In this document: piece after piece, positions 1 through 64,000 of the stretch | Layout: every line of letters starts with the position of its first letter | Position numbering within the stretch: the stretch's first letter is position 1 | DNA from: an uncultured Flavobacteriaceae bacterium | GTDB lineage: Bacteria; Bacteroidota; Bacteroidia; Flavobacteriales; Flavobacteriaceae | Assembly (NCBI GenBank): GCA_947494695.1 | Contig: CANLWB010000003.1 | Location: forward strand, 372,001 to 436,000 | Direction of reading: 5' to 3' | Length of the DNA: 64,000 nucleotides | Position numbers and translations under genes: made by a program | Notes under the pieces: model-generated | Databases searched by the model: none | What the model saw: the letters and a program-made list of their open reading frames with translations, nothing else | What the model was told of the DNA's origin: nothing

Positions 1-1154
1 AAATTATGAAGTCTATGATTTCGAAGTTGTTTGGATAATACTTCTAATCTTGAAATTAAGCCTTGATGGTGTTCTTTTTTATTAAAACGCTGGTTAAAAG
101 CTTCAAATCCGTTCTGCTGCTTCTCTTTCCAAAGCAACTCCTGCGTATATAACGAAATAGCCTTATCTGCAATGGCTTCAGGGTTATCCTCGATAAATCC
201 GTTAGGACTTAAATTACCGTACATCCCCTCTGCTCCAATAGATGTCATAACACACGGTGTCCCATTTTGCATGGCATCTACCAGTTTTCCTTTAAGACCA
301 GCACCAAACCTAACCGGCACTAGACACACCTTCGTTTGTTGCATAACCTCATGAACATCATGAGCAAAACCTTTAATTAAAAACCCTTGCTTTTCATGAT
401 GCAGTTGGTTCACTTTTTGAGAGACATAGGCACCATAAACATGTAATTCTGTTTTGGGAAGTTTATTTCTTATCAGTGGCCAAATCGTTTCTTTTAAATA
501 TAACACGAGGTTATAATTGGGTTCGTGTAAAAAATTACCAATGGTTATAAAGTGCTGTCTGTTACGAAATTCAGGAAGTTCCTTTATGGTTTTATTTAAA
601 ATATTATCCAACATAAAAGGTAAATAATGCAATAACGCCTTATCGACTTTAAAGTCGTTTATAAGCATATCCATTTCAGTTTCAGAAATAATCAAACTCA
701 AATCACTTCTATAAATACTGGCTATTTCTCTTTTTGAGGTATCATTAAACAGATACGAGGCATCAAATGCTTTAGTGTCCTTAAGAGCTTGCTGTCTTCC
801 TTTTCGGAGTCCATGTAAATCTTCGGTATCCAAAATCCTAATAGCATCCGGACAATGCTCTGCCACACGCCAACCGAACTGTTCTTCCGTCATAAAACGA
901 TCAAAAAGAACCGTATTGGGTTTTAGCTCCTTAATAAATGTATCAAAACTTGAATCGTTTAACTGAATAGCGGCCTGATCGATTCCCAAACTTGTTAAGT
1001 CTGTTGCATTTTCACTTCGAGTACAAGAGGAAGCATATGTGATATGGTAATCCTGAGTTTGAAAAAACTCAATAAGCTGCATCATTCGGCTACCCGCAGC
1101 TGAACTCTTAGGTTCCGGCCAAACAAATCCAATTATTAATAACTTTTTTTGCAC
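1..1154 (-). CDS. Glycosyltransferase, GT4-like, cut by the window edge
   Basis: Transfers a sugar from an activated donor, probably in surface polysaccharide synthesis; acceptor unknown. About 384 codons are visible and the frame is still open at base 1, so the C-terminus is missing. The start is a GTG preceded in frame by TAA two codons upstream; the N-terminus KKLLIIGFVWPEP fits the first beta strand of a GT-B fold. Near residues 284-312 lies a glycine-rich stretch, FGAGLKGKLVDAM followed by GTPCV and GAEG, typical of the donor-binding C-terminal domain of Glyco_trans_1_4 proteins. An array of seven-base repeats lies directly upstream. The family is clear from these motifs; the specificity is not. 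Confidence 0.85.
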   Translation of the reverse strand, partial: MQKKLLIIGFVWPEPKSSAAGSRMMQLIEFFQTQDYHITYASSCTRSENATDLTSLGIDQAAIQLNDSSFDTFIKELKPNTVLFDRFMTEEQFGWRVAEHCPDAIRILDTEDLHGLRKGRQQALKDTKAFDASYLFNDTSKREIASIYRSDLSLIISETEMDMLINDFKVDKALLHYLPFMLDNILNKTIKELPEFRNRQHFITIGNFLHEPNYNLVLYLKETIWPLIRNKLPKTELHVYGAYVSQKVNQLHHEKQGFLIKGFAHDVHEVMQQTKVCLVPVRFGAGLKGKLVDAMQNGTPCVMTSIGAEGMYGNLSPNGFIEDNPEAIADKAISLYTQELLWKEKQQNGFEAFNQRFNKKEHHQGLISRLEVLSKQLRNHRLHN

Positions 1155-1243
1155 GAAAATTTATTTTTAATCTCCAAATTTCAAACTCAAAACTCCAAAT
1201 TCCAAACTTTAGCATTCAAAACCGAAGAACCAAATTCTAAAAT

Positions 1244-1394
1244 TTTAATTTCCCAATTCCTAATTCCTAATTCCTAATTCCGAACTTCATACTTCATACT
1301 TCATACTTCATACTTTATACTCTATACTCCATACTCCATACTCCATACTTAATACTTCATACTTCATACTTTATACTTCATACTTTATACTCCC
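1244..1394. repeat. Heptanucleotide tandem array
   Basis: About four copies of TTCCTAA (1255-1281) run into about fifteen copies of a seven-base unit, ACTTCAT with variants ACTCCAT and ACTTTAT (1284-1390). The DNA before it (1165-1243) is similar but more decayed. It fills the gap between two minus-strand genes and lies upstream of the glycosyltransferase start, where its transcript would be purine-rich (GTATGAA units). All frames are short, so it is not coding. Arrays like this change length by strand slippage. Confidence 0.9.
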
Positions 1395-1409
1395 AACCAC
1401 CAATCACCT

Positions 1410-1883
1410 CTATTCCGGTTTTGGTTCCAAACTATATTTAAAACGCACCTGTTTAGCCCAATCTACTACGGCAATAATTTGATTGTTAGCAAGTTTAGCT
1501 TCGGCATGCATCCAGGTATATGATTTAGGTGGCATATTTTTATCCTCTACCATCTCTATAAGCTCTTCAAACTTGTGATCTTTCCGCGTTACAGAACTCC
1601 CTTCCCAATTAGAGACATTAAAATGCTTTTTTCCATGTTTTATATGGTCTGCCATCCAATAATTAACAGGCGTAATACGACTATACCATGGATACCTTGT
1701 TACATTACTGTGGCAATCGAAACACCCTGCTTTTAAAATAGCTTTGACATTTTCAGGTGGATTTGTTTCATTTAAGAAAGCCCCTACAGACGCAACATCC
1801 CCTTCATTTTTATCCGGACCAAAAAATTGGGCTATACCCAATATCATTAATAAGAACAAAAATGTCTTTTTTATTATTTTCAT
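1410..1883 (-). CDS. Haem-binding domain protein (Haem_bd type)
   Basis: A 157-residue exported protein with an N-terminal hydrophobic segment (residues 6-20, FLFLLMILGIAQF) that is either a signal peptide or an anchor. A single c-type haem site, CFDCH, lies at residues 54-58, followed by the family-typical run TRYPWYSRITPVNYW and an MPPKSY segment that could give the distal methionine ligand. This matches the Haem_bd family, common in Bacteroidota and placed in the periplasm. The role is probably electron transfer, but no partner oxidase is nearby. Start ATG is the first in frame. Confidence 0.85.
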   Translation of the reverse strand: MKIIKKTFLFLLMILGIAQFFGPDKNEGDVASVGAFLNETNPPENVKAILKAGCFDCHSNVTRYPWYSRITPVNYWMADHIKHGKKHFNVSNWEGSSVTRKDHKFEELIEMVEDKNMPPKSYTWMHAEAKLANNQIIAVVDWAKQVRFKYSLEPKPE

Positions 1884-1924
1884 TATGGGTATTTTAGGGA
1901 AATAAAAATAGATAAAATTATCTT

Positions 1925-2500
1925 ATGACTTTAGAAGATTTCTATAAAGAATTAAGTTATTTAAACACGGCCCGAGAGCATCGAATGAAGTACGCCAAAA
2001 TGGTATTAGATGATCTGAGCTTACTTCCCAAACTCCTGGATATTTTATTTATGGTAGACGATAAGGTGTCTTCCAGGGCGGCCTGGGTTCTGGAATTTGT
2101 ATGTGCAGAATACATTTATGCCATAGTTCCTTACCTGGAAATCTTCACCAAAAATCTCAATACGATTCACCTCGATTCGTCTGTTCGCCCCGTCTCTAAA
2201 ATATGTGAGTTTATTACCCGAGAATATTATTCTAAACACCCCAACACGATAAAGAAAACACTTCATCCACAGTATCAAAAACGTATTATTGAAGCTTGTT
2301 TCGATTGGATGATAAGTGACCAAAAGGTAGCTCCCAAGGTATATGCGATGGAATCTCTGTTTTTATATGGACTGGACTATAATTGGATTCACCCCGAATT
2401 AACACAGATCTTAGAACAAGATTTCGCAACGCAAAGTGCCGGTTTTAAGGCTCGGGCAAAGCGTACCCTTCAAAAAATGAAGAAAAGAAAAGCTTCCTGA
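1925..2500 (+). CDS. Hypothetical protein, helical HEAT-like
   Basis: A 191-residue soluble protein with no signal peptide or membrane segment. It is made of amphipathic helices spaced like HEAT or armadillo repeats (for example KVSSRAAWVLEFV and KVYAMESLFLYG) and ends in a basic tail, KKRKAS. No catalytic motif is visible. It lies 70 bases before purB, whose own promoter falls in the gap, so co-transcription is possible but not needed. A scaffold or binding role is inference from the fold alone. Confidence 0.75.
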   Translation: MTLEDFYKELSYLNTAREHRMKYAKMVLDDLSLLPKLLDILFMVDDKVSSRAAWVLEFVCAEYIYAIVPYLEIFTKNLNTIHLDSSVRPVSKICEFITREYYSKHPNTIKKTLHPQYQKRIIEACFDWMISDQKVAPKVYAMESLFLYGLDYNWIHPELTQILEQDFATQSAGFKARAKRTLQKMKKRKAS

Positions 2501-2541
2501 AAAATCGAGGTTTAAATGCCTGAAAACGCAAATCAAAAACG

Positions 2542-2549
2542 TATCTTTG
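2542..2549 (+). promoter_or_regulatory. TAnnTTTG promoter element of purB
   Basis: TATCTTTG matches the -7 element of Bacteroidota promoters. It lies 24 bases before the purB ATG at 2574 and overlaps the TTG at 2547 that opens the longest frame, which rules that TTG out as the start. Confidence 0.7.
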
Positions 2550-2573
2550 CCTTTTCAAAAAAATTACATACTA

Positions 2574-3917
2574 ATGTCATTATCATCATTAAATGCCATC
2601 TCTCCGATCGACGGACGATATAGAAATAAAGTTAACCAATTAGCACCCTATTTCTCTGAAGAAGCTCTTATAAAATACCGTGTTCTTGTTGAAATTGAAT
2701 ACTTTATTGCACTGTGTGAAATTCCCTTACCGCAACTTAAAGGTATTGATACGGCTATTTTTGATGATTTAAGAAACATTTATAACGATTTCTCTGAAGA
2801 TGATGCGCTGGCCATTAAAAAAATTGAAAGCACTACCAATCATGATGTTAAAGCCGTTGAGTACTTTATCAAGGAAAAATTTGATGCTTTAAACCTATCT
2901 GAATACAAGGAGTTTATTCATTTCGGATTAACCTCACAAGATATTAACAACACGGCAATTCCTTTAAGCATTAAGGAAGCCATGAATGATGTATATGTTC
3001 CTGAATATTTAAACGTTTTAAATAAACTAAACACCCTAAGTGAAGAATGGGCTTCTATACCCATGCTTGCCAGAACACATGGGCAGCCAGCTTCTCCTAC
3101 CCGATTAGGAAAAGAAATTGCTGTTTTTGTAAAACGTCTTGAGGAACAATTTAATTTATTAAACGATATACCGGGAGCTGCTAAATTTGGTGGCGCCACG
3201 GGTAACTATAACGCACACCATGTGGCGTACCCGAATATTGACTGGAAAGCTTTTGGTTCTAAATTTGTTCAAGAAAAACTAGGCTTACAACATTCGTTTC
3301 CTACCACTCAAATTGAGCACTATGACCATATGGCTGCTCTTTTTGATGCCTTAAAACGAATTAATACCATTATTATAGATTTAGATCGTGATATCTGGAC
3401 GTATGTATCTATGGATTATTTCAAACAAAAAATCAAAAAAGGAGAAATTGGTAGTTCTGCCATGCCACACAAGGTAAACCCAATAGATTTTGAAAATAGT
3501 GAAGGTAATTTAGGTATAGCTAACGCCGTATTTGAGCATTTAGCTATAAAACTTCCAATTTCAAGATTACAACGCGATTTAACCGATAGTACGGTTTTAC
3601 GTAATGTTGGTGTTCCTTTTGGACATACCATTATTGGTTTTAAATCGACATTAAAAGGTCTTGATAAACTTTTATTAAATGAATCTAAATTCGCCGAAGA
3701 TTTAGAAAATAACTGGGCTGTGGTTGCCGAGGCTATTCAGACCATTTTACGTCGTGAAGCTTACCCGAACCCATATGAGGCATTAAAAGGCCTTACAAGA
3801 ACTAATGAAACCATTAATCAGGATTCCATATCAAATTTTATAGAGACACTGGAGGTCTCTGATGCAATAAAAGACGAATTAAAACGTATTACACCTAGTA
3901 ATTACACTGGAATTTAA
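2574..3917 (+). CDS. purB: Adenylosuccinate lyase
   Basis: Cleaves fumarate from SAICAR and from adenylosuccinate, two steps of purine synthesis in the cytoplasm. The 447-residue length and the N-terminus LNAISPIDGRYRNKV fit the family. The fumarase/aspartase-superfamily signature SSAMPHKVNP is near residues 294-303, and the substrate-binding TSQDINNTA and RTHGQPASPT segments precede it. The ATG at 2574 was chosen because the longer frame starts inside the promoter and adds nine unconserved residues. A small membrane protein follows 12 bases downstream. Confidence 0.97.
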   Translation: MSLSSLNAISPIDGRYRNKVNQLAPYFSEEALIKYRVLVEIEYFIALCEIPLPQLKGIDTAIFDDLRNIYNDFSEDDALAIKKIESTTNHDVKAVEYFIKEKFDALNLSEYKEFIHFGLTSQDINNTAIPLSIKEAMNDVYVPEYLNVLNKLNTLSEEWASIPMLARTHGQPASPTRLGKEIAVFVKRLEEQFNLLNDIPGAAKFGGATGNYNAHHVAYPNIDWKAFGSKFVQEKLGLQHSFPTTQIEHYDHMAALFDALKRINTIIIDLDRDIWTYVSMDYFKQKIKKGEIGSSAMPHKVNPIDFENSEGNLGIANAVFEHLAIKLPISRLQRDLTDSTVLRNVGVPFGHTIIGFKSTLKGLDKLLLNESKFAEDLENNWAVVAEAIQTILRREAYPNPYEALKGLTRTNETINQDSISNFIETLEVSDAIKDELKRITPSNYTGI

Positions 3918-3929
3918 TACTTTAGAGTT

Positions 3930-4151
3930 ATGTTAAGCGATAAACAGTCTTTATTACTCTGCGGAATTACAGCCGGAGGTATTTTTGTTGGAGGCATCCT
4001 AGACGTACTAACTAACTTTATCGTTTTAACCATTCTTACGATTGTATTTTTCACCGTTATTGCCAACCTTATGTATACGAAGTTAAATCAGGCCAATGCG
4101 GTTGAAAAAGAGATCGGTACAGATAATTATGACGAAAAAGAGAGTGTCTAA
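3930..4151 (+). CDS. Small membrane protein, unknown function
   Basis: 73 residues with two hydrophobic segments (about 8-28 and 30-50), glycine-rich in the first (GITAGGIFVGGIL), then a charged C-terminal tail ending DEKESV. It starts 12 bases after purB and is probably transcribed with it. I do not recognise a family. Its stop codon overlaps the left end of a repeat element that may also end transcription. Confidence 0.65.
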   Translation: MLSDKQSLLLCGITAGGIFVGGILDVLTNFIVLTILTIVFFTVIANLMYTKLNQANAVEKEIGTDNYDEKESV

Positions 4152-4292
4152 AACGTTTTAGAATTATCATTTTGAATTCCTGTCTGCCGGACAGGCAGGC
4201 AGTCGAAACATCTTAAAACCTTAATGCGCATACGTATGCGTTTAATTTTTAATAGATTCTTTACGTCGTTCTGAATGACACCTTTTTAGGTC
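4146..4292. repeat. ~130-base element with inverted ends, copy 1
   Basis: The left part (GTCTAAAA, then TCATTTTGAA) and the right part (TTCTGAATGACA, then CCTTTTTAG) are inverted versions of each other. The middle holds CTTAAAACCTTAAT, a small GCGCATACGTATGCG palindrome, and an inserted hairpin CCTGTC/GACAGG at 4179-4195. A second copy is at 45635-45761. Both copies lie between convergent genes and could fold into long hairpins, so they may also stop transcription from both sides. Confidence 0.7.
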
Positions 4293-4344
4293 CGTTCCTT
4301 TTTATATCTTTTGCAGAGAACTTTCACCTTATCTCGTTACTGCC

Positions 4345-4887
4345 CTATTTAAAAAAGTTTGTAATATCCTTTATCTGTCCTTCATCAATATTAGCACTTT
4401 GTAGTGCCGTAAATAATGTGACCATTTTATCCGGACTCATATCACTCCCCAGTACTCTAATAATACCAAATCCCATGTCTTTGGCACTTCCAAAAACGAC
4501 GACTTCATCAGCCTCGTCATCATCTCCAATGTACTTTACAACAACTTTCCTTCCTTTATCATTAAATGCCATCAATTCGTTGTACTTTTTATCCCTTAAG
4601 ATGGTTTTTACCTTTTTTAATTCGGTTTTATACGTTTCAACATCTGTTCCATCTGCCTTATACCCTAAAAAGTTTAATTTTTTAACAGAGTTATAGGCTT
4701 CATTTTGTTCTTTACTAAAGTTAGATTTATCTAATTTCACCATAGATATTGGAATATCCTGAGAAATAAAATTAGCCGACTCCTGATGGTCCACAAAGTA
4801 GTGTTGCAAACTTGCTTCGCTGGCACAACTTACCAGAAGTAGTGCTGTAAATAATGTATAAAATAAGTATTTGACTGTTCGTTTCAT
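4345..4887 (-). CDS. DUF4252 lipoprotein
   Basis: A 180-residue lipoprotein. The signal peptide ends in a lipobox with the lipidated cysteine at residue 21 (LLLVSC). The remaining sequence, including the acidic GDDDEADE segment and the end MVTLFTALQSANI, fits DUF4252, a Bacteroidota-only family of unknown function. The start at 4887 gives a normal signal peptide; the longer frame from 4932 adds 15 residues that do not fit one. It is the last gene of an operon with a sigma factor, an anti-sigma-like protein and a second DUF4252 protein. Confidence 0.85.
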   Translation of the reverse strand: MKRTVKYLFYTLFTALLLVSCASEASLQHYFVDHQESANFISQDIPISMVKLDKSNFSKEQNEAYNSVKKLNFLGYKADGTDVETYKTELKKVKTILRDKKYNELMAFNDKGRKVVVKYIGDDDEADEVVVFGSAKDMGFGIIRVLGSDMSPDKMVTLFTALQSANIDEGQIKDITNFFK

Positions 4888-5008
4888 TTGTTTTTGGTTT
4901 TTATCAGAATTAAATAATCTGTGAATACACAAATGTGATTTACATACCTAAGGGCTTCAGCTTTTGTTAAAACCCTTAGATATGATAAGTTTTGATTGAT
5001 GATGATGA

Positions 5009-5569
5009 CTAATGTTGTTTTTCTAAATGTTTCCCTCCCGGAATGTTCATTTTATCGGTAAGCTTAGAGATTTCATTTAAATCTATGTCTCCCGTAAGCG
5101 ATACAACAACTGTTTCTATCTTTCTGTGTTCTCCGTTTATTTCAACACCTTTACCTTTCATAGCTTTATCAATGCCATTAACGAAGATTAATAACTCTTT
5201 TACATGATCTGCGTCTTTCCCTTCTTTCACATAAAACTTAACTTCGGTACCATCATCTTTTACTTCCATAAGTTCTTCTAATGAACCCGAGCGTGACTTT
5301 ACCCACTTTGAAATATCTCCAGAAATCGTTTTGTTATCTGTTACAATAGTTTTAAAACTGGTAATACTTTTTACCATGTCCATATAAGACTTAGCTTCCG
5401 GGTCTTCAACATTAATCCCCATCTTAGCTATCATTTGAAACATTTTTGGTTTAATTGATACATAGGTAACATCTGAGTTATCACTGTATTTTTCAAAAAT
5501 GCCCTGAGCCATTCCCGTTAATGGCGCTAACATAAGTGCCATTATAAACACAATTACTTTCTTTTTCAT
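5009..5569 (-). CDS. DUF4252 protein, secreted
   Basis: Paralogue of the lipoprotein downstream, 186 residues. It has a cleavable signal peptide (MKKKVIVFIMALMLAPLTGMAQG) rather than a lipobox, so it should be periplasmic or released. The body contains a DGTEVKFYVKE strand and a VVVSLTGDIDLNEI segment typical of DUF4252. An upstream in-frame ATG at 5599 would add ten residues; 5569 gives the more usual signal peptide. As a pair, the two proteins are probably the output or sensors of the sigma factor upstream; that is inference from gene order. Confidence 0.85.
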   Translation of the reverse strand: MKKKVIVFIMALMLAPLTGMAQGIFEKYSDNSDVTYVSIKPKMFQMIAKMGINVEDPEAKSYMDMVKSITSFKTIVTDNKTISGDISKWVKSRSGSLEELMEVKDDGTEVKFYVKEGKDADHVKELLIFVNGIDKAMKGKGVEINGEHRKIETVVVSLTGDIDLNEISKLTDKMNIPGGKHLEKQH

Positions 5570-5618
5570 ACTTGTATTACTATTTATTATCGTCTTCATT
5601 TTTTTGTTTTTTTAACTG

Positions 5619-6104
5619 TTAATTTTTAAAAATTATGCTCGTTGTATTTTCAATTTCATTCAAGTAGCTTAGTGTAGCTGTACCTTTATCCATTTCTTTA
5701 AGGTAATTCACTGTAGAAGTTCCTTTATTAAAATGACTTGAAATCATGGCCAACGATTTTGTGACTTCGTTTAGGGCGTCTTCGGGTTTATTGTAAGTTC
5801 CATAAGTATACGAATCATAAGAAGCAACTATGGGATCCTTAAAATAAAACCCTAACATGAGAACAGCTACTGCAGCGACAGAAATCCATTTGTAATTAAA
5901 AGTTCGTCTCGTTTTTAATGGTATGTCTTTAGTAAACTGCTCCTGTTTATTTCCCAAAAAATACGTAAACATGGGTTTGTACATTTCTAAATGCGGCGCT
6001 ACAGTTTCTTGTGAAAAATAGTGTTTTAACTGCTGCTCTTCTTTTATTGATGTTTCTCCGTTCTCGTACTTCTCGAGTAATTTTTCTATATTATTTAATA
6101 CCAT
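5619..6104 (-). CDS. Probable anti-sigma factor
   Basis: 161 residues with a cytoplasmic N-terminal part that begins LLEKYENGETSIKEEQQL, a form common at the start of flavobacterial anti-sigma proteins. One membrane segment follows (about residues 73-90, WISVAAVAVLMLGFYF), then a ~70-residue periplasmic part. The coding region overlaps the end of the ECF sigma factor by 14 bases, which implies translational coupling. Sequence alone gives no strong family hit, so the anti-sigma role rests on topology and position. Confidence 0.75.
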   Translation of the reverse strand: MVLNNIEKLLEKYENGETSIKEEQQLKHYFSQETVAPHLEMYKPMFTYFLGNKQEQFTKDIPLKTRRTFNYKWISVAAVAVLMLGFYFKDPIVASYDSYTYGTYNKPEDALNEVTKSLAMISSHFNKGTSTVNYLKEMDKGTATLSYLNEIENTTSIIFKN

Positions 6105-6600
6105 AATTATGTGTATTAGTTAATTTTTCTCTTATTGTTTTTCTAGCTCTTGATAAATTTACACGTACTGCTGTATTATTCATATTTAGCATTTTGGCAA
6201 TCTCATCAAAATCATATTCTTCTATATCTCTAAGTTGAATGATCATTCTTTGTTGATCTGGTAATTCTTCAATAATTTTTGAAACCCAATCTACACTGTC
6301 ATTTAATTCAACTTGCTTTTGCAAGGATGTATTTCCATCTTCATAATTACTGTGAACAATCTTTAAATTTTGAGATTGTTTAGATTTCAGCTTATCAAAA
6401 CAAAAATTCTTAGTCATTGTCATAGAAAACGCTTCAATATTCTTATATTCTTGCATTTTCCTTTTATTATTCCATAACTTTAGTAGAACCTCCTGAGTAG
6501 CATCTTCTGCTTCTTCTGTCGATACAAGTAAACGCTTAGCCAAGCGAAAAACTTTATCCTTAAAAGGCATTACTATATTTAAAAACTCTACTTGAGTCAT
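6091..6600 (-). CDS. ECF RNA polymerase sigma factor
   Basis: A 169-residue sigma-70 family protein of the extracytoplasmic-function class. Region 2 lies near residues 15-75 (AEDATQEVLLKLW, then NIEAFSMTMTKNFCFDKLK) and region 4 near 105-160, with the helix-turn-helix FDEIAKMLNMNNTAVRVNLSRAR. There is no region 3. It is the first gene of a four-gene operon (sigma, membrane protein, two DUF4252 proteins) and is expected to drive its own operon when released by the membrane partner. The stress it responds to cannot be read here. Confidence 0.92.
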   Translation of the reverse strand: MTQVEFLNIVMPFKDKVFRLAKRLLVSTEEAEDATQEVLLKLWNNKRKMQEYKNIEAFSMTMTKNFCFDKLKSKQSQNLKIVHSNYEDGNTSLQKQVELNDSVDWVSKIIEELPDQQRMIIQLRDIEEYDFDEIAKMLNMNNTAVRVNLSRARKTIREKLTNTHNYGIK

Positions 6601-6753
6601 TTACGGTTTGGTTTAGTTTTGTTTAATTGGCTTAATAAGGCCGTTTAATATCACGACGACCATTAATCTATTTTGTTACAAAATATTTTTAATTATATAA
6701 TAATGTAAGTAAATTTAGAGTTTTAAAGACTATAAGTTTATAAAAAAACTGCT

Positions 6754-8226
6754 ATGAAAAATCTAAAAGCCCTAATCTTATTGATTATATGTTCTGTCCT
6801 TATTACTGGTTGTTTTGATGACGGCGATGATGTTCCTATTACGGCAGGTGAAATAAATGATTTTGTATGGAAGGGCATGAATGCTTTCTATCTTTATAAG
6901 GACAATACGCCCGATCTTGCCAATAACAGATTTTCTACAGATCAGGACTATAATGCCTACTTAAACAATTTTTCCAAACCGGAAGACCTCTTCGAAAGCT
7001 TGATTTATCAAAGACAAACAGTGGATAGATTTAGCTGGATTGTGGATGACTATATTGCTTTGGAACAACTATTTAGCGGTGTGAGCACCAGTAACGGCAT
7101 GGAATTCAAAACGTTTAGATTTTCCTCTACAGATAATAACATCTACGGTTTTGTAACGCATGTCTTGCCAAATACTGATGCTGCCCGACAAGGTGTTAAG
7201 CGCGGTGATCTATTTTATGGAATAGATGGCACACAATTAACAATGGATAACAGAAGAACACTTTTAAACCAGACCAGTTATACCATAAACTTAGGAAATT
7301 ATGATGAAAATGGGACTCCTGATGATACCAGTGACGATTCTATAACTCCAGGTACCAAAAGCATCGCTCTAACTAAGACTGAATACACAGAAAACCCTGT
7401 ATTTATAAGTAACGTATTAGATGTCTCTGGTACCAAAGTAGCCTATTTAATGTATAATGGTTTTACAGGAACCGAACAATTTAATGCCGATTTAAATAGT
7501 GCTTTTGGTACGTTTAAAAATGCAAGTGCAACAGAATTGGTTCTGGATCTTCGTTATAACCCTGGAGGCTCTGTTAATACAGCCATTATGCTAGGGAGTT
7601 TAATTACCGGTCAATTTTTTGGAGATGTTTTTAGTACCGAACAATGGAATACTGAATTACAGCAAGCCTTTGATAATGATGACCCTGAATTATTAATTAA
7701 CCGATTTGTTAATCGTAATGGAGATACAGATTTAAACAGCTTAAACCTTAATACGGTTTATATCTTAACGACAAGAAGTAGTGCTTCAGCAAGTGAATTG
7801 ATTATAAATTCTTTAATTCCATATATTAATGTAGTACAAATTGGATCTGCGACCTCCGGAAAATATCAGGCTTCAACAACGCTTTATGATTCCCCTAACT
7901 TTAGCCGTAACGGAGCCAACCCCGCACATACTTACGCGATGCAACCCCTTATATTTAAGTCTTTAAATGTTGACGGTGTAACCGACTATTTTGATGGACT
8001 TTCACCAAACTCTACTAATGTTATTTTTGAAGATATTAGCAATTTAGGGGTCTTAGGCGATGTTAATGAACCACTTCTTGCAACAGCATTGGCTAGAATT
8101 AATGGTGTAGTAAAATTATCTGCCCACAAAAAAGGTAAATCTGTTAATATTGTGGAAGACAGCAAGGATTTAATACCATTTTCTAAAAGCATGTATACGG
8201 ACAAAAAGCCATTAATAGGGTTATAA
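6754..8226 (+). CDS. S41 family C-terminal processing peptidase, lipoprotein
   Basis: A 490-residue serine protease anchored by a lipidated cysteine at residue 20 (VLITGC). Order: N-terminal helical domain, a PDZ-like segment (about 105-180, with VLPNTDAARQGVKRGDLFYGI), then the S41 catalytic domain. The catalytic serine is in SSASASELI near residue 345 and the paired lysine in TSGKYQAS near 370; LVLDLRYNPGG is the usual substrate-side strand. Family members degrade or trim envelope proteins. It stands alone between the sigma operon and the B12 receptor. Confidence 0.92.
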   Translation: MKNLKALILLIICSVLITGCFDDGDDVPITAGEINDFVWKGMNAFYLYKDNTPDLANNRFSTDQDYNAYLNNFSKPEDLFESLIYQRQTVDRFSWIVDDYIALEQLFSGVSTSNGMEFKTFRFSSTDNNIYGFVTHVLPNTDAARQGVKRGDLFYGIDGTQLTMDNRRTLLNQTSYTINLGNYDENGTPDDTSDDSITPGTKSIALTKTEYTENPVFISNVLDVSGTKVAYLMYNGFTGTEQFNADLNSAFGTFKNASATELVLDLRYNPGGSVNTAIMLGSLITGQFFGDVFSTEQWNTELQQAFDNDDPELLINRFVNRNGDTDLNSLNLNTVYILTTRSSASASELIINSLIPYINVVQIGSATSGKYQASTTLYDSPNFSRNGANPAHTYAMQPLIFKSLNVDGVTDYFDGLSPNSTNVIFEDISNLGVLGDVNEPLLATALARINGVVKLSAHKKGKSVNIVEDSKDLIPFSKSMYTDKKPLIGL

Positions 8227-8519
8227 TTTAAATACACATAAAACGTATTTCAACTGGAGTACCGGAAAGGGACTGCGCACTAGAACTTTATCATTTATTA
8301 TAGGACCAGCGTTACTGGGTGGGTGAACTCATCACAACAGTTAATAGCCATTATAACAGGGGTATCTATGCACGGACTTAGAAACTAGACAAACCAAAGC
8401 CCTAAATATACCTTCCAATGTTATTGGGTTGCCCGAAATGCTCAGGGAAACATACGAGCAAAAAATGACCGAGAAAGAAGTCCCGAGGAATTCTTTTCTA
8501 TTAAAACAGCCATTAATAT
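8227..8519. other. Gene-free stretch, possibly decayed coding sequence
   Basis: 293 bases without a complete gene. One forward frame is open from about 8383 to 8520 with a coding-like look (YWVARNAQGNIRAK, then PEEFFSIKTA) and continues upstream past a single TAG, but it has no start codon and no family I recognise. It is less AT-rich than other gaps here. It may be a gene remnant or chance. Confidence 0.3.
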
Positions 8520-8550
8520 AAAAAATGCCATCTTAAGGATGGCATTTTTT
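8520..8550. terminator. Bidirectional rho-independent terminator
   Basis: A perfect 13-base-pair hairpin, AAAAAATGCCATC / GATGGCATTTTTT with a five-base loop, carrying A and T tracts on its two sides. It serves the convergent S41 protease and the B12 receptor. Confidence 0.9.
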
Positions 8551-8580
8551 ATATCGTGGTTAAACCAACATAGGTTAAAC

Positions 8581-10443
8581 TTAAAAATTTAATTGCATAC
8601 CTAACCTGACATTACGCCCTTTGGTAACGTATCCAGCAATTTCTAAATAATCTTCATTTAAAACGTTATCAATACCAGCAAATACCTTTAATTTATTATT
8701 AATCAATGTATGGTTAACATATAAATTAATCAAACTAAAAGCATCTAAAGTAACACCTCCATTATCTAATCGCTTTCCTGTATATTGATAGGCTAGAGAG
8801 GCAAACGTTTTAGGGCAAAAGTCATAGCCTAATTGTAAATTCGCCTTGTGTTTTGGTATACGAACCGCAACGGCATCTTTATTTTCGATAAACGTATAAT
8901 TCGCAGTTACATTTAAGTTTTCAACTGGTGTCGCTTTTACTTCTACCTCGGCTCCATGAGTCTTTACTTTATCGACCGAATTAAGGTACCCTAATGTAAA
9001 ATCATATATGAAAAAGTTCTTTTCTTCACGATTAAAATACAGAGCATTAATTCTAAAGTTATCGGATAACTTAAATTCAATACCTCCTTCAATAGTTATG
9101 TTCTCTTCGGGATCCAATTCTGGATTTGGTCCGAAAAAACCAAAAAGTTGCGACAACGAAGGCGCTATAAAAGATGTGCTGTAGGAACCAAACACCTTAG
9201 TATATGTATTGTCATCGGATTTTAAAGTAAAAGATGGGTTGATGTTATAAGTTACATGCGTTCCATATTCACTATGGTTGTTTAAACGTGCTCCGGCATT
9301 GACATTTAATCCAAAGTCTGAAACATAAACAAAATTTGCATACGGGTCTATAATAGTAAACGTTTCATCCTCCGTAAAGGTGGCTTTATTTTCAATAACG
9401 TTCACACCAACAATGGTATAAAATGTTTTATCGAATACATATTTGTTATAGGCATCTAAAACATAATTTTTAGACTCGAACATAGAAGGAAAGTTCGAAA
9501 TAAATTCTCTATCATACTCACTATAAGCTACATTTAAATGTATGCTTCCATGTGTGTATTTAAATTTGGTAGACAGTCCAACACGTGATTGTTTACTTTC
9601 GAAACTATCATCGGTGTCTGTTAAACTAAAATTAGCATCGAAACCATCAATATCGGAGCTAACATCAGTAAAGTTTCCAAACACATTTACAGAAAATGCT
9701 TTACTAAATTTATATCCCAGGTTAACATCAACGCCATATTTAGAATATGGGTCTTTTTCATTTAAATCTGTTTTAACTGCTGAAAGACCATCTGCAAATT
9801 GCTGGCTAAATGATGTTCTGTAAGTAAACTTATTAAGTGTACCACTTATCGCCAGGCTATTATTAAAATCGGCTATGTTATAGTTTTGATCATCTTCAGA
9901 CTGATTTGTTCCTATACTGGAGGCAAATATGGCATTTACGTTCTTTGCCCCTGCTTTCTTCGTTGTAATACTAATAACTGCGGTAGCTGCTCCACTGCCA
10001 TACAAGGTACTTGCAGCTCCTTTTATAATTTCTATGGATTCGATCTGACTTAAATTTAAAAGTCTAAAATCGTATTCTCCATTTATTTGAGAAGGGTCAC
10101 CCGTTTGAACCCCATCGATTAGCACCAGTACCTGGCGGTTACGTCCCCCACGTGCATAAACACCTAAGTTTTGTCCAGCATTACTCCTACTACCGTTTAT
10201 TTCGATGCCGGATTTCGTGTTTATTAATTCTGAAATGGTTCGCCCCTGGTTCCTTTCAATGTCTTGTTTGGAAATTTTAATGACGGTTTTCCCCGAGTTT
10301 TCACGCTTTAGACTAAAACGAGAATCTGCAATAACCACTTCGTCCAGTTCTTCTACTTTGGCCGATTCTTGCTCTTCTTGAGCAACACCAATTAAGGATA
10401 CCCCAATACAAAGGATACCAAAAAATCGTAATTTTTTGTTCAT
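8581..10443 (-). CDS. btuB: TonB-dependent outer membrane receptor, BtuB-like (cobalamin)
   Basis: A 620-residue outer membrane barrel importing corrinoids with TonB energy. A signal peptide (residues 1-21) is followed by a TonB-box-like DEVVIADSR, a plug domain (about 45-160: GRTISELINTKSGIEI, VLVLIDGVQTGDP, IEIIKGAASTLYG) and a barrel ending in an aromatic residue (GMQLNF). The length fits BtuB, shorter than SusC-type receptors. Substrate assignment comes from the cobalamin riboswitch in its leader and from the divergent cob and btuFCD genes. There is no SusD partner and no N-terminal signalling domain. Confidence 0.92.
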   Translation of the reverse strand: MNKKLRFFGILCIGVSLIGVAQEEQESAKVEELDEVVIADSRFSLKRENSGKTVIKISKQDIERNQGRTISELINTKSGIEINGSRSNAGQNLGVYARGGRNRQVLVLIDGVQTGDPSQINGEYDFRLLNLSQIESIEIIKGAASTLYGSGAATAVISITTKKAGAKNVNAIFASSIGTNQSEDDQNYNIADFNNSLAISGTLNKFTYRTSFSQQFADGLSAVKTDLNEKDPYSKYGVDVNLGYKFSKAFSVNVFGNFTDVSSDIDGFDANFSLTDTDDSFESKQSRVGLSTKFKYTHGSIHLNVAYSEYDREFISNFPSMFESKNYVLDAYNKYVFDKTFYTIVGVNVIENKATFTEDETFTIIDPYANFVYVSDFGLNVNAGARLNNHSEYGTHVTYNINPSFTLKSDDNTYTKVFGSYSTSFIAPSLSQLFGFFGPNPELDPEENITIEGGIEFKLSDNFRINALYFNREEKNFFIYDFTLGYLNSVDKVKTHGAEVEVKATPVENLNVTANYTFIENKDAVAVRIPKHKANLQLGYDFCPKTFASLAYQYTGKRLDNGGVTLDAFSLINLYVNHTLINNKLKVFAGIDNVLNEDYLEIAGYVTKGRNVRLGMQLNF

Positions 10444-10525
10444 TTTTTTGACTAATTAATCGAGAGTCGTATGGATATTTCATACGCAAACTTTTATCCC
10501 GAAAGTTTAACTTATTAATTCGAAT

Positions 10526-10756
10526 CTGGCAGGTCTCCTGACTTTTTTAATGCTATGCTACCTTCCCGGCTAAAGCCAGTGGTTTTTGAAGTTGATAACA
10601 TCCTCTTACGAGGTACTGAAACCGAATTCAGTATAAATTTACAGTTGCGGGAACAGTTCAAGAATGAAGAAAACAATTTCCAATTTTAGAAGTTCTTAAT
10701 TTGTACTTCACCAATCTTAAATCATTAATCTTTTCACTTGATTCCCTTTTAATCTG
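10526..10756 (-). promoter_or_regulatory. Cobalamin riboswitch in the btuB leader
   Basis: Read on the minus strand, conserved blocks appear in order: GGGAATCAAGTGAAAA (10736-10751), CCCGCAACTGTAA (about 10640-10652), CCACTGG and CCGGGAAGG, then the B12 box AGTCAGGAGACCTGCC (10528-10543). The last block ends 84 bases before the btuB start. In this family, adenosylcobalamin binding shuts off the downstream gene. The divergent cobU operon is outside its control, since the switch is on the other strand. Confidence 0.93.
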
Positions 10757-10884
10757 TTTATTATAAATTGAACAGAACCAAAATTTTCCGCAAATATACT
10801 ATCAATTTTATAATTAAAAATGTCTTTTTAGCATTATTATTACAAAATGTTTAATCTTTGCAAATGCTTTAAACCATCATTAAC

Positions 10885-11388
10885 ATGATTATTTATATAA
10901 CTGGGGGCGAACGATCTGGGAAAAGCAGTCATGCGCAAAACCTGGCATTATCATTATCTAACACCCCTAAATACATTGCCACGTCTCGTATTTGGGATGG
11001 CAATCATAGAAAACGTATAGACAGGCATATTGCAGACCGCGATGAACGCTGGACTTCTATTGAAGAAGAAAAGGCCATTTCTAACCATATAAGGCCTCGA
11101 GATGTTGTAGTAATCGATTGTGTAACACTATGGCTCACCAATTTTTTTATGGATACTAAAAACGATATTGAAAAAAGCTTGGAGTTAGCCAAAAAAGAAT
11201 TCAACAAACTCCGACATATAGACGCCACAATCATTATAATTTCCAACGAAATTGGCATGGGAGTTCATGCCCAAACAGAAATAGGGAGACTATTTACAGA
11301 GCTTCAGGGTTGGATGAATCAACATATTGCTAAACATGCCGACCAGGCCACATTAATGGTATCTGGAATACCAGTAAAATTAAAATAA
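10885..11388 (+). CDS. cobU: Adenosylcobinamide kinase / adenosylcobinamide-phosphate guanylyltransferase
   Basis: Phosphorylates adenosylcobinamide and then attaches GMP, giving the AdoCbi-GDP used by CobS. 167 residues, close to the family norm. The P-loop GGERSGKSS is at residues 7-15; the RIDRHIADRDERW segment holds the histidine that carries the GMP; VVVIDCVTLWLTN and ISNEIGMGVH are family motifs. It is the first gene of a tight cobUTSC operon; cobT begins on the next base. A near-consensus promoter (AATCTTTG, 10853-10860) precedes it. Confidence 0.96.
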   Translation: MIIYITGGERSGKSSHAQNLALSLSNTPKYIATSRIWDGNHRKRIDRHIADRDERWTSIEEEKAISNHIRPRDVVVIDCVTLWLTNFFMDTKNDIEKSLELAKKEFNKLRHIDATIIIISNEIGMGVHAQTEIGRLFTELQGWMNQHIAKHADQATLMVSGIPVKLK

Positions 11389-12432
11389 ATGACCTATCGT
11401 ATAAAATCTGTTAAAAATCCTGAATTAGAAGCGAAACTTCAGCAAAAAATAAACTTAAAGACAAAGCCCATTGGCGCTTTAGGTAAACTTGAGGATATTG
11501 CCTTTAAAATTGGATGTATTCAACAAACCGAAAGTCCAACTATTAAAAAACCAACAATTGTTGTATTTGCCGGTGATCATGGCATAGCAACTAAAGGCGA
11601 GGTAAACCCATTTCCTCAGGAAGTCACGTCTCAAATGGTCTATAATTTTATTAATGGAGGAGCTGCCATCAATATTTTTAGCAGTACCAACCATTTGAAT
11701 TTAAAAATAGTAGATGCCGGAGTAAACCACCAGTTTCCAGAAACACTTGGTATTATTGATGCTAAAATTGATTTCGGAACAAAAAACTATCAGGAAGAAC
11801 CGGCAATGAGTTTGGAGCAGTGCCAAATGGCGTTTGCCAGAAGTGGTGAGATCGTTACTAAACTTAACGAGGAAGGTACCAATACGATAGGCTTTGGAGA
11901 AATGGGGATTAGCAATACGTCTGCTGCGACACTTCTTATGACATATTTCACCAAAATACCAATTTCAGAATGTGTAGGTTCTGGAACTGGACTAAACGAG
12001 GATGGTATTTTAAAAAAACAGGAGATTCTGTCACAGGTTTATCAAAAATATAGTCCGAAAGATGCCATAGAGGCTTTATCTATTTTTGGTGGTTTTGAAA
12101 TAGCTATGCTTACAGGTGCCATTTTAAAAGCTGCAGAGTTTAAAATGACCATCCTCATAGATGGATTTATTGTAACCTCGGCGCTCCTTGTTGCTCAAGC
12201 TATAAATAAAAACGTATTGGACTATTGTATCTTTGCACATCATTCCAACGAGAAAGGACATTCTAAAATGCTCGAATTTTTAAATAAAACACCACTATTG
12301 TCTTTAGACTTAAGACTAGGAGAAGGAACCGGTGCTGCCCTAAGCATCCCTTTGATTCGAGCTGCTGTAAACTTTTTAAATGATATGGCGAGTTTCGATT
12401 CTGCCGGAATAAGTGGTGAAACTAAAGACTAA
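11389..12432 (+). CDS. cobT: Nicotinate-nucleotide--dimethylbenzimidazole phosphoribosyltransferase
   Basis: Makes alpha-ribazole phosphate from a lower base and nicotinate mononucleotide. 347 residues, normal length. Visible motifs are KPIGALGKLE near the N-terminus, VFAGDHGIA, GFGEMGISNTSAA, and the C-terminal LGEGTGAAL that carries the catalytic glutamate. It directly abuts cobU and is followed after 5 bases by cobS, so one transcript is likely. No base-synthesis gene (bluB) is in the window, so the lower base must come from elsewhere. Confidence 0.97.
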   Translation: MTYRIKSVKNPELEAKLQQKINLKTKPIGALGKLEDIAFKIGCIQQTESPTIKKPTIVVFAGDHGIATKGEVNPFPQEVTSQMVYNFINGGAAINIFSSTNHLNLKIVDAGVNHQFPETLGIIDAKIDFGTKNYQEEPAMSLEQCQMAFARSGEIVTKLNEEGTNTIGFGEMGISNTSAATLLMTYFTKIPISECVGSGTGLNEDGILKKQEILSQVYQKYSPKDAIEALSIFGGFEIAMLTGAILKAAEFKMTILIDGFIVTSALLVAQAINKNVLDYCIFAHHSNEKGHSKMLEFLNKTPLLSLDLRLGEGTGAALSIPLIRAAVNFLNDMASFDSAGISGETKD

Positions 12433-12437
12433 CACTA

Positions 12438-13199
12438 TTGAAAAAAGAAATCCAAATTTTCCTTACCGCTATCATGTTTTTCACAAGAATTCCTTGTCCT
12501 AAATGGGTAGATCATAATCCTGAGTTTCTTACCAAAAGTGCCAGATACTTTTCTCTGGTTGGGATTATTGTTGGAGGTATTGGTGCTCTCGTTTTTTATG
12601 GGTTTTCATTTCTATTCTCAACCGAAATAGCGCTATTACTTAGTATGGCCTCCACGATTTACACTACAGGAGCTTTTCATGAGGATGGTTTTGCCGATGT
12701 CTGCGATGGGTTTGGTGGTGGATGGACGAAGGAAAAAATTCTTTTAATTATGAAGGACTCTCGCCTGGGCACCTATGGTACTGTAGGCATAATTTTGATT
12801 TTAGCTGTAAAATTTTCAGCATTAAGAGAAGTTCCTCATCATGTTATACCACTAACAATAATTACTGGACATAGTTTAAGTCGATTCATAGCAACAACGC
12901 TTATTTTTACACACCCATACGTTAGAGATACCGAAGACAGCAAAGCCAAACCCGCTGCTAAAAGTATCACACTCAAAACATTAATTATAAGTGCAAGTTT
13001 TGGAATTGCTCCTATATTCTTTTTTAATGAGCCTTTAATTTTTCTAACGCTCATTCCATGCTATTTAGCAAAAATGTATTTGGGTGCCAAGTTTAAAAAA
13101 TGGCTGGGTGGGCAAACGGGAGATTGCGCAGGAGCTACACAACAATTTTGCGAAATTGTATTTTATTTAAGTATTATTGCGCTATGGAAATTTATCTGA
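12438..13199 (+). CDS. cobS: Adenosylcobinamide-GDP ribazoletransferase
   Basis: Integral membrane enzyme joining AdoCbi-GDP with alpha-ribazole (phosphate) to give adenosylcobalamin (phosphate). 253 residues with several hydrophobic segments. The conserved acidic motif FHEDGFADVCDGFGGG (about residues 75-90) and KDSRLGTYG are diagnostic. The start is TTG at 12438, chosen because it yields the family N-terminus (KKEIQIFLTAIMFFTRIP) and lies 5 bases after cobT. Its end overlaps cobC by 16 bases. Confidence 0.96.
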   Translation: MKKEIQIFLTAIMFFTRIPCPKWVDHNPEFLTKSARYFSLVGIIVGGIGALVFYGFSFLFSTEIALLLSMASTIYTTGAFHEDGFADVCDGFGGGWTKEKILLIMKDSRLGTYGTVGIILILAVKFSALREVPHHVIPLTIITGHSLSRFIATTLIFTHPYVRDTEDSKAKPAAKSITLKTLIISASFGIAPIFFFNEPLIFLTLIPCYLAKMYLGAKFKKWLGGQTGDCAGATQQFCEIVFYLSIIALWKFI

Positions 13200-13753
13200 T
13201 AAGGCATACCACTCCAGACATTGAAAAAGGTATATGTTACGGGCAAACGGATTTAGATTTATCTGATACGTTTCCTGAAGCGTTCAAAACAGTTTCTAGG
13301 CATATCCCTAATCGTATAGATTTCTCAATACAAAGCAGCCCTTTAAAACGATGTGCTCAATTAGCGCAGTATTTAGGTACCCCTGTTAGGTTTGACGATC
13401 GATTGAAAGAACTTGATTTTGGGAGCTGGGAAATGCAAAACTGGAACGACATTCCTAAGGGGCAACTAGATCCGTGGATGGCAGACTTTGTAAACGTTAA
13501 GGTTACAAACGGAGAATCTTACACAGAGTTATCTGCAAGGGTGCGTCATTATTTTGAAACGCTCAAAAAGCCTCCTGGTAAACAGGGATATATTATCGTA
13601 ACTCATGCCGGGCCAATACGCGCCTTTATGGCTTCTGTTTTGGGGATTCCATTGGAGAAATCTTTTCAAATTAAGATTCAATATGGGGATGTGTTTCATC
13701 TTAAAAAAGAAGAAGACGCTTGGAAGTTACACTCTAAGGTTGAACTTACTTAA
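13184..13753 (+). CDS. cobC: Alpha-ribazole phosphatase (histidine phosphatase family)
   Basis: Removes the phosphate from alpha-ribazole phosphate or from cobalamin phosphate. 189 residues. The catalytic LIRHTTP is at residues 5-11 (His8), with the second histidine in VTHAGPIRAF near residue 145 and the acid in KELDFGSWE. The ATG at 13184 is used rather than the open frame from 13100, because it puts the catalytic strand at the N-terminus. Specificity within this broad family is inferred from its operon with cobUTS. Confidence 0.92.
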   Translation: MEIYLIRHTTPDIEKGICYGQTDLDLSDTFPEAFKTVSRHIPNRIDFSIQSSPLKRCAQLAQYLGTPVRFDDRLKELDFGSWEMQNWNDIPKGQLDPWMADFVNVKVTNGESYTELSARVRHYFETLKKPPGKQGYIIVTHAGPIRAFMASVLGIPLEKSFQIKIQYGDVFHLKKEEDAWKLHSKVELT

Positions 13754-13781
13754 TCTTTTAATCAAGAATAATTCCTATGAT

Positions 13782-13807
13782 GTCATTCCTGCGAAGGCAG
13801 GAATCCA
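13782..13807 (+). repeat. REP-like palindrome upstream of the GIY-YIG gene
   Basis: A perfect hairpin, ATTCCTGC / GCAGGAAT with a four-base loop (13785-13804), inside the well-known dispersed sequence GTCATTCCTGCGAAGG. It ends 16 bases before the nuclease start codon. Three copies in the opposite direction follow the gene. Confidence 0.9.
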
Positions 13808-13822
13808 CAAACAAAACGAATC

Positions 13823-14134
13823 ATGTACAAAACAATTCACCAATACTACCTCTATATTCTAACCAATAAAACATGTGGTACCATATACATTGGAGTAACA
13901 AACAATTTAGAGCGAAGGATGTATGAACACAAAAACAAACTAATTGAAGGTTTTACGAAGAAGTACGGTCTAAATAAATTATTATACATTGAAACCTATC
14001 AATATGTTAAAGATGCCATTAAAAGAGAAAAAAATATGAAGAAGTGGAAGCGCCAATGGAAAATTGATTTGATAGAAAAGGATAATCCTAACTGGAAAGA
14101 TCTGTCTAAAGATTGGACTCATTTGATTGATTAA
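13823..14134 (+). CDS. GIY-YIG domain endonuclease, stand-alone
   Basis: A 103-residue single-domain nuclease of the short YhbQ/UPF0213-like group. The split motif is LYI (residues 10-12) and YIG (22-24), followed by the catalytic arginine in LERRMYEHK and a basic helix AIKREKNMKKWKRQWK carrying the expected metal-binding glutamate. These enzymes cut DNA with one metal ion; the substrate of the stand-alone type is mostly unknown. It interrupts the B12 locus, has no visible partner, and is bracketed by inverted REP-like palindromes, which suggests that gene and repeats move or act together. Confidence 0.93.
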   Translation: MYKTIHQYYLYILTNKTCGTIYIGVTNNLERRMYEHKNKLIEGFTKKYGLNKLLYIETYQYVKDAIKREKNMKKWKRQWKIDLIEKDNPNWKDLSKDWTHLID

Positions 14135-14170
14135 AAAATGGAGTTCTTTTGAATCTTTTTAATATGCGAA

Positions 14171-14356
14171 TGGATTCCTGTCTTCGCAGGAATGACAAAG
14201 TAGGAACTTATACAAAAGCATTATGGGAATTAATAGTTGTAGAGAATTTGTGGATTCCTGCCTGCGCAGGAATGACAAAGTATGTGCTTACATGAAAATA
14301 TGATGAAAATTAATACCTATAAGTAACTTGTGGGTTCCTATCTATGTAGGAATGAC
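14171..14356 (-). repeat. Tandem 80-base repeat with REP-like palindromes
   Basis: Three palindromes begin at 14171, 14251 and 14331, exactly 80 bases apart: GGATTCCTGTCTTCGCAGG, GGATTCCTGCCTGCGCAGG and a decayed GGTTCCTATCTATGTAGG, each followed by AATGAC. The spacers also align (AATTAATA and a final TTG), so the unit is about 80 bases and diverged. The orientation is opposite to the copy at 13782. It lies between convergent genes. Confidence 0.85.
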
Positions 14357-14365
14357 AGCATAATG

Positions 14366-15022
14366 TTAACCGTTGACCAACCTCAATTCTGCAAAATTAT
14401 AATGGCTCGAAACTGACTTTTGAATCACTTCTACATTTACTTTATGCTTAAAAAAAGGGGCGTTAACAACCAATGTGTGATACTCTCCATTTTCTCCGCA
14501 GGCATCCACGTCCATAGATTCAAAAGTCCTAATAATTGACGCATTAATGGGTTTCCCAAGAAAATCTGGCCCTAAAGTCTGGTTACATGATACAATTATG
14601 GCTTCCAACCCGGCATCTATCATCTCTAAAACCAACTGCGTTCTATCGCCCTGCCATAATGGTAAAACAGCAGTTAAATTAGCGGCTTCAGACACTTTTT
14701 CTTCCCAGGCGCGGTGGGATTCAATATCAATATCACCAAAAACCGCATGACTTATGGGGTACTCCTTTACTAGCCGATTCAAATTTTGAATATACTTCGC
14801 TTCATAGTCTGCCCAGGAACTACTAAAAAAATGAATAGGTAAATTTAAAGCATCAGCCTGAGCCTCCAATATAGGTTTTGTAATGCCATGAGAACGGGAT
14901 CGATCTCCAAATTCATTCATTACATTTAATAAAACCGCTGGTTTATAACCCAATTGCATCGCTTTAAAAAAAGCGAAACAACTATCCTTACCTCCACTCC
15001 AGGAACACAAAAAATGATTCAT
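14366..15022 (-). CDS. PP-loop ATPase, diphthine--ammonia ligase (Dph6/COG2102) family
   Basis: 218 residues. The PP-loop SGGKDS at residues 9-14 binds ATP and forms an adenylated intermediate; GDIDIESHRAWEE and the C-terminal ENGEYHTLV are family motifs. In eukaryotes and archaea the family amidates diphthine on elongation factor 2, which bacteria lack, so the bacterial substrate is different. Its place between the cob genes and btuFCD suggests a corrinoid substrate such as a side-chain amide, but that is inference. The start at 15022 lies 19 bases after a promoter element; the longer frame starts within 1 base of that element. Confidence 0.85.
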   Translation of the reverse strand: MNHFLCSWSGGKDSCFAFFKAMQLGYKPAVLLNVMNEFGDRSRSHGITKPILEAQADALNLPIHFFSSSWADYEAKYIQNLNRLVKEYPISHAVFGDIDIESHRAWEEKVSEAANLTAVLPLWQGDRTQLVLEMIDAGLEAIIVSCNQTLGPDFLGKPINASIIRTFESMDVDACGENGEYHTLVVNAPFFKHKVNVEVIQKSVSSHYNFAELRLVNG

Positions 15023-15040
15023 AATATGGTTTTGGAACAC

Positions 15041-15048
15041 CAAAAATA
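15041..15048 (-). promoter_or_regulatory. TAnnTTTG promoter element of the PP-loop ATPase gene
   Basis: On the minus strand the sequence reads TATTTTTG, 19 bases before the ATG at 15022. It supports that start and shows that this gene is transcribed separately from the divergent btuFCD genes. Confidence 0.6.
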
Positions 15049-15116
15049 GTTTAATTACGCTTAGGGTTATCGTTTTACAAAAAAATTAAAGACCTTTGAA
15101 GCTCAATTATATTTTC

Positions 15117-16259
15117 ATGCGCTTTTTAACTCTTTTAATTACCTGTTTGGTATTTCTTTGCTCTTGCAAAGAGAATAAGGAGCATACAGTTGCCTCTCAA
15201 AACTCATCAGAAGGTATTGAGACCGATATACGCTATGCTAAAGGTTTTTCTATAACGACATACAAAAACTATAAAAAGATCGTTGTTAATTCCCCATGGC
15301 CCAATAGTGAAAAATCATTTACATACATACTTACAAAAAAGGGAGAACCCCTGCCTCAACATGATACGAATTCAAGAATTATTGAGGTTCCTATTACATC
15401 CATTGTATGTATTTCTACAACCAATATTCCTACTTTGGAATACTTAGGTGTTGATCATACTTTAATCGGCTTTCCAAATACCAAATATGTAAGTTCTAAA
15501 AAGACCAGAACAAGAATAGATCGTGGAGACGTTAAAGATTTAGGTAACGATTTAGAACTCAATATAGAATCGCTTCTAGAACTAAATCCGGAAATGGTTC
15601 TTGGCTTCTCTGTTAATGGGGTAAATACAAAATTAAATCAAATAGAAAAATTAAATATCCCAGTGGTTTTAGATGGTGCATGGACAGAACAGCATCCTTT
15701 GGGAAGATCTGAATGGATAAAATTCGTTGCTACCTTTTACAATAAGGAAAAAGAAGCAGATTCTATTTTCAAAACTGTTGAAACAGCCTATTTAAATGCC
15801 AAAGAAATGGCTAAGGTTGTTGCTAAAAAGCCAACGGTTATGTCTGGCTCTTCTTTTAAAGATGTATGGAATGTTCCTGGAGGTAAAAGTTTTATTGCAA
15901 AGTACCTGGAAGATGCAAATACCAATTATCTTTGGAAAGACAATAATAGTACGGGAAGTTTACAATTAAACTTTGAAAATGTATTGGAAACCGCTCAAAA
16001 GGCCGACTTTTGGATTGGGGCTGGAAGTTTTGATTCTAAAGAACACATGGAAAGCAATCACAAAGGTTACATGTTTTTTGATGCCTATAGCAACAATAGC
16101 ATTTATACCTATACAAAAAAGAAAGGTACAAAAGGAGGTTTGCTCTATTATGAGTTAGGAACGCTGCGCCCGGACCTAATTTTAAAAGACCTTATTAAAA
16201 TTGCTCACCCCGAATTACTAAAGGATTACGAAACCTTCTTTTTTAAACGTTTAGAATAA
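15117..16259 (+). CDS. btuF: ABC transporter substrate-binding lipoprotein, BtuF-like
   Basis: Periplasmic binding protein that passes corrinoid from the receptor to the permease. About 380 residues with a lipoprotein signal (LVFLCSC, cysteine near residue 17). The fold is the TroA/BtuF helical-backbone type: VCISTTNIPTLEYLG (first lobe), LNIESLLELNPEMVLG, and IPVVLDGAWTEQHPLGRSEWIKF. The longer frame from the TTG at 15096 adds seven residues before a normal signal peptide. Iron-siderophore proteins share the fold, so cobalamin specificity rests on the locus. Confidence 0.88.
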   Translation: MRFLTLLITCLVFLCSCKENKEHTVASQNSSEGIETDIRYAKGFSITTYKNYKKIVVNSPWPNSEKSFTYILTKKGEPLPQHDTNSRIIEVPITSIVCISTTNIPTLEYLGVDHTLIGFPNTKYVSSKKTRTRIDRGDVKDLGNDLELNIESLLELNPEMVLGFSVNGVNTKLNQIEKLNIPVVLDGAWTEQHPLGRSEWIKFVATFYNKEKEADSIFKTVETAYLNAKEMAKVVAKKPTVMSGSSFKDVWNVPGGKSFIAKYLEDANTNYLWKDNNSTGSLQLNFENVLETAQKADFWIGAGSFDSKEHMESNHKGYMFFDAYSNNSIYTYTKKKGTKGGLLYYELGTLRPDLILKDLIKIAHPELLKDYETFFFKRLE

Positions 16260-17291
16260 TTGCCGGACACTAAAACATATATAGTACCTTTTGCGGTATT
16301 AGGGGTATTACTCTTGCTATGTTTCTTTGGAAACATAAGCTTAGGGTCGGTATCTATTCCTTTTAAGGATGTTTTTAATAGTTTTGTTGGGGATCTAACT
16401 GAAAACCAGTCCTGGCACCATATTATTCATGAATACAGATTACCCAAAGCCTATACGGCTATTATAGTTGGTTCTGGTTTAGGTGTCTCGGGACTACTCA
16501 TGCAAACTTTATTTAGAAACCCATTAGCAGGTCCTTTTGTTTTGGGCATTACTTCGGGTTCTAGCTTGGGTGTCGCTCTGGTTATTATGGGAGCCTCTAT
16601 TTTTGGAGGTACCTTAGCAGGTGTCCTTACTTCTAAATGGAGCATTGTTATCGCCGCGAGTATAGGTGGATTTGTTGTACTTTTGGTGGTACTGATCATG
16701 TCTAACAGGGTTCGAGATACTATGGCTTTGTTAATTATAGGCCTCATGTTTGGTAGCATGACGTCTGCTACAGTTAGTTTGTTGTCTTTTTTTAGCACGG
16801 CTGAAGAGTTACAACTATATGTCTTCTGGGGGTTTGGTAGTATTGGAAACTTAACCTGGGATGAACTATTTGTTCTTTTTATCATTTATGCGATTGGTAT
16901 TATAATAAGTATGACATCGATTAAAACCTTAAATACATTATTACTAGGGGAAAATTATGCTAAAAGCTTAGGATTGAATATAAAGCGGAGCCGATTACTC
17001 ATCATTATATCGACGAGCTTACTAGCAGGAACCATTACGGCTTTTGCCGGGCCTATTATTTTTATTGGTTTAGCGATTCCTCACATGACTCGGCAAATTT
17101 TTAATACGTCCAATCATAAAATATTATTACCGGCGGTGTTTTTATTTGGAGCCATCGTAATGCTTATTTGTGACAGTATTGCTCAATTACCGTCCAGTGA
17201 TCTTACTTTACCTATAAATGCAATAACCTCGCTTATTGGAGCGCCTGTCATCATTTGGTTATTGGTTAGGAAACGTAAGATGATGTTTTGA
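16260..17291 (+). CDS. btuC: ABC transporter permease, BtuC/FecCD family
   Basis: 343-residue inner membrane permease with about ten membrane segments. Family motifs include EYRLPKAYTAIIVGSGLGVSG, GLLMQTLFRNPLAGPFVLGI-type residues near 80-95, and FIGLAIPHMTRQ near 270, the loop that contacts the ATPase. It starts at a TTG immediately after the btuF stop codon, implying coupled translation. Seven-base repeats begin at its stop codon and separate it from the ATPase gene. Confidence 0.93.
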   Translation: MPDTKTYIVPFAVLGVLLLLCFFGNISLGSVSIPFKDVFNSFVGDLTENQSWHHIIHEYRLPKAYTAIIVGSGLGVSGLLMQTLFRNPLAGPFVLGITSGSSLGVALVIMGASIFGGTLAGVLTSKWSIVIAASIGGFVVLLVVLIMSNRVRDTMALLIIGLMFGSMTSATVSLLSFFSTAEELQLYVFWGFGSIGNLTWDELFVLFIIYAIGIIISMTSIKTLNTLLLGENYAKSLGLNIKRSRLLIIISTSLLAGTITAFAGPIIFIGLAIPHMTRQIFNTSNHKILLPAVFLFGAIVMLICDSIAQLPSSDLTLPINAITSLIGAPVIIWLLVRKRKMMF

Positions 17292-17369
17292 ATAGAGAAT
17301 AGAGAATAGAGAATAGAGAATAGAGAATAGAGAATAGAGAATAGAGAATAGAGAATAGAGAATAGAGAA
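17291..17369 (+). repeat. Heptanucleotide array AATAGAG between btuC and btuD
   Basis: Eleven near-perfect copies of AATAGAG fill the gap between permease and ATPase genes, starting on the last base of the btuC stop and ending about 27 bases before the btuD ATG. Each reading frame meets TAG, so it is untranslated. Uniform copies suggest recent expansion. Length changes here would alter the spacing inside an operon. Confidence 0.97.
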
Positions 17370-17396
17370 AGTTATCTAAAGTATTTGGAATTCGGA

Positions 17397-18209
17397 ATGT
17401 CTTTATTGGAATTTATGAAAAAAAATGAATCACATATCGTTTTAAAAACCGAAGATTTGGTAATAGGCTACAATACTAAAAAGGCCAAAAGTATTATCGC
17501 ATCTAACATTAACATCGAGTTACATAAGGGAGAGCTCGTTGGTCTTATCGGGGCCAATGGAATAGGAAAATCAACCTTATTACGAACGATTACCGGGGTT
17601 CAACGAAAACTTAGCGGACATATTAGTATTAATAACACGCTTTTGGAAAACTATTCTAACCTTAGCCTCGCAAAAGCACTAAGTCTGGTTCTTACAGAAT
17701 CTTTAACGTCTAAAAACCTAACAGTTTTCGAGTTGGTAGCCCTGGGAAGGCAGCCTTACACCAACTGGGTTGGAAATTTAAGCGATAAAGATCTTCAAAC
17801 GGTAAACACATGCCTACACCAAATCAATATCGACGACCTAAAACATAAAAAATGCTATGAATTAAGTGACGGACAGCTCCAAAAAGTCATGATCGCCCGT
17901 GCTTTAGCTCAGGATACCGATTTAATTATTCTGGACGAACCCACGACACACCTGGATATGTATCACAAAGCATATATTTTAAAACTGCTTCAAAGGCTAG
18001 CTAAAGAAACCAATAAAACGATCCTGTTTTCATCTCACGAAATAGATTTAGCCATTCAATTATGTGATACGCTTATTGTAATGTCTGATAACTCGGTTAT
18101 TACAGGGCAACCCTGTGACCTCATAGAAAAAGGAACATTTGATAATTTGTTTCCCAAAGATTTCATCGTTTTTGATAATAAAACAGGGAGTTTTCGGGTG
18201 AAAAAGTAA
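17397..18209 (+). CDS. btuD: ABC transporter ATP-binding protein, BtuD/FecE family
   Basis: Energises the BtuC permease. 270 residues. Walker A GANGIGKST is near residue 52, Q-loop LTESLTSKNLT, signature LSDGQLQKV near 155, Walker B LIILDEPTTHLD, switch histidine in FSSHEID. The ATG at 17397 is used; a TTG four codons upstream is also possible. Its distance from btuC (105 bases, all repeats) is unusual for this otherwise tight transporter operon. Confidence 0.93.
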   Translation: MSLLEFMKKNESHIVLKTEDLVIGYNTKKAKSIIASNINIELHKGELVGLIGANGIGKSTLLRTITGVQRKLSGHISINNTLLENYSNLSLAKALSLVLTESLTSKNLTVFELVALGRQPYTNWVGNLSDKDLQTVNTCLHQINIDDLKHKKCYELSDGQLQKVMIARALAQDTDLIILDEPTTHLDMYHKAYILKLLQRLAKETNKTILFSSHEIDLAIQLCDTLIVMSDNSVITGQPCDLIEKGTFDNLFPKDFIVFDNKTGSFRVKK

Positions 18210-18271
18210 TACCTCTGAAAACAAATTCTAAATTCCAAAATATTTAGTCTGGGTCTTCCATTCAAAAAAAT

Positions 18272-18279
18272 TATCTTTG
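18272..18279 (+). promoter_or_regulatory. TAnnTTTG promoter element of rmuC
   Basis: TATCTTTG, 21 bases before the rmuC ATG at 18300, in the expected place for a short leader. It separates rmuC from the btuFCD transcript. Confidence 0.7.
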
Positions 18280-18299
18280 ATTATATATTATTCGCATTC

Positions 18300-19625
18300 A
18301 TGAACGACAGTCTTATTCTTATTATTTCCGTACTCATTTCTGCCGCTATAGGTGGTTATTTGGGTGTTTTATTCTCTAAACTTAAAAGTAAAAGTGATAA
18401 AAGTGCACTTGAAGAACGCCAGAATCAAATGAGTCGTACGATAGATGAACTTAGACAAAACTTAAGTAAAATTGAAGGTGAACGTGAAGACATAAGGAGA
18501 GAAAAGGAATTTTTAAATTCTGAATTAACTCGAAAAAATACCGAGTATGAAAACCTTCAACAGTTAAATTTAAAACGTGATAAAGAGATTGAAGAACGTC
18601 AGGAGCAGTTGCGTAAAGATTTTGAATTGTTGGCGACGAAAATATTAGATGAAAAGTCCGAGAAATTTACACTTCAGAATAAAGAAAACATCAAAAACAT
18701 TTTAAATCCATTACAAGAGAAAATTCAGGGTTTTGAGAAAAAGGTGGAAGCTTCTCAAAAGGAAAGCATTAGCATGCATTCTGCTTTAAAAGAGCAACTT
18801 CTTGGTCTAAAAGACCTCAACCAACAAATGAGTAAGGAGGCTACCAATTTAACGCGTGCTTTAAAAGGAGACAGCAAAATGCAAGGAAATTGGGGTGAAT
18901 TGGTTTTAGAGCGCGTTCTTGAAAAATCGGGATTAGAGAAAGACCGTGAGTATTTTGTGCAGCAAAGTTTTACGCTAAACGATGGTTCCAGGGTACTCCC
19001 CGATGTTGTATTACATTTACCAGACAGTAAAAAAATGATTATCGATTCTAAGGTATCCTTAACCGATTATGAGCGTTTGGTTAATGCAGAAGATGATGAT
19101 AAAGCATTGTTTTTAAAGGCACATGTTAATTCTGTAAAAAAACATGTGGATCAACTTTCCGAAAAGAACTATCAGGATTTATACGATATAGCTTCACCTG
19201 ATTTTGTGCTTATGTTTATCCCCATTGAACCAGCTTTTGCTGTGGTTATAAACGAGGACAGTTCAATTTATAATAGAGCATTCGAAAAAAATATAGTTAT
19301 TGTTACACCATCTACTCTATTGGCGACGCTTCGCACCATAGACACGATGTGGAATAATGAAAAACAACAACGAAATGCTATAGAAATTGCCAGACAAGCC
19401 GGTGCTTTGTATGATAAATTTGAAGGCCTGGTAAAAGACCTTACTGGTGTTGGAAAGAAAATTGATGCTGCTAAACATGACTATTCTGCTGCTATGAACA
19501 AGTTAGTTGAAGGTAGAGGTAACCTGATTACCAGTGTTGAAAAGCTTAAAAAAATGGGAGCGAAAGCTAAAAAAGCGCTACCTGAAGCTATTATAAAACG
19601 GGCTGAAGATGATGATCAATCTTAA
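18300..19625 (+). CDS. rmuC: DNA recombination protein RmuC
   Basis: 441 residues: an N-terminal membrane segment (about 4-24), a long coiled coil (about 35-190, rich in E/K/Q), then the nuclease-like RmuC domain with GNWGELVLERVLEKSG, VLPDVVLHLPDSK, and IDSKVSLTDYERL, the restriction-endonuclease-like core. In E. coli RmuC limits recombination at inverted repeats. It has its own promoter and is followed by the SatD operator array. Confidence 0.95.
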   Translation: MNDSLILIISVLISAAIGGYLGVLFSKLKSKSDKSALEERQNQMSRTIDELRQNLSKIEGEREDIRREKEFLNSELTRKNTEYENLQQLNLKRDKEIEERQEQLRKDFELLATKILDEKSEKFTLQNKENIKNILNPLQEKIQGFEKKVEASQKESISMHSALKEQLLGLKDLNQQMSKEATNLTRALKGDSKMQGNWGELVLERVLEKSGLEKDREYFVQQSFTLNDGSRVLPDVVLHLPDSKKMIIDSKVSLTDYERLVNAEDDDKALFLKAHVNSVKKHVDQLSEKNYQDLYDIASPDFVLMFIPIEPAFAVVINEDSSIYNRAFEKNIVIVTPSTLLATLRTIDTMWNNEKQQRNAIEIARQAGALYDKFEGLVKDLTGVGKKIDAAKHDYSAAMNKLVEGRGNLITSVEKLKKMGAKAKKALPEAIIKRAEDDDQS

Positions 19626-19629
19626 TATA

Positions 19630-19761
19630 TATCACATTAAAACATGATATTTTAATTTATCACACAAAAATGCGATATTTAAATTTATCACAAAATTATG
19701 CGATATATTTGTTTATCACATAAAAATGTGATATTTTTGCTTATCATACAAATATGTGATA
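19630..19761 (+). promoter_or_regulatory. Five-copy 28-base operator array before the SatD-like gene
   Basis: Five units start at 19630, 19658, 19686, 19714 and 19742, exactly 28 bases apart. Each holds a ~20-base imperfect palindrome, best in unit 4: TATCACATAAAAATGTGATA. Half sites vary between TATCACA and TATCGCA (TGCGATA on the other side). The array covers two promoter-like elements and ends 2 bases before the start codon, so a bound protein would block transcription. There are no spacers as in CRISPR. Confidence 0.9.
19732..19739 (+). promoter_or_regulatory. TAnnTTTG promoter element inside the operator array
   Basis: TATTTTTG, 25 bases before the ATG at 19764, spans the junction of units 4 and 5. 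A second match, TATATTTG at 19704-19711, sits one 28-base period upstream, so each repeat junction resembles a promoter. Confidence 0.55.
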
Positions 19762-19763
19762 TT

Positions 19764-20393
19764 ATGTTAGTTAAAGAAACCACCAGTGTTATAACCGGTG
19801 ATATTATTAAGTCCAGAACACAACTAAATCCGGAAATATGGATAAAAGCACTGAAAAGTGCCTTATCGTATTTAAGCCCGGACAGAACGTATTGGGAGAT
19901 ATACAGAGGCGACAGTTTTCAAATAGAAATACAAGATATTCATACTAGTTTTTTGGCCGCATTGTATATAAAAGCCTGTATAAAGACCATTCACGGCTTA
20001 GATGTTCGCCAGGCTATAGGCATTGGCACTAAAGCTTATGATGGTGAAAATGTCACAGAATCTAATGGAGAAGCGTTTATATATTCGGGAGAAACTCTGG
20101 AAACTCTAAAAAAAGAAAAACAAAACTTACGTATAAAAACCAAAGACGATAAACTCAATGAAGCGTTAAACCTGTATTTTAAGTTAGCCCTTATTTCTAT
20201 GGATAGTTGGACCGTAAATCTAGCCGAAATGGTTAAATTAAGCATCGAAAAACCTAACGAGCGGCAAAGTGAACTGGGAAAGCTCATAGGCATTAATCAA
20301 AACGCTGTAAGCACCAGGCAAAAAAGAGCTCATCTTGACGAAATTATGGAGCTCGATCTCATGTACAGAGAAAAAATAGATACTTTAATATGA
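19764..20393 (+). CDS. SatD-like DNA-binding regulator
   Basis: 209 residues. The N-terminus SVITGDIIKSR and the SNGEAFIYSGETLE segment match the SatD family, which is often paired with DUF3307 membrane proteins. A C-terminal helix-turn-helix (about 165-195, ELGKLIGINQNAVSTRQKRA) indicates DNA binding. The ATG at 19764 was chosen because the longer frame from 19698 runs through the operator array. It overlaps the DUF3307 gene by 4 bases. Autorepression through the upstream palindromes is the simplest model; the inducing signal is unknown. Confidence 0.85.
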   Translation: MLVKETTSVITGDIIKSRTQLNPEIWIKALKSALSYLSPDRTYWEIYRGDSFQIEIQDIHTSFLAALYIKACIKTIHGLDVRQAIGIGTKAYDGENVTESNGEAFIYSGETLETLKKEKQNLRIKTKDDKLNEALNLYFKLALISMDSWTVNLAEMVKLSIEKPNERQSELGKLIGINQNAVSTRQKRAHLDEIMELDLMYREKIDTLI

Positions 20394-21094
20394 TACTACT
20401 TAAACTGTTATTAGCCCATTTAATTGGCGACTTTTTTCTTCAACCTCAAAAATGGGTTCAGGAGAAAGAAACAAAAAAACTAAAATCCCCCAAATTATAT
20501 ATTCATATCCTTATTCATATCGTTCTATTACTTATAGTACTTTGGGATATATCGCTATGGCCCTACATAATAACTATAGGAATTTCTCACCTTATTATAG
20601 ACGCTTTAAAACTCACCTTTCAAAAAGAAAAGACCAAACGATCCTTATTTTTTATAGATCAATTGCTTCATATTTTAGTTATTGTTGGGTGCTATGTGCT
20701 CTATTCAGAATACAAATTCGACTGGGAACTTATAATGACCGAGGCCAACCTTTTGTTCCTAACCTCTATATTATTTTTAACAATTCCAGTCGCAATAATT
20801 ATGAAAACCATTTTTTTAAAGTGGAATATTTCAGAACTCACTAAAAATAGCATGTCTCTTAAGGATGCTGGTAAATATATTGGTATTTTGGAACGTGTTT
20901 TAGTGTTTTTATTCGTCATATCAGACCATTGGGAAGCTGTTGGTTTTCTAATTACGGCTAAATCTGTGTTTAGGTTTGGAAGTTTAAGAGAAAGCAAAGA
21001 CAGACAACTTACCGAGTATATTTTAATAGGCACTTTAATTAGTTTTGGAATAGCAATCGTCACGGGCATTATATACAATACCGTGCTAACTTAA
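20390..21094 (+). CDS. DUF3307 membrane protein
   Basis: 234 residues with six to seven membrane segments. The N-terminus LLLAHLIGDFFLQPQKWVQEK is the family hallmark, with histidine and aspartate facing the membrane (AHLIGDF, SHLIIDA, FFIDQLLH), reminiscent of metal-dependent membrane enzymes. Function unknown. It overlaps the SatD-like gene by 4 bases and so is co-transcribed under the operator array. The SatD/DUF3307 pair recurs in many bacteria, which suggests a conserved two-gene unit. Confidence 0.85.
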   Translation: MILLKLLLAHLIGDFFLQPQKWVQEKETKKLKSPKLYIHILIHIVLLLIVLWDISLWPYIITIGISHLIIDALKLTFQKEKTKRSLFFIDQLLHILVIVGCYVLYSEYKFDWELIMTEANLLFLTSILFLTIPVAIIMKTIFLKWNISELTKNSMSLKDAGKYIGILERVLVFLFVISDHWEAVGFLITAKSVFRFGSLRESKDRQLTEYILIGTLISFGIAIVTGIIYNTVLT

Positions 21095-21099
21095 TATAC

Positions 21100-21636
21100 A
21101 TGTTTAAAAGCATACAGAAATCGCAAGTCACGATCACAGAATTAATGCTCCCATCCCACTCTAACTTTAGTGGAAAAATTCATGGTGGTTATATTTTAAA
21201 CCTCATGGATCAAATCGCATTTGCATGCGCATCAAAACATTCCGGGCACTATTGTGTAACAGCATCGGTGAATCGGGTTGATTTCTTAAATTCCATCGAT
21301 GTTGGTGAACTGGTCACTCTAAAAGCTTCTGTTAACTATACGGGAAGAACCTCTATGGTTATTGGGGTACGTGTCGAGTCCGAAAACATCCAAACAGGCC
21401 ATATAAAACACTGTAATTCCTCGTATTTTACTATGGTTGCCAAAGATGAAAACGGAAAAAACGTCCCGGTACCGGGAATCGTATTAGACTCAGAACAAAG
21501 TATACGCCGTTTTTCAAGAAGTGTTGCCAGACAAGAACAGGCAAAAACCAGAACGAATCACTTTAAAGCTTCAGAGTTTAAAATGGACGATTACATCTCG
21601 CTTTTACAAGGGCATAACGTCAAGGTAGAACTCTAA
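21100..21636 (+). CDS. Acyl-CoA thioesterase, hotdog fold
   Basis: 178-residue cytoplasmic thioesterase hydrolysing acyl-CoA to fatty acid and CoA. The hotdog helix is in KIHGGYILNLMDQIAFACASKH (conserved part GG...MD, about residues 27-42), followed by TASVNRVDFLNSIDVGELVTL. A C-terminal extension of ~50 residues is present, as in bacterial YciA/acyl-CoA hydrolase relatives. It starts 5 bases after the DUF3307 gene. Its stop codon overlaps that of the convergent receptor gene, leaving no room for a terminator. Confidence 0.92.
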   Translation: MFKSIQKSQVTITELMLPSHSNFSGKIHGGYILNLMDQIAFACASKHSGHYCVTASVNRVDFLNSIDVGELVTLKASVNYTGRTSMVIGVRVESENIQTGHIKHCNSSYFTMVAKDENGKNVPVPGIVLDSEQSIRRFSRSVARQEQAKTRTNHFKASEFKMDDYISLLQGHNVKVEL

Positions 21637-24146
21637 AAGTAGACCTCGAAGACTGCATTGGGAGTAAACCCTAATGATTTCTGTAAAATTTCAGCAAGCG
21701 CTCCGCCATTAACGCGGTAAAAATTACTTATCTGGTTCTCTCTGTCTAAAATATTCCAAACCGAGAGCCCCAGGTTACCTCTTATATTTCTGCCTAATTT
21801 CAGATTGTACAGTGCAGAAATGTCTAAGCGCAAGTAATCATTTAGGTTTGAAGCGTTAGTAGCTCCAAAATTCACCTGCCCATCTACAATTTCATTATTA
21901 GCAACGGGTTGTGTTGTTGGTACTCCGGAATGCCAATTGAGTCCGGCAGAAAGCTTCAACTGATTGAATGCATAAGTCGTTCCCAAGGTTATGGCATGAG
22001 AAATATTGAAGTTACTGGGAAAATAATCGGGTTCTAAATCTTTAAAACGATATCGGTTATCCATATAAGAATAACTTAGCCAGGTACTCACTTTATCAAC
22101 TTGTTTTCGCAATAAGACATCCACCCCCTTCACATCATAACGCCCGCTACTTTTGGTAAACTCGTATTGATTATGAAACCCTTGACTTTGGGTTGTAACT
22201 CCATCAACCTTCTTATAAAATCCGTCTACGCCTATTAACCATCCGTTATAACTATAATTAAGCCCCATAGATACTTGTTTACTCGTAATAACTGGAATTT
22301 CACTATCATTAGACAACTGCCACCTGCGTTTTTCTATGCCTAGAAAGTCGTTCTGGAAATTGATGACCTGAGAGGTGTTTTGATGTTTAAATTCCCCTAA
22401 GATTTCAAGTGTGAAATGGTGAAGAAACCGATGATTAAAGCTCAATCGAGGTTCCCATATACTCTTTTTAAATTTACTAAGGTAATTGTACCTAAGCCCC
22501 AGATTTACATTAGTTTTTTGATTCTTCGTTTTATAATCTAACTGGGAAAAAACACCATGTGTTCTTAAGACTTCCGACACTAAAAATTTATATAACGGAA
22601 GGTCTACATCATCTAAATTGGTTACTTCTGTTTCTACAAAATGATACCCATTCAACACATGTAACCTATCGTTCAATTTATAATCTGCCTTAAGTTTGGT
22701 ACTGGTTTCAGATACAATATTCTCTTGTAAAAAACGCTGCGCTTCGGGTATATTAACGTTTACTGCTCTAAGCTTATAATCTGTTTCATAAATTTCGAAA
22801 TCTGTTCTTAGTTTATCATTCCAATCCCTGCTATAATGTATGGCTCCTGCAATACTACTTTGAGTTAGCTTACTTAAACGAGATTCTTCTTCAAAATCTA
22901 TGACGGCATTTTCATTAAACTGAAGTCGGTTTTGTGAATTAATAAAGTTCACCCTTAGCTTGTCTTTGTCACTAAAATTATAAATCCACCTTAGCGACGT
23001 ATCGTAAAAGTCAAACGTTTCATTTGTATTCGTAATTGCCATAAAATTAGAAGCCACTTCAGTATTCTGAGAAATCCTATCAAAAAACGCAGTATAAGTT
23101 GGTGTTTCTATAAAATCACTAATTGACTTTCGTGCCGCAATTTGAATAGATGATGATTCGCTAATTGGAATGTCTGCAAATCCATTAGCATCGGTTAAGT
23201 TTAATCCGGCTACACCTTTAAACTCATGATTCACCTCATGATTTGTCTGCATGGAAATGGTTCCCGAAACGCCATCGGTATAACTCACATGACTTCCACT
23301 TTTTCTTAAAGAAACCTTGTTGGTAATGTGCGGATTATACATGGATATGAGACCAAAAAAATGACCAGATTGATACATTTTAATATCGTCCCAAAGGATT
23401 AAATTTTGATCATGAGTCCCTCCTCTAATATTGATATTCGAAACAGTTTCATTAACACTTTGAATTCCTGGAAATGCCTGAACTGCCTGTAATACATCAT
23501 TATTAATCAGTCCCGGCAAAATCTTTAAATTTGAAAAATCTATTTGGAAGGACCCATTATCAATTTTATTAATACCACTTGTGATGTAATTAGATATGAT
23601 AACACGAGACAACGACTGAATGTCTGGTTGTAACAATACATCACTGCATTTATCTGTTTTAAAGGCTTTAAAAGACTTTGTTATAGTTTTATACCCCAAA
23701 TAACGAATTGTAATGTGTTGGGATACGTTTTCTACTTTTATTTCGAAAAAACCATTTTCGTCGCTCGTCGTAAAACCATTTTGGGTTTGAATAGTGGCCT
23801 TAGGCAATACTCGTAAATCATCATTATCTTTGAGAAAACCACAAAAAACGATTTCTTTTCCGGGTTGAATTAATACAAAGCTTCCGTTCAAGGTAAATAA
23901 TAGTCCGGTAGTTGTTTCCAGGTAGTTTAAAGCGTCTTGTAATGATATATTTTTTCCAGGGGGCTTAATGGAAATGCCTTCCACGACGTCTTTCGCATAA
24001 TTAAATTGAACATCGTGTGTCTCTTCAAGCAACGACATAATTTGCTCTAGGGTACGTAAACCTATATCCTTCTGAGCGCAAACAGCGTGAACTGTTAGAA
24101 ACAAGAGGCTAAAAAAAATAACTGTTTTTTTAATGCTCTTTTTCAT
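21633..24146 (-). CDS. TonB-dependent receptor with N-terminal signalling domain
   Basis: 837 residues. A signal peptide is followed by an STN domain (about 25-105, typical of receptors that talk to FecR), a carboxypeptidase-like beta domain (about 110-190, KATIQTQNGFTTSDENGFFEI), then plug (IRGGTHDQNLILWDD) and barrel ending FEVYF. The gene overlaps fecR by 17 bases, so the three-gene order sigma - FecR - receptor is a cell-surface signalling unit. The ligand is unknown: no siderophore or sugar genes lie beside it and there is no SusD. Confidence 0.93.
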   Translation of the reverse strand: MKKSIKKTVIFFSLLFLTVHAVCAQKDIGLRTLEQIMSLLEETHDVQFNYAKDVVEGISIKPPGKNISLQDALNYLETTTGLLFTLNGSFVLIQPGKEIVFCGFLKDNDDLRVLPKATIQTQNGFTTSDENGFFEIKVENVSQHITIRYLGYKTITKSFKAFKTDKCSDVLLQPDIQSLSRVIISNYITSGINKIDNGSFQIDFSNLKILPGLINNDVLQAVQAFPGIQSVNETVSNINIRGGTHDQNLILWDDIKMYQSGHFFGLISMYNPHITNKVSLRKSGSHVSYTDGVSGTISMQTNHEVNHEFKGVAGLNLTDANGFADIPISESSSIQIAARKSISDFIETPTYTAFFDRISQNTEVASNFMAITNTNETFDFYDTSLRWIYNFSDKDKLRVNFINSQNRLQFNENAVIDFEEESRLSKLTQSSIAGAIHYSRDWNDKLRTDFEIYETDYKLRAVNVNIPEAQRFLQENIVSETSTKLKADYKLNDRLHVLNGYHFVETEVTNLDDVDLPLYKFLVSEVLRTHGVFSQLDYKTKNQKTNVNLGLRYNYLSKFKKSIWEPRLSFNHRFLHHFTLEILGEFKHQNTSQVINFQNDFLGIEKRRWQLSNDSEIPVITSKQVSMGLNYSYNGWLIGVDGFYKKVDGVTTQSQGFHNQYEFTKSSGRYDVKGVDVLLRKQVDKVSTWLSYSYMDNRYRFKDLEPDYFPSNFNISHAITLGTTYAFNQLKLSAGLNWHSGVPTTQPVANNEIVDGQVNFGATNASNLNDYLRLDISALYNLKLGRNIRGNLGLSVWNILDRENQISNFYRVNGGALAEILQKSLGFTPNAVFEVYF

Positions 24147-25041
24147 GAACGACTACCAGGTTTGAAGAACGTATTTTAAAAGCCATATTCATTGGTTCTG
24201 TAATGGATATTAATGCATTTTCTAATTTATCATGCACAAACCCTCCTGTGAATAACCTATTAGGGTTTTCTCCATCGTAAATAACTTCTATATTATATTG
24301 TCGTTCTAACTCTGCTAAAATTTCACTAAATGGAATTTCTTCAAAAGAACTTACGTTTTTAGTCCACTTTGGAGCAGAAACCGTCGTCTTTGTTTCCGTA
24401 AATTTTCCGTTTAAAATTTGAAACCTATCTCCAGCCTTCAATTCTCTTGTAATCGTATCTGATACAACTTTAACAATACCTTCAAAACATTTAACCTCAA
24501 AGTAGTTTTCACGCTGTTTAACGTTAAATTGTGTACCAATCACAGTTACCATTCCGTCTTCGGTTTTAACATCAAAAACCTTTCCTTTTGCAACCTTAAA
24601 AAAGGCTTCTCCTTCCAGTTCTAATGCTCTTTTTTCATCCCATGTTTCGGCATTAAACCGCATTCTGGTCAATGCATTCAATACAACTGTTGATTGATCG
24701 GGGAGTTCAATGGTTCGCTTCTCGCTTGCCAGAGTCTCAACATGTGTTACTGTGTTAAAGAAAAATACAAAATATAAGCCTAAACCAATTACAACGAGAC
24801 CGGCCACTTTTAATAGGGGCCTAAACCAGTTTAGAGTCTTAACCGATGTTTTTTTTGAATAATAGGCTGCCTTAAACGTTTCGAAATCGTCTAAGTTAAA
24901 AAAATGAGATGCCTTAAAATGCTGTGCTGCATCAATGATAGACGTATTGAAATCAGCATCATCTAGTTGACTAAATGCTTCTTTTTCTGTATTCGATAGG
25001 TCATCCTTCAACCATTTTTCTATTAAATATTCTTTGTCCAT
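24130..25041 (-). CDS. FecR-family anti-sigma regulator
   Basis: 303 residues: cytoplasmic anti-sigma part (1-85, beginning LIEKWLKDDLSNTEKEAF), one membrane segment (about 87-108, VAGLVVIGLGLYFVFFF), a periplasmic FecR domain (about 115-215, with RTIELPDQSTVVLNALT and LEGEAFFKVAKG) and a C-terminal DUF4974-like part (FSEILAELERQYNIEV). It carries the signal from the receptor's STN domain to the sigma factor upstream. Order and 17-base overlap with the receptor gene fit the standard arrangement. Confidence 0.94.
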   Translation of the reverse strand: MDKEYLIEKWLKDDLSNTEKEAFSQLDDADFNTSIIDAAQHFKASHFFNLDDFETFKAAYYSKKTSVKTLNWFRPLLKVAGLVVIGLGLYFVFFFNTVTHVETLASEKRTIELPDQSTVVLNALTRMRFNAETWDEKRALELEGEAFFKVAKGKVFDVKTEDGMVTVIGTQFNVKQRENYFEVKCFEGIVKVVSDTITRELKAGDRFQILNGKFTETKTTVSAPKWTKNVSSFEEIPFSEILAELERQYNIEVIYDGENPNRLFTGGFVHDKLENALISITEPMNMAFKIRSSNLVVVHEKEH

Positions 25042-25076
25042 TATATATACAACAACTTTACTTTTATTTCTCCCGA

Positions 25077-25604
25077 TTATTTTATTTTAAATCCTTCTAA
25101 TTCCTTCTTCAGAATATTAAAAGCACTATAAATTCTGTATTCCACCATCTTTTGAGTAATCCCTAACAGGTCTGCAATTTCACTATGTTTCTTCCCTTCT
25201 GCTTTACTTAGCATAAAGGCAACGCGTTGTTCCTCACTTAAGCTCGATAACACCTTATTATAACGTTCTAAGAACTCTTCTTTCTCTAAAAGAAATTCAG
25301 GGGTTTCGTTGGTGTAATCTTTTTTAACCAAAGCTCCCTGATGCTTTAAAACGACTTTTTGATGTTTAGCTTCATTAAGCATCATATTATTCGCAACTGT
25401 AAATAAAAAAGATTTCGCTTTGTGTAATGTCACTTTTTTACAGTTGTGCCAAAGTTTCACGAAGGCATCCTGGACCTTGTCATTCGGATTAAATTGCGTT
25501 CCATATTTATAGTATAAGAAACTGTATAAATCCTTTGAGTATTTGTTATAAACGCGTTCAAAAACGGTTTCTTCACAAATCGTAGTATTGAGGTCTTTTT
25601 TCAA
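25077..25604 (-). CDS. ECF sigma factor, FecI-like (Bacteroidetes family)
   Basis: 175 residues. Region 2 covers about 20-85 (YSKDLYSFLYYKYG, VQDAFVKLWHNC, KSFLFTVANNMML) and region 4 about 110-165 (SSLSEEQRVAFMLSKAEGKKHSEIADLLGITQKMVEYRI). It is the first gene of the sigma/FecR/receptor unit and lies 35 bases before fecR. It differs from the other ECF factor in the window (6091-6600), whose partner is not FecR-like. Confidence 0.94.
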   Translation of the reverse strand: MKKDLNTTICEETVFERVYNKYSKDLYSFLYYKYGTQFNPNDKVQDAFVKLWHNCKKVTLHKAKSFLFTVANNMMLNEAKHQKVVLKHQGALVKKDYTNETPEFLLEKEEFLERYNKVLSSLSEEQRVAFMLSKAEGKKHSEIADLLGITQKMVEYRIYSAFNILKKELEGFKIK

Positions 25605-25713
25605 ACTGTTCTTTTTGAGCCGTTAAAGTAATATAAAAATTAATTTAAAAAAATTGAGGAGTTTATAAAGTTGAGTTGTTATAGTTATAAATTACGAATG
25701 GAAATCCCATTAA

Positions 25714-26787
25714 ATGCATAAAATGTCTAAAATACCTTTCTTAATCTTAATAGCGGTCACTTCATGGTTTACCTCATGTAGAACCGAAGAAAGAGTATTA
25801 ATAGAAGCTCCCGAAGAGGAAGTTTTGGAAGCCAATTCGAAAATTGCAAACCTCATACTGCAAACAGCCAGTAACGATGGTTCTAACGATAATATAATCG
25901 ATAGATCCAATTGTTTTAATATAAAATTCCCCATTTCTGTACGCGTGAACAATCAAGATATTAATGTGACGTCTAAAGATGATTATAAAGTTATTGAATA
26001 TATTTTCGATGAGGAAGACGATGATACAGACGAAATAGATATTGCATACCCTATAACTATTAGTCTTAAAGATCATTCTAGCGTTACTATAAATAATCAC
26101 GACGAATTGATGAGTTATTCAAACAGTTGTAACGGTGAAAATGAAGAGGACGACGATATCGAGTGTTTGGATTTTAAATATCCTATATCTGTCTCTCGCT
26201 TTAACTCGGATAAGGAACTTCTAGATGTCATTACGGTAAACTCGGATACTGGTTTGTATGAACTGGTGAATGATTTAACGACAACTGATTTCGTTACGAT
26301 CAATTTTCCTATTGCCGTAATACTTCTGGATGGTACAGAGTTAAGCATTAATGATTTTGTGGAACTGGAATCCATTATCGAAACATACCGTACCGATTGC
26401 GATGAAGATGATGATTACGATTATAATGATGATGATTGTGACGATTGTCTCCCCGATCAATTAAGTGACGTTTTAACGACTTGCACAGATTGGACTGTCG
26501 ACAGATTAAAACGTGATAACAATGACTTAAATAATATATATGATGGCTATACATTCAATTTCTCAGCAGATGGCACTTTAATGGTATACTGGTCTGGTGT
26601 AACCGCAAATGGTACATGGGTAGCTAGCGGTACAGGAAATAATATTACGGTAACTATTAATGTCCCTGGTTTACCTTATTGCAATAACGACTGGATATTA
26701 CATGAAATATCCAAATATTCTGCAACCAAAATTGATTTAAGAGTTGGTGGTGTTGATAGGTTACGGTATGACAATGGTTGCAATTGA
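25714..26787 (+). CDS. Acidic repeat lipoprotein, unknown function
   Basis: 357 residues with a lipoprotein signal (cysteine in WFTSC, residue 22). The body has about four loosely repeated units of 55-80 residues, each opening with an aromatic-proline strand: FNIKFPISV, IDIAYPITI, LDFKYPISV, VTINFPIAV. Between them lie very acidic stretches (EEDDDTDEID, DEDDDYDYNDDDCDDC) that could bind calcium. The last ~110 residues (TCTDWTVDRLK to the end) look like a lipocalin-like beta domain. It is divergent from the FecI unit. An inner ATG at 25723 is an equally good start. Confidence 0.8.
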   Translation: MHKMSKIPFLILIAVTSWFTSCRTEERVLIEAPEEEVLEANSKIANLILQTASNDGSNDNIIDRSNCFNIKFPISVRVNNQDINVTSKDDYKVIEYIFDEEDDDTDEIDIAYPITISLKDHSSVTINNHDELMSYSNSCNGENEEDDDIECLDFKYPISVSRFNSDKELLDVITVNSDTGLYELVNDLTTTDFVTINFPIAVILLDGTELSINDFVELESIIETYRTDCDEDDDYDYNDDDCDDCLPDQLSDVLTTCTDWTVDRLKRDNNDLNNIYDGYTFNFSADGTLMVYWSGVTANGTWVASGTGNNITVTINVPGLPYCNNDWILHEISKYSATKIDLRVGGVDRLRYDNGCN

Positions 26788-26856
26788 CATAAAAAAACTA
26801 CAAAAAATATAAAATTGTAAGAAAAATACTTAATTTTAATCAATCACTAACAAAAA

Positions 26857-27255
26857 ATGGCTAAAAATAAAACATTACGGATAGGTATTATCGCCTTGAT
26901 ACTTGCCGCCTTTATTCTTGTTTTCGGGTATAATTACATTTATCAGGACCATCGTAACATTGAATCAGAGCAAGCTGTTTTTTCCGTCTCTGCTCATGAC
27001 ATAAGTATCGAGTTTTCGCAAAACCTTCAAGCATCCGAGGAAAAATATTTAAACAAAACAGTAGAGGTTTACGGAGTCGTTTCAGAATTGAACGACAACG
27101 ATTTAACATTAAATGACAACGCGTTTTGTGCATTTAGCGCACCTATTACCTCATCACTTGAAATGAATTCTGAAATACGAATAAAAGGAAGATGTATTGG
27201 CTACGATGACTTACTTGAGCAAGTTAAGTTAGACCAATGTACCATTGTAGATTAG
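26857..27255 (+). CDS. Membrane-anchored OB-fold protein (tRNA_anti-like)
   Basis: 132 residues: one N-terminal membrane segment (about 7-28) and a small OB-fold-like domain (LNKTVEVYGVVSELNDNDLTL, then MNSEIRIKGRCIGYDDLLEQVKL), matching the tRNA_anti-like group of bacterial envelope proteins. It probably binds a small ligand or a protein rather than nucleic acid. It starts a same-strand group with the DUF5777, haem lipoprotein and YceI genes. Confidence 0.8.
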   Translation: MAKNKTLRIGIIALILAAFILVFGYNYIYQDHRNIESEQAVFSVSAHDISIEFSQNLQASEEKYLNKTVEVYGVVSELNDNDLTLNDNAFCAFSAPITSSLEMNSEIRIKGRCIGYDDLLEQVKLDQCTIVD

Positions 27256-27331
27256 GTTTACTTTTTAATATACCATTGACTTTCGACTTAAATTAAAACA
27301 TATCATAATTCCAGTTTAACTTAAATATTAT

Positions 27332-28180
27332 ATGAAATACTTATTAACACTTGTTTTTTGTTTTCCTTTGTTGACATACGCACAGGATGACCTGCTTGAT
27401 GAAATTGATTCTGATCCTGTAACAGAACAGTACGTCTCCGCAGCCTTTAAGGGCTTAAAAATAGTCAACTTTGAATCTACCAAACTTGTTGCTAAAAACG
27501 AACTTACATTTATCGTTTCTCACCGCTTTGGTACACTTAAAAATGGCATTAATACGTTTTTTGGATTAGACGATGCAGTAACGCGTTTAAATTTTGTCTA
27601 TGGAATTTCCGACGGATTCAATATTGGAGTCTCAAGAAGTTCTTTTCAGAAAATTTATGAAGCCTCTGCGAAGTATAGACTTCTAAGACAAGAAAAAAAC
27701 GGATTCCCCTTTACCATTGTCGGTTTTAACTCCGTTATGGTTAACACGGCATTAGATGAAGATAATTTACCACTCATCGAGTTTAAACATCGTCTTGGTT
27801 ACGTTGCTCAATTGCTAGTATCGCGAAAAATAAACACCAATTTTTCGGTAGAATTAGCTCCTACTTTTTTCCATGATAACTATGTTCAAATTGATGGGCA
27901 AGATAATTCCCAATTTGCACTAGGTTTAGGAGGCAGGCATAAACTATCCAAACGCTGGTCTGTAAATGTTGACTATGGATGGCATCTAAATAGATTTAGC
28001 GACTCGCCATTTAAAAACCCACTGTCGGTTGGTTTTGATTTAGAAACCGGAGGGCATGTATTTCAATTGCACTTTACTAACGCCCAAGGTATGAATACCA
28101 ATACGTTCCTTGGTCAATCGACCGGAGATTGGTCTGATGGCGACATTTATTTTGGATTTAACTTAAGCAGAGTTTTTTAA
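27332..28180 (+). CDS. DUF5777 outer membrane beta-barrel-like protein
   Basis: 282 residues with a cleaved signal peptide (ends LLTYAQ). The rest is alternating beta strands with aromatic residues at strand ends, finishing IYFGFNLSRVF with a terminal phenylalanine as in outer membrane barrels. The segment FIVSHRFGTLKNGINTFFGLD is typical of DUF5777. Seven bases separate it from the haem lipoprotein downstream, so the two are likely made and used together. Confidence 0.87.
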   Translation: MKYLLTLVFCFPLLTYAQDDLLDEIDSDPVTEQYVSAAFKGLKIVNFESTKLVAKNELTFIVSHRFGTLKNGINTFFGLDDAVTRLNFVYGISDGFNIGVSRSSFQKIYEASAKYRLLRQEKNGFPFTIVGFNSVMVNTALDEDNLPLIEFKHRLGYVAQLLVSRKINTNFSVELAPTFFHDNYVQIDGQDNSQFALGLGGRHKLSKRWSVNVDYGWHLNRFSDSPFKNPLSVGFDLETGGHVFQLHFTNAQGMNTNTFLGQSTGDWSDGDIYFGFNLSRVF

Positions 28181-28193
28181 TACCCTATTGTTT

Positions 28194-28559
28194 ATGAAAA
28201 GAATATATCTATTACTAGCTATTAATCTTATTATTTTTTCTAGCTGTACAAACGTTAGCGAAGAAGATTTAATCGTTGAAATACCTCAACCGGTTTTAAC
28301 AACGTATACCGATGATATTAAAACAATTATCGATAATAATTGTGTTGGTTGTCATGCTGATCCTCCGGTAAACGGAGCGCCAATATCTTTAACAACATTT
28401 AGCGAGGTGCAAAATGCAATAACTAATAATAACTTAATTGACAGAATATCTCGTCAGGCCGGAGAAGCCGGAGCCATGCCTTTTGGCGGTCCAAGATTAC
28501 CACAGAATTTAATCGACTTAATTCAAAAGTGGAAAGATGACGGGCTCCTTGAAGAATAA
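28194..28559 (+). CDS. Small c-type haem lipoprotein
   Basis: 121 residues. The lipobox cysteine is residue 18 (IIFSSC) and one haem site CVGCH is at residues 50-54, followed by NGAPISL and a methionine (AMPFGG) that may be the second iron ligand, then a conserved end IQKWKDDGLLEE. The ATG at 28194 gives a cleaner signal than the TTG two codons upstream. A clear paralogue lies at 45251-45601. Probably a periplasmic or surface electron carrier. Confidence 0.87.
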   Translation: MKRIYLLLAINLIIFSSCTNVSEEDLIVEIPQPVLTTYTDDIKTIIDNNCVGCHADPPVNGAPISLTTFSEVQNAITNNNLIDRISRQAGEAGAMPFGGPRLPQNLIDLIQKWKDDGLLEE

Positions 28560-28603
28560 AAATGTCTTAAAACGAACGATTAAACATTAAAACAAATTTC
28601 GAC

Positions 28604-29152
28604 ATGAAACATATACTTTTTTTAATCACGCTTTTTATTGGTTTGGGACTCACTGCTCAAAGCAAATATTTAACCAAAAAAGGGGCGGTTACCTTTGAAG
28701 CCTCTGTACCATCGTTTGAAGAAGTAAAAGCTTCCCACAGTGCTGTTACCGCCATAGCAAATTCAGAAAACGGAGAATTCGCAGCTTTAGTTTTAGTGAA
28801 AGGTTTTCGCTTTAAAAATGCGCTTATGGAAGAACATTTTAATGAGAATTATGCAGAATCCGACACTTACCCGAAAGCTACATTTAAAGGAAAAATAACA
28901 GATTTCTCGTTAGAGAAACTAAGTGCGAACAAGCAATCATTTACCGTTAAAGGTCAATTAACATTTCATGGCGTCACAAAACAATTGGATGATGTTAAAG
29001 TTCAGCTGAGTCTAAATGAAGATGTGATTACCATATCTGGATCTTTTTTAGCTAATGCTTCAGATTTTAACATTAAAATACCTAAAGTGGTTAAAAATAA
29101 AATAGCCAACGATATAGAAGTGACCTTTGATTTCAGGCTTAAAAAAAAGTAG
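28604..29152 (+). CDS. YceI-family protein, secreted
   Basis: 182 residues with a signal peptide (ends GLGLTAQ). The YceI lipocalin-like barrel is seen in TYPKATFKGKITDFSLEKL and FTVKGQLTFHGVTKQL. The family binds isoprenoid or amphiphilic molecules in the periplasm. It closes the OB-fold/DUF5777/haem lipoprotein group and lies 43 bases before the radical SAM cluster, so read-through into that cluster is possible. Confidence 0.92.
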   Translation: MKHILFLITLFIGLGLTAQSKYLTKKGAVTFEASVPSFEEVKASHSAVTAIANSENGEFAALVLVKGFRFKNALMEEHFNENYAESDTYPKATFKGKITDFSLEKLSANKQSFTVKGQLTFHGVTKQLDDVKVQLSLNEDVITISGSFLANASDFNIKIPKVVKNKIANDIEVTFDFRLKKK

Positions 29153-29195
29153 GCCTGTAAATAGCGCTCTCGTTACCCCATAAAACTCAAGAAAT

Positions 29196-30104
29196 TTGAA
29201 CACTCTCAAAACATTACTCTATTTCTCAATTTTTAAATATCCACTAACTAGAGAGGAGATTTATAAATTCTCTCCTTTAGACTCTAAAGAGACCTTAAAC
29301 AAAGAGTTAAGTCTTTTGTTGCAAAAAAAAGTTATTTACAAATTCGAAAGCTTTTATACGACTATAAATGACATCGCCTTAATAAATCGTAGAATTGAAG
29401 GCAATCGAATGGCAAAAGACATCATGCCAAAAGCTTTTAAGGTGGCTAAATTTATAGCTAAATTTCCATATGTAAGAGGCGTTTCGCTTTCTGGCGCCCT
29501 ATCTAAAGGCTATCATGACGATGCAGGAGATATCGATTTCTTCATTTTCACTAAACCTAATAGGCTTTGGGTTGCTCGTACGCTCCTTGTCTTATACAAA
29601 AAGGTCTTATTGTTGAATTCGAAAAAATATTTTTGTGTGAATTACTTTGTTGGTACCAATAATCTAAAAATTCATGAACAAAATAGATTTACGGCTACAG
29701 AACTCGTAACGCTCATACCAGTTGCAGGACAAGATGCTTTTAAATCATTTGTTAAAGAAAACGATTGGGCAAATGATTATTTCCCGAACAAAAGCCCTTT
29801 TGATTTTTCGAAAATAGAAGCCTGTAAAAAAACTTGGCTATCTTTACTCATTCAGAGCATATTAAACACCAAAATTGGCGATTTATTAGATGATTTTTTC
29901 AGAAAAATCACTTTAAAAAAGTGGCATGCTAAATTTGGGCATGCTATGCAAAAAGATGATTTTAAAATTGCTATGAAGTCAACTAAAAATGTTTCCAAAC
30001 ATCATCCTCAAAACTTTCAAAAAAAGGTGATCGATTTGTTAAACGAAAAATACAACGCCATAAGAAAACAACATAACTTGGATTTACACCCGGAACATGC
30101 TTGA
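29196..30104 (+). CDS. Nucleotidyltransferase-like protein
   Basis: 302 residues. The first ~70 look like a winged-helix domain (LYFSIFKYPLTREEIYKF). A polymerase-beta-like nucleotidyltransferase core follows near 95-125, with GVSLSGALSKG and the metal-binding pair in GDIDFFIF. The C-terminal half is helical. The start is TTG, the only one giving a full N-terminus. It overlaps the next gene by 8 bases and opens the 13-gene cluster. It may transfer a nucleotide to a sugar, lipid or protein; the substrate is not evident. Confidence 0.8.
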   Translation: MNTLKTLLYFSIFKYPLTREEIYKFSPLDSKETLNKELSLLLQKKVIYKFESFYTTINDIALINRRIEGNRMAKDIMPKAFKVAKFIAKFPYVRGVSLSGALSKGYHDDAGDIDFFIFTKPNRLWVARTLLVLYKKVLLLNSKKYFCVNYFVGTNNLKIHEQNRFTATELVTLIPVAGQDAFKSFVKENDWANDYFPNKSPFDFSKIEACKKTWLSLLIQSILNTKIGDLLDDFFRKITLKKWHAKFGHAMQKDDFKIAMKSTKNVSKHHPQNFQKKVIDLLNEKYNAIRKQHNLDLHPEHA

Positions 30105-31560
30105 TATTGTCTTTTCACATTCTTATTATTATAAATTCGACCTAAAACAATGGAAGAACAAAACCCCATACCCTCCATTAGGTACTATATATGCAGCGTC
30201 TTATCTTAGAGAGCATGGATATTCGGTAGGGCTTTTTGACACCAATCTTTTAGATGATCCTAAAACAATTGAGCCATATCTGGAAAAGCATAATCCACGA
30301 ACCTTTGTTATCTATGATGATGGTTTTAACTATTTAACAAAAATGTGCCTCACAACTATGCGTGAGGCTGCTTTTGAAATGATAAAGATTGCAAAAGAAA
30401 GACATTGTCATGTTATTGTTTGTAGTTCTGATTCTACCGATCATTATGAAAAATATTTAGATTCTGGTGCCGATTTTGTTATTCAGGGAGAAGGTGAAAT
30501 TACGCTTAAAGAGCTGGTTACGGCTTTAGACCAGAATACAGACACGTCTTTAATTCAAGGGATTGTTTTTAAAGATAATGGTGAAATTATTAAAAACCCG
30601 TCGAGAACCGTTTTAAAAAAATTAGATGAACTCCCGTTACCAGCCTGGGATTTGGTTGATATTGAGTCGTACAGGGACATTTGGGAGTCTCACGGAAATG
30701 CATTCACTTTAAACATTGCGACAACACGAGGTTGCCCATATAAATGTAACTGGTGCGCTAAACCCATTTATGGGAATCGTTATAATTCACATAGCCCGGA
30801 ATACATCACAAAACATATAAAACATTTGGTTGAAACCTATCATGTTAGTAGGTTTTGGATGTGCGATGATATTTTTGGGTTAAAGCCCAATTGGGTTCAA
30901 GAGTTCAATACGCATCTAAAGAAAGAAGCGCTTTCTATTTCTTATTACATTCAAAGTCGGGTTGATTTACTTTTAAAAGAAGATACTATTGATGCTTTGG
31001 CAGAAAGTGGGCTCCATGAGGTTTGGGTTGGTGCAGAAAGTGGTTCTCAATCGATACTTGATGGTATGGATAAGGGCATTACCGTTTCTCAAATTTACAA
31101 GGCCACACGCTTGCTCAAAGCGAAAGACATTCGGGTGGCATTCTTTATTCAGTTTGGGTATTTAAATGAAACCAAAGAAGACATTGACAAAACGATTAAA
31201 ATGATAAAAACCCTGATTCCGGATAATCTTGGAATTTCGGTTTCATATCCCCTACCAGGTACTAAGTTTTATGAAAAAGTTAAAGACGATTTAAAACTAA
31301 AAACCAATTGGACAGATTCTGATGATTTAGCCATGCTATTTCAAGGCACATTCAATTCCAGGTTTTATAAAAAGCTACATCGTTATGTACATAAGGAATA
31401 TCGCAAAAGCCAAGCAAAATTGAACTTTAAAAAGATTTTAAAGGCTCCTTTCTCCCTAACTAAACCCGAACTAAGATCTATAATTCTGTATGCGTATTAT
31501 GCTCCTTTTGCATTATTTGATAAAATGATCTTAAAAAACATGGAACACAAGTATGTCTAG
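30097..31560 (+). CDS. B12-binding domain radical SAM protein
   Basis: 487 residues. The N-terminal cobalamin-binding-type Rossmann domain (about 1-150) shows PPLGTIYAASYLREHGY and GADFVIQGEGE. The radical SAM domain (about 195-400) has the iron-sulfur motif RGCPYKCNWC near 209-218. Such proteins often transfer methyl groups or rearrange unreactive carbons. The DxHxxG cobalamin motif is not evident, so B12 use is expected from family rather than seen. It overlaps its neighbours by 8 bases on each side and is paralogous to the protein at 32332. Confidence 0.9.
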   Translation: MLDIVFSHSYYYKFDLKQWKNKTPYPPLGTIYAASYLREHGYSVGLFDTNLLDDPKTIEPYLEKHNPRTFVIYDDGFNYLTKMCLTTMREAAFEMIKIAKERHCHVIVCSSDSTDHYEKYLDSGADFVIQGEGEITLKELVTALDQNTDTSLIQGIVFKDNGEIIKNPSRTVLKKLDELPLPAWDLVDIESYRDIWESHGNAFTLNIATTRGCPYKCNWCAKPIYGNRYNSHSPEYITKHIKHLVETYHVSRFWMCDDIFGLKPNWVQEFNTHLKKEALSISYYIQSRVDLLLKEDTIDALAESGLHEVWVGAESGSQSILDGMDKGITVSQIYKATRLLKAKDIRVAFFIQFGYLNETKEDIDKTIKMIKTLIPDNLGISVSYPLPGTKFYEKVKDDLKLKTNWTDSDDLAMLFQGTFNSRFYKKLHRYVHKEYRKSQAKLNFKKILKAPFSLTKPELRSIILYAYYAPFALFDKMILKNMEHKYV

Positions 31561-32335
31561 TGATTTTGATATAGCTGCAAAGCGTTATGATGATGTATTC
31601 ACATTTTCACAGATTGGTAGTGCACAACGACATCGTGTTTTTAGCTATCTAAACCCCATTATTAATTCAAGTAAAAACCTGTCTATACTTGAAGTAAATT
31701 GTGGCACTGGAGCAGATGCTATAACATTAGCAAGTTTAGGACACACGGTATTAGCCACAGATATTTCTAAACCCATGATTGATACCGCCAGGGCAAAGAC
31801 ATTTCCAAAAAACTTAGACTTTAAAGTTCAGGACATTAATACCATGTCTCCAGAGACATTTCAGGAAAAGTTTGATTTGATTTTTTCAAACTTTGGTGGC
31901 CTTAATTGTCTTTCTGAAGTGGAATTACAGAATTTCTTAAGGACTTCTGAAAACCTTCTGAACACAAATGGAAAATTAATCCTTGTTATCATGCCTAAAT
32001 TTTGTCTTTGGGAACGTTTATATTTTTTCTTAAAAGGAGATTTAAAAAATGCAACAAGAAGACATACTAAAGCCCCCATCCAGGCAAATGTAGACGGTGT
32101 AAACGTGTCTACCTGGTATTATAACCCCAAAGACATTATAGCTTTAGCCAGTCCGAAATACAAGCCTAAAAACATAAAACCCATAGGAATTAGTATTCCG
32201 CCCTCATATCTCGAGGCGTCTTTTTTATCTAAAAAGCCTTTTTTAAACATATTAACTGAACTCGAGAAAGCTCTAGGTTTCTCCTTTTTGGCGAAATATG
32301 CAGATCATTATTTAATTGAATTGACAAAAACGTGA
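31553..32335 (+). CDS. Class I SAM-dependent methyltransferase
   Basis: 260 residues. Motif I, ILEVNCGTGADAITLASLG, is near 42-60 (VNCGTGA binds SAM), the acidic end of strand 2 is in LATDISKPM, and LIFSNFGGLNCL is the motif IV region. It sits between two B12-type radical SAM genes and overlaps both (8 and 4 bases), so it probably acts on the same substrate. O- or N-methylation cannot be told apart. Confidence 0.9.
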   Translation: MSSDFDIAAKRYDDVFTFSQIGSAQRHRVFSYLNPIINSSKNLSILEVNCGTGADAITLASLGHTVLATDISKPMIDTARAKTFPKNLDFKVQDINTMSPETFQEKFDLIFSNFGGLNCLSEVELQNFLRTSENLLNTNGKLILVIMPKFCLWERLYFFLKGDLKNATRRHTKAPIQANVDGVNVSTWYYNPKDIIALASPKYKPKNIKPIGISIPPSYLEASFLSKKPFLNILTELEKALGFSFLAKYADHYLIELTKT

Positions 32336-33705
32336 GCCTTATATTAACACATGCCTATTATCTCTACGAAGACCCTATAGAGTTGCGTATTATGAAACCA
32401 TACGCTCCTTTAGGCTTACTGTATATCTCATCCTACTTAAATGCAAAAAACATTGAAAATCACGTTTTTGATTCTACATTTTATTCTCAGGAAGACCAAT
32501 TAGCATGTATTGAAAGCAAGCAACCTAAAGCCATTGCCATTTATACAAATTTGATGACTAAAATCAATGTGATCAAACTGGTTAAACTATTAAAAACGAA
32601 TTCAAAATATGGCTTTCCAAAAATTATATTAGGCGGTCCCGACATTACTTATAATTGCGAAAACTATTTAAATTCTGGTGTTGATTTTTTAATTATTGGA
32701 GAAGGTGAGCAAACAACTTTAGAATTGTATAACGCCATTGTGAAGCATGATATTTACGAAAACATTCCGGGAATTGCTTTTTTAGAACATGGGAAGGTGA
32801 AAAAAACCGGAGCCAGAACGAAAATTAAAGACCTATCTGAACTCCCTCTACCCAACAGGGCGGCTATTCCCATCGATAAATATTTAGAGACATGGAAGGC
32901 GAATCATGGAAAAAGCTCCATGACCATTAGCACGCAAAGAGGCTGTCCCTATACTTGCAAATGGTGTAGTACGGCAGTATACGGACAAAGTTACAGAAGA
33001 CGTCCTGCAAATATGGTGGCACAGGAAATGCAGATGCTTAAAACGACTTATAAACCTGATAGTATTTGGTTTGTAGATGATGTATTTACGGTAAGCCACA
33101 AATGGATACAAAGCTTTCATGAAGAAGTTACAAAACAAAAGGCGATTATTCCTTTTGAATGTATTACCAGAGCAGAACGCCTAAACGATGACATTTTGAA
33201 ATTACTAAAAGAAGCCGGTTGCTTTCGAATTTGGATAGGCGCCGAAAGTGGTTCTCAAAAAATTATTGATGCCATGGACAGACGTGTCGATGTGGATGTT
33301 GTAAAAGAAGCCATACAGAAAACAAACGCTCTGGGCATTGAAACCGGTACGTTTATCATGGTTGGGTATCCAGGAGAGGATGAAACCGATATTAACCAAA
33401 CTATCAGCTATTTAAAAGCCGCAAACCCAACGCATTTTACAATTACAGTAGCCTACCCCATCAAAGGGACTTCGTTATACAATGAGATTGAAGATAAAAT
33501 AACGGTTCGCCCCCATTGGGAAACCTCAACCGATAGAGATATTGATTTTAAACGGACCTATTCCAGAAAGTTCTATGACTATGCGGTGCGAAGGATTGTG
33601 AATGAGGTGAATGCTTATAAAAATGAACAAAATCGATTAATAAAATACAAATTAAAACTAAAGTCTATTTTATCATTAGCATTAATGAAATATTATAAAA
33701 TTTAA
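32332..33705 (+). CDS. B12-binding domain radical SAM protein
   Basis: 457 residues, starting at a GTG that overlaps the previous stop. Same layout as the protein at 30097: an N-terminal domain with KPYAPLGLLYISSYL and GVDFLIIGEGEQ, then radical SAM with RGCPYTCKWC near 202-211, and IWIGAESGSQKIID. The two share many positions along their length, so they are likely successive or alternative enzymes of one pathway. Reaction unknown. Confidence 0.9.
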   Translation: MSLILTHAYYLYEDPIELRIMKPYAPLGLLYISSYLNAKNIENHVFDSTFYSQEDQLACIESKQPKAIAIYTNLMTKINVIKLVKLLKTNSKYGFPKIILGGPDITYNCENYLNSGVDFLIIGEGEQTTLELYNAIVKHDIYENIPGIAFLEHGKVKKTGARTKIKDLSELPLPNRAAIPIDKYLETWKANHGKSSMTISTQRGCPYTCKWCSTAVYGQSYRRRPANMVAQEMQMLKTTYKPDSIWFVDDVFTVSHKWIQSFHEEVTKQKAIIPFECITRAERLNDDILKLLKEAGCFRIWIGAESGSQKIIDAMDRRVDVDVVKEAIQKTNALGIETGTFIMVGYPGEDETDINQTISYLKAANPTHFTITVAYPIKGTSLYNEIEDKITVRPHWETSTDRDIDFKRTYSRKFYDYAVRRIVNEVNAYKNEQNRLIKYKLKLKSILSLALMKYYKI

Positions 33706-33712
33706 ATTACGT

Positions 33713-34831
33713 ATGAGTAAATTAAAAATATTTATTCTTATAACGCTATGCTTGTTTCTCTTAGATTGTTCTAAAAAGGAATCTTATCAAATAAATTTAA
33801 GATGGAATAAATCCTATCCTGAAGATACTATAGAGAATAATGTTATTGGCTTACAATGGTGCTTATCCTTTTTGGGTTCGACAATTGCTAATGATTCCAT
33901 TTCACAAGGCTTAACTTATAACGATTCTTTAATTTCTTTAGATATAAATAAACTTGGATTTTCTAAAGCATCTACATCTTTTTTGGCTAAACTAAATTAT
34001 GAACTAAAAAACTCTGAGGAATACAAAAAAACAAATACCGTTGACTTAGGTAGGTTCATGGCTTTGACCATTGGTAGTTCATATCATTATTATAGAATTG
34101 TAGATATTCCTGAAAAACTAGATGACTATTATTCTTTATATGAATTTGATAGTATACAGGGCTATATTAATCATTCAAGTGTCTCATATCTCCATCGAAT
34201 TATTTCTTATTCCAACAATAACCCAAAGAAACTTAAACAAGGCTTTATTTCTGCTGAAATTGATTCTATTTCGAGAACTGTTTTAGAATATGAAACTATG
34301 GAAGTCATGGCCAATGGTCAACTTAAATTTGGTATTTATGATGCTAATGGCCAATTAAAAGGCTCTGCAAACCCCGACCATACCAAAGCAGGAAAACCAG
34401 CAAAATGCGTGTGGTGTCATGAAGTAAACATTCAACCGTTATTTAGCGATCAAAGAAGTTTTAATGGTTTTTTGGATTACCTAACTTTTAATGACTCACT
34501 AGAAAAATTCAATCAATCTTTACAAAAAAAGCAAGACAGTCTTTGGGTTGATGAAGCTATAAGAAATAAAAAATTACACACCCTTATGGAAATAGCCTAT
34601 ATATCATTTATGGAACCTTCCATTAAAAGATTATCACAAGAGTGGTCTATGCCTGTAGATAAAGTGAAAAGTAAAGTAAAACATTTTGCTACACACAGAC
34701 ATCATGAATTTGACTATTTAGGAAACTTATATAGACGTGAGGATATAGATAAGATAGCACCATGGAAAACTATTGAAGTCCCCACTAGCATACGAGATGA
34801 GTCTGTTAATGAATTAAACTTACTTAGATAA
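33713..34831 (+). CDS. Haem-binding lipoprotein, unknown function
   Basis: 372 residues with a lipobox (FLLDC, cysteine 19). One c-type haem motif, CVWCH, lies near residues 231-235 within KAGKPAKCVWCHEVNIQPLF. The rest is helical and has no other motif I recognise. It is unusual to find a haem lipoprotein inside a glycosyltransferase/radical SAM operon; it begins 7 bases after the radical SAM gene and ends 2 bases before a GT2 gene, so it clearly belongs to the operon. A role in electron supply is a guess. Confidence 0.75.
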   Translation: MSKLKIFILITLCLFLLDCSKKESYQINLRWNKSYPEDTIENNVIGLQWCLSFLGSTIANDSISQGLTYNDSLISLDINKLGFSKASTSFLAKLNYELKNSEEYKKTNTVDLGRFMALTIGSSYHYYRIVDIPEKLDDYYSLYEFDSIQGYINHSSVSYLHRIISYSNNNPKKLKQGFISAEIDSISRTVLEYETMEVMANGQLKFGIYDANGQLKGSANPDHTKAGKPAKCVWCHEVNIQPLFSDQRSFNGFLDYLTFNDSLEKFNQSLQKKQDSLWVDEAIRNKKLHTLMEIAYISFMEPSIKRLSQEWSMPVDKVKSKVKHFATHRHHEFDYLGNLYRREDIDKIAPWKTIEVPTSIRDESVNELNLLR

Positions 34832-34833
34832 TT

Positions 34834-35577
34834 ATGCTTAATGGTAAAAAAATCATTGTCATATTTCCTGCTTATAATGCGGAAAAAACATTAATGCAGA
34901 CCTATAGAGAAATTCCATTTAATATAGTAGACGATGTTATCCTAACTGATGATTTCAGCAATGATAATACAGTCCGAATAGCCAAAGAAATAGGCATTAA
35001 ACATATTATTGAACATCAATCAAATAAAGGATATGGAGCCAATCAAAAATCTTGCTATAAAAAAGCTTTAGAACTCCATGCTGATATCATAGTTATGTTA
35101 CATCCAGATTATCAATATACGCCTAAATTAATACCTGCTATGTGTTCTTTAGTCGCTAATGATATTTATAAAACTGTTCTGGGTTCTAGAATTCTAGGAA
35201 AAAGCGCTCTAAAAGGAGGAATGCCGATATATAAATACATAGCAAACAGAATATTAACCTTTATTCAGAATTTATTAATGGGACAAAAATTATCGGAATA
35301 TCATACCGGATATAGATGTTTTAGTTCTAAGGTACTTAAAAGTATCGCCTTTGAAAACAATTCTGATGACTTTGTATTTGACAATGAAATACTCGCTCAA
35401 ATTTGTTTTGAAAAGTTTATTATTGGAGAGATTTCATGCCCCGCAAAATATGAGCATGATTCTTCCTCAATTAATTTTAAAAGAAGTGTTATATATGGAT
35501 TTGGAGTTTTAAGAGTTTCATTCCAATATTTCCTACATTATAACAAGATATTTAAATTTAGATTATTTAAGCAATGA
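34834..35577 (+). CDS. Glycosyltransferase family 2
   Basis: 247 residues, cytoplasmic or membrane-associated GT-A enzyme, similar to dolichol-phosphate mannose synthase types. It shows IIVIFPAYNAEKTL, DDFSNDNTV (nucleotide binding), SNKGYGANQKSC, and the metal-binding acidic site in MLHPDYQYTP. The usual DxD is replaced by HPD, as in many polyprenyl-phosphate GTs. It overlaps the next gene by 4 bases; that gene is a GT87-like protein, which needs polyprenyl-phosphate sugars, so a donor-making role is plausible. Confidence 0.9.
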   Translation: MLNGKKIIVIFPAYNAEKTLMQTYREIPFNIVDDVILTDDFSNDNTVRIAKEIGIKHIIEHQSNKGYGANQKSCYKKALELHADIIVMLHPDYQYTPKLIPAMCSLVANDIYKTVLGSRILGKSALKGGMPIYKYIANRILTFIQNLLMGQKLSEYHTGYRCFSSKVLKSIAFENNSDDFVFDNEILAQICFEKFIIGEISCPAKYEHDSSSINFKRSVIYGFGVLRVSFQYFLHYNKIFKFRLFKQ

Positions 35578-37151
35578 ACCCATTACTTAAAAACAAATCT
35601 TTGGTCTATTTACTACCTCTTTTATGTTTGGGGGTTTATTATATAGTTAAATCTGTATCCTTTTTACCTCATGACTTTGCTAATTATTATTTTGGGGCTT
35701 CCTTTTTGGAAAACGGAAAATTTTTGACAAATATTTATGATCCAACCTGGTTCAATTTAAAAATACACTCGTTACAACAAGGAGTCTTTGCTAGCTATGC
35801 TCCAAACACACCGTTTCTAGCTTTATTTTTTCTACCATTCACCATACTAAACTTTACCGCAGCAAAATTACTTTTTGGTAGCTTAAGTTTGGTTTTATTT
35901 TTATATACCTTAAAAAACTTATTTCAGTTTTATAGCCTTCCAAATAGATATATGATTTGGTTACCTGTTATATTATTTATTCCAATAAAAAACAACATCC
36001 TTTTTGGGCAGGTGTATTTATTGTTATTTTTTCTAATATCAGAGGGCTTCCTAGCCTATAAAAAGAAAAAGTACATACATATGGGAATATTATGGAGTGT
36101 TGCAATTTTTCTAAAAATTTTCCCCGTTATACTTTTTGCTTTTCTAATCTTTAATAAGAAGTTAAAGGCATTGATTTATCTTGGAGCCTGTTCTTTAGTA
36201 ATTCTAACATTATCTGTAACTATAAATGGTTTTGATTCTTGGCTTTTTTTCCTCGAAAATGTACTACCGAAATCTAGTCGTGGAGAAATATCTGGAGAAT
36301 TTGTTAAAAATTACCAGTCAATTTTAATGTTCCTTAAACACTTTTTTGTTTTTAATGAAATAAAAAATCCTAATCCAATAATAAATAGTGCATTTATGTA
36401 TCATTTTTTTTTAGCACTGATAAAATTGATTGTCTTAGGGTATGGGATACTTATAACGTATAAAAATAGTTCTGATATAAAAGCACTATCCTATTGGATA
36501 CTTGCAACCTATTTATTGTCTCCGTATGGCAGTTCGTATGGTAATATTCTTTTAATCTTTATTCTTGTATATTCTATTTCTAAAAAAATAAAACCTCTAA
36601 ATATTATTATTCTACTTGTTTCTGTTTTTATTATTGCAAATATCTCATCAAATTATTACCGAGAATTTCCCCTACCCTTATCTTTTCTGAAGTTATTGCT
36701 ATTCTTATTAATCACTATATTCTTATTTATAAGTACTTTACCAAAACTTAAGTCTCACTATAGTGTTTTGATCTTTTCACTTATAGCTGCTACTATTCTA
36801 ACCCTAGCTCATTACAATAAGCCAGCGATATCAGAATATCATTACCTACTCGATGATCAGCACCAACCACTGATTTATGACTATGACATTGAAAATAATG
36901 AATTGTTATACACATATTGGACGATTGATGGCAGCAAAACTAAAAATTCGAAGTACAAACTTTTTACCATAACCTATGATGATCTAAATATACAAAACAG
37001 TCAAATCTATTATAAGGGCATTCAAATAACTAATACAAATTCTAATAAATTAAAACCAGCTATCATTAATGAAAATGAATTAATATATCTTTCGGACTAT
37101 GATAGAGGTTTTGGCTTTTATGCTTTTAGAAAAATCAACCTGAATAAATAA
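35574..37151 (+). CDS. GT87/DUF2029-like membrane glycosyltransferase
   Basis: 525 residues, about eleven to twelve membrane segments up to residue 415, then a ~110-residue soluble tail. The first outer loop contains FLPHDFANYYFGASFL, with the aspartate expected of GT-C enzymes, and SYAPNTPFLALFFLPF, a GT87 feature. GT-C enzymes use polyprenyl-phosphate sugars on the outer face of the inner membrane. The coding region is very AT-rich. Family by fold and motif; sugar unknown. Confidence 0.82.
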   Translation: MNPLLKNKSLVYLLPLLCLGVYYIVKSVSFLPHDFANYYFGASFLENGKFLTNIYDPTWFNLKIHSLQQGVFASYAPNTPFLALFFLPFTILNFTAAKLLFGSLSLVLFLYTLKNLFQFYSLPNRYMIWLPVILFIPIKNNILFGQVYLLLFFLISEGFLAYKKKKYIHMGILWSVAIFLKIFPVILFAFLIFNKKLKALIYLGACSLVILTLSVTINGFDSWLFFLENVLPKSSRGEISGEFVKNYQSILMFLKHFFVFNEIKNPNPIINSAFMYHFFLALIKLIVLGYGILITYKNSSDIKALSYWILATYLLSPYGSSYGNILLIFILVYSISKKIKPLNIIILLVSVFIIANISSNYYREFPLPLSFLKLLLFLLITIFLFISTLPKLKSHYSVLIFSLIAATILTLAHYNKPAISEYHYLLDDQHQPLIYDYDIENNELLYTYWTIDGSKTKNSKYKLFTITYDDLNIQNSQIYYKGIQITNTNSNKLKPAIINENELIYLSDYDRGFGFYAFRKINLNK

Positions 37152-37154
37152 AAT

Positions 37155-38846
37155 ATGCTTAATTTCTATAAAACATTTAATAGAGTTCTGGCCGTAATAC
37201 CAAATCATTATAAAAAAAAGGTATTCAAATCTTTCGTACTCTCTCTTGTTCTATTAATTCTAGACATATTTTCGATTTTTTTATTGATTCCCTTAATGGT
37301 TTCTCTACTTAATGTCGACTCGAATACCATCGCTTTTTTACCTTCAAATCTTGATGTTATAAATAAATACCATTTCATTGCTATAGTCATTCTATTCTTT
37401 TTTGCAAAAAACTTCGTTTCAATTTATATCAATAAATTTCAATCCAGTCTAGCATTTAAGTTAGGGTCCGAGTATTCCTTATCTCTATCAAAGCATTATT
37501 TATTAAGTGATTACTTAGCGTTTAAACAAAAAAAGAAATCATCAATAATTAAAGACATCATCTTTATTCCCAACGACTTTGTAGGAAATATATTACTATC
37601 TATTAATACAATTGTTACCGAAATAATTCTGCTATCTTTAATAGGCCTTGTTGGTATTTATTATAATTTTCTAATCGCCTTGCTTATAGTCATTGTAATA
37701 GGCTGTATTACTTTTATATACAAAAAACATAACCAATCTACCCTTAATAAAATCAATGCTACTAGAGTTAAAGATTACGATAATAACATAAGTAATTTAA
37801 ATAACCTTTTAAATGGATATCTCTCTATCAAATCTCCTAATATTGTAAATCATTTTTTAAAAACATTTCACAAATCCAATCAAACTTTAAATCAAAGTTA
37901 TGCGGTCTTGCAATCAAAAAGAATAAATAGCTCCAAGCAAACCGAAATTATATTAGTATTACTTTTATGCCTTATTTTCTTAGCTATAAATGTATTCGCT
38001 CTCAATGGTATTACACCCGCTATATTTCTTTCTGTTTTCGCCTCCTTAATCTTCAAATCTGTTCCTTCAATTAACAAATTGAATATTGCTTTCACTAATC
38101 TAAAATCGCATCTATACACCTTAGATATAATAGAAAAGAAAACAAAAGAATTTGAGAAAATGAATACTAAAAATCCATCTATTTGTTTCAATGAGCACAT
38201 TGTTCTTAAAAATATTTCATTTTCTTATGAAAACAAAAAACCGATATTAAATAACTTAAACATAAAAATCGATAAAGGGTTATTCATTGGTATTGTAGGT
38301 TCTTCTGGTATTGGTAAAACAACCCTTTTAAATATTATAGCAAGATTGATCCCGTCAACTAAAGGTTATATTTATGTTGATAATACCGAAATTACAGAGT
38401 TTAACAAATATGAGTATTTCAATCTTTTTTCATATTTAACTCAAAAACCTTTCATCTACGAAGGAAGTATTAAGGACAATTTACTAATGTTTAACAATGA
38501 ATATAAAGATGAGGACGTTATCCACGTCATAAATTCTATGAAACTTGACAAAATAATTGACCAGTTTCCCAATAAATTAGATACATACATAGGTTCTGAT
38601 GCCGGTAATTTATCGGCTGGACAATTACAACGTATTTGTATTGCCAGGGCGATATTAAATAATCCAAAAATTTTAATATTGGATGAAGCTACAAATAACC
38701 TGGATTTAGAAACAGAAATAGAAACTTTGAATTATCTAAAGTCATTTGCAAAGAAGAATAAAACAACTGTAATTTCTGTAACACATCATATTGAAGAGAT
38801 AAAACACCTTTATGACCGTATCATAACACTAAAGGAAAATTCATGA
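37155..38846 (+). CDS. ABC transporter, fused permease-ATPase, flippase-like
   Basis: 563 residues: six membrane segments (about 20-320) and an ATPase domain (about 340-560). Walker A VGSSGIGKTT near 388, signature LSAGQLQRI near 485, Walker B ILILDEATNNLD, switch histidine in VTHHIEE. The architecture matches MsbA/PglK half-transporters that flip lipids or lipid-linked sugars. Its place between glycosyltransferases supports export of the operon product. It overlaps the next gene by 4 bases. Confidence 0.9.
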   Translation: MLNFYKTFNRVLAVIPNHYKKKVFKSFVLSLVLLILDIFSIFLLIPLMVSLLNVDSNTIAFLPSNLDVINKYHFIAIVILFFFAKNFVSIYINKFQSSLAFKLGSEYSLSLSKHYLLSDYLAFKQKKKSSIIKDIIFIPNDFVGNILLSINTIVTEIILLSLIGLVGIYYNFLIALLIVIVIGCITFIYKKHNQSTLNKINATRVKDYDNNISNLNNLLNGYLSIKSPNIVNHFLKTFHKSNQTLNQSYAVLQSKRINSSKQTEIILVLLLCLIFLAINVFALNGITPAIFLSVFASLIFKSVPSINKLNIAFTNLKSHLYTLDIIEKKTKEFEKMNTKNPSICFNEHIVLKNISFSYENKKPILNNLNIKIDKGLFIGIVGSSGIGKTTLLNIIARLIPSTKGYIYVDNTEITEFNKYEYFNLFSYLTQKPFIYEGSIKDNLLMFNNEYKDEDVIHVINSMKLDKIIDQFPNKLDTYIGSDAGNLSAGQLQRICIARAILNNPKILILDEATNNLDLETEIETLNYLKSFAKKNKTTVISVTHHIEEIKHLYDRIITLKENS

Positions 38847-39772
38847 AATTTAGCATTATTACGATAACATATAATAGAGGGCATATTATTGGAAAAACCA
38901 TTCAAAGTGTCATAGATCAAACTTATAAGAACTATGAACACATTATTATTGATGATGGTTCCACCGATAATACCCAAGACGTTATCACTAAAATAAATAA
39001 TGATAAAATTAAGTACTTCAAATATGAAAAACATACTCATCGAAGCTTTTTAAGAAACGAAGGAATTAAACGTTCCTCTGGTGAATTTATATGTGTTTTA
39101 GATTCTGATGATATTTGGGACAAAGAAAAACTAAGCGTAATTTCTAAAATATTTAAGAATACAAATGTTCATTTTGTTATTCATAATGTTCAACTTTATA
39201 ATGTAAATGGTACTAATACAGGAACCATATATTTATATAAAGATGATTTTTTCAAAAACATTCTTAAGCTCATATTAGATAATGAAATCTTACCTTTTGC
39301 TTTCTATAGTTTTAGAAGATCATTGCTAGAAAACAATGATATCTATGATGAAAATATGATAGATGGCCAGCATGATTTTTTCTTAAGAATAGCATCAAAC
39401 CATCCCTTCTTTTATTCTTCTAAAATACTAGCGTATAGAAAAGCGTATGAGGATGGTGTTTCTAATAATTTTCGTGTATCTGCGCTAATCAATTTTAATA
39501 CAAGTCTAGAAAAATTGTATTCTAACGAAAAAATAGCCCCAACATATTATCGATTATTAAATAATAGAAATGATATCAAGATTATACGATTCTACTTAAA
39601 TCAGAATGAATTTGAAAATAGTTTAAATTACGTAAACGCCCTATTAAAACGTAACTCAAATAGTATTATGTGTCTAAAATATCTAATTTTAAAACTCAGA
39701 ATAAAGTTTCTTAATTATATAAAAAACAATACGTTTCATAAATTATTTAGCCTAAATCCCAAAAATGAATAA
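38843..39772 (+). CDS. Glycosyltransferase family 2
   Basis: 309 residues, GT-A fold. ITITYNRGHIIGKTIQSVIDQ at the N-terminus, IIDDGSTDNTQDV, and the metal-binding CVLDSDDIW near residue 90 are the standard family motifs. It is a second, different GT2 in the operon and overlaps its neighbours by 4 and 8 bases. Likely adds a sugar to the lipid-linked intermediate. Confidence 0.92.
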   Translation: MKFSIITITYNRGHIIGKTIQSVIDQTYKNYEHIIIDDGSTDNTQDVITKINNDKIKYFKYEKHTHRSFLRNEGIKRSSGEFICVLDSDDIWDKEKLSVISKIFKNTNVHFVIHNVQLYNVNGTNTGTIYLYKDDFFKNILKLILDNEILPFAFYSFRRSLLENNDIYDENMIDGQHDFFLRIASNHPFFYSSKILAYRKAYEDGVSNNFRVSALINFNTSLEKLYSNEKIAPTYYRLLNNRNDIKIIRFYLNQNEFENSLNYVNALLKRNSNSIMCLKYLILKLRIKFLNYIKNNTFHKLFSLNPKNE

Positions 39773-40841
39773 ATATTTAAAGGAATTAAATAAGAGAGTA
39801 GCTCCTGGTAAATTCTTTTTTCCTCCAAAATGGATCGTACTAGGTGTTAATAATGTGTGTAATTTACACTGTAAAATGTGTGATGTGGGTACCAAAAACC
39901 TAGAAAGCAATTTTGCGCAAAATTTAGTGGGAACGCACCCTATTAATATGCCTAAAGAGCTCATTGAAAAAATAATTAATCAAGCTTCATTATATTATCC
40001 CAAAACAAAATTAGGCTATGGTTTTACAGAACCTTTAGTTTACCCTCTATTAATAGAATCTCTTCAATATGCAAGTACAAAAAATTTATTTACTTCAATT
40101 ACAACAAATGCTTTAACGCTTAAGCATAAAGCAAAAGACCTTGTAAATACGAACTTAAATGAGCTCTATATATCACTTGATGGGCCTCAAGATATACATA
40201 ATAACATACGTGGGCATAAAAAATCTTTCCAAAAGGCTATTGAAGGTATTGAAGAGTTATTAAAATATAAAAATCGTCCGACTATTTCGGTTTTTTGTGT
40301 TATTACAGAATGGAATATTGGTTATTTAAAAGAGTTTGCTGACTTCTTCAAAAATTACCCATTGCAACAATTAGGTTTTATGCATACTAACTTTACAACT
40401 CCTGAAATCGCTCATTTGCATAATCAAACGTGGTTGAATTATTATCCGGCAACCGATTCTAATATTGATGAAATTAATATCGACAATATGGATTTGGATT
40501 TACTTTGGGACGAAATAAATGATATTAAATCTTGTTCTTTTAATTTTCCCGTTGATTTTTCTCCAAGGATAAATTCAAAAGAGCAATTATTGACTTTCTA
40601 TAAAAACCCAGAAAAACAAATAGGAAAAAAATGCAATGATATTTTTAATAATATCATGATAAAATCTGATGGGAGTGTTATTCCTGCCCATGGTAGATGC
40701 TACAATTTAGATATTGGAAATATTTACGACAAAAATATAAAGGATATATGGCATTCATCTATCTTAAATAAATTTAGAAGTGATTTACAAAAGGCTGGAG
40801 GGTTGCTCCCAGCTTGTAGCAGGTGCTGCAGTATTATATAA
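39765..40841 (+). CDS. Radical SAM protein with SPASM-type C-terminus
   Basis: 358 residues. The iron-sulfur motif is CNLHCKMC (Cys32, 36, 39). The C-terminal part has cysteines arranged as in SPASM/twitch domains (KKCNDIF, GRCYNLDIGNIYDKNIKDIW, CSRCC), which bind extra clusters. SPASM enzymes modify peptides, proteins or sugars. No small precursor peptide is seen nearby, so a carbohydrate or lipid substrate is more likely here. It overlaps the GT2 gene by 8 bases. Confidence 0.88.
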   Translation: MNKYLKELNKRVAPGKFFFPPKWIVLGVNNVCNLHCKMCDVGTKNLESNFAQNLVGTHPINMPKELIEKIINQASLYYPKTKLGYGFTEPLVYPLLIESLQYASTKNLFTSITTNALTLKHKAKDLVNTNLNELYISLDGPQDIHNNIRGHKKSFQKAIEGIEELLKYKNRPTISVFCVITEWNIGYLKEFADFFKNYPLQQLGFMHTNFTTPEIAHLHNQTWLNYYPATDSNIDEINIDNMDLDLLWDEINDIKSCSFNFPVDFSPRINSKEQLLTFYKNPEKQIGKKCNDIFNNIMIKSDGSVIPAHGRCYNLDIGNIYDKNIKDIWHSSILNKFRSDLQKAGGLLPACSRCCSII

Positions 40842-40845
40842 TCTT

Positions 40846-42366
40846 ATGAAAAACAAAATTGTAATATTCAATCCTAGAAGTGCTAATGCAAAGCATCGTA
40901 TTCCTAATTCCATCTTACAAGTAGGTGCTTCTATTTATGGTAAATATGAATTTGTATTTGTAGATGGTAATCTAGAACATGATCCCTGGAACAAAATCAG
41001 GAATTATCTTGACACAGGTGAATTCAAATACTTTTGTTCAACGGTAATGCCTGGCCCTCAATTAAAACAAGCCATTCCAATAACAAAAAGAATTAAAGCA
41101 CAATATCCCGAATCTATTACTATTTGGGGAGGGTATTTTGCCTCTAATCAGTTTAAAGTTTGCATTGAGTCTAATTTTGTAGATTATATTGTGAATGGGC
41201 CTGGTGATGTGGCGTTTCCTTCATTGATAGAGGCTTTGGAAAATGATCATTTAGATACCATAAGAACTATAAAAAATCTAATTTTTTTAGATGATGAAAA
41301 ACAAATTGTTCAAACTCCAAAAGAAAAATTATTAGACCAGGATAAACTGGCTCCATTACCTTATAATCACCTTAATAAATTCTATGACCTTAATAATTAT
41401 TTAAGCAGAACGTTTCTGGGCAATAAGACCTTTTCTTATCATTCCAGCTTGGGCTGCCCCTTTACCTGTTCTTTTTGTGCTGTGGTACCCATCTATGATG
41501 GACGATGGAAGGCCAAATCTGCTCAAACCGTATATAATGACGTTAAGCATTTTAAAACCCACTATGGTATTGATGCCATAGAGTTTCATGATAATAATTT
41601 TTTCACATCCAGAAAACGTGTTATTGAATTTTCTAACCTCATTATGAATGATAACATTACCTGGTGGGGAGAAGGAAGAATTGACACGATTAATAAATAT
41701 AGTGATGACGACTTAAAAACTATGAAAAAAGCGGGCTGTAAGATGATATTTTTAGGAGCCGAGACCGGGAATGACGATATATTAAAACAAATGAATAAAG
41801 GCGGGACGCAAACTGGACAAGGCATTAAAGACTTTGCCAAACGTTTAGCACCTATTGGAATCATCCCAGAATTCTCATTCGTTTTAGGAATGCCTGCCGA
41901 TTCCCCTAAGCAGGTTATGGATCAAATCAAATGGGATATTGAATTTATTAAAGAGATTAAAGAGATCAACCCCAATTCAGAAATAATAATCTATCTCTAT
42001 AGTCCAGTTGCCACCGAAGGCTCAGAATTATATGAACAAATTCAAAATGCCGGGTTTAACTTTCCCAAAAAGTTAGAAGATTGGCTTGATCCGGAATGGG
42101 AGAAATTCGACCTGCGCAAGAACCCATTAACACCATGGTTAACCCCTGAAATGGTAGACAAAATAAAAAATTTCGAGACTGTTCTTAATGGTTATTATCC
42201 CACGGCTTCAGATTTTAGAATAAAAGGCTACAAAAAGCGTTTATTAAAATTAGTTTCTGGATACAGATTTAAATATGGATGGTATAAATTCCCCTATGAA
42301 ATAAAGGTATTACACAAAATATGGAAATATCGTCAACCGGAAATTCAAGGTTTTTATTCTGAGTAA
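40846..42366 (+). CDS. B12-binding domain radical SAM protein
   Basis: 506 residues. The ATG at 40846 lies 5 bases after the previous stop and gives a proper first strand (KIVIFNPRSA); the longer frame overlaps the SPASM gene by over 60 bases. N-terminal B12-type domain with VDYIVNGPGDVAF, then radical SAM with LGCPFTCSFC near 203-212 and IFLGAETGNDDIL. It is only distantly like the other two. Its stop shares one base with the next ATG, so the following methyltransferase is translationally coupled. Confidence 0.9.
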   Translation: MKNKIVIFNPRSANAKHRIPNSILQVGASIYGKYEFVFVDGNLEHDPWNKIRNYLDTGEFKYFCSTVMPGPQLKQAIPITKRIKAQYPESITIWGGYFASNQFKVCIESNFVDYIVNGPGDVAFPSLIEALENDHLDTIRTIKNLIFLDDEKQIVQTPKEKLLDQDKLAPLPYNHLNKFYDLNNYLSRTFLGNKTFSYHSSLGCPFTCSFCAVVPIYDGRWKAKSAQTVYNDVKHFKTHYGIDAIEFHDNNFFTSRKRVIEFSNLIMNDNITWWGEGRIDTINKYSDDDLKTMKKAGCKMIFLGAETGNDDILKQMNKGGTQTGQGIKDFAKRLAPIGIIPEFSFVLGMPADSPKQVMDQIKWDIEFIKEIKEINPNSEIIIYLYSPVATEGSELYEQIQNAGFNFPKKLEDWLDPEWEKFDLRKNPLTPWLTPEMVDKIKNFETVLNGYYPTASDFRIKGYKKRLLKLVSGYRFKYGWYKFPYEIKVLHKIWKYRQPEIQGFYSE

Positions 42367-43028
42367 TGAGAAATTTCTTAAAAACCATCACGCATCCATT
42401 TCTCAAATTAGGGCTTTCTCTATTTTATAGTAAGTCTCGGAAATTTTCATATGATGGTATTGAAGTTATTGTACACCCTAATGTTTTTCCTCCTCATTTA
42501 ACATGGAGTACTAAAATTCTGTTAAATTTTATTTCTACTATAAACTTAAAAGACAAAAGCTTATTGGAATTAGGATGTGGATCTGGGATTATCTCATTAT
42601 ACGCTTCAAAAAAAGGAGCTACGGTAACTGCTTCAGATATTAATAAAACAGCGCTTGAGCATCTTGAAATAGCTAAAATTAAGAATAATTTAAATGTTAA
42701 TTGTGTGTATTCCAATCTTTTTAACAATCTAAAAAACCAAACATTTAATTACATTATAATCAACCCTCCATACTACCCAAAACAACCAAAATCAATAAAA
42801 GAGCAAGCTTGGTTTTGTGGTGAAGACTTTGAGTATTTTATTGATTTATTCGACCAACTCCCTATGTATATTAATGAACATAATACTACTTTTATGATAC
42901 TCTCTCAAGATTGTAATTTGGAACATATAAAATCTATCGCCTCTAAAAACAACATGTCTATGCAATGCATATTGGAGAAAAAAGTCATTGGAGAAAAGAA
43001 CTTTATTTTCAAGATTACATTAAGTTAA
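42366..43028 (+). CDS. Class I methyltransferase with NPPY motif
   Basis: 220 residues. Motif I LLELGCGSGIISLYASKKG near 62-80 binds SAM; the NPPYYP sequence near 133-138 is the motif IV of N-methyltransferases acting on amides or planar amines (HemK/small MTS type). Within this operon the target is more likely an amino sugar or amine of the product than a ribosomal protein, but that is inference. Confidence 0.88.
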   Translation: MRNFLKTITHPFLKLGLSLFYSKSRKFSYDGIEVIVHPNVFPPHLTWSTKILLNFISTINLKDKSLLELGCGSGIISLYASKKGATVTASDINKTALEHLEIAKIKNNLNVNCVYSNLFNNLKNQTFNYIIINPPYYPKQPKSIKEQAWFCGEDFEYFIDLFDQLPMYINEHNTTFMILSQDCNLEHIKSIASKNNMSMQCILEKKVIGEKNFIFKITLS

Positions 43029-43042
43029 AACACTACACACTA

Positions 43043-43981
43043 ATGAATTGGAAAATAAAAGCTGCGATACAAAAAGTTCTATCACTTACTAGAATCGGTG
43101 ATCAATTAAATCATGTGGCTGCCAAACTAAATAAGGACTATCATTCAAATGTTTTTAAGTATCAAACGTATGAATCTTTAAGAAAATTTAAGGATTGTAA
43201 CATAGATCTCCAAAAAGGGGCAACAGCTTTAGAAATAGGTACTGGTTACTCGATACTTTCTGCCATTACATTATCGCTCTTGGGGTTTAAAAAAGTAGTT
43301 ACCGTTGATATTACAAACGATTTAAAGTTTTCAACTTTTAAAAAACAAATTCCATTTTTACATACATCATCCTTTTTAGAAGAAGTCACCTTAAAAAGTA
43401 TTCATTCTAAAAATGACATCTTAAATAAAATATCATCAATAGAAAATTCGACGTCTCTGAATGCGCTTTTTAATGATTTAAATATTGTATATAAGGCGCC
43501 TTACATGTTTGAAGATATTGAAAAAGAATGTTCTTCTTTTAACTACATAACGTCCCAAGTTGTGCTAGAACATATGTCTCCGCCAGCACTGGATAGTTTA
43601 TTTCGCCACACAAAAAAATGGTTAACTCCTAATGGGTTTGCTGTTCATACCATTAACTTTATTGATCATTTTGCCAATCCAGGTTTCTTTCAAGATAAAT
43701 CGATCTCAGAATTCAATTTCTTAAAATATTCAGATAAATTCTGGAATTTTTGGGCAGGAAATTCAATTGCATACACGAACCGCCTTTCTTACCTGTATTA
43801 TCTGGAATTAGCAAAAAAACATGAACTTAACGTTGTTGAATTTATAGGAGAAAACTATAGAGAACGTACTGAACTTAATATAAACTTGATTCATTTGGAT
43901 GTAATCAAGAAATATGACCAGGTTGAAGACCTCACGAACCTCACGACATATCAAAGAGGTACACTTATTCTGAAGTCTTAA
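43043..43981 (+). CDS. SAM-dependent methyltransferase
   Basis: 312 residues from the ATG at 43043; the longer frame from 42965 overlaps the previous gene. Motif I ALEIGTGYSILSAITLSLLG is near 60-80, acidic strand-2 end VVTVDITND, and VVLEHMSPPALDSLF is the post-motif region of class I enzymes. It is the last gene of the cluster and ends 18 bases before a convergent surface-protein gene. Confidence 0.85.
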   Translation: MNWKIKAAIQKVLSLTRIGDQLNHVAAKLNKDYHSNVFKYQTYESLRKFKDCNIDLQKGATALEIGTGYSILSAITLSLLGFKKVVTVDITNDLKFSTFKKQIPFLHTSSFLEEVTLKSIHSKNDILNKISSIENSTSLNALFNDLNIVYKAPYMFEDIEKECSSFNYITSQVVLEHMSPPALDSLFRHTKKWLTPNGFAVHTINFIDHFANPGFFQDKSISEFNFLKYSDKFWNFWAGNSIAYTNRLSYLYYLELAKKHELNVVEFIGENYRERTELNINLIHLDVIKKYDQVEDLTNLTTYQRGTLILKS

Positions 43982-43999
43982 ATATAATTTCAGTAATGT

Positions 44000-45016
44000 T
44001 TACTCTTTTTCCAATAGGGTTTCAATCAGAGCTCTCAATTCTTTGATTTCTTCTGATTGCTTCTCTAATTCTAAACTTTGCTTATTGTTTATTTTATATT
44101 GTTCAATGACATACAAGGTTAACTCTTCTATTTTCTCCTGCTGAATTTTTGAAATCCCTCCAAGTTCTAAACCATTTTCAGTTATTTCTTTAGCTGAAGG
44201 TACATTTGGTAAATGTCCATTTTCTTTTATATAAACTTCTATATCTTCTAATGACATTAGTTTATAAGTATCTTTAAAAACATAATCCGCCCATGTATTA
44301 TAAACCTTAACTTCCTCTGCCCTGGCATTTCCATTTACGGAAAGCTTGTAAGTATCATCACCATCAGTAAAAATTGATGTTCCAATACCAATACTGGAAT
44401 CTGTTATAATATTTCCCTGAATTAAGGAGCTTCCCAATACAACAAATTTATGAGTCCCTACGATTGGGTTATCTGAAAATCCACCAATAACAACTTTCGT
44501 ACTACCTTTTGGCATTTGTAAATAGGCACCTTCACTATTACCGCTTACTTTAAATAATTCACTTTGATTATGATCCTTTAATTCTAGAATAGATCCATGA
44601 CCTTCATAAAGTAATACGTTAAATCTTTCTTTACCTGTTCTATCTCTCATGTTAAAGAATACACCATTGAAATCATGAGGGCTAGACATAGATAAATCGT
44701 GCATTGTAAAAAGACGCTTATTTGCAGACCCTGGTACTGTTTTCCCTGCCGAGAAAACAATACTTTTTTCTATACCATCATTCCAATCAATGAATACTTC
44801 ATCTTCAAGTTCTCGTCCTGGAAAAACTCCTTTAATTGCTTTTAAATCACCTGCCACATCTAATTTAGAATTCGGAGAGGAAGTCCCTATTCCAACATTT
44901 CCCGTAGTTGGGTTTGTTGTTGTACTCACCGTTCCACTTGGCGTACTAATTTGAGCATTACCGTTTTGTTTCGAGAAGCAGACTAATATTATGATTATAA
45001 AAAACTTAACTTTCAT
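44000..45016 (-). CDS. Secreted surface protein, tail-fibre-like with coiled-coil end
   Basis: 338 residues with a signal peptide (to NGNAQ). It contains the NVGIGTSSPNSKLDVAG motif and, near residue 270, SLEDIEVYIKENGHLPNVPSA followed by a coiled coil rich in E, K and L (about 285-338). This layout recurs in many Bacteroidota surface proteins and in phage tail fibres; the coiled coil suggests trimerisation. It lacks the residues of the self-cleaving S74 chaperone. Function unknown. Confidence 0.82.
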   Translation of the reverse strand: MKVKFFIIIILVCFSKQNGNAQISTPSGTVSTTTNPTTGNVGIGTSSPNSKLDVAGDLKAIKGVFPGRELEDEVFIDWNDGIEKSIVFSAGKTVPGSANKRLFTMHDLSMSSPHDFNGVFFNMRDRTGKERFNVLLYEGHGSILELKDHNQSELFKVSGNSEGAYLQMPKGSTKVVIGGFSDNPIVGTHKFVVLGSSLIQGNIITDSSIGIGTSIFTDGDDTYKLSVNGNARAEEVKVYNTWADYVFKDTYKLMSLEDIEVYIKENGHLPNVPSAKEITENGLELGGISKIQQEKIEELTLYVIEQYKINNKQSLELEKQSEEIKELRALIETLLEKE

Positions 45017-45250
45017 TACATATAATTTTAATTTGTGGAATTATTCTTATTAAAACTACTATTAAAAAGCGAGATAAAAGTAGGGATTCACCTTACACAT
45101 TATAAGGCCTTATCTTACTTAAAAGATCGTTTTATCAACAAATAAGGGGATTAACAAGCAATATTTTAAATTATAACAACTTTAAACCAAATCGTATTCT
45201 AAATCGTATATAAATAAAAATCATATCTATGCCTTAAACACTCAATTGCT

Positions 45251-45601
45251 ATGAATTTTAAGAAGTTTATGTATTTGTTCGCTATGTTGTTGGTATTTAA
45301 TTGTTCCAAAAATAGTGACGATACCGTCTCTCAACCAGACCCCGACCCCAATGCTAAAGTTACCTACGATGCCAATGTAAAAGTTGTTATTGCTGGTAAT
45401 TGTTTACAGTGCCATGGTAGTCCTACCGCTAACGGGGCTCCATTTTCTTTACTAACCTATATACAAGTAAAAGATAAAATTGAAGCGATATTATCTCGAA
45501 TTAATAGTTCGTCGAGCCCTATGCCTCCAACCGGACAAATGATACCAAAAAACATAGATATCATTCAACAATGGAAGGATGATGGACTTTTAGAAAAATA
45601 G
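45251..45601 (+). CDS. Small c-type haem lipoprotein, paralogue of 28194
   Basis: 116 residues. Lipobox cysteine at 18 (LLVFNC), haem site CLQCH at 51-55, then TANGAPFSLLTY, a methionine-proline segment (SPMPPTG), and the end IIQQWKDDGLLEK. Apart from the N-terminus it lines up with the protein at 28194 throughout. It stands alone, with no DUF5777 or YceI partner, and is followed by the second copy of the ~130-base repeat element. Confidence 0.87.
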   Translation: MNFKKFMYLFAMLLVFNCSKNSDDTVSQPDPDPNAKVTYDANVKVVIAGNCLQCHGSPTANGAPFSLLTYIQVKDKIEAILSRINSSSSPMPPTGQMIPKNIDIIQQWKDDGLLEK

Positions 45602-45634
45602 AGGATTGAAATTGTTATTGAAAAAGAAAAAAGA

Positions 45635-45761
45635 GGACGTCTAAAAAGTGCTGAAATTGTCATTTTGAGCGCAGCCGAAAAACCTTAAAACCTTAATAAA
45701 TAAGCGTTTAATCTCTAATAGGTTCTTCACTTTGTTCTGAATGATATCTTTTTAGACGCCC
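45635..45761. repeat. ~130-base element with inverted ends, copy 2
   Basis: Ends are a 14-base inverted repeat with one mismatch: GGACGTCTAAAAAG on the left and CTTTTTAGACGCCC on the right. Inside lie GTCATTTTGAGC and GTTCTGAATGA, and a middle nearly the same as copy 1 (CCTTAAAACCTTAAT, GCGTTTAAT, TAATAG). It lies between convergent genes, and its hairpin with a T-run could end transcription both ways. Confidence 0.75.
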
Positions 45762-45785
45762 GCTTTTTTTAGCCACGCATTTTAC

Positions 45786-47972
45786 TTATTTCTTTATAAA
45801 TTTACGGGTTAGTATCTGGTCTTCAACACTAACCTTAATAAAATAAAACCCTTTAGACAGGTTGGAAACGTTAACCTGGTTTCCTGTTGCCTTAGCATTG
45901 GACAAAACGCTTTTACCACTAATATCGTAGATCTCATAAGCACTAATTGATAAATCTTTCTTTAAGGACATATTTAAATACGTCTCTGTAGGGTTGGGAA
46001 AAACTTTAAACACATCATCAGATTCAGATAAATCATTAACGCTTAAAGAACCATCTGTTACATAGATACCATAATCATCTGCACGTTGAGCTCTTCCCTC
46101 TCCACACATAACCGGTACTTTATTATATTCAGATGCCACACGCATTCTTAGTAGGGTATTTCGAACCGCAGATGTTGGAGGTGTTACACTCACTAATTTC
46201 TGAGTCGAAGAGCCGGCTTCAATGTCATCTACCAACACCCTTTCATTAATACCACTGGTATTGGATATTTCAAAACTACCATTATTATCCCAGTCAATCC
46301 ATACCTCAACAAACTGTCTCCCTCCTGTTCTTCCTCTATAGTTAACACTTAAATCGTACGGTTTATCAACTTCAAGCGTGGTTTTATAAGAACATATAAA
46401 GTCATTAGTTGCATTAGTCGGTATAAATGTGGACGTATTATTATGTATTGTATTGAGCGATACCTTAGTAACACCATTATTAAAGTCTCTTCCATTATTT
46501 CTACTTGAAAACACGCAATTTCCAGTACTTATTGCTGTCTCTGAATTAACAATAATATGATCTGTTTTGGTTGTGCTTGTAGTTCCTTGCGGATTCGTTA
46601 CTGCAAGTGTAACATCGTACACCCCAGCATTATCAAAAGTAATTGTTGGGTTTTGTTGCGTAGATGTGTAGGGCGTATCTCTACCGTTATCGAACGTCCA
46701 TAGAAAAGTAATATTATCATAGCTTTCATTGGTATAGGCATTTGGCGTACATGTTGAAGCATCAAAAAAACTTAATGTCCCTCCTTTACAAGCACTATTT
46801 CCCTTCGAAATAAAATCCACAGTCGCTGTTGTTGGTGGTATTAAAGCCGGGCTTGTTAGGAAAGAGGTACGCATATTACGCAATGCGTCTTGTGCTACGG
46901 CACGTTGTCCTCCAGTAAACTCGGAGTCGCACCCTGTATAATCCATATAATTATGCATATGATCCTGGTGGTTACCCTCTCCTCGGGTAAACCCGGTATC
47001 TGGATTTACAACCTGATTAAAATTAGGATCGCAGTCATTTCTATCACTATTATCACACTCGCGATAAATAGAAGGCTCAAATGATGATGTTCTTATATGT
47101 GAAGGCGTATCTGCAATACCATCGTCTCCACATTTACCTGTCTCGGGGTTATCCCCATTAAAGGTATGAGGTAAATTAAAGGCATGCCCCATTTCGTGCG
47201 CCCATGTAGACGACGATTCACTCAAATATGAACAAATTAAAACCACAGAACCATCTCTGGGGTTTCCATGCGAAGAGGCAAAATATGCATACCCTGCAAT
47301 AAAACTACCTCCAGTGTAGCAGTTCTTATTATCAATTTCATCAACAATCCAAACATTATAGTATTTCGTTGGATCCCAAATGCTATATTCTTTAAGTGAA
47401 TTTACGCCACCACCTACAGTATAATCACTAATTCCACCAGTTCCTTGCCTGTTAACACCATTGTTCACATAGGCAGGAACACCGCTCATATCTACACGGT
47501 CTATACCATTAGTACAGTTTCCTCTTTCATCCTGAATAGCCAAAGCAAATTCAATTTTCATATCCACACCATCTCCATCACCCTGCGTTCCTGGCATTTT
47601 TCTCCAATAGTTATTTAAATACTGAATACCTTTAACCACGTCTTCATCTGAAATATTCGTTCCCGTTCCAACAGGCTCCCCTTTGTGCATAACATGCACC
47701 ACGACTGGAACTTGCATAATACCATCTGGTGACGTTCTTTTTTGGGAAGCAACTTTTTGAATACGCTCGACACCTTCTTGATACCTCGCCCTGTATCCGG
47801 CATCATTTTTCATTTGTTGATTATGGAAATAATCTGTTCCACAAAATTCGTGAGGAACCGAACTATTTTGGAGATTAAAGTCTTCTTCTCCTGAGATTGT
47901 TTGCCCATTAACATTTGGACCAAAAAACAGCATTGTAAACATTACAAATGCCCAGTAGTTACAAGTTTTCAT
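45786..47972 (-). CDS. M43-family zinc metalloprotease with T9SS sorting domain
   Basis: 728 residues, secreted. Order: signal peptide, pappalysin-like M43 protease (about 70-375) with the zinc site HEMGHAFNLPH near 257-267 and the Met-turn MDYTGC, a PKD-like domain (about 385-475), a GEVED domain (about 515-640: VEVWIDWDNNGSFE, ADDYGIYV), and a C-terminal type IX sorting domain (from FKVFPNPT) ending in RKFIKK. Such proteases digest proteins outside the cell or stay on the surface. Transcribed alone, just downstream of the carB terminator. Confidence 0.94.
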   Translation of the reverse strand: MKTCNYWAFVMFTMLFFGPNVNGQTISGEEDFNLQNSSVPHEFCGTDYFHNQQMKNDAGYRARYQEGVERIQKVASQKRTSPDGIMQVPVVVHVMHKGEPVGTGTNISDEDVVKGIQYLNNYWRKMPGTQGDGDGVDMKIEFALAIQDERGNCTNGIDRVDMSGVPAYVNNGVNRQGTGGISDYTVGGGVNSLKEYSIWDPTKYYNVWIVDEIDNKNCYTGGSFIAGYAYFASSHGNPRDGSVVLICSYLSESSSTWAHEMGHAFNLPHTFNGDNPETGKCGDDGIADTPSHIRTSSFEPSIYRECDNSDRNDCDPNFNQVVNPDTGFTRGEGNHQDHMHNYMDYTGCDSEFTGGQRAVAQDALRNMRTSFLTSPALIPPTTATVDFISKGNSACKGGTLSFFDASTCTPNAYTNESYDNITFLWTFDNGRDTPYTSTQQNPTITFDNAGVYDVTLAVTNPQGTTSTTKTDHIIVNSETAISTGNCVFSSRNNGRDFNNGVTKVSLNTIHNNTSTFIPTNATNDFICSYKTTLEVDKPYDLSVNYRGRTGGRQFVEVWIDWDNNGSFEISNTSGINERVLVDDIEAGSSTQKLVSVTPPTSAVRNTLLRMRVASEYNKVPVMCGEGRAQRADDYGIYVTDGSLSVNDLSESDDVFKVFPNPTETYLNMSLKKDLSISAYEIYDISGKSVLSNAKATGNQVNVSNLSKGFYFIKVSVEDQILTRKFIKK

Positions 47973-48127
47973 TAGGTTTGGGTTTCAATAGATCTTAATT
48001 ATGAATATAACGAATTTTATATTAAAAAATTTCAGAAAAAACAACAAAATAAATTAAACTTTTTCTGTCTTTTGTTATCTAAAAAAAATTAAATCCTTCA
48101 CCTTAAAAACGTTTAAGACAAAAAAAA

Positions 48128-48152
48128 ACCGCTTTAAAAGCGGTTTTTTTTT
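48128..48152 (-). terminator. Rho-independent terminator of carB
   Basis: Hairpin ACCGCTTT / AAAGCGGT (48128-48144) with A and T tracts on both sides; on the minus strand it follows the carB stop codon immediately. Confidence 0.9.
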
Positions 48153-51006
48153 ATTTACTTAAATACATTTTCCGTCTGGAGTACAAATCATAGAAATCAT
48201 CATCTTTTAGACTATCTATAAACAAAATACTTTCTCCAGTACTCTTCATTTCTGGTCCTAATCTCTTATCTACATTTGGAAACTTGTTAAAAGAGAATAC
48301 AGGCTGCTTAATAGCGTAACCATCTAACTTCGGTTTAAAATCAAAATCGGTTACCTTTTTCTCTCCCAGCATCACTTTTGTTGCATAATTTACATAGGGT
48401 TCCTTATAAGCTTTTGCTATAAAAGGTACAGTTCTGGAAGCCCTAGGGTTTGCTTCTATGATATATACAATATCATTTTTAATTGCAAATTGAATATTAA
48501 TTAACCCAACGGTATTTAATGCCTTGGCAATAGTATTTGTATGATCGATAATTTGTTGCATAACCAGATCTCCCAGGTTAAAAGCTGGTAGGGTAGCATT
48601 TGAATCTCCCGAGTGTACACCACATGGTTCGATATGCTCCATAATTCCAATAATGTAAACATTTCCGTCTGCATCGCAAATAGCATCGGCCTCGGCCTCA
48701 ATAGCACCATCTAAATAATGATCCAATAGCAGTTTGTTATTAGGAATTTTTCTTAGTAAATCAACAACATGCTCTACTAACTCCTCTTTATTAATAACAA
48801 TCTTCATACCCTGTCCGCCTAAAACATAACTTGGTCTTACCAAGATTGGGAAATCCAATTCGTCTGCCAACGCTAAAGCTTCATCTGCATTTTCGGCAAC
48901 TCCAAATTCAGGATACGGAATATTATGTTCCTTTAACAGTGTAGAAAAACTTCCTCGGTCTTCTGCTAAGTCTAAAGATTCAAAACTAGTTCCTATAATT
49001 TTAATACCGTACTTCGTTAACTTTTCAGCAAGTTTTAGAGCCGTCTGCCCTCCTAACTGAACAATAACGCCTTCTGGCTTTTCATGACGAATGATATCGT
49101 AAATATGTTCCCAGAAAACAGGCTCGAAATATAGCTTATCGGCAGTATCAAAATCTGTAGAAACCGTTTCTGGGTTACAGTTAATCATAATGGTCTCATA
49201 TCCACATTCTGAAGCGGCTAAAACACCATGAACGCAACAGTAATCAAACTCGATTCCCTGACCTATTCTATTTGGTCCAGACCCCAATACAACAATTTTC
49301 TTTTTATCAGATACTATACTTTCATTATGCGTATAAACTTCTCCTGAAGCGGTTTCAACCACATTTTCAAATGTAGAATAGTAGTATGGTGTTTTCGCAG
49401 TGAACTCAGCAGCACAAGTATCTACCAACTTGAATACACGTTGTATATTATATTCGTCTCTCTTATTATACACCTCACTTTCCAGACAACCTAGCATATG
49501 GGCGATTTGACGATCCCCATATCCTTTTTGCTTTGCTTCTAACAACAGATCTTTATCGAGCGTATCGATGGTATATTGAGATATTTCTTTTTCCAATTGA
49601 AATAGCTCTTCATATTGTTTTAGATACCACATATCAATTTTTGTGATATCGTAAATCTGACTTAGAGGAATTCCCATGGCAATCGCATCGTAAATAACAA
49701 AAACACGATCCCAGGAAGCGTTGGTTAGCTTATCTATAATTTGATTATAATCACTATACCCCTTTCCATCTGCCCCTAAGCCATTTCTCTTAATCTCTAA
49801 AGATTGTGTAGCCTTATGCAGAGCTTCCTGGAAAGAACGCCCAATTCCCATAACTTCTCCAACGGCTTTCATCTGCAGTCCTAAAGTTCTATCAGAGCCT
49901 TCGAATTTATCAAAATTCCATCGTGGAATTTTCACAATAACGTAATCTAATGTAGGCTCGAATAAGGCTGATGTAGATTTTGTTATTTGATTATCTAATT
50001 CATCTAAGGTATAACCAATAGCTAGTTTTGTTGCTATTTTTGCAATAGGATATCCTGTTGCTTTACTTGCCAGTGCTGAAGAACGCGATACTCGCGGATT
50101 AATTTCAATGGCTATAATCTCCTCTTTTTCATCTGGACTTACAGCGAATTGCACATTACATCCACCTTCAAAATCACCAATACTGCGCATCATCTTAATA
50201 GCCATATCACGCATCTTTTGGTACGTTCTATCACTTAAAGTCATGGCAGGTGCAACTGTAATAGAATCTCCAGTATGAATTCCCATTGGATCCATATTCT
50301 CAATAGAACATATAATGACTACATTGTCATTTTTATCACGGAGTAATTCTAATTCATATTCTTTCCAGCCCATCATGGCTTTATCGATCATCACCTCATG
50401 AATTGGAGAAACTTCTAATCCTCGACGTAATAATTTATCAAAATCTTCTTCGTCATGAACAATGGCTGCACCGGCACCTCCTAATGTATACGATGCTCTA
50501 ATACAAAGTGGGAAACCAAATTCCTGAGCAATTTCTTTTCCTTTTAAGAAAGACGTCGCAGTAGCCTGTGGAGCCATGCCAACACCTATCTTCCCCATTA
50601 ATTCCCTAAACTGCTCTCTGTCTTCTGTTATATTAATGGCATTGATATCAACACCAATTAATTCAACATCAAAATCCTTCCAAATGCCTTTTTCATCGGC
50701 TTCTATACATAAATTTAAAGCAGTCTGTCCCCCCATAGTTGGTAAAACAGCATCAATTTGAGGGTGTTCCTTTAAAATTTTAATTATAGATTTTGTGTTG
50801 AGAGGAAGCAAATACACATGATTGGCCATAGAAGGATCTGTCATGATAGTTGCAGGATTCGAATTAATAAGAATGGTTTCAATTCCGTCTTCTTTAAGAG
50901 ACCTTAAAGACTGCGAACCAGAATAATCAAACTCACAGGCCTGACCAATAACGATAGGGCCTGAGCCAATTATTAGTATCGATTTTAGTTTAGAATTTTT
51001 CGGCAT
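48151..51006 (-). CDS. carB: Carbamoyl-phosphate synthase large subunit
   Basis: Makes carbamoyl phosphate from bicarbonate, ammonia and two ATP, for pyrimidines and arginine. 951 residues: two ATP-grasp halves (about 1-400 and 555-935) joined by the oligomerisation domain, with paired motifs GSGPIVIGQACEFDYSG and GSGPNRIGQGIEFDYC. E. coli CarB has about 1073 residues; this one stops right after EMKSTGES and so lacks the C-terminal allosteric (MGS-like) domain. I recall similar lengths in other flavobacteria. The ATG at 51006 is downstream of the promoter; the longer frame from 51060 starts before it. No carA nearby. Confidence 0.97.
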   Translation of the reverse strand: MPKNSKLKSILIIGSGPIVIGQACEFDYSGSQSLRSLKEDGIETILINSNPATIMTDPSMANHVYLLPLNTKSIIKILKEHPQIDAVLPTMGGQTALNLCIEADEKGIWKDFDVELIGVDINAINITEDREQFRELMGKIGVGMAPQATATSFLKGKEIAQEFGFPLCIRASYTLGGAGAAIVHDEEDFDKLLRRGLEVSPIHEVMIDKAMMGWKEYELELLRDKNDNVVIICSIENMDPMGIHTGDSITVAPAMTLSDRTYQKMRDMAIKMMRSIGDFEGGCNVQFAVSPDEKEEIIAIEINPRVSRSSALASKATGYPIAKIATKLAIGYTLDELDNQITKSTSALFEPTLDYVIVKIPRWNFDKFEGSDRTLGLQMKAVGEVMGIGRSFQEALHKATQSLEIKRNGLGADGKGYSDYNQIIDKLTNASWDRVFVIYDAIAMGIPLSQIYDITKIDMWYLKQYEELFQLEKEISQYTIDTLDKDLLLEAKQKGYGDRQIAHMLGCLESEVYNKRDEYNIQRVFKLVDTCAAEFTAKTPYYYSTFENVVETASGEVYTHNESIVSDKKKIVVLGSGPNRIGQGIEFDYCCVHGVLAASECGYETIMINCNPETVSTDFDTADKLYFEPVFWEHIYDIIRHEKPEGVIVQLGGQTALKLAEKLTKYGIKIIGTSFESLDLAEDRGSFSTLLKEHNIPYPEFGVAENADEALALADELDFPILVRPSYVLGGQGMKIVINKEELVEHVVDLLRKIPNNKLLLDHYLDGAIEAEADAICDADGNVYIIGIMEHIEPCGVHSGDSNATLPAFNLGDLVMQQIIDHTNTIAKALNTVGLINIQFAIKNDIVYIIEANPRASRTVPFIAKAYKEPYVNYATKVMLGEKKVTDFDFKPKLDGYAIKQPVFSFNKFPNVDKRLGPEMKSTGESILFIDSLKDDDFYDLYSRRKMYLSK

Positions 51007-51044
51007 TTTTTGCTGGTTATGTAATTGTATTGTATAGTTTGTTA

Positions 51045-51052
51045 CAAAAGTA
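51045..51052 (-). promoter_or_regulatory. TAnnTTTG promoter element of carB
   Basis: TACTTTTG on the minus strand, 38 bases before the carB ATG at 51006. It excludes the longer frame, whose start codon is upstream of it. Confidence 0.65.
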
Positions 51053-51071
51053 ATCTTCAAAAGATATAAAA

Positions 51072-51099
51072 AAAGGCGTTACGCTTAAGTAACACCTTT
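51072..51099 (-). terminator. Terminator hairpin after rpmH
   Basis: AAAGGCGTTAC / GTAACACCTTT with one internal mismatch, followed on the minus strand by a run of T. It separates rpmH from carB. Confidence 0.8.
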
Positions 51100-51122
51100 A
51101 AAATATCAACAATTGTTAATCA

Positions 51123-51284
51123 TTATTTCTTATGTCTAGTTTCAGATGACACAGATAGTCTTTTTCTTCCTTTAGCCCTTCTACGAGCTAATACCTTTCT
51201 ACCGTTAGCAGAAGCCATTCTTTCTCTGAAACCGTGCTTGTTTCTTCTCTTTCTTTTAGAAGGCTGAAATGTTCTTTTACTCAT
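51123..51284 (-). CDS. rpmH: 50S ribosomal protein L34
   Basis: 53 residues, very basic, a structural protein of the large ribosomal subunit. The sequence opens [21 protein letters not shown] and contains [19 protein letters not shown], the conserved L34 core, with a short extension ([11 protein letters not shown]) usual in Bacteroidota. It has its own promoter and terminator. It is not beside dnaA or rnpA, unlike the classical arrangement. Confidence 0.97.
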
Positions 51285-51348
51285 TATCTTGTATCTTTAA
51301 AATCTGAATGTATTTTTTATGGTTTGAAGCTCCTTCAAAAACCGAGGG

Positions 51349-51356
51349 CAAATATA
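51349..51356 (-). promoter_or_regulatory. TAnnTTTG promoter element of rpmH
   Basis: TATATTTG on the minus strand, 65 bases before the rpmH start. The leader between them includes a small hairpin (TTGAAGGAGCTTCAA). Confidence 0.7.
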
Positions 51357-51573
51357 CAAAGCGTTTATTACTTTGCAAACCATTTTTGAAAAAATATTTT
51401 TATTTGTTTTTTTTACTAAAGCAGTTACATAAATCCCTTATTTAGTTAGTATAATAGCATATCTTTTCTTAAATATCTGTAAGTTTCTTTTAAGAAATTT
51501 TAGTTTCTTTGCAGTCTAAAGGCCGTATTAGTAAACAGTAGATATCGCCAATTCAAAATATAAACGTATAAAA

Positions 51574-52149
51574 ATGTACAATAAAATTATAAAACTTATC
51601 ATAGCGGCAGGGATCTTAACCTATGCCGTGTATCAATTTACAGAGGGTTATATTGGTAATGGAATCATGTTCATACTGCTTTCTCTAATTTTTATATTCC
51701 TGTATTTTAAAAATGAGTTTATTCTTTTAGCATTTTTAAGATTGCGTAAGCAAGACTTTGATGGTGCAAAAAAATGGTTAAACAAGATTAAAAATCCAGA
51801 ATCTGCGTTAGTAAAAAAGCAACAAGGATATTATAACTACCTACATGGTATTATGGTCTCTCAAAGTAATATGAACGAGGCCGAAAAGTACTTTAAAAAA
51901 GCCATTTCTCTTGGATTATCCATGGGTCATGATTTGGCTATGGCTAAATTAAACTTGGCGGGTATTGCGTTTTCTAAACGCAGAAAACAGGAAGCTCAAA
52001 AGCTCTTAACTGAGGCTCAAAAATTAGATAAACAAGGTATGCTTACCGACCAGATAAAAATGATGAAACAAAACATGAAACGGTCACAAATGCCAAATCA
52101 GCACTACGGTAGTGGCGGTTCTATAAGAGCTCAAAAAAGAAGAGGTTAA
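51574..52149 (+). CDS. Membrane protein with TPR-like repeats
   Basis: 191 residues: two membrane segments at the N-terminus (about 6-24 and 28-46), then helical pairs resembling tetratricopeptide repeats (YYNYLHGIMVSQSNMNEAEKYFKKAISLG and AMAKLNLAGIAFSKRRKQEAQKLL) and a basic C-terminal tail. TPRs bind proteins, so it may be a membrane-tethered adaptor. A weak promoter-like TTTCTTTG lies at 51502. Its stop codon lies in the terminator stem. Confidence 0.82.
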   Translation: MYNKIIKLIIAAGILTYAVYQFTEGYIGNGIMFILLSLIFIFLYFKNEFILLAFLRLRKQDFDGAKKWLNKIKNPESALVKKQQGYYNYLHGIMVSQSNMNEAEKYFKKAISLGLSMGHDLAMAKLNLAGIAFSKRRKQEAQKLLTEAQKLDKQGMLTDQIKMMKQNMKRSQMPNQHYGSGGSIRAQKRRG

Positions 52150-52170
52150 CAAAATTAACCTCTCCCTTTT
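52141..52170 (+). terminator. Rho-independent terminator overlapping the TPR gene's stop
   Basis: Perfect nine-base stem AGAGGTTAA / TTAACCTCT with a five-base loop (52141-52163), followed by CCCTTTTTT. The stop codon TAA is part of the stem. Confidence 0.9.
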
Positions 52171-52193
52171 TTACTTATTATATTCTTTACTCG

Positions 52194-53120
52194 TTATTGT
52201 ATCTCGTAATACCCTTCTTTTGGAATATCAATTTTATAAAGCTTTCGTGATTTATTATTTAAACCTGATTCACGTAACCAGGGATTATGAAGTTTTAAGA
52301 TCTTATAATTAATTCCAAAATTCTCAGCAAACTTAGGAAAACTGGTAATCGCCGTATCAACTTCTACTTTATACGTAGGGATGGTTTGATATAAATCTTT
52401 ATCTCTAAAATTAAATCCGTATCTAGAAGGATTGGATAAGATTTCTTTTAAAGCCACTATTCTAAAAATATAACGCCCAGTTTCTTCTATAAGCGCCAAA
52501 TCGTAGTAATTAGACACTTTTTGGTCTCTTAGCTTTCTGGCAATCCCCGCCGTACCTGCATTATAAGCTGCCGCGGCCAATGTCCAGGAACCTAAACGTT
52601 TTTTAGATCTTAACAAATATTTACAGGCGACCTCTGTTGCCTTCTCCAAATGATAACGTTCATCTACATTATCGTTAATTTCCAAACCATTTTCTCTACC
52701 CGTAGCTTTCATAATTTGCCAAACACCTCTGGCTCCTGCTGGAGACGTCGCATTTGTTAAACCACTTTCAATCACGGCCAGATATTTAAAATCATCTGGA
52801 ACGCCATGTTCTTTTAAGATGGGCTCAATAATTGGGAAATACTTTTTGGCACGCTTAAACATTAATAACCCATTGGACTGCCAATAGGTATTAACCAACA
52901 ACTCACGATCCATACGCTCTAAAATGTCGGGACTTTTGAGCGGCATCGGTTCTCCTGAAAAATTTAAATCTTCAGGCACTTGCAGCGCATAAACATTATA
53001 ATCGTTTATTAATTTTTTTTCGAAATTTTCATCTGTAGGCGCATCTTGAAGGGCATAAATAAATAGGGCTGATAAACTTAATAATCCCACCGACGCCAAT
53101 ACTCTTTGTACTGTCTTCAT
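52194..53120 (-). CDS. Lytic murein transglycosylase, SLT domain
   Basis: 308 residues, secreted or anchored by an N-terminal segment. The SLT/MltD-like domain spans about 95-240: catalytic glutamate in AVIESGLTNATSPAGARGVWQIM, then VDERYHLEKATEVACKYL and AAAAYNAGTAGI. It cleaves glycan strands of peptidoglycan. The C-terminal ~70 residues (FGINYKILKLHNPWL) resemble a worn LysM domain. It convergently faces the TPR gene. Confidence 0.92.
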   Translation of the reverse strand: MKTVQRVLASVGLLSLSALFIYALQDAPTDENFEKKLINDYNVYALQVPEDLNFSGEPMPLKSPDILERMDRELLVNTYWQSNGLLMFKRAKKYFPIIEPILKEHGVPDDFKYLAVIESGLTNATSPAGARGVWQIMKATGRENGLEINDNVDERYHLEKATEVACKYLLRSKKRLGSWTLAAAAYNAGTAGIARKLRDQKVSNYYDLALIEETGRYIFRIVALKEILSNPSRYGFNFRDKDLYQTIPTYKVEVDTAITSFPKFAENFGINYKILKLHNPWLRESGLNNKSRKLYKIDIPKEGYYEIQ

Positions 53121-53154
53121 TTTTAATAAGTTTGGTTAAAGGTAAAATTTTTAT

Positions 53155-53823
53155 TTAATTTTCTAAAATTAAACTGGGTAAATTCTCATTAAACCACTTA
53201 TACTTATTAATTATCATGATGTGCGTGCCATTTTTTATGGTAATACATTGAGTAATTTTTTTGATGGGAAAGACAGCATCTTTGTCCCCATGAATATGAA
53301 TAACATTTGCGGGTGGCTCTTTCTGGTTCCAATAAAGAATTTCCTTAATCGCCCAACTCAAGTATTTATCATCGCTTACAGACAAATATTTTTTATATAA
53401 ATCTACACGTTTTTTCACATTGCTACCAAAAGCATATTTTGCCAATAATTCAAAATTCCCAACCAAATGAGTTGGCACCAATTTATAAGCTTTGGTTTTT
53501 TTTGCTAATTGCATATGTCTGGGTAATTCGTTCATAGATTTAATACTGGACACGATAATAAGCTTTTTTACTTTTATATGCCTGCTCATTTCCTGAACTA
53601 ACACCCCCCCAAAAGATACGCCAAGCAACACAATGTTGTTGTGTTTTATGGCCCTGGTCATTCGACGTGCATAATCACTAATAGATTCGCTGTTATCCAA
53701 TGGCAACATCCATTCTAGCCAATGGACTTCGAATTGATCTTGGGGTAGTTTTATGTATTCAAAAATTGTTGGATTGGCAGCCATACCAGGCATCAAATAA
53801 ACATGTACAATATCTTTACTCAT
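53155..53823 (-). CDS. Alpha/beta hydrolase fold protein
   Basis: 222 residues, cytoplasmic. The nucleophile elbow GVSFGG (serine near residue 69) and the late HGDKDAVFPI and NGTHIMI strands supply the acid and histidine of a serine-hydrolase triad. The N-terminus YLMPGMAANPTIF gives the oxyanion region. It may be an esterase; the substrate is unknown. Same strand as the transglycosylase, 34 bases upstream. Confidence 0.85.
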   Translation of the reverse strand: MSKDIVHVYLMPGMAANPTIFEYIKLPQDQFEVHWLEWMLPLDNSESISDYARRMTRAIKHNNIVLLGVSFGGVLVQEMSRHIKVKKLIIVSSIKSMNELPRHMQLAKKTKAYKLVPTHLVGNFELLAKYAFGSNVKKRVDLYKKYLSVSDDKYLSWAIKEILYWNQKEPPANVIHIHGDKDAVFPIKKITQCITIKNGTHIMIINKYKWFNENLPSLILEN

Positions 53824-53932
53824 TTAAACTAAACGTATTAATTACCTTCTAAATTAAAACAAAAACAATTCTAATAGTTTATTTTTTAAGGCATTACCCT
53901 TATATTATGTTTAGAATGACAAATTTTTTTCA

Positions 53933-53940
53933 TACTTTTG
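53933..53940 (+). promoter_or_regulatory. TAnnTTTG promoter element
   Basis: TACTTTTG, 69 bases before the ATG at 54009. It lies inside the longest open frame (from 53907), so that frame's start cannot be real. Confidence 0.65.
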
Positions 53941-54008
53941 CAAAACAAAGTTATGTAAATAGTACTTCACTATTTAAGATTCCTAAAGAAATTAAACACA
54001 AAATTACT

Positions 54009-54305
54009 ATGGTTGAAACCGCAGAATTAATCGATAATGATTTTTTACGTCAGTTTGAAATAAAAATTGACAACCATTTAGCCAAAATTGAATACTCTTT
54101 ACAGGAAAGAAAGATTTTTTTAACCAAACTTATTATCCCCGAAGAAATTGTTGACCATGACTTTAAAAAGGATTTTTTAGTGGCCGTTTTTGAACAAATT
54201 GAAGAACGCAATCTAAGCATTGTACCAACTAGTCCTGAAATTGCTAAATTTGTTAGAAGCAATAGAAAGTATAAACGCATGCTTCCTGTTGGAGTTAGAA
54301 TCTAA
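54009..54305 (+). CDS. Small GNAT-like N-acetyltransferase (COG2388 type)
   Basis: 98 residues. The layout follows the short YjdJ-like GNAT proteins: a strand pair (AKIEYSLQERKIFLTKLIIP), a helix (KKDFLVAVFEQIEERNL), then IVPTSPEIAKFVRSN, which corresponds to the conserved late strand and helix. The usual acetyl-CoA loop (RGxG) is not visible, so binding or activity may be altered. The start at 54009 follows from the promoter position. Substrate unknown. Confidence 0.7.
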   Translation: MVETAELIDNDFLRQFEIKIDNHLAKIEYSLQERKIFLTKLIIPEEIVDHDFKKDFLVAVFEQIEERNLSIVPTSPEIAKFVRSNRKYKRMLPVGVRI

Positions 54306-54322
54306 TTCTAAAAGTAAAAAAC

Positions 54323-54355
54323 AAAAAATCCGGAGTTCTTAGTTCCGGATTTTTT
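54323..54355. terminator. Bidirectional rho-independent terminator
   Basis: Twelve-base stem AAAAAATCCGGA / TCCGGATTTTTT with a nine-base loop, between the convergent acetyltransferase-like and lipoprotein genes. Confidence 0.92.
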
Positions 54356-54376
54356 GTTTTTCTATATTTCTAATCA

Positions 54377-54880
54377 TCATTCCCTTACATAAACCACCGT
54401 TAAATCTTTAGTGGCAACCACTTCGGTTAGGGCTTCATTATATATCTTTAAACCGCCCTGTATTACTCTCGACAATTGATTATCTGTTAACATAAACTGC
54501 ATATTATTAAACGTCACTTTATTTGCTTCGTGTTCATATGTAGTGGCCAGTCCAATAACTCCCTGGCTGTCACAGGATACGGTACATTCATATGTATCTG
54601 TGGTTCCGTCTAATAAAGCAATTTGAAGGTCGGGATTATAAGTCATGGTTGCAGCTATCACACCACTCGCTTCAAAAGCTAAGATTTCGTTATTAGAACA
54701 ATCGATTTCATTCAAAATATTGATACTTGCTGTTCCATCTTTGTCGATGTCGAATCCACCTTCTACTTCCCAGGCCGTTAATTCCCATTTACCAACAACA
54801 GATACGTCAAAACGATCTTCACTTGAACAACCAATACATGCGAACGCTATTAAACTAAATACGGTGAGTAACTTATTCAT
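54377..54880 (-). CDS. Lipocalin-like lipoprotein
   Basis: 167 residues with a lipobox (ACIGC, lipidated cysteine near residue 17). The body begins VVGKWELTAWEVEGG, the start of small lipocalin-like beta domains in Bacteroidota, and has DIDKDGTASINIL, a calcium-loop-like acidic segment. An in-frame ATG at 54898 would add six residues. Function unknown; probably outer membrane, facing the periplasm or the surface. Confidence 0.8.
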   Translation of the reverse strand: MNKLLTVFSLIAFACIGCSSEDRFDVSVVGKWELTAWEVEGGFDIDKDGTASINILNEIDCSNNEILAFEASGVIAATMTYNPDLQIALLDGTTDTYECTVSCDSQGVIGLATTYEHEANKVTFNNMQFMLTDNQLSRVIQGGLKIYNEALTEVVATKDLTVVYVRE

Positions 54881-54993
54881 CTTTAGGGCAAAATTCATAC
54901 TTAATCCCTAAAAATATACTGGCGTGTTTTATTTACATAATAAATGGGGTGAAGTGAACAAAACTTAGTTAATATGTAAATTACCTTCTTTTT

Positions 54994-56319
54994 TTAATTA
55001 AATAAAGTATCACTAAATTTAAACCTAACTATCCCATCGTCATCTATTTCGGTAAGATTTACATGATGCAATGTATTAACTAATTCAGGATTCCACGGGG
55101 TTTTTACTTTTACATAATTTTCTGTAAACCCATGGATATAACCTTCTTTATTTTCACTCTCAAACAGCACCGTTCTGTCACTTCCTAATTGCTCTTCATA
55201 AAAAGCACGACGTTTTTTAACAGACAACCCTCGCAACATCTTACTACGTTTACTTCTTATATTACCAGGTACAACACCATTCATCTCTGCTGCCTCAGTA
55301 TTATCACGTTCGGAGTATGTAAACACATGCAAATACGAGATATCCAATTCGGCCAGGAAGTTATACGTTTCTAAGAAATGTGTCTCTGTTTCTCCCGGAA
55401 ATCCCACAATAACATCAACGCCAATGCATGCATGTGGCATGACTTCTCTTATTTTGGTGACACGGTCAATGTACAATTCACGCATGTAACGTCGCTTCAT
55501 TTTCTTCAGTATATCATTACTTCCAGATTGTAATGGTATATGAAAATGCGGAACAAAAGCTCTGGATTTAGACACCAAATCAATCGTTTCATTTTTTAAA
55601 AGATTAGGTTCAATGGATGAAATTCGAAGTCGTTCAATACCTTCAACCTTATCCAGTTCGGTTACCAAATCTAAAAAGGTATGTTGGTGTTTTTTATTGC
55701 CAAACTCCCCTTTTCCGTAGTCACCAATATTAACGCCGGTAAGTACAATCTCTTTTATATTTTGCTGAGAAATCTCCTTGGCATTCTTTAAAACGTTTTC
55801 CATAACATCACTCCTTGAAACACCGCGAGCCAAAGGAATAGTACAGTAAGTACATTTATAGTCACATCCGTCCTGAACTTTTAAAAATGCCCGAGTCCTG
55901 TCCCCAATGGAATAGCTTCCAACATAAAAATCGGCATCTTCTATTTCGCAAGAATGCACCTCTCCGAAGTCATTTTTTGTGAGGTCATTCAAGTAGTCAG
56001 TAATTTTAAACTTTTCGGTAGCCCCTAACACCAAATCCACCCCATGAATATCTCCCAATTCTTGCGGTTTCAATTGAGCATAACACCCCACGGCTGCAAT
56101 AAAGGCATCGCCGTTTGCTTTTTGAGCTTGCTTCACAATGGTTTTAAATCGTTTATCTGCATTCTCAGTCACAGAACAGGTATTAATCACATATATATCT
56201 GCTTTTTCCGAAAAGTCCACACGATCAAAACCTTCATCTCTAAAATTTCGGGCGATCGTAGAGGTCTCCGAAAAATTCAGCTTACAACCTAAGGTATAAA
56301 ATGCGACTTTTTTTCTCAT
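54994..56319 (-). CDS. mtaB: tRNA t6A37 methylthiotransferase
   Basis: Radical SAM enzyme adding a methylthio group to t6A at position 37 of tRNAs reading ANN codons. 441 residues: N-terminal UPF0004 domain with three cluster cysteines (TLGCKLN, NTCSVTE, VGCYAQL), radical SAM motif CDYKCTYC near 148-155, and a C-terminal TRAM-like domain for RNA binding. The GCKLN form distinguishes MtaB from MiaB and RimO (GCQMN and related). The ATG at 56319 gives KKVAFYTLGC; another ATG lies two codons upstream. Confidence 0.95.
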   Translation of the reverse strand: MRKKVAFYTLGCKLNFSETSTIARNFRDEGFDRVDFSEKADIYVINTCSVTENADKRFKTIVKQAQKANGDAFIAAVGCYAQLKPQELGDIHGVDLVLGATEKFKITDYLNDLTKNDFGEVHSCEIEDADFYVGSYSIGDRTRAFLKVQDGCDYKCTYCTIPLARGVSRSDVMENVLKNAKEISQQNIKEIVLTGVNIGDYGKGEFGNKKHQHTFLDLVTELDKVEGIERLRISSIEPNLLKNETIDLVSKSRAFVPHFHIPLQSGSNDILKKMKRRYMRELYIDRVTKIREVMPHACIGVDVIVGFPGETETHFLETYNFLAELDISYLHVFTYSERDNTEAAEMNGVVPGNIRSKRSKMLRGLSVKKRRAFYEEQLGSDRTVLFESENKEGYIHGFTENYVKVKTPWNPELVNTLHHVNLTEIDDDGIVRFKFSDTLFN

Positions 56320-56389
56320 TACCATGTTTTAATTTCCTTGAAATCAGAAATGTATTTATCTTTACTTGTTTTCCCGACTTAAAAGCCTG

Positions 56390-56397
56390 CAAATTTA
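56390..56397 (-). promoter_or_regulatory. TAnnTTTG promoter element of mtaB
   Basis: TAAATTTG on the minus strand, 70 bases before the mtaB ATG, in the divergent gap shared with the ABC ATPase gene. Confidence 0.6.
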
Positions 56398-56425
56398 CAC
56401 AATTGCTCCAAGTAATACAATCTAA

Positions 56426-57625
56426 GTGGGAGACTTAAATAAAAATGCCAACAATTTACAAAATTACATGACCAGAACCGAAGCAAGAATTAAAGAAGTG
56501 GCCAGTTTTTTTAAAAACAAGGACACCTTTTTAGGATACCGAAAACTTATGGACTGTGCTATAGATACTCAAAACCTGGATATCTATAAAGACGTTATAG
56601 CACTTACCAACTGGAAAGAAAACCACCCAAAGGAGGAAAACGAATTCATTAAAAAAAGCCTTCAGGTTCTTGCTAAGGTTTCTCAAATTCCAATTAACGA
56701 ATACAATACCAGCACCCCGGTAGTTATAGGTTCAAACCTAGTAAAAAGCTATGGTGCTAACCGCTTCAAACTCGGTCCGATTTCAATGAATATCCATAAA
56801 GGTGAAGTCTATGGACTTGTAGGTGAAAATGGCAACGGAAAGACCACACTTTTAAGAGTTTTGGCCAACGAATTAAAACGCACCGAGGGATCTCTCGAGT
56901 TCAATTTTGATAAAGCATTTAATGATGAATACGACCTTCGTACTAACCTGGTATATATTCCCCAACGCACACAAAAATGGTATGGTAGTCTAAAAGATAA
57001 TCTAAAATTTGTTTTATCAAATTATGGAGTTAGTCCAGAAGAAAATGAAACCCGGGTTTTAATGATCATTGCGCGCTTAGGGTTATGGAATTACAAACAT
57101 TTAAAGTGGGATGAATTGTCTTCAGGGTATAAAATGCGTTTTGAATTAGCCAGAACACTACTTAGAAAACCAGAACTGCTTCTTTTAGATGAACCATTGG
57201 CTAATCTAGATGTACTGGCACAGCAGGTTATTTTAGAAGATTTAAAGTCAATTTGTAACTCCATAAATAATCCCATTGCTTTAATTCTAAGTTCACAACA
57301 ATTGTATGAAGTAGAAAAAGTATCAGACAAGGTTATTTATCTTAAACATGGTGTATACAGGGAAAATGAAGACAAAAACAATGAAACGCATACAGAAAAG
57401 CATTTAATTATAGAGATTGAATGCCATTGCGAAAGAGACATTCTCAAACAAATTTTTTCGGATTTAAAACTTGAAAGGTTAATTTTTAATGGTGGTATTT
57501 TTGTTGCCTATTTTCCAATTGATGTACCTTTCCCTTCTGTTCTTGAAACATTGGGTAAGCACAATATAGAAGTCACTTACATTCGCAATATTACGAAATC
57601 TACCAGACGTTTCTTCGTTTCTTAA
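56426..57625 (+). CDS. ABC transporter ATP-binding protein with extra N- and C-terminal domains
   Basis: 399 residues, larger than a usual importer ATPase. Residues 1-100 form a helical domain (TRTEARIKEVASFFKNKD, LDIYKDVIALTNWKEN) I do not recognise. The ATPase core follows: Walker A GENGNGKTT near 132, signature LSSGYKMRF near 230, Walker B LLLLDEPLANLDV. The last ~75 residues (LIIEIECHCERDILKQIF) resemble a small regulatory domain. The start is GTG. It is followed after 10 bases by a polytopic membrane protein, its probable partner. Confidence 0.85.
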   Translation: MGDLNKNANNLQNYMTRTEARIKEVASFFKNKDTFLGYRKLMDCAIDTQNLDIYKDVIALTNWKENHPKEENEFIKKSLQVLAKVSQIPINEYNTSTPVVIGSNLVKSYGANRFKLGPISMNIHKGEVYGLVGENGNGKTTLLRVLANELKRTEGSLEFNFDKAFNDEYDLRTNLVYIPQRTQKWYGSLKDNLKFVLSNYGVSPEENETRVLMIIARLGLWNYKHLKWDELSSGYKMRFELARTLLRKPELLLLDEPLANLDVLAQQVILEDLKSICNSINNPIALILSSQQLYEVEKVSDKVIYLKHGVYRENEDKNNETHTEKHLIIEIECHCERDILKQIFSDLKLERLIFNGGIFVAYFPIDVPFPSVLETLGKHNIEVTYIRNITKSTRRFFVS

Positions 57626-57635
57626 CACAGCTCCC

Positions 57636-59408
57636 ATGAAAAAGTTTATTCATAAAACTAATACGTACTTCATTGAAAATCACCCAACAATTTGGAACAC
57701 CAAATTATTATGGGTGGCATCAATCACAGTTGTTTTACATATTTTATTCTTTGTTTTCGGATTCTTCGCAATTTCAAATCCAGAAACCTTACATGACTAT
57801 GGTGCCAAGGATATTTTCTTTAAAAATGGAACCGTTTTTATAAGTATTATTTTGTCCATTTTAATTTTGGTTACCTGGCTTATTTATTTGCTAAAGAACA
57901 ACGCTTTTAAAAGTTTTTATCCAACTACAAGGTTTACATTATTCAAGCAGTTTATTATCTACTTGATAATAATCTTCTTATCAACTACCTTTTGTATTTC
58001 TTATAATATGGGCGTTAAGTCTTCTATATCGGGGGCTAATGATGATGAAAGCTTAATACAAGACATTACAACGTCAAACGCAGCAGCTCTGTTTTTTTCT
58101 CAAAATGCACTTCTGTACACACTTAATCAACGCAATTACCCGCCCCCTTTTAACACATTGTATTGCGAAACCTACAATGGAACGAAACGCCATGAAGCAC
58201 GTTCATCTTTACAATTCCTGGATTTTCATTATACATTTTATTCGATTTATGAAAGAGAAGGTAAGGCAAGCTCAGAATATTCAGACTCGACCTATAAAGG
58301 ATACATCTACCGCAAAACAAAAGACACCATTACAACGTACTTCTTTAAAGACTCCGTTTATGATGTCTCCAGTTTAGTTAAAAGCCCTAAACCAAGTTAT
58401 TTTAACTATTCGAGTACTTTTTATAGATCTATAACGGACAATTCGACCGACACCGATATAGAATATAACTATGCGAATTACGAAAACAATAATGGTTTCG
58501 ATTACGGCAATTTGAATTATCAGGTAAATGCTATGAAAGCCAATGAATCATCAACTAAATCTGCATATGAGCTTTTAAAACGTAATAACCCAAATGAAAT
58601 AAAACAACTATTAACAGCGTTTTTATCGATTTGTGACCGACACAAGATCCGCCATAACCTGACTTCAGACATATGGTTTGAATTGGTATATCATCCGGAA
58701 GATCACTTCGAATTAAAACATGTAATTAGGAAAACCCCTAAAGAAACTTTAGAATATGGTCTTACAGAATCGCAAAGTGCCATAGAGGTGTTTTACGACG
58801 ACCGTATTACAGACTATCATCTGGATATTGATTCGCTGCATAATGTTTTTGAAAACATTGAAGACATTAAAAACAGCAGCTTCTTTTTGGAAAGTATACA
58901 TGTTTTTATGTGGTTTGCATTCTTTGTTTCCGCTTTCCTTTTTGCTTTTAGAATTACGGATTTAAAAACACTTATTTTTACTGTGATAACCATAGGTGTC
59001 TTAATAGTCTTTGTATCGTTAGTAGCCGTTCTATATGCTTATATTAGTAAATTTAATGATCAAAGTACGGGGTATTTTATTTCATATGTCCTCCTCGCTT
59101 TAGGTGCTGTTATTTTATCTGTTCCTATAATGTATTCAAAAAAAATAAAAAAGATAATAGTGGGTATTTGTTTAAATATGTCTATTATAGGATTTATTCT
59201 TTATATTTTGCTTATTCTTTTTGTTATATCCATGCATCAAACGGATGCCTGCAGAGGTGTTTTTTCTCATCTAAACCAGGAAGATTGTTTTAATATATTG
59301 GACAGTTTAGGCATAACGTGGAGTTACATATTATTTATAGTTAACCTTTTCTTTATGTATTTTTATGCCCGTGTTATAAAAAATTGGAAGGCTTTACCAG
59401 AAGGTTAA
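57636..59408 (+). CDS. Polytopic membrane protein, probable ABC partner
   Basis: 590 residues. Three membrane segments near 24-45, 68-88 and 104-123, then a large ~280-residue hydrophilic loop (about 125-405, rich in Y, S, N and D), then five more segments (about 410-585). This split, with a large outer loop between N-terminal and C-terminal membrane blocks, resembles ABC-2/MacB-like export permeases, but no family motif is clear. It lies 10 bases after the ATPase gene and 26 before a solute-binding protein. Confidence 0.75.
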   Translation: MKKFIHKTNTYFIENHPTIWNTKLLWVASITVVLHILFFVFGFFAISNPETLHDYGAKDIFFKNGTVFISIILSILILVTWLIYLLKNNAFKSFYPTTRFTLFKQFIIYLIIIFLSTTFCISYNMGVKSSISGANDDESLIQDITTSNAAALFFSQNALLYTLNQRNYPPPFNTLYCETYNGTKRHEARSSLQFLDFHYTFYSIYEREGKASSEYSDSTYKGYIYRKTKDTITTYFFKDSVYDVSSLVKSPKPSYFNYSSTFYRSITDNSTDTDIEYNYANYENNNGFDYGNLNYQVNAMKANESSTKSAYELLKRNNPNEIKQLLTAFLSICDRHKIRHNLTSDIWFELVYHPEDHFELKHVIRKTPKETLEYGLTESQSAIEVFYDDRITDYHLDIDSLHNVFENIEDIKNSSFFLESIHVFMWFAFFVSAFLFAFRITDLKTLIFTVITIGVLIVFVSLVAVLYAYISKFNDQSTGYFISYVLLALGAVILSVPIMYSKKIKKIIVGICLNMSIIGFILYILLILFVISMHQTDACRGVFSHLNQEDCFNILDSLGITWSYILFIVNLFFMYFYARVIKNWKALPEG

Positions 59409-59434
59409 ATCCTCCAAAAATCATCATATCTTAA

Positions 59435-61060
59435 ATGAAACCAACTAAAATAAACCTTAATAACTCCGTGGCATATCTGCTTTTAACTTACCTGTCTTTA
59501 ATGTTTTTCTCATGTACAGGTGGTAAACAAGCAAACAAGGACCATTTGGTTTTTAGGTATAATGAACATGCTAATATTAACACCTTAGATCCTGCGTTTT
59601 CCAGAACATTACAGGATACCTGGGTTTGTAATCAATTGTTTAACGGTTTGGTTCAATTAGATAATAATCTTAATATTTTACCGAGTATTGCGAAAAACTG
59701 GACCATTTCTGAAGATGGATTGACTTACATGTTTTCATTGCGAAACGATGTCTATTTTCATAAGCATGAGTTATTAGGAAAGGATTCTACCAGAACCGTG
59801 GTTGCCCAAGATTTTGAATATAGTTTTAACCGATTAAAGGATGAAAAACTAGCGGCTCCGGGTAAATGGGTTCTCAAAAAGGTTGATGGTTTTAGTGCAG
59901 TAAATGACACCCTCTTTCAAATCAAACTAAAGCAACCTTTTCCGGCTTTTATCGGGTTACTATCCATGAAATACTGCTCGGTTATTCCCAAAGAAGTTGC
60001 CGAACACTACGGCAGTGAATTTAGAGCTCACCCTATTGGTACCGGTCCGTTTCAGTTTAAACGTTGGGAAGAAAATATTAAATTGGTTTTTAGAAAAAAT
60101 CACCGCTATTTTGAAAAAGACAGTACAGGTGCTACACTCCCCTATTTGGAAGCCGTATCCATCACATTCTTGCCCGATAAACAAAGTGAGTTTCTACAGT
60201 TCGCCCAAGGGAATATTGATTTCTTAAATAGTTTGGATGCATCTTATAAAGACGAATTGTTAACGGCAGACGGCCAACTTCGTGAAACTTATAAAGAAAC
60301 CGTAGATATGATACAAGGGCCCTATCTTAACTCTGAGTATTTGGGCTTTTATCTGGATTCTAAAACCCCCGAAATACAATCTAAACTCATACGAAAAGCT
60401 ATCAATTATGGCTTTGACAGAAAAAAAATGATGGTCTATTTACGTAACGATATTGGTAATCCCGCAAATGGCGGTTTTATCCCTATCGGACTTGCCGGAC
60501 ACGATACATCTATTGGCTTTACATACCAGCCCCAAAAAGCAAAACAGCTCGTAGAGCAGTTCAAAAAAGAAAGTGGTATCCATAAGCCAGAAATCACTTT
60601 AACCACCACAAGTAATTACTTGAGCTTTTGTGAATTCATTCAACGAGAACTTGAAAAAACAGGGTTAACTATAAATATTGATGTTATGCCTGAAGCCAGT
60701 CTTAGAGCTGCTAGATCCAATGGCAAAGTTGATATGTTTAGAAGTTCCTGGATAGCCGATTATCTCGATGCTGAAAACTACTTATCTATCTTTTACAGTA
60801 AGAATTTTGCCCCTGGTGGTTCCAATTATTTTCATTTTAAGGATTCTTTGTTTGATCACCTTTATAACAAAGCCTTTACAGTTACAAATATTGAGGAAAG
60901 AAAACACCTTTACACAGCAATGGATTCCATAGCCATGGAACAAGCCATTATGGTTCCATTGTACTACGATGAAGTGGTACGTTTTACTAGAAAAAATGTA
61001 TCTGGTCTTGGTATTAACCCTATAAACCTATTGGACCTAAGATGGGTTAAGAAAGACTAA
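59435..61060 (+). CDS. ABC substrate-binding lipoprotein, family 5 (peptide type)
   Basis: 541 residues, lipoprotein (FFSC, cysteine near 27). Family 5 features are INTLDPAFSRTLQD, LVQLDNNLNILPSIAKNWTISEDGLTYMFSLRNDVYFH near 65-110, HPIGTGPFQFKRWEEN near 195, and a C-terminal PLYYDEVVRF. These proteins bind oligopeptides or similar ligands. No DppB/DppC-type permease is next to it; the only candidate partners are the two genes upstream. Its end overlaps the convergent YhhN gene by 14 bases. Confidence 0.9.
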   Translation: MKPTKINLNNSVAYLLLTYLSLMFFSCTGGKQANKDHLVFRYNEHANINTLDPAFSRTLQDTWVCNQLFNGLVQLDNNLNILPSIAKNWTISEDGLTYMFSLRNDVYFHKHELLGKDSTRTVVAQDFEYSFNRLKDEKLAAPGKWVLKKVDGFSAVNDTLFQIKLKQPFPAFIGLLSMKYCSVIPKEVAEHYGSEFRAHPIGTGPFQFKRWEENIKLVFRKNHRYFEKDSTGATLPYLEAVSITFLPDKQSEFLQFAQGNIDFLNSLDASYKDELLTADGQLRETYKETVDMIQGPYLNSEYLGFYLDSKTPEIQSKLIRKAINYGFDRKKMMVYLRNDIGNPANGGFIPIGLAGHDTSIGFTYQPQKAKQLVEQFKKESGIHKPEITLTTTSNYLSFCEFIQRELEKTGLTINIDVMPEASLRAARSNGKVDMFRSSWIADYLDAENYLSIFYSKNFAPGGSNYFHFKDSLFDHLYNKAFTVTNIEERKHLYTAMDSIAMEQAIMVPLYYDEVVRFTRKNVSGLGINPINLLDLRWVKKD

Positions 61061-61748
61061 CCGTACTATCCTTTTCGTGTTCCTTTACCATTCCTAAAGT
61101 AATAAGGTATACCGCTGTACCGTAAGTTAGCATAATTAAGACATCCTGCATAGGCAGATCTGTTTTAAACGTTTTTATGGCCATCATACTCTCGCAAATC
61201 ATATAGAACATGACACCAAAAAACACATACAAATAGCTAAATCGCCCCACAACACCTCTTCGCAAAAAGGCAAATTGAATGAGTAGTAGGGAGATAAAAA
61301 AGCTAATTAAAGCTGGTGCAAAAAAGTTCCCTAGATTATTAAATAACAAACTCATTATAAAAACCGTGTAGGCAAATAGTATTATGGAGAACGGGATTAA
61401 TCTAACGACTTTAAAATCCGATTTATGTGAAAGTCTCATACTCAAAAAGACCTTTGCTAAGGCGAAAAAAAGCAGACTCAAGCTAAAAAGAATCATATTG
61501 TTATGATTTATAATCAATAAATCGGCCAATAAAAAACATGATAAAGCAAGGATTGCCCATTGTTTTTTCCGTTTTCTTTTCTCAAAATTATTATGGTAAT
61601 AATATAAAAACAAAAGTAGGATCACCACCGGCTTGGAAACATACCTGAACGGAAAAGGTGGCATATTTAGCTTAACTACAATGTCTATAATTAGAACAAC
61701 AAAGTAAAGAATACTGAATTTTTTTTCATTTCTTAAAATATGCAACAC
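61047..61748 (-). CDS. YhhN-family membrane protein (lysoplasmalogenase-like)
   Basis: 233 residues with about eight membrane segments. RYVSKPVVILLLFLYY near 37-52 and LALSCFLLADLLII are the YhhN/TMEM86 hallmarks; human TMEM86B hydrolyses lysoplasmalogens, and the bacterial role is unclear. It is a paralogue of the protein at 62310, separated by a small membrane protein. It ends inside the last codons of the convergent binding-protein gene. Confidence 0.85.
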   Translation of the reverse strand: MLHILRNEKKFSILYFVVLIIDIVVKLNMPPFPFRYVSKPVVILLLFLYYYHNNFEKRKRKKQWAILALSCFLLADLLIINHNNMILFSLSLLFFALAKVFLSMRLSHKSDFKVVRLIPFSIILFAYTVFIMSLLFNNLGNFFAPALISFFISLLLIQFAFLRRGVVGRFSYLYVFFGVMFYMICESMMAIKTFKTDLPMQDVLIMLTYGTAVYLITLGMVKEHEKDSTVSLS

Positions 61749-61964
61749 AATTTATCATTTATAGGGACATTGGATAAAAATCTACATACTTTAAAAGCAG
61801 TAAACTTTTCACAAAATAAGAAAAAATTTACATTTTTATCCAATTAGATCAAAATTAAACTTTCAGTTATCATTATTAAGTTATTAAAAAAAGTGCGTTT
61901 TTCCACTGATTTTTTAATGATTATAAACTTAATAACCAATTAGACAAACAATTACACAAAAAAA

Positions 61965-62294
61965 CTACTCATCCATTTGTCTGCCAATATCATGAATCTC
62001 ATCTTTCATTAGAGCACCAGCTTTTTTCCACTTTTTTTCTAATAACGTATATAATAGATAAACAGCTCCAAGTCCAAAAGGTAAAGCGATAAGGGTTACA
62101 ATAAATGTATTTTCCAAATCAAAATCTACTATTCCAGATTCAATCAAAACCGCTAAAACGATCCCAACAACAAACGTTGCTGCATAATAAACGACAATAC
62201 TTAACACAGCATATAGCCATTTGTTTTGATTATATTCTTCAGATAAATCATAAAATCGTTTTCCAATAAAATAAATAAGTAAAAGTCCTAACAT
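61965..62294 (-). CDS. Small membrane protein, unknown function
   Basis: 109 residues with three membrane segments (about 2-12, 27-50, 60-85) and a charged C-terminal tail (KKWKKAGALMKDEIHDIGRQMDE). I do not recognise a specific family. It lies 15 bases after the YhhN-family gene at 62310 and probably shares its transcript. Confidence 0.7.
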   Translation of the reverse strand: MLGLLLIYFIGKRFYDLSEEYNQNKWLYAVLSIVVYYAATFVVGIVLAVLIESGIVDFDLENTFIVTLIALPFGLGAVYLLYTLLEKKWKKAGALMKDEIHDIGRQMDE

Positions 62295-62309
62295 ATCTAG
62301 TTGTTTAAA

Positions 62310-63035
62310 TTAAGGCGTTCCTTTAATGGTAATCAAATTCGTTTCTTTAACAATACCGAGTACTATAAAATATTGTGAGAGTCCATAAAACAGCATGATT
62401 GTAATTAAATGATACGCTATATTTTTATCATAAAAAGTTTTAAGAGCAGTAATACTATCAGATAATACTGAAAACATCACTCCTATTAAAACCCAGTAAT
62501 AGCTTAATGTATTAACTTCTCCCTTCCTTAAATAAGCAAAAATAATAGTGGTTAGTGCAATAAAGAAATATAATAAGGCCAGGTAAAACGTGTTTTCTAA
62601 ATTTTTATAAATTAAAGCTAAAATACCAACCATATAGAAAAAGAATACGATTAAAAAAGGTAATATTTTCAATAAACTGAAGTCCTTTTTATTTGAAAAC
62701 CGAAACACATAAAACATTTTCCCTAATATGAAGCAAAAACCACCTATAGAAAAGCAGAATGGATATTTATCTAAAAGCAAGAAGATATCTCCCACCCAAA
62801 AGCACAGTAAAGCACCAATTACAAACGTTCTTTTCAATGCTACTCTTTCCTTATTATTTATTAAATAATACGCCAATAGTAACATGATAATGCCCCCTTT
62901 TGTAATGAATCGATAAACCGACACTTCGGAGTATAACTTGATCCAAATATCTGTAAATAATATAGAAAAAAATAGAACTGAAAACAAAGAGGTGTTCCTA
63001 AAAAAATCCCGCATTTTTGTTAGAGTTGAGAGCAA
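62310..63035 (-). CDS. YhhN-family membrane protein (lysoplasmalogenase-like)
   Basis: 241 residues, about eight membrane segments. RFITKGGIIMLLLAYYL and GALLCFWVGDIFLLLDKYPFCFSIGGFCFILGKMFY carry the conserved lysine, aspartate and glycine positions of the family. It resembles its paralogue at 61047 along the whole length. An inner ATG at 63014 is a possible start. Gene order (YhhN, small membrane protein, then YhhN) suggests duplication. Confidence 0.85.
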   Translation of the reverse strand: MLSTLTKMRDFFRNTSLFSVLFFSILFTDIWIKLYSEVSVYRFITKGGIIMLLLAYYLINNKERVALKRTFVIGALLCFWVGDIFLLLDKYPFCFSIGGFCFILGKMFYVFRFSNKKDFSLLKILPFLIVFFFYMVGILALIYKNLENTFYLALLYFFIALTTIIFAYLRKGEVNTLSYYWVLIGVMFSVLSDSITALKTFYDKNIAYHLITIMLFYGLSQYFIVLGIVKETNLITIKGTP

Positions 63036-63056
63036 CGATGCACCTAATATAAGATT

Positions 63057-63971
63057 TTAATCCATAGAAAAAAAATAGATATCGTCATCACCCTTTCCTC
63101 CCAAGCGTTTGGACGAAAAATAGCCTGTATTGGTATTGATATCAAATATAAAGCAGAAGTCGTCCTGTTTACTATTTATAGGTTTTGGGAGTTTTTCAGC
63201 TTTTCCAAAAGAGCCATCGGTATTCAAAACACTTTTATAAATATCGAACCCACCAACGCCGTTGGGTCTGTTTGAAGCAAAATACAAGCCATTATTAGCA
63301 CTCATAAAAGGAAACATTTCTCTGCTATAAGAATTAACCTTATTTCCCAGGTTTTTAGGCGCACTATATGAGCCATCATTTAATACATCTACTTTAAAAA
63401 TATCCGACCCGCCTCTTGTTGTTTCTTTTCCGCCTCTAATGTTTGCAATAAAATACAATGTTTTCCCATCCTCGCTTAAGGCAGGGTGCGCATAGGAATA
63501 TTTGGGTTTACAAAATGGTAATACTTTAAAATTGGTCCACCCCAAATCGTCCTTATACTCCCCTACTTTAATATGAAAATTGGATGCTTTAAAATTACCT
63601 TTTGGCATATTCTTCCGGGTATAATTAGTCGTCACAAAGAGCCGTTTTCCATCTACTGACATGGTTGCACTGGTTATGTGCTTAACCTCCTGTTTTTTAT
63701 CTATTTTTAAAGCGGTAGCATTAATTATATTTCCATTCTCAGATAATTCAGCTTCATATATTGTTAATATTGGGTTACCCTCATACCGTTTTACCCTGCC
63801 TTTTTTATCTAGCAAATAGGACGTGAAAAGAATTTTGGAGTGATTAACCGGCATGAGTCCAAAATGCGGATACGCTGTATTGATGTCCAGGTTGGATATA
63901 CGGTAGTCTTTAGTTTGTGCAAAACCTGAAAGTCCGATTAAAAAAAGCGTATAACAAAACAATCTAAGCAT
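63057..63971 (-). CDS. Secreted PD40 beta-propeller protein
   Basis: 304 residues with a signal peptide (ends LSGFAQ). The mature part is built of WD40-like PD40 repeats, each with a strand pattern such as HPALSEDGKTLYFIAN, FPFMSANNGLYFASN, and DFCFIFDINTNTGYFSS. In Bacteroidota this propeller often forms the middle of longer OmpA-like proteins; here the OmpA domain is absent and the protein stops after the repeats. It probably binds proteins or glycans at the cell surface. Start ATG is the only good one. Confidence 0.85.
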   Translation of the reverse strand: MLRLFCYTLFLIGLSGFAQTKDYRISNLDINTAYPHFGLMPVNHSKILFTSYLLDKKGRVKRYEGNPILTIYEAELSENGNIINATALKIDKKQEVKHITSATMSVDGKRLFVTTNYTRKNMPKGNFKASNFHIKVGEYKDDLGWTNFKVLPFCKPKYSYAHPALSEDGKTLYFIANIRGGKETTRGGSDIFKVDVLNDGSYSAPKNLGNKVNSYSREMFPFMSANNGLYFASNRPNGVGGFDIYKSVLNTDGSFGKAEKLPKPINSKQDDFCFIFDINTNTGYFSSKRLGGKGDDDIYFFSMD

Positions 63972-64000
63972 GAGAATGAGAGTTCTATAGCAGAAACAAA

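Follow-up and report, generated by a model that had tools for sequence, protein, structure and literature searches.

A cluster of thirteen genes in an uncultured Flavobacteriaceae bacterium is organised as a bracket, in which conserved radical enzymes enclose exchangeable sugar-chain genes, and probably builds a variable surface sugar around one unusual building block. This bracketed, modular design is our main finding. We give a probability of about 0.6 to the reading that the cluster is a modular locus producing a lipid-linked glycan for export to the cell surface, with a common unit made or modified by radical chemistry. In the window (the whole stretch of DNA analysed, 64 kb), the cluster occupies positions 29196-43981 and consists of 13 ORFs, all on the + strand:

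29196..30104, +, NTase, head gene 1: predicted winged-helix domain (1-60) and Pol-beta/ANT-like nucleotidyltransferase domain (72-194); TTG start
30097..31560, +, rSAM1, head gene 2: B12-binding-domain radical SAM enzyme, BchE/HpnJ/PhpK-like, below all curated cut-offs among the matches listed
31553..32335, +, MT1, head gene 3: class I SAM methyltransferase
32332..33705, +, rSAM2, head gene 4: second B12-binding-domain radical SAM enzyme
33713..34831, +, haemLP, cassette: lipoprotein with one c-type haem site (CxWCHE); predicted cytochrome c'-beta/P460-like domain at about 131-261
34834..35577, +, GT2a, cassette: GT2 resembling polyprenyl-phosphate-sugar synthases; AglJ, dolichyl-P-hexose and PpgS profiles, all below cut-off
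35574..37151, +, GT87, cassette: membrane glycosyltransferase (87.0 versus a cut-off of 25 bits); presumed to use a polyprenyl-P-sugar donor
37155..38846, +, ABC, cassette: exporter of MsbA/PglK type, presumed flippase for a lipid-linked glycan
38843..39772, +, GT2b, cassette: glycosyltransferase, Pfam GT2
39765..40841, +, SPASM: SPASM-domain radical SAM enzyme, above the radical SAM and SPASM Pfam cut-offs
40846..42366, +, rSAM3, tail gene 1: third BchE-like radical SAM enzyme; B12 domain under cut-off
42366..43028, +, MTS, tail gene 2: small HemK/RsmC-like methyltransferase with an NPPYYP motif
43043..43981, +, MT23: methyltransferase-like; rare elsewhere, with its family in 4 of 84 loci

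Two starts were corrected in this list: rSAM3 is better begun at ATG 40846 than at the GTG at 40780 of the mechanical ORF, and MT23 at ATG 43043 than at the mechanical 42965. With these corrections the 12 junctions span -8 to +14 bases, confirming the first-pass annotation, which had described 13 same-strand genes with overlaps or gaps of at most 15 bases, and the spacing is compatible with a single transcript. The domain assignments made there largely stood as well. All four radical SAM enzymes exceeded the Pfam cut-off, as did the SPASM domain (in one protein), GT2 (twice), GT87 and ABC_tran. The proposed B12 type of three radical SAM enzymes holds for rSAM1 and rSAM2, which pass the B12-binding cut-off of 32.1 bits with 33.1 (a small margin) and 37.0 bits, but not for rSAM3, at 21.9 bits. 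Similarly, MT1 and MTS lie above their model cut-offs, whereas the third proposed methyltransferase falls just under (26.7 versus 27). The names nucleotidyltransferase and haem lipoprotein draw on predicted folds and conserved motifs, as neither protein has a Pfam or NCBIfam match at E <= 0.001.

We collected 84 distinct loci, 80 found through rSAM1 and three through rSAM2, together with the window itself; 89 had been counted before five duplicates were dropped (L028, L029, L030, L031 and L034, identical to L036, L035, L060, L061 and L056). The presence of rSAM1 in 80 of these loci is therefore given by construction. The NTase gene lies directly 5' of rSAM1 in 84 of 84 loci, MT1 is next in 78 and rSAM2 follows MT1 in 65; rSAM2 is present in 73 and absent from the fetched flanks in 11, some of them on short contigs. 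One genome carries a fusion of rSAM1 and MT1 (locus L147), the C-terminal part of which matches MT1 with an E value of 4e-48. The CxxxCxxC motif of rSAM1 is kept in 84 of 84 loci and the NTase motif SG..[LM].K...D.D.F in 82 of 84. The NTase has no meaningful sequence match among PDB structures and none in Pfam; it differs from ANT and MNT enzymes in its extra, predicted winged-helix domain and in an invariant asparagine, N149, on the strand expected to bear the third acidic residue. Among 296 Bacteroidota genomes, an NTase match at E <= 1e-10 was found in 26, namely the 24 that carry rSAM1, in all of which it lies within 4.4 kb of rSAM1, and two with weak partial matches. Separate occurrence of the genes, which the first-pass annotation had named as an outcome that would speak against its reading, was thus not seen for the head genes in this search.

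The tail is less constant. We found rSAM3 in 36 of 50 head-bearing genomes drawn from the 80 rSAM1 loci, in 36 of 36 cases downstream of the head and on the same strand, where distances use a rounded rSAM1 end and a shared contig was checked for 20 loci only. The 30 other loci, partly on short contigs, lie outside this count, and seven of them show rSAM3 in their fetched flanks. MTS follows rSAM3 in 20 of 20 extended loci, its NPPYYP motif is kept in 28 of 28 sequences, and the SPASM gene stands directly 5' of rSAM3 in seven of the 20. Aligned rSAM3 proteins from 13 relatives are 69-80% identical to the window copy. Gene order is altered in other classes: in G396, G460 and G480, rSAM3 is upstream of rSAM1 and the NTase is on the opposite strand. 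As rSAM3 is missing from 14 of the 50 head-bearing genomes and from 10 of 24 in the phylum sample, and rSAM2 from the fetched flanks of 11 of 84 loci, the chemistry is not uniform across loci.

Between the conserved ends, gene content changes from locus to locus. Recurrence of the window's middle genes in the fetched flanks of the 84 loci falls from GT2a (32) and haemLP (27) to GT87 (13) and ABC (8), and GT87 reached E <= 1e-10 in only two of 149 genomes, its own included. The same pattern holds at a single chromosomal site. Compared with the relative G003, the proteins of the head are 74-87% identical, SPASM and rSAM3 88-90% and MTS 67%; in the middle, GT2a is 70% identical, GT87 and haemLP are 44-46% identical, and the ABC gene has no relative in the G003 stretches fetched. 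Related genomes therefore show conserved ends around an exchangeable glycosyltransferase middle at one site. The first-pass annotation had suggested a search for the same gene order in other genomes; the order recurs for the head across the 84 loci and for the rSAM3-MTS pair, but not for the middle. Its proposal of one pathway agrees with the tight spacing and with head genes that were not found apart, but the 13 genes are not a fixed set: head and tail are conserved, and what lies between them varies.

The partner genes across loci point to what the middle does. They comprise glycosyltransferase and transport families (GT2, GT4, GT9, GT87, PMT_2 and MsbA-like ABC) and decorating families (polysaccharide deacetylase, FkbM, GDSL, sulfotransferase, ASST, GNAT, carbamoyltransferase and capsule-synthesis NKWYS). 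In two loci from other families, L032 and L033, the head is closely preceded by Wzz and Wzy_C, with one methyltransferase gene between, and Wzy_C is near the head in a third, L139. With glycosyltransferases, flippase-like ABC proteins, Wzz/Wzy and sulfo-, acetyl- and carbamoyltransferases as partners, the locus is best read as serving a surface or lipid-linked glycan, in line with the membrane-linked glycan proposed at first pass. A variable middle of this kind would also give product variants of a secreted glycosylated natural product, such as a small glycolipid or an aminoglycoside-like compound, in place of a surface polymer; we consider this unlikely. The same partners bear on two further alternatives. 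It is barely credible that the locus is an anti-phage defence island, an idea that draws on variable content at one chromosomal site, on the MNT-like NTase domain and on weak partial PADLOC matches (mad2, pVip and PDC-M51A). In the nine of 13 proteins scanned, these matches, at 16-57 bits, span the models only in part and are accounted for by folds common among methyltransferases and radical SAM enzymes; the NTase has no PADLOC match, and the partners are glycan genes.

The other alternative is a RiPP cluster. Polytheonamide-type pathways combine B12-dependent radical SAM C-methyltransferases, a SPASM maturase, an N-methyltransferase and an ABC exporter, and the NPPY motif is typical of N-methylation. 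The enzyme set here would suit such a pathway, including the NPPY motif in MTS, but all intergenic gaps are 14 bases or less, leaving no space for a precursor gene inside the operon, no RiPP model reached its cut-off among the matches listed, and glycan genes are the partners across loci, making a RiPP product highly improbable. Somewhat less so, but still distinctly improbable, is a membrane-lipid pathway of the hopanoid, ladderane or ether lipid type, with a hydrocarbon as the substrate of the radical enzymes and the sugars as a head group. The closest NCBIfam models do include HpnJ, HpnR and a ladderane-type lipid enzyme; however, they score far under their cut-offs (for rSAM1, 131.6 versus 577.6 bits on HpnJ), no squalene-hopene cyclase match was found in the genome itself by a search that was positive in two of 14 control genomes, and the scanned representatives yielded no named gene for the synthesis of fatty acids or isoprenoids.

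A surface-glycan locus, our preferred reading, can be compared with known systems. O-antigen and capsule loci, such as that between galF and gnd, have conserved ends and a variable middle. The present locus resembles them in its conserved ends, its lower-GC exchangeable glycosyltransferase middle, its single site within the genus and its flippase-like protein, and through the Wzz/Wzy_C neighbours in other families. It differs in that radical SAM enzymes, methyltransferases and an NTase form its conserved ends, and in that this cluster has no Wzy, Wzz or initiating transferase: neither Wzy nor Wzz was found among the 13 genes with Pfam, and of five PF02397 (initiating sugar-phosphate transferase) matches in the genome none lies in the cluster. 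Most cassettes are without an initiating sugar-phosphate transferase; homologues of one PF02397 protein occur at four places in the examined loci, two of which (L078 and L175) are beyond the cluster genes. No nucleotide-sugar synthesis gene was named among the partner families scanned. The ABC protein recalls PglK flippase systems, scoring on MsbA (196 bits) and PglK (183 bits) and lying beside glycosyltransferases, but it is far under the cut-offs (602 for MsbA; 1000 versus 182.9 bits for PglK), and no oligosaccharyltransferase was named among the families scanned.

For the radical SAM enzymes, AprD4 is a relative that acts on sugars or aminocyclitols. The enzymes here share the fold class and the CxxxCxxC motif with GenD1 and GenK, but form conserved families of their own in a surface-glycan context, and no curated equivalog cut-off was reached among the matches listed. 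GenD1 and GenK act on sugars or aminocyclitols, and GenD1 serves as a precedent for C-methylation of sugars by a B12-dependent radical SAM enzyme (PMC4340712). The enzymes of this locus may methylate carbon; for rSAM3, an AprD4-like deoxygenation is as admissible.

We propose a model whose reactions, sequence of steps and product are all inferred. An unusual building block shared by the loci would be made or modified by the head (NTase, rSAM1, MT1 and mostly rSAM2) and the frequent tail (rSAM3 and MTS). It would most likely be a sugar or cyclitol unit that B12/radical chemistry has C-methylated, deoxygenated or rearranged and that is N- or O-methylated. The ANT-like NTase may nucleotidylate a hydroxyl group of an intermediate, or may sense the intermediate. 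GT2a would charge polyprenyl phosphate with a sugar; a lipid-linked chain would be assembled in the cytoplasm by GT2b and others and flipped by the MsbA/PglK-like ABC protein, and GT87 would add the polyprenyl-linked sugar on the periplasmic side. haemLP would function at the envelope, where it may serve as an oxidant or redox partner. Its C.WCHE motif is kept in 27 of 27 relatives; a sequence search of solved structures returned nothing meaningful and a Foldseek comparison was uninformative, so that the cytochrome c'-beta/P460-like fold is pointed to by the VIA-align list of the predicted model only. Cobalamin salvage genes are present in the genome, which we count in favour of a glycan modified by radical chemistry. 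A wider generalisation falls a little short of an even chance: that surface-glycan loci across the phylum Bacteroidota are defined by a radical core (NTase, rSAM1, MT1, often rSAM2, and rSAM3-MTS) making one conserved carbon-modified, sugar-like unit, to which each strain adds its own exchangeable glycan, with haemLP adding another redox step in about one third of the loci (27 of 84).

The known roles of cobalamin-dependent radical SAM enzymes lie in antibiotics, peptides, cofactors and a few lipids, and we know of no earlier case of cobalamin/radical SAM chemistry in a bacterial surface polysaccharide. Among the papers listed by searches of mainly open-access literature, none treats this locus in its title or abstract start. 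If correct, the model would bring such chemistry into cell-surface glycans across many Bacteroidota families, to our knowledge as the first case of its kind, and would link the structure of the surface to the supply of vitamin B12. Surface glycans bear on phage adsorption, biofilm and the algal interactions of abundant marine bacteria. The locus also offers clear enzyme families for testing: rSAM1, rSAM3, the NTase and haemLP.

The first-pass annotation had also taken an AT-rich appearance at 34-43 kb as a possible sign of transfer. The low GC is real: genes from haemLP to SPASM have 25.6-30.6% GC and MTS 29.0%, versus a mean of 35.2% (s.d. 2.8, lowest 28.2) in the 43 other genes of the window, whereas the head genes have 32.5-36.2% and rSAM3 34.4%. 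Of 64 loci that hold at least two genes from 17 cassette families of our choosing, 58 have a lower GC content in the middle than at the ends. We rejected low GC as proof of transfer; it proves nothing by itself, since membrane proteins and glycosyltransferases may be AT-rich by make-up and the NTase is low too.

This kind of locus is widespread but patchy. rSAM1 was found in 24 of the 296 Bacteroidota genomes and rSAM3 in 14, all within those 24 (hypergeometric P = 6e-18), counts that hinge on the thresholds and on a preliminary scoring limited to some of the candidates in each genome. In five congeners the site, between yceI and carB, is empty. rSAM1 divergence tracks that of polA (Mantel r = 0.74, 33 loci), whereas rSAM1 and rSAM3 distances correlate less strongly (r = 0.50, 33 loci), and head and tail thus need not move as one unit. 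The agreement with polA argues that the head has mostly been inherited vertically while cassettes were exchanged. Transfer, as first suggested, would fit the empty site and the varying middle, but less well the divergence of rSAM1. A tblastn search of plasmids with rSAM1 and rSAM3 gave only distant radical SAM matches, all <60% and <29% among the matches listed, and an rSAM3 scan for viral carriage gave one partial match of 25%. The anatomy and conservation of the locus, the cassette differences at one site, the co-occurrence of its genes and the empty site are observations in their own right.

Genes for cobalamin handling lie 11-21 kb upstream of the cluster: cobU, cobT, cobS, a probable binding protein, a BtuC-like permease with its ATPase, and a TonB receptor. 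We rejected a linkage to the cluster, because these neighbours are equally present in empty-site congeners: the first six are at the same place in five of five of these and in four of four cluster-bearing congeners, so that their nearness is not a feature of the cluster. Within the stretches fetched, one of the five empty-site congeners and two of the four cluster-bearing ones showed the TonB receptor.

The window is part of contig C3 in a Bacteroidota genome of 5.49 Mb. The thirteen-gene cluster reported in the first-pass annotation was borne out with small corrections and occupies the following interval:

29196-43981, + strand: nucleotidyltransferase (NTase), rSAM1, MT1, rSAM2, haemLP, GT2a, GT87, ABC, GT2b, SPASM, rSAM3, MTS and MT23

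With starts set by homology (rSAM3 at 40846 and the last methyltransferase at 43043), successive genes are separated by -8, -8, -4, +7, +2, -4, +3, -4, -8, +4, -1 and +14 bases. Pfam and NCBIfam matches identified four radical SAM enzymes, three of the BchE/HpnJ/PhpK type and one SPASM protein, along with three methyltransferase-like proteins, two GT2 and one GT87 glycosyltransferase, and an MsbA/PglK-like ABC protein. For the B12-binding domain, the matches of rSAM1 and rSAM2 exceeded the Pfam cut-off and that of rSAM3 fell below it. Among the matches listed, none of the radical SAM enzymes reached an NCBIfam cut-off, so no curated name from that database applies to them.

We scanned an rSAM1 alignment against genome contigs and kept the best 80 of 555 relatives (66-87% identity). 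Of these 80 loci, 79 came from records labelled Flavobacteriaceae or Flavobacteriales, including Flavivirga, Kordia, Winogradskyella, Aquimarina, Tenacibaculum, Flavobacterium and Lacinutrix, some of which we take to be members of the family. The remaining locus (L102), from a metagenome-assembled genome titled Bifidobacterium breve, is a typical flavobacterial locus with polA (family F5) upstream, and its identity and gene order indicate that the bin is probably mislabelled or contaminated. With three loci found through rSAM2 and the window itself, 84 distinct loci were available for comparison. In all 84, rSAM1 was immediately preceded by the NTase gene in the same orientation, and the two genes overlapped by a median of 8 bases. 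MT1 directly followed rSAM1 in 78 (and was present anywhere in the fetched locus in 82), and rSAM2 came next after MT1 in 65 (present anywhere in 73). In a genome of another family, rSAM1 and MT1 are naturally fused into one 727-residue protein (L147:9241-11424), the C-terminal part of which aligns with MT1 at E 4e-48 (33% identity, 242 columns). These four genes form the conserved head of the locus.

The far end of the locus, the tail, consists of rSAM3 and MTS. rSAM3 was found in 16 of the 84 loci when flanks were limited to the first 10 kb, and in 36 of 50 head-bearing genomes searched, once in each, although in one of the 36 the gene is in two fragments with stops. In all 36 it shares the orientation of rSAM1 and lies downstream of it, approximately 5.0-49.4 kb away (median 9.8 kb), and MTS follows it in 20 of 20 extended loci. 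Among non-pathogenic carriers, Winogradskyella eximia bears both head and tail, and Flavivirga algicola bears the head but no rSAM3. The gene immediately before rSAM3 in these extended loci varies: SPASM in seven, FkbM in four, and a sulfotransferase, GT2b, a further B12-type radical SAM enzyme or other genes in the rest. Of the 14 searched genomes that lack rSAM3, 13 carry in their flanks either an ABC protein of family F13, which also occurs in loci with rSAM3, or the F23/F24 gene pair (the exception is L037), which indicates that at least one locus subtype without the tail exists. In L043, L044, L047, L085 and other loci without rSAM3, this pair lies downstream of the head on the opposite strand; F23 is a GT2 and F24 resembles nucleoside phosphorylases.

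Between head and tail, the gene content is exchangeable. Across the fetched flanks of the 84 loci we counted GT2a in 32, methyltransferase F6 in 28, haemLP in 27, PMT_2 in 24, the F13 ABC protein in 19, GT4 (F16) in 17, GT87 in 13 and the ABC protein of the window in 8, among other families; representatives of the middle families also contain polysaccharide deacetylase, FkbM, GDSL, NKWYS, sulfotransferase, arylsulfotransferase, GNAT, carbamoyltransferase and GT9 domains. Between the window genome and its congener G003, the head proteins are 74-87% identical, SPASM 88%, rSAM3 90% and MTS 67%, whereas GT87 and haemLP are only 44-46% identical and GT2a 70%; no relative of the window ABC gene was seen in the fetched G003 stretches. 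In 58 of 64 loci the middle had a lower GC content than the ends; the mean difference was 2.2 points.

The distribution of rSAM1 is widespread yet patchy: at E <= 1e-100 it was found in 19 of 299 family genomes and 24 of 296 phylum genomes, own genome counted. In the phylum set, NTase was detected in those 24 genomes, in every one of them no more than 4.4 kb from rSAM1 (G396, G460 and G480 have it on the opposite strand), and there were two further weak partial matches. rSAM3 was present in 14 of the 296, all among the 24 with rSAM1 (hypergeometric P 6e-18). In loci from other families, rSAM3, MTS, GT4 and methyltransferases recur in altered order; in two of them (L032 and L033), Wzz and Wzy_C genes precede the head, separated from it by a single methyltransferase gene, and Wzy_C is also near the head in L139. 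rSAM1 distances correlated with those of polA (Mantel r 0.74, 33 loci with polA in their flanks), rSAM2 (0.83, 73 loci), NTase (0.63, 84) and MT1 (0.56, 82). Values for the tail were 0.52 for MTS (28) and 0.50 for rSAM3 (33), and those for the cassette were 0.53 for GT87 (13), 0.46 for PMT_2 (24), 0.44 for haemLP (27), 0.38 for the F13 ABC protein (19) and 0.33 for GT2a (32). On these correlations, the head looks to have descended largely vertically with losses, with rSAM3 tied to it more loosely and most cassette genes least, which tempers any suggestion that the cluster was transferred as a whole.

Several other readings were considered. As regards a hopanoid pathway, the genome gave no squalene-hopene cyclase match, no precursor peptide gene lies between the genes of the operon, and no good match to a defence system was obtained for the nine of 13 cluster proteins scanned. 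Among the matches listed, no plasmid carried a close copy of rSAM1 or rSAM3, and no viral sequence closely matching rSAM3 was found. All five initiating transferases (PF02397) that the genome encodes are on other contigs, so the locus is separate from the ordinary glycan loci that they presumably serve. Of the readings tested, the earlier proposal of a radical-modified, exported glycan is the best, but a bracketed modular locus fits better than its fixed thirteen-gene pathway. The cluster would be a variable surface-glycan locus, of a known type, with unusual conserved chemistry.

Judging from the partner genes, the glycan would probably be assembled on a polyprenyl carrier, flipped and then finished in the periplasm. 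Since the radical SAM, methyl-transfer and NTase steps are common to the loci, they most likely make or modify a constant unit, and the cassette would supply variable sugars and decorations. The nearest solved relative of rSAM3 is AprD4, which takes a hydroxyl off an aminosugar, and the NPPYYP motif of MTS points to N-methylation. Carbon methylation of sugars by B12-type radical SAM enzymes is established for GenD1 (PMC4340712). Such chemistry requires cobalamin, which the window genome can probably salvage, as judged from its predicted proteins: CobT and CobS scored above cut-off, CobU just below, and BtuB- and BtuC-like proteins below.

The cluster occupies the same chromosomal site, between yceI and carB, in four congeners (G002, G003, G006 and G011). 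In all five cluster-less congeners fetched (G001, G004, G007, G008 and G009), yceI faces carB here, either directly or across a single optional gene; in G001 the genes are 28 bases apart. The neighbours in the window are as follows:

8581-18209: BtuB-like TonB receptor, CobU, CobT, CobS, probable binding protein, BtuC-like permease and ATPase
26857-29152: OB-like protein, DUF5777 beta-barrel, small CxxCH lipoprotein and YceI
28188-28559 and 45251-45601: paralogous small CxxCH lipoproteins on either side of the cluster
45786-47972: T9SS-sorted M43 metalloprotease carrying PKD and GEVED domains, placed between cluster and carB

All of the cobalamin salvage and uptake block except the receptor is in the same place in the five cluster-less congeners. 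Some congeners (for example, L156 and L157) have the metalloprotease in this position and others do not. The conserved block ending in YceI lies close to the head in 27 of 89 loci (a count with five duplicates), and in some it is inverted or displaced. The two lipoproteins share 38% identity over 123 columns; in the five empty-site congeners there is a single copy at this place, which best matches the downstream one of the window.
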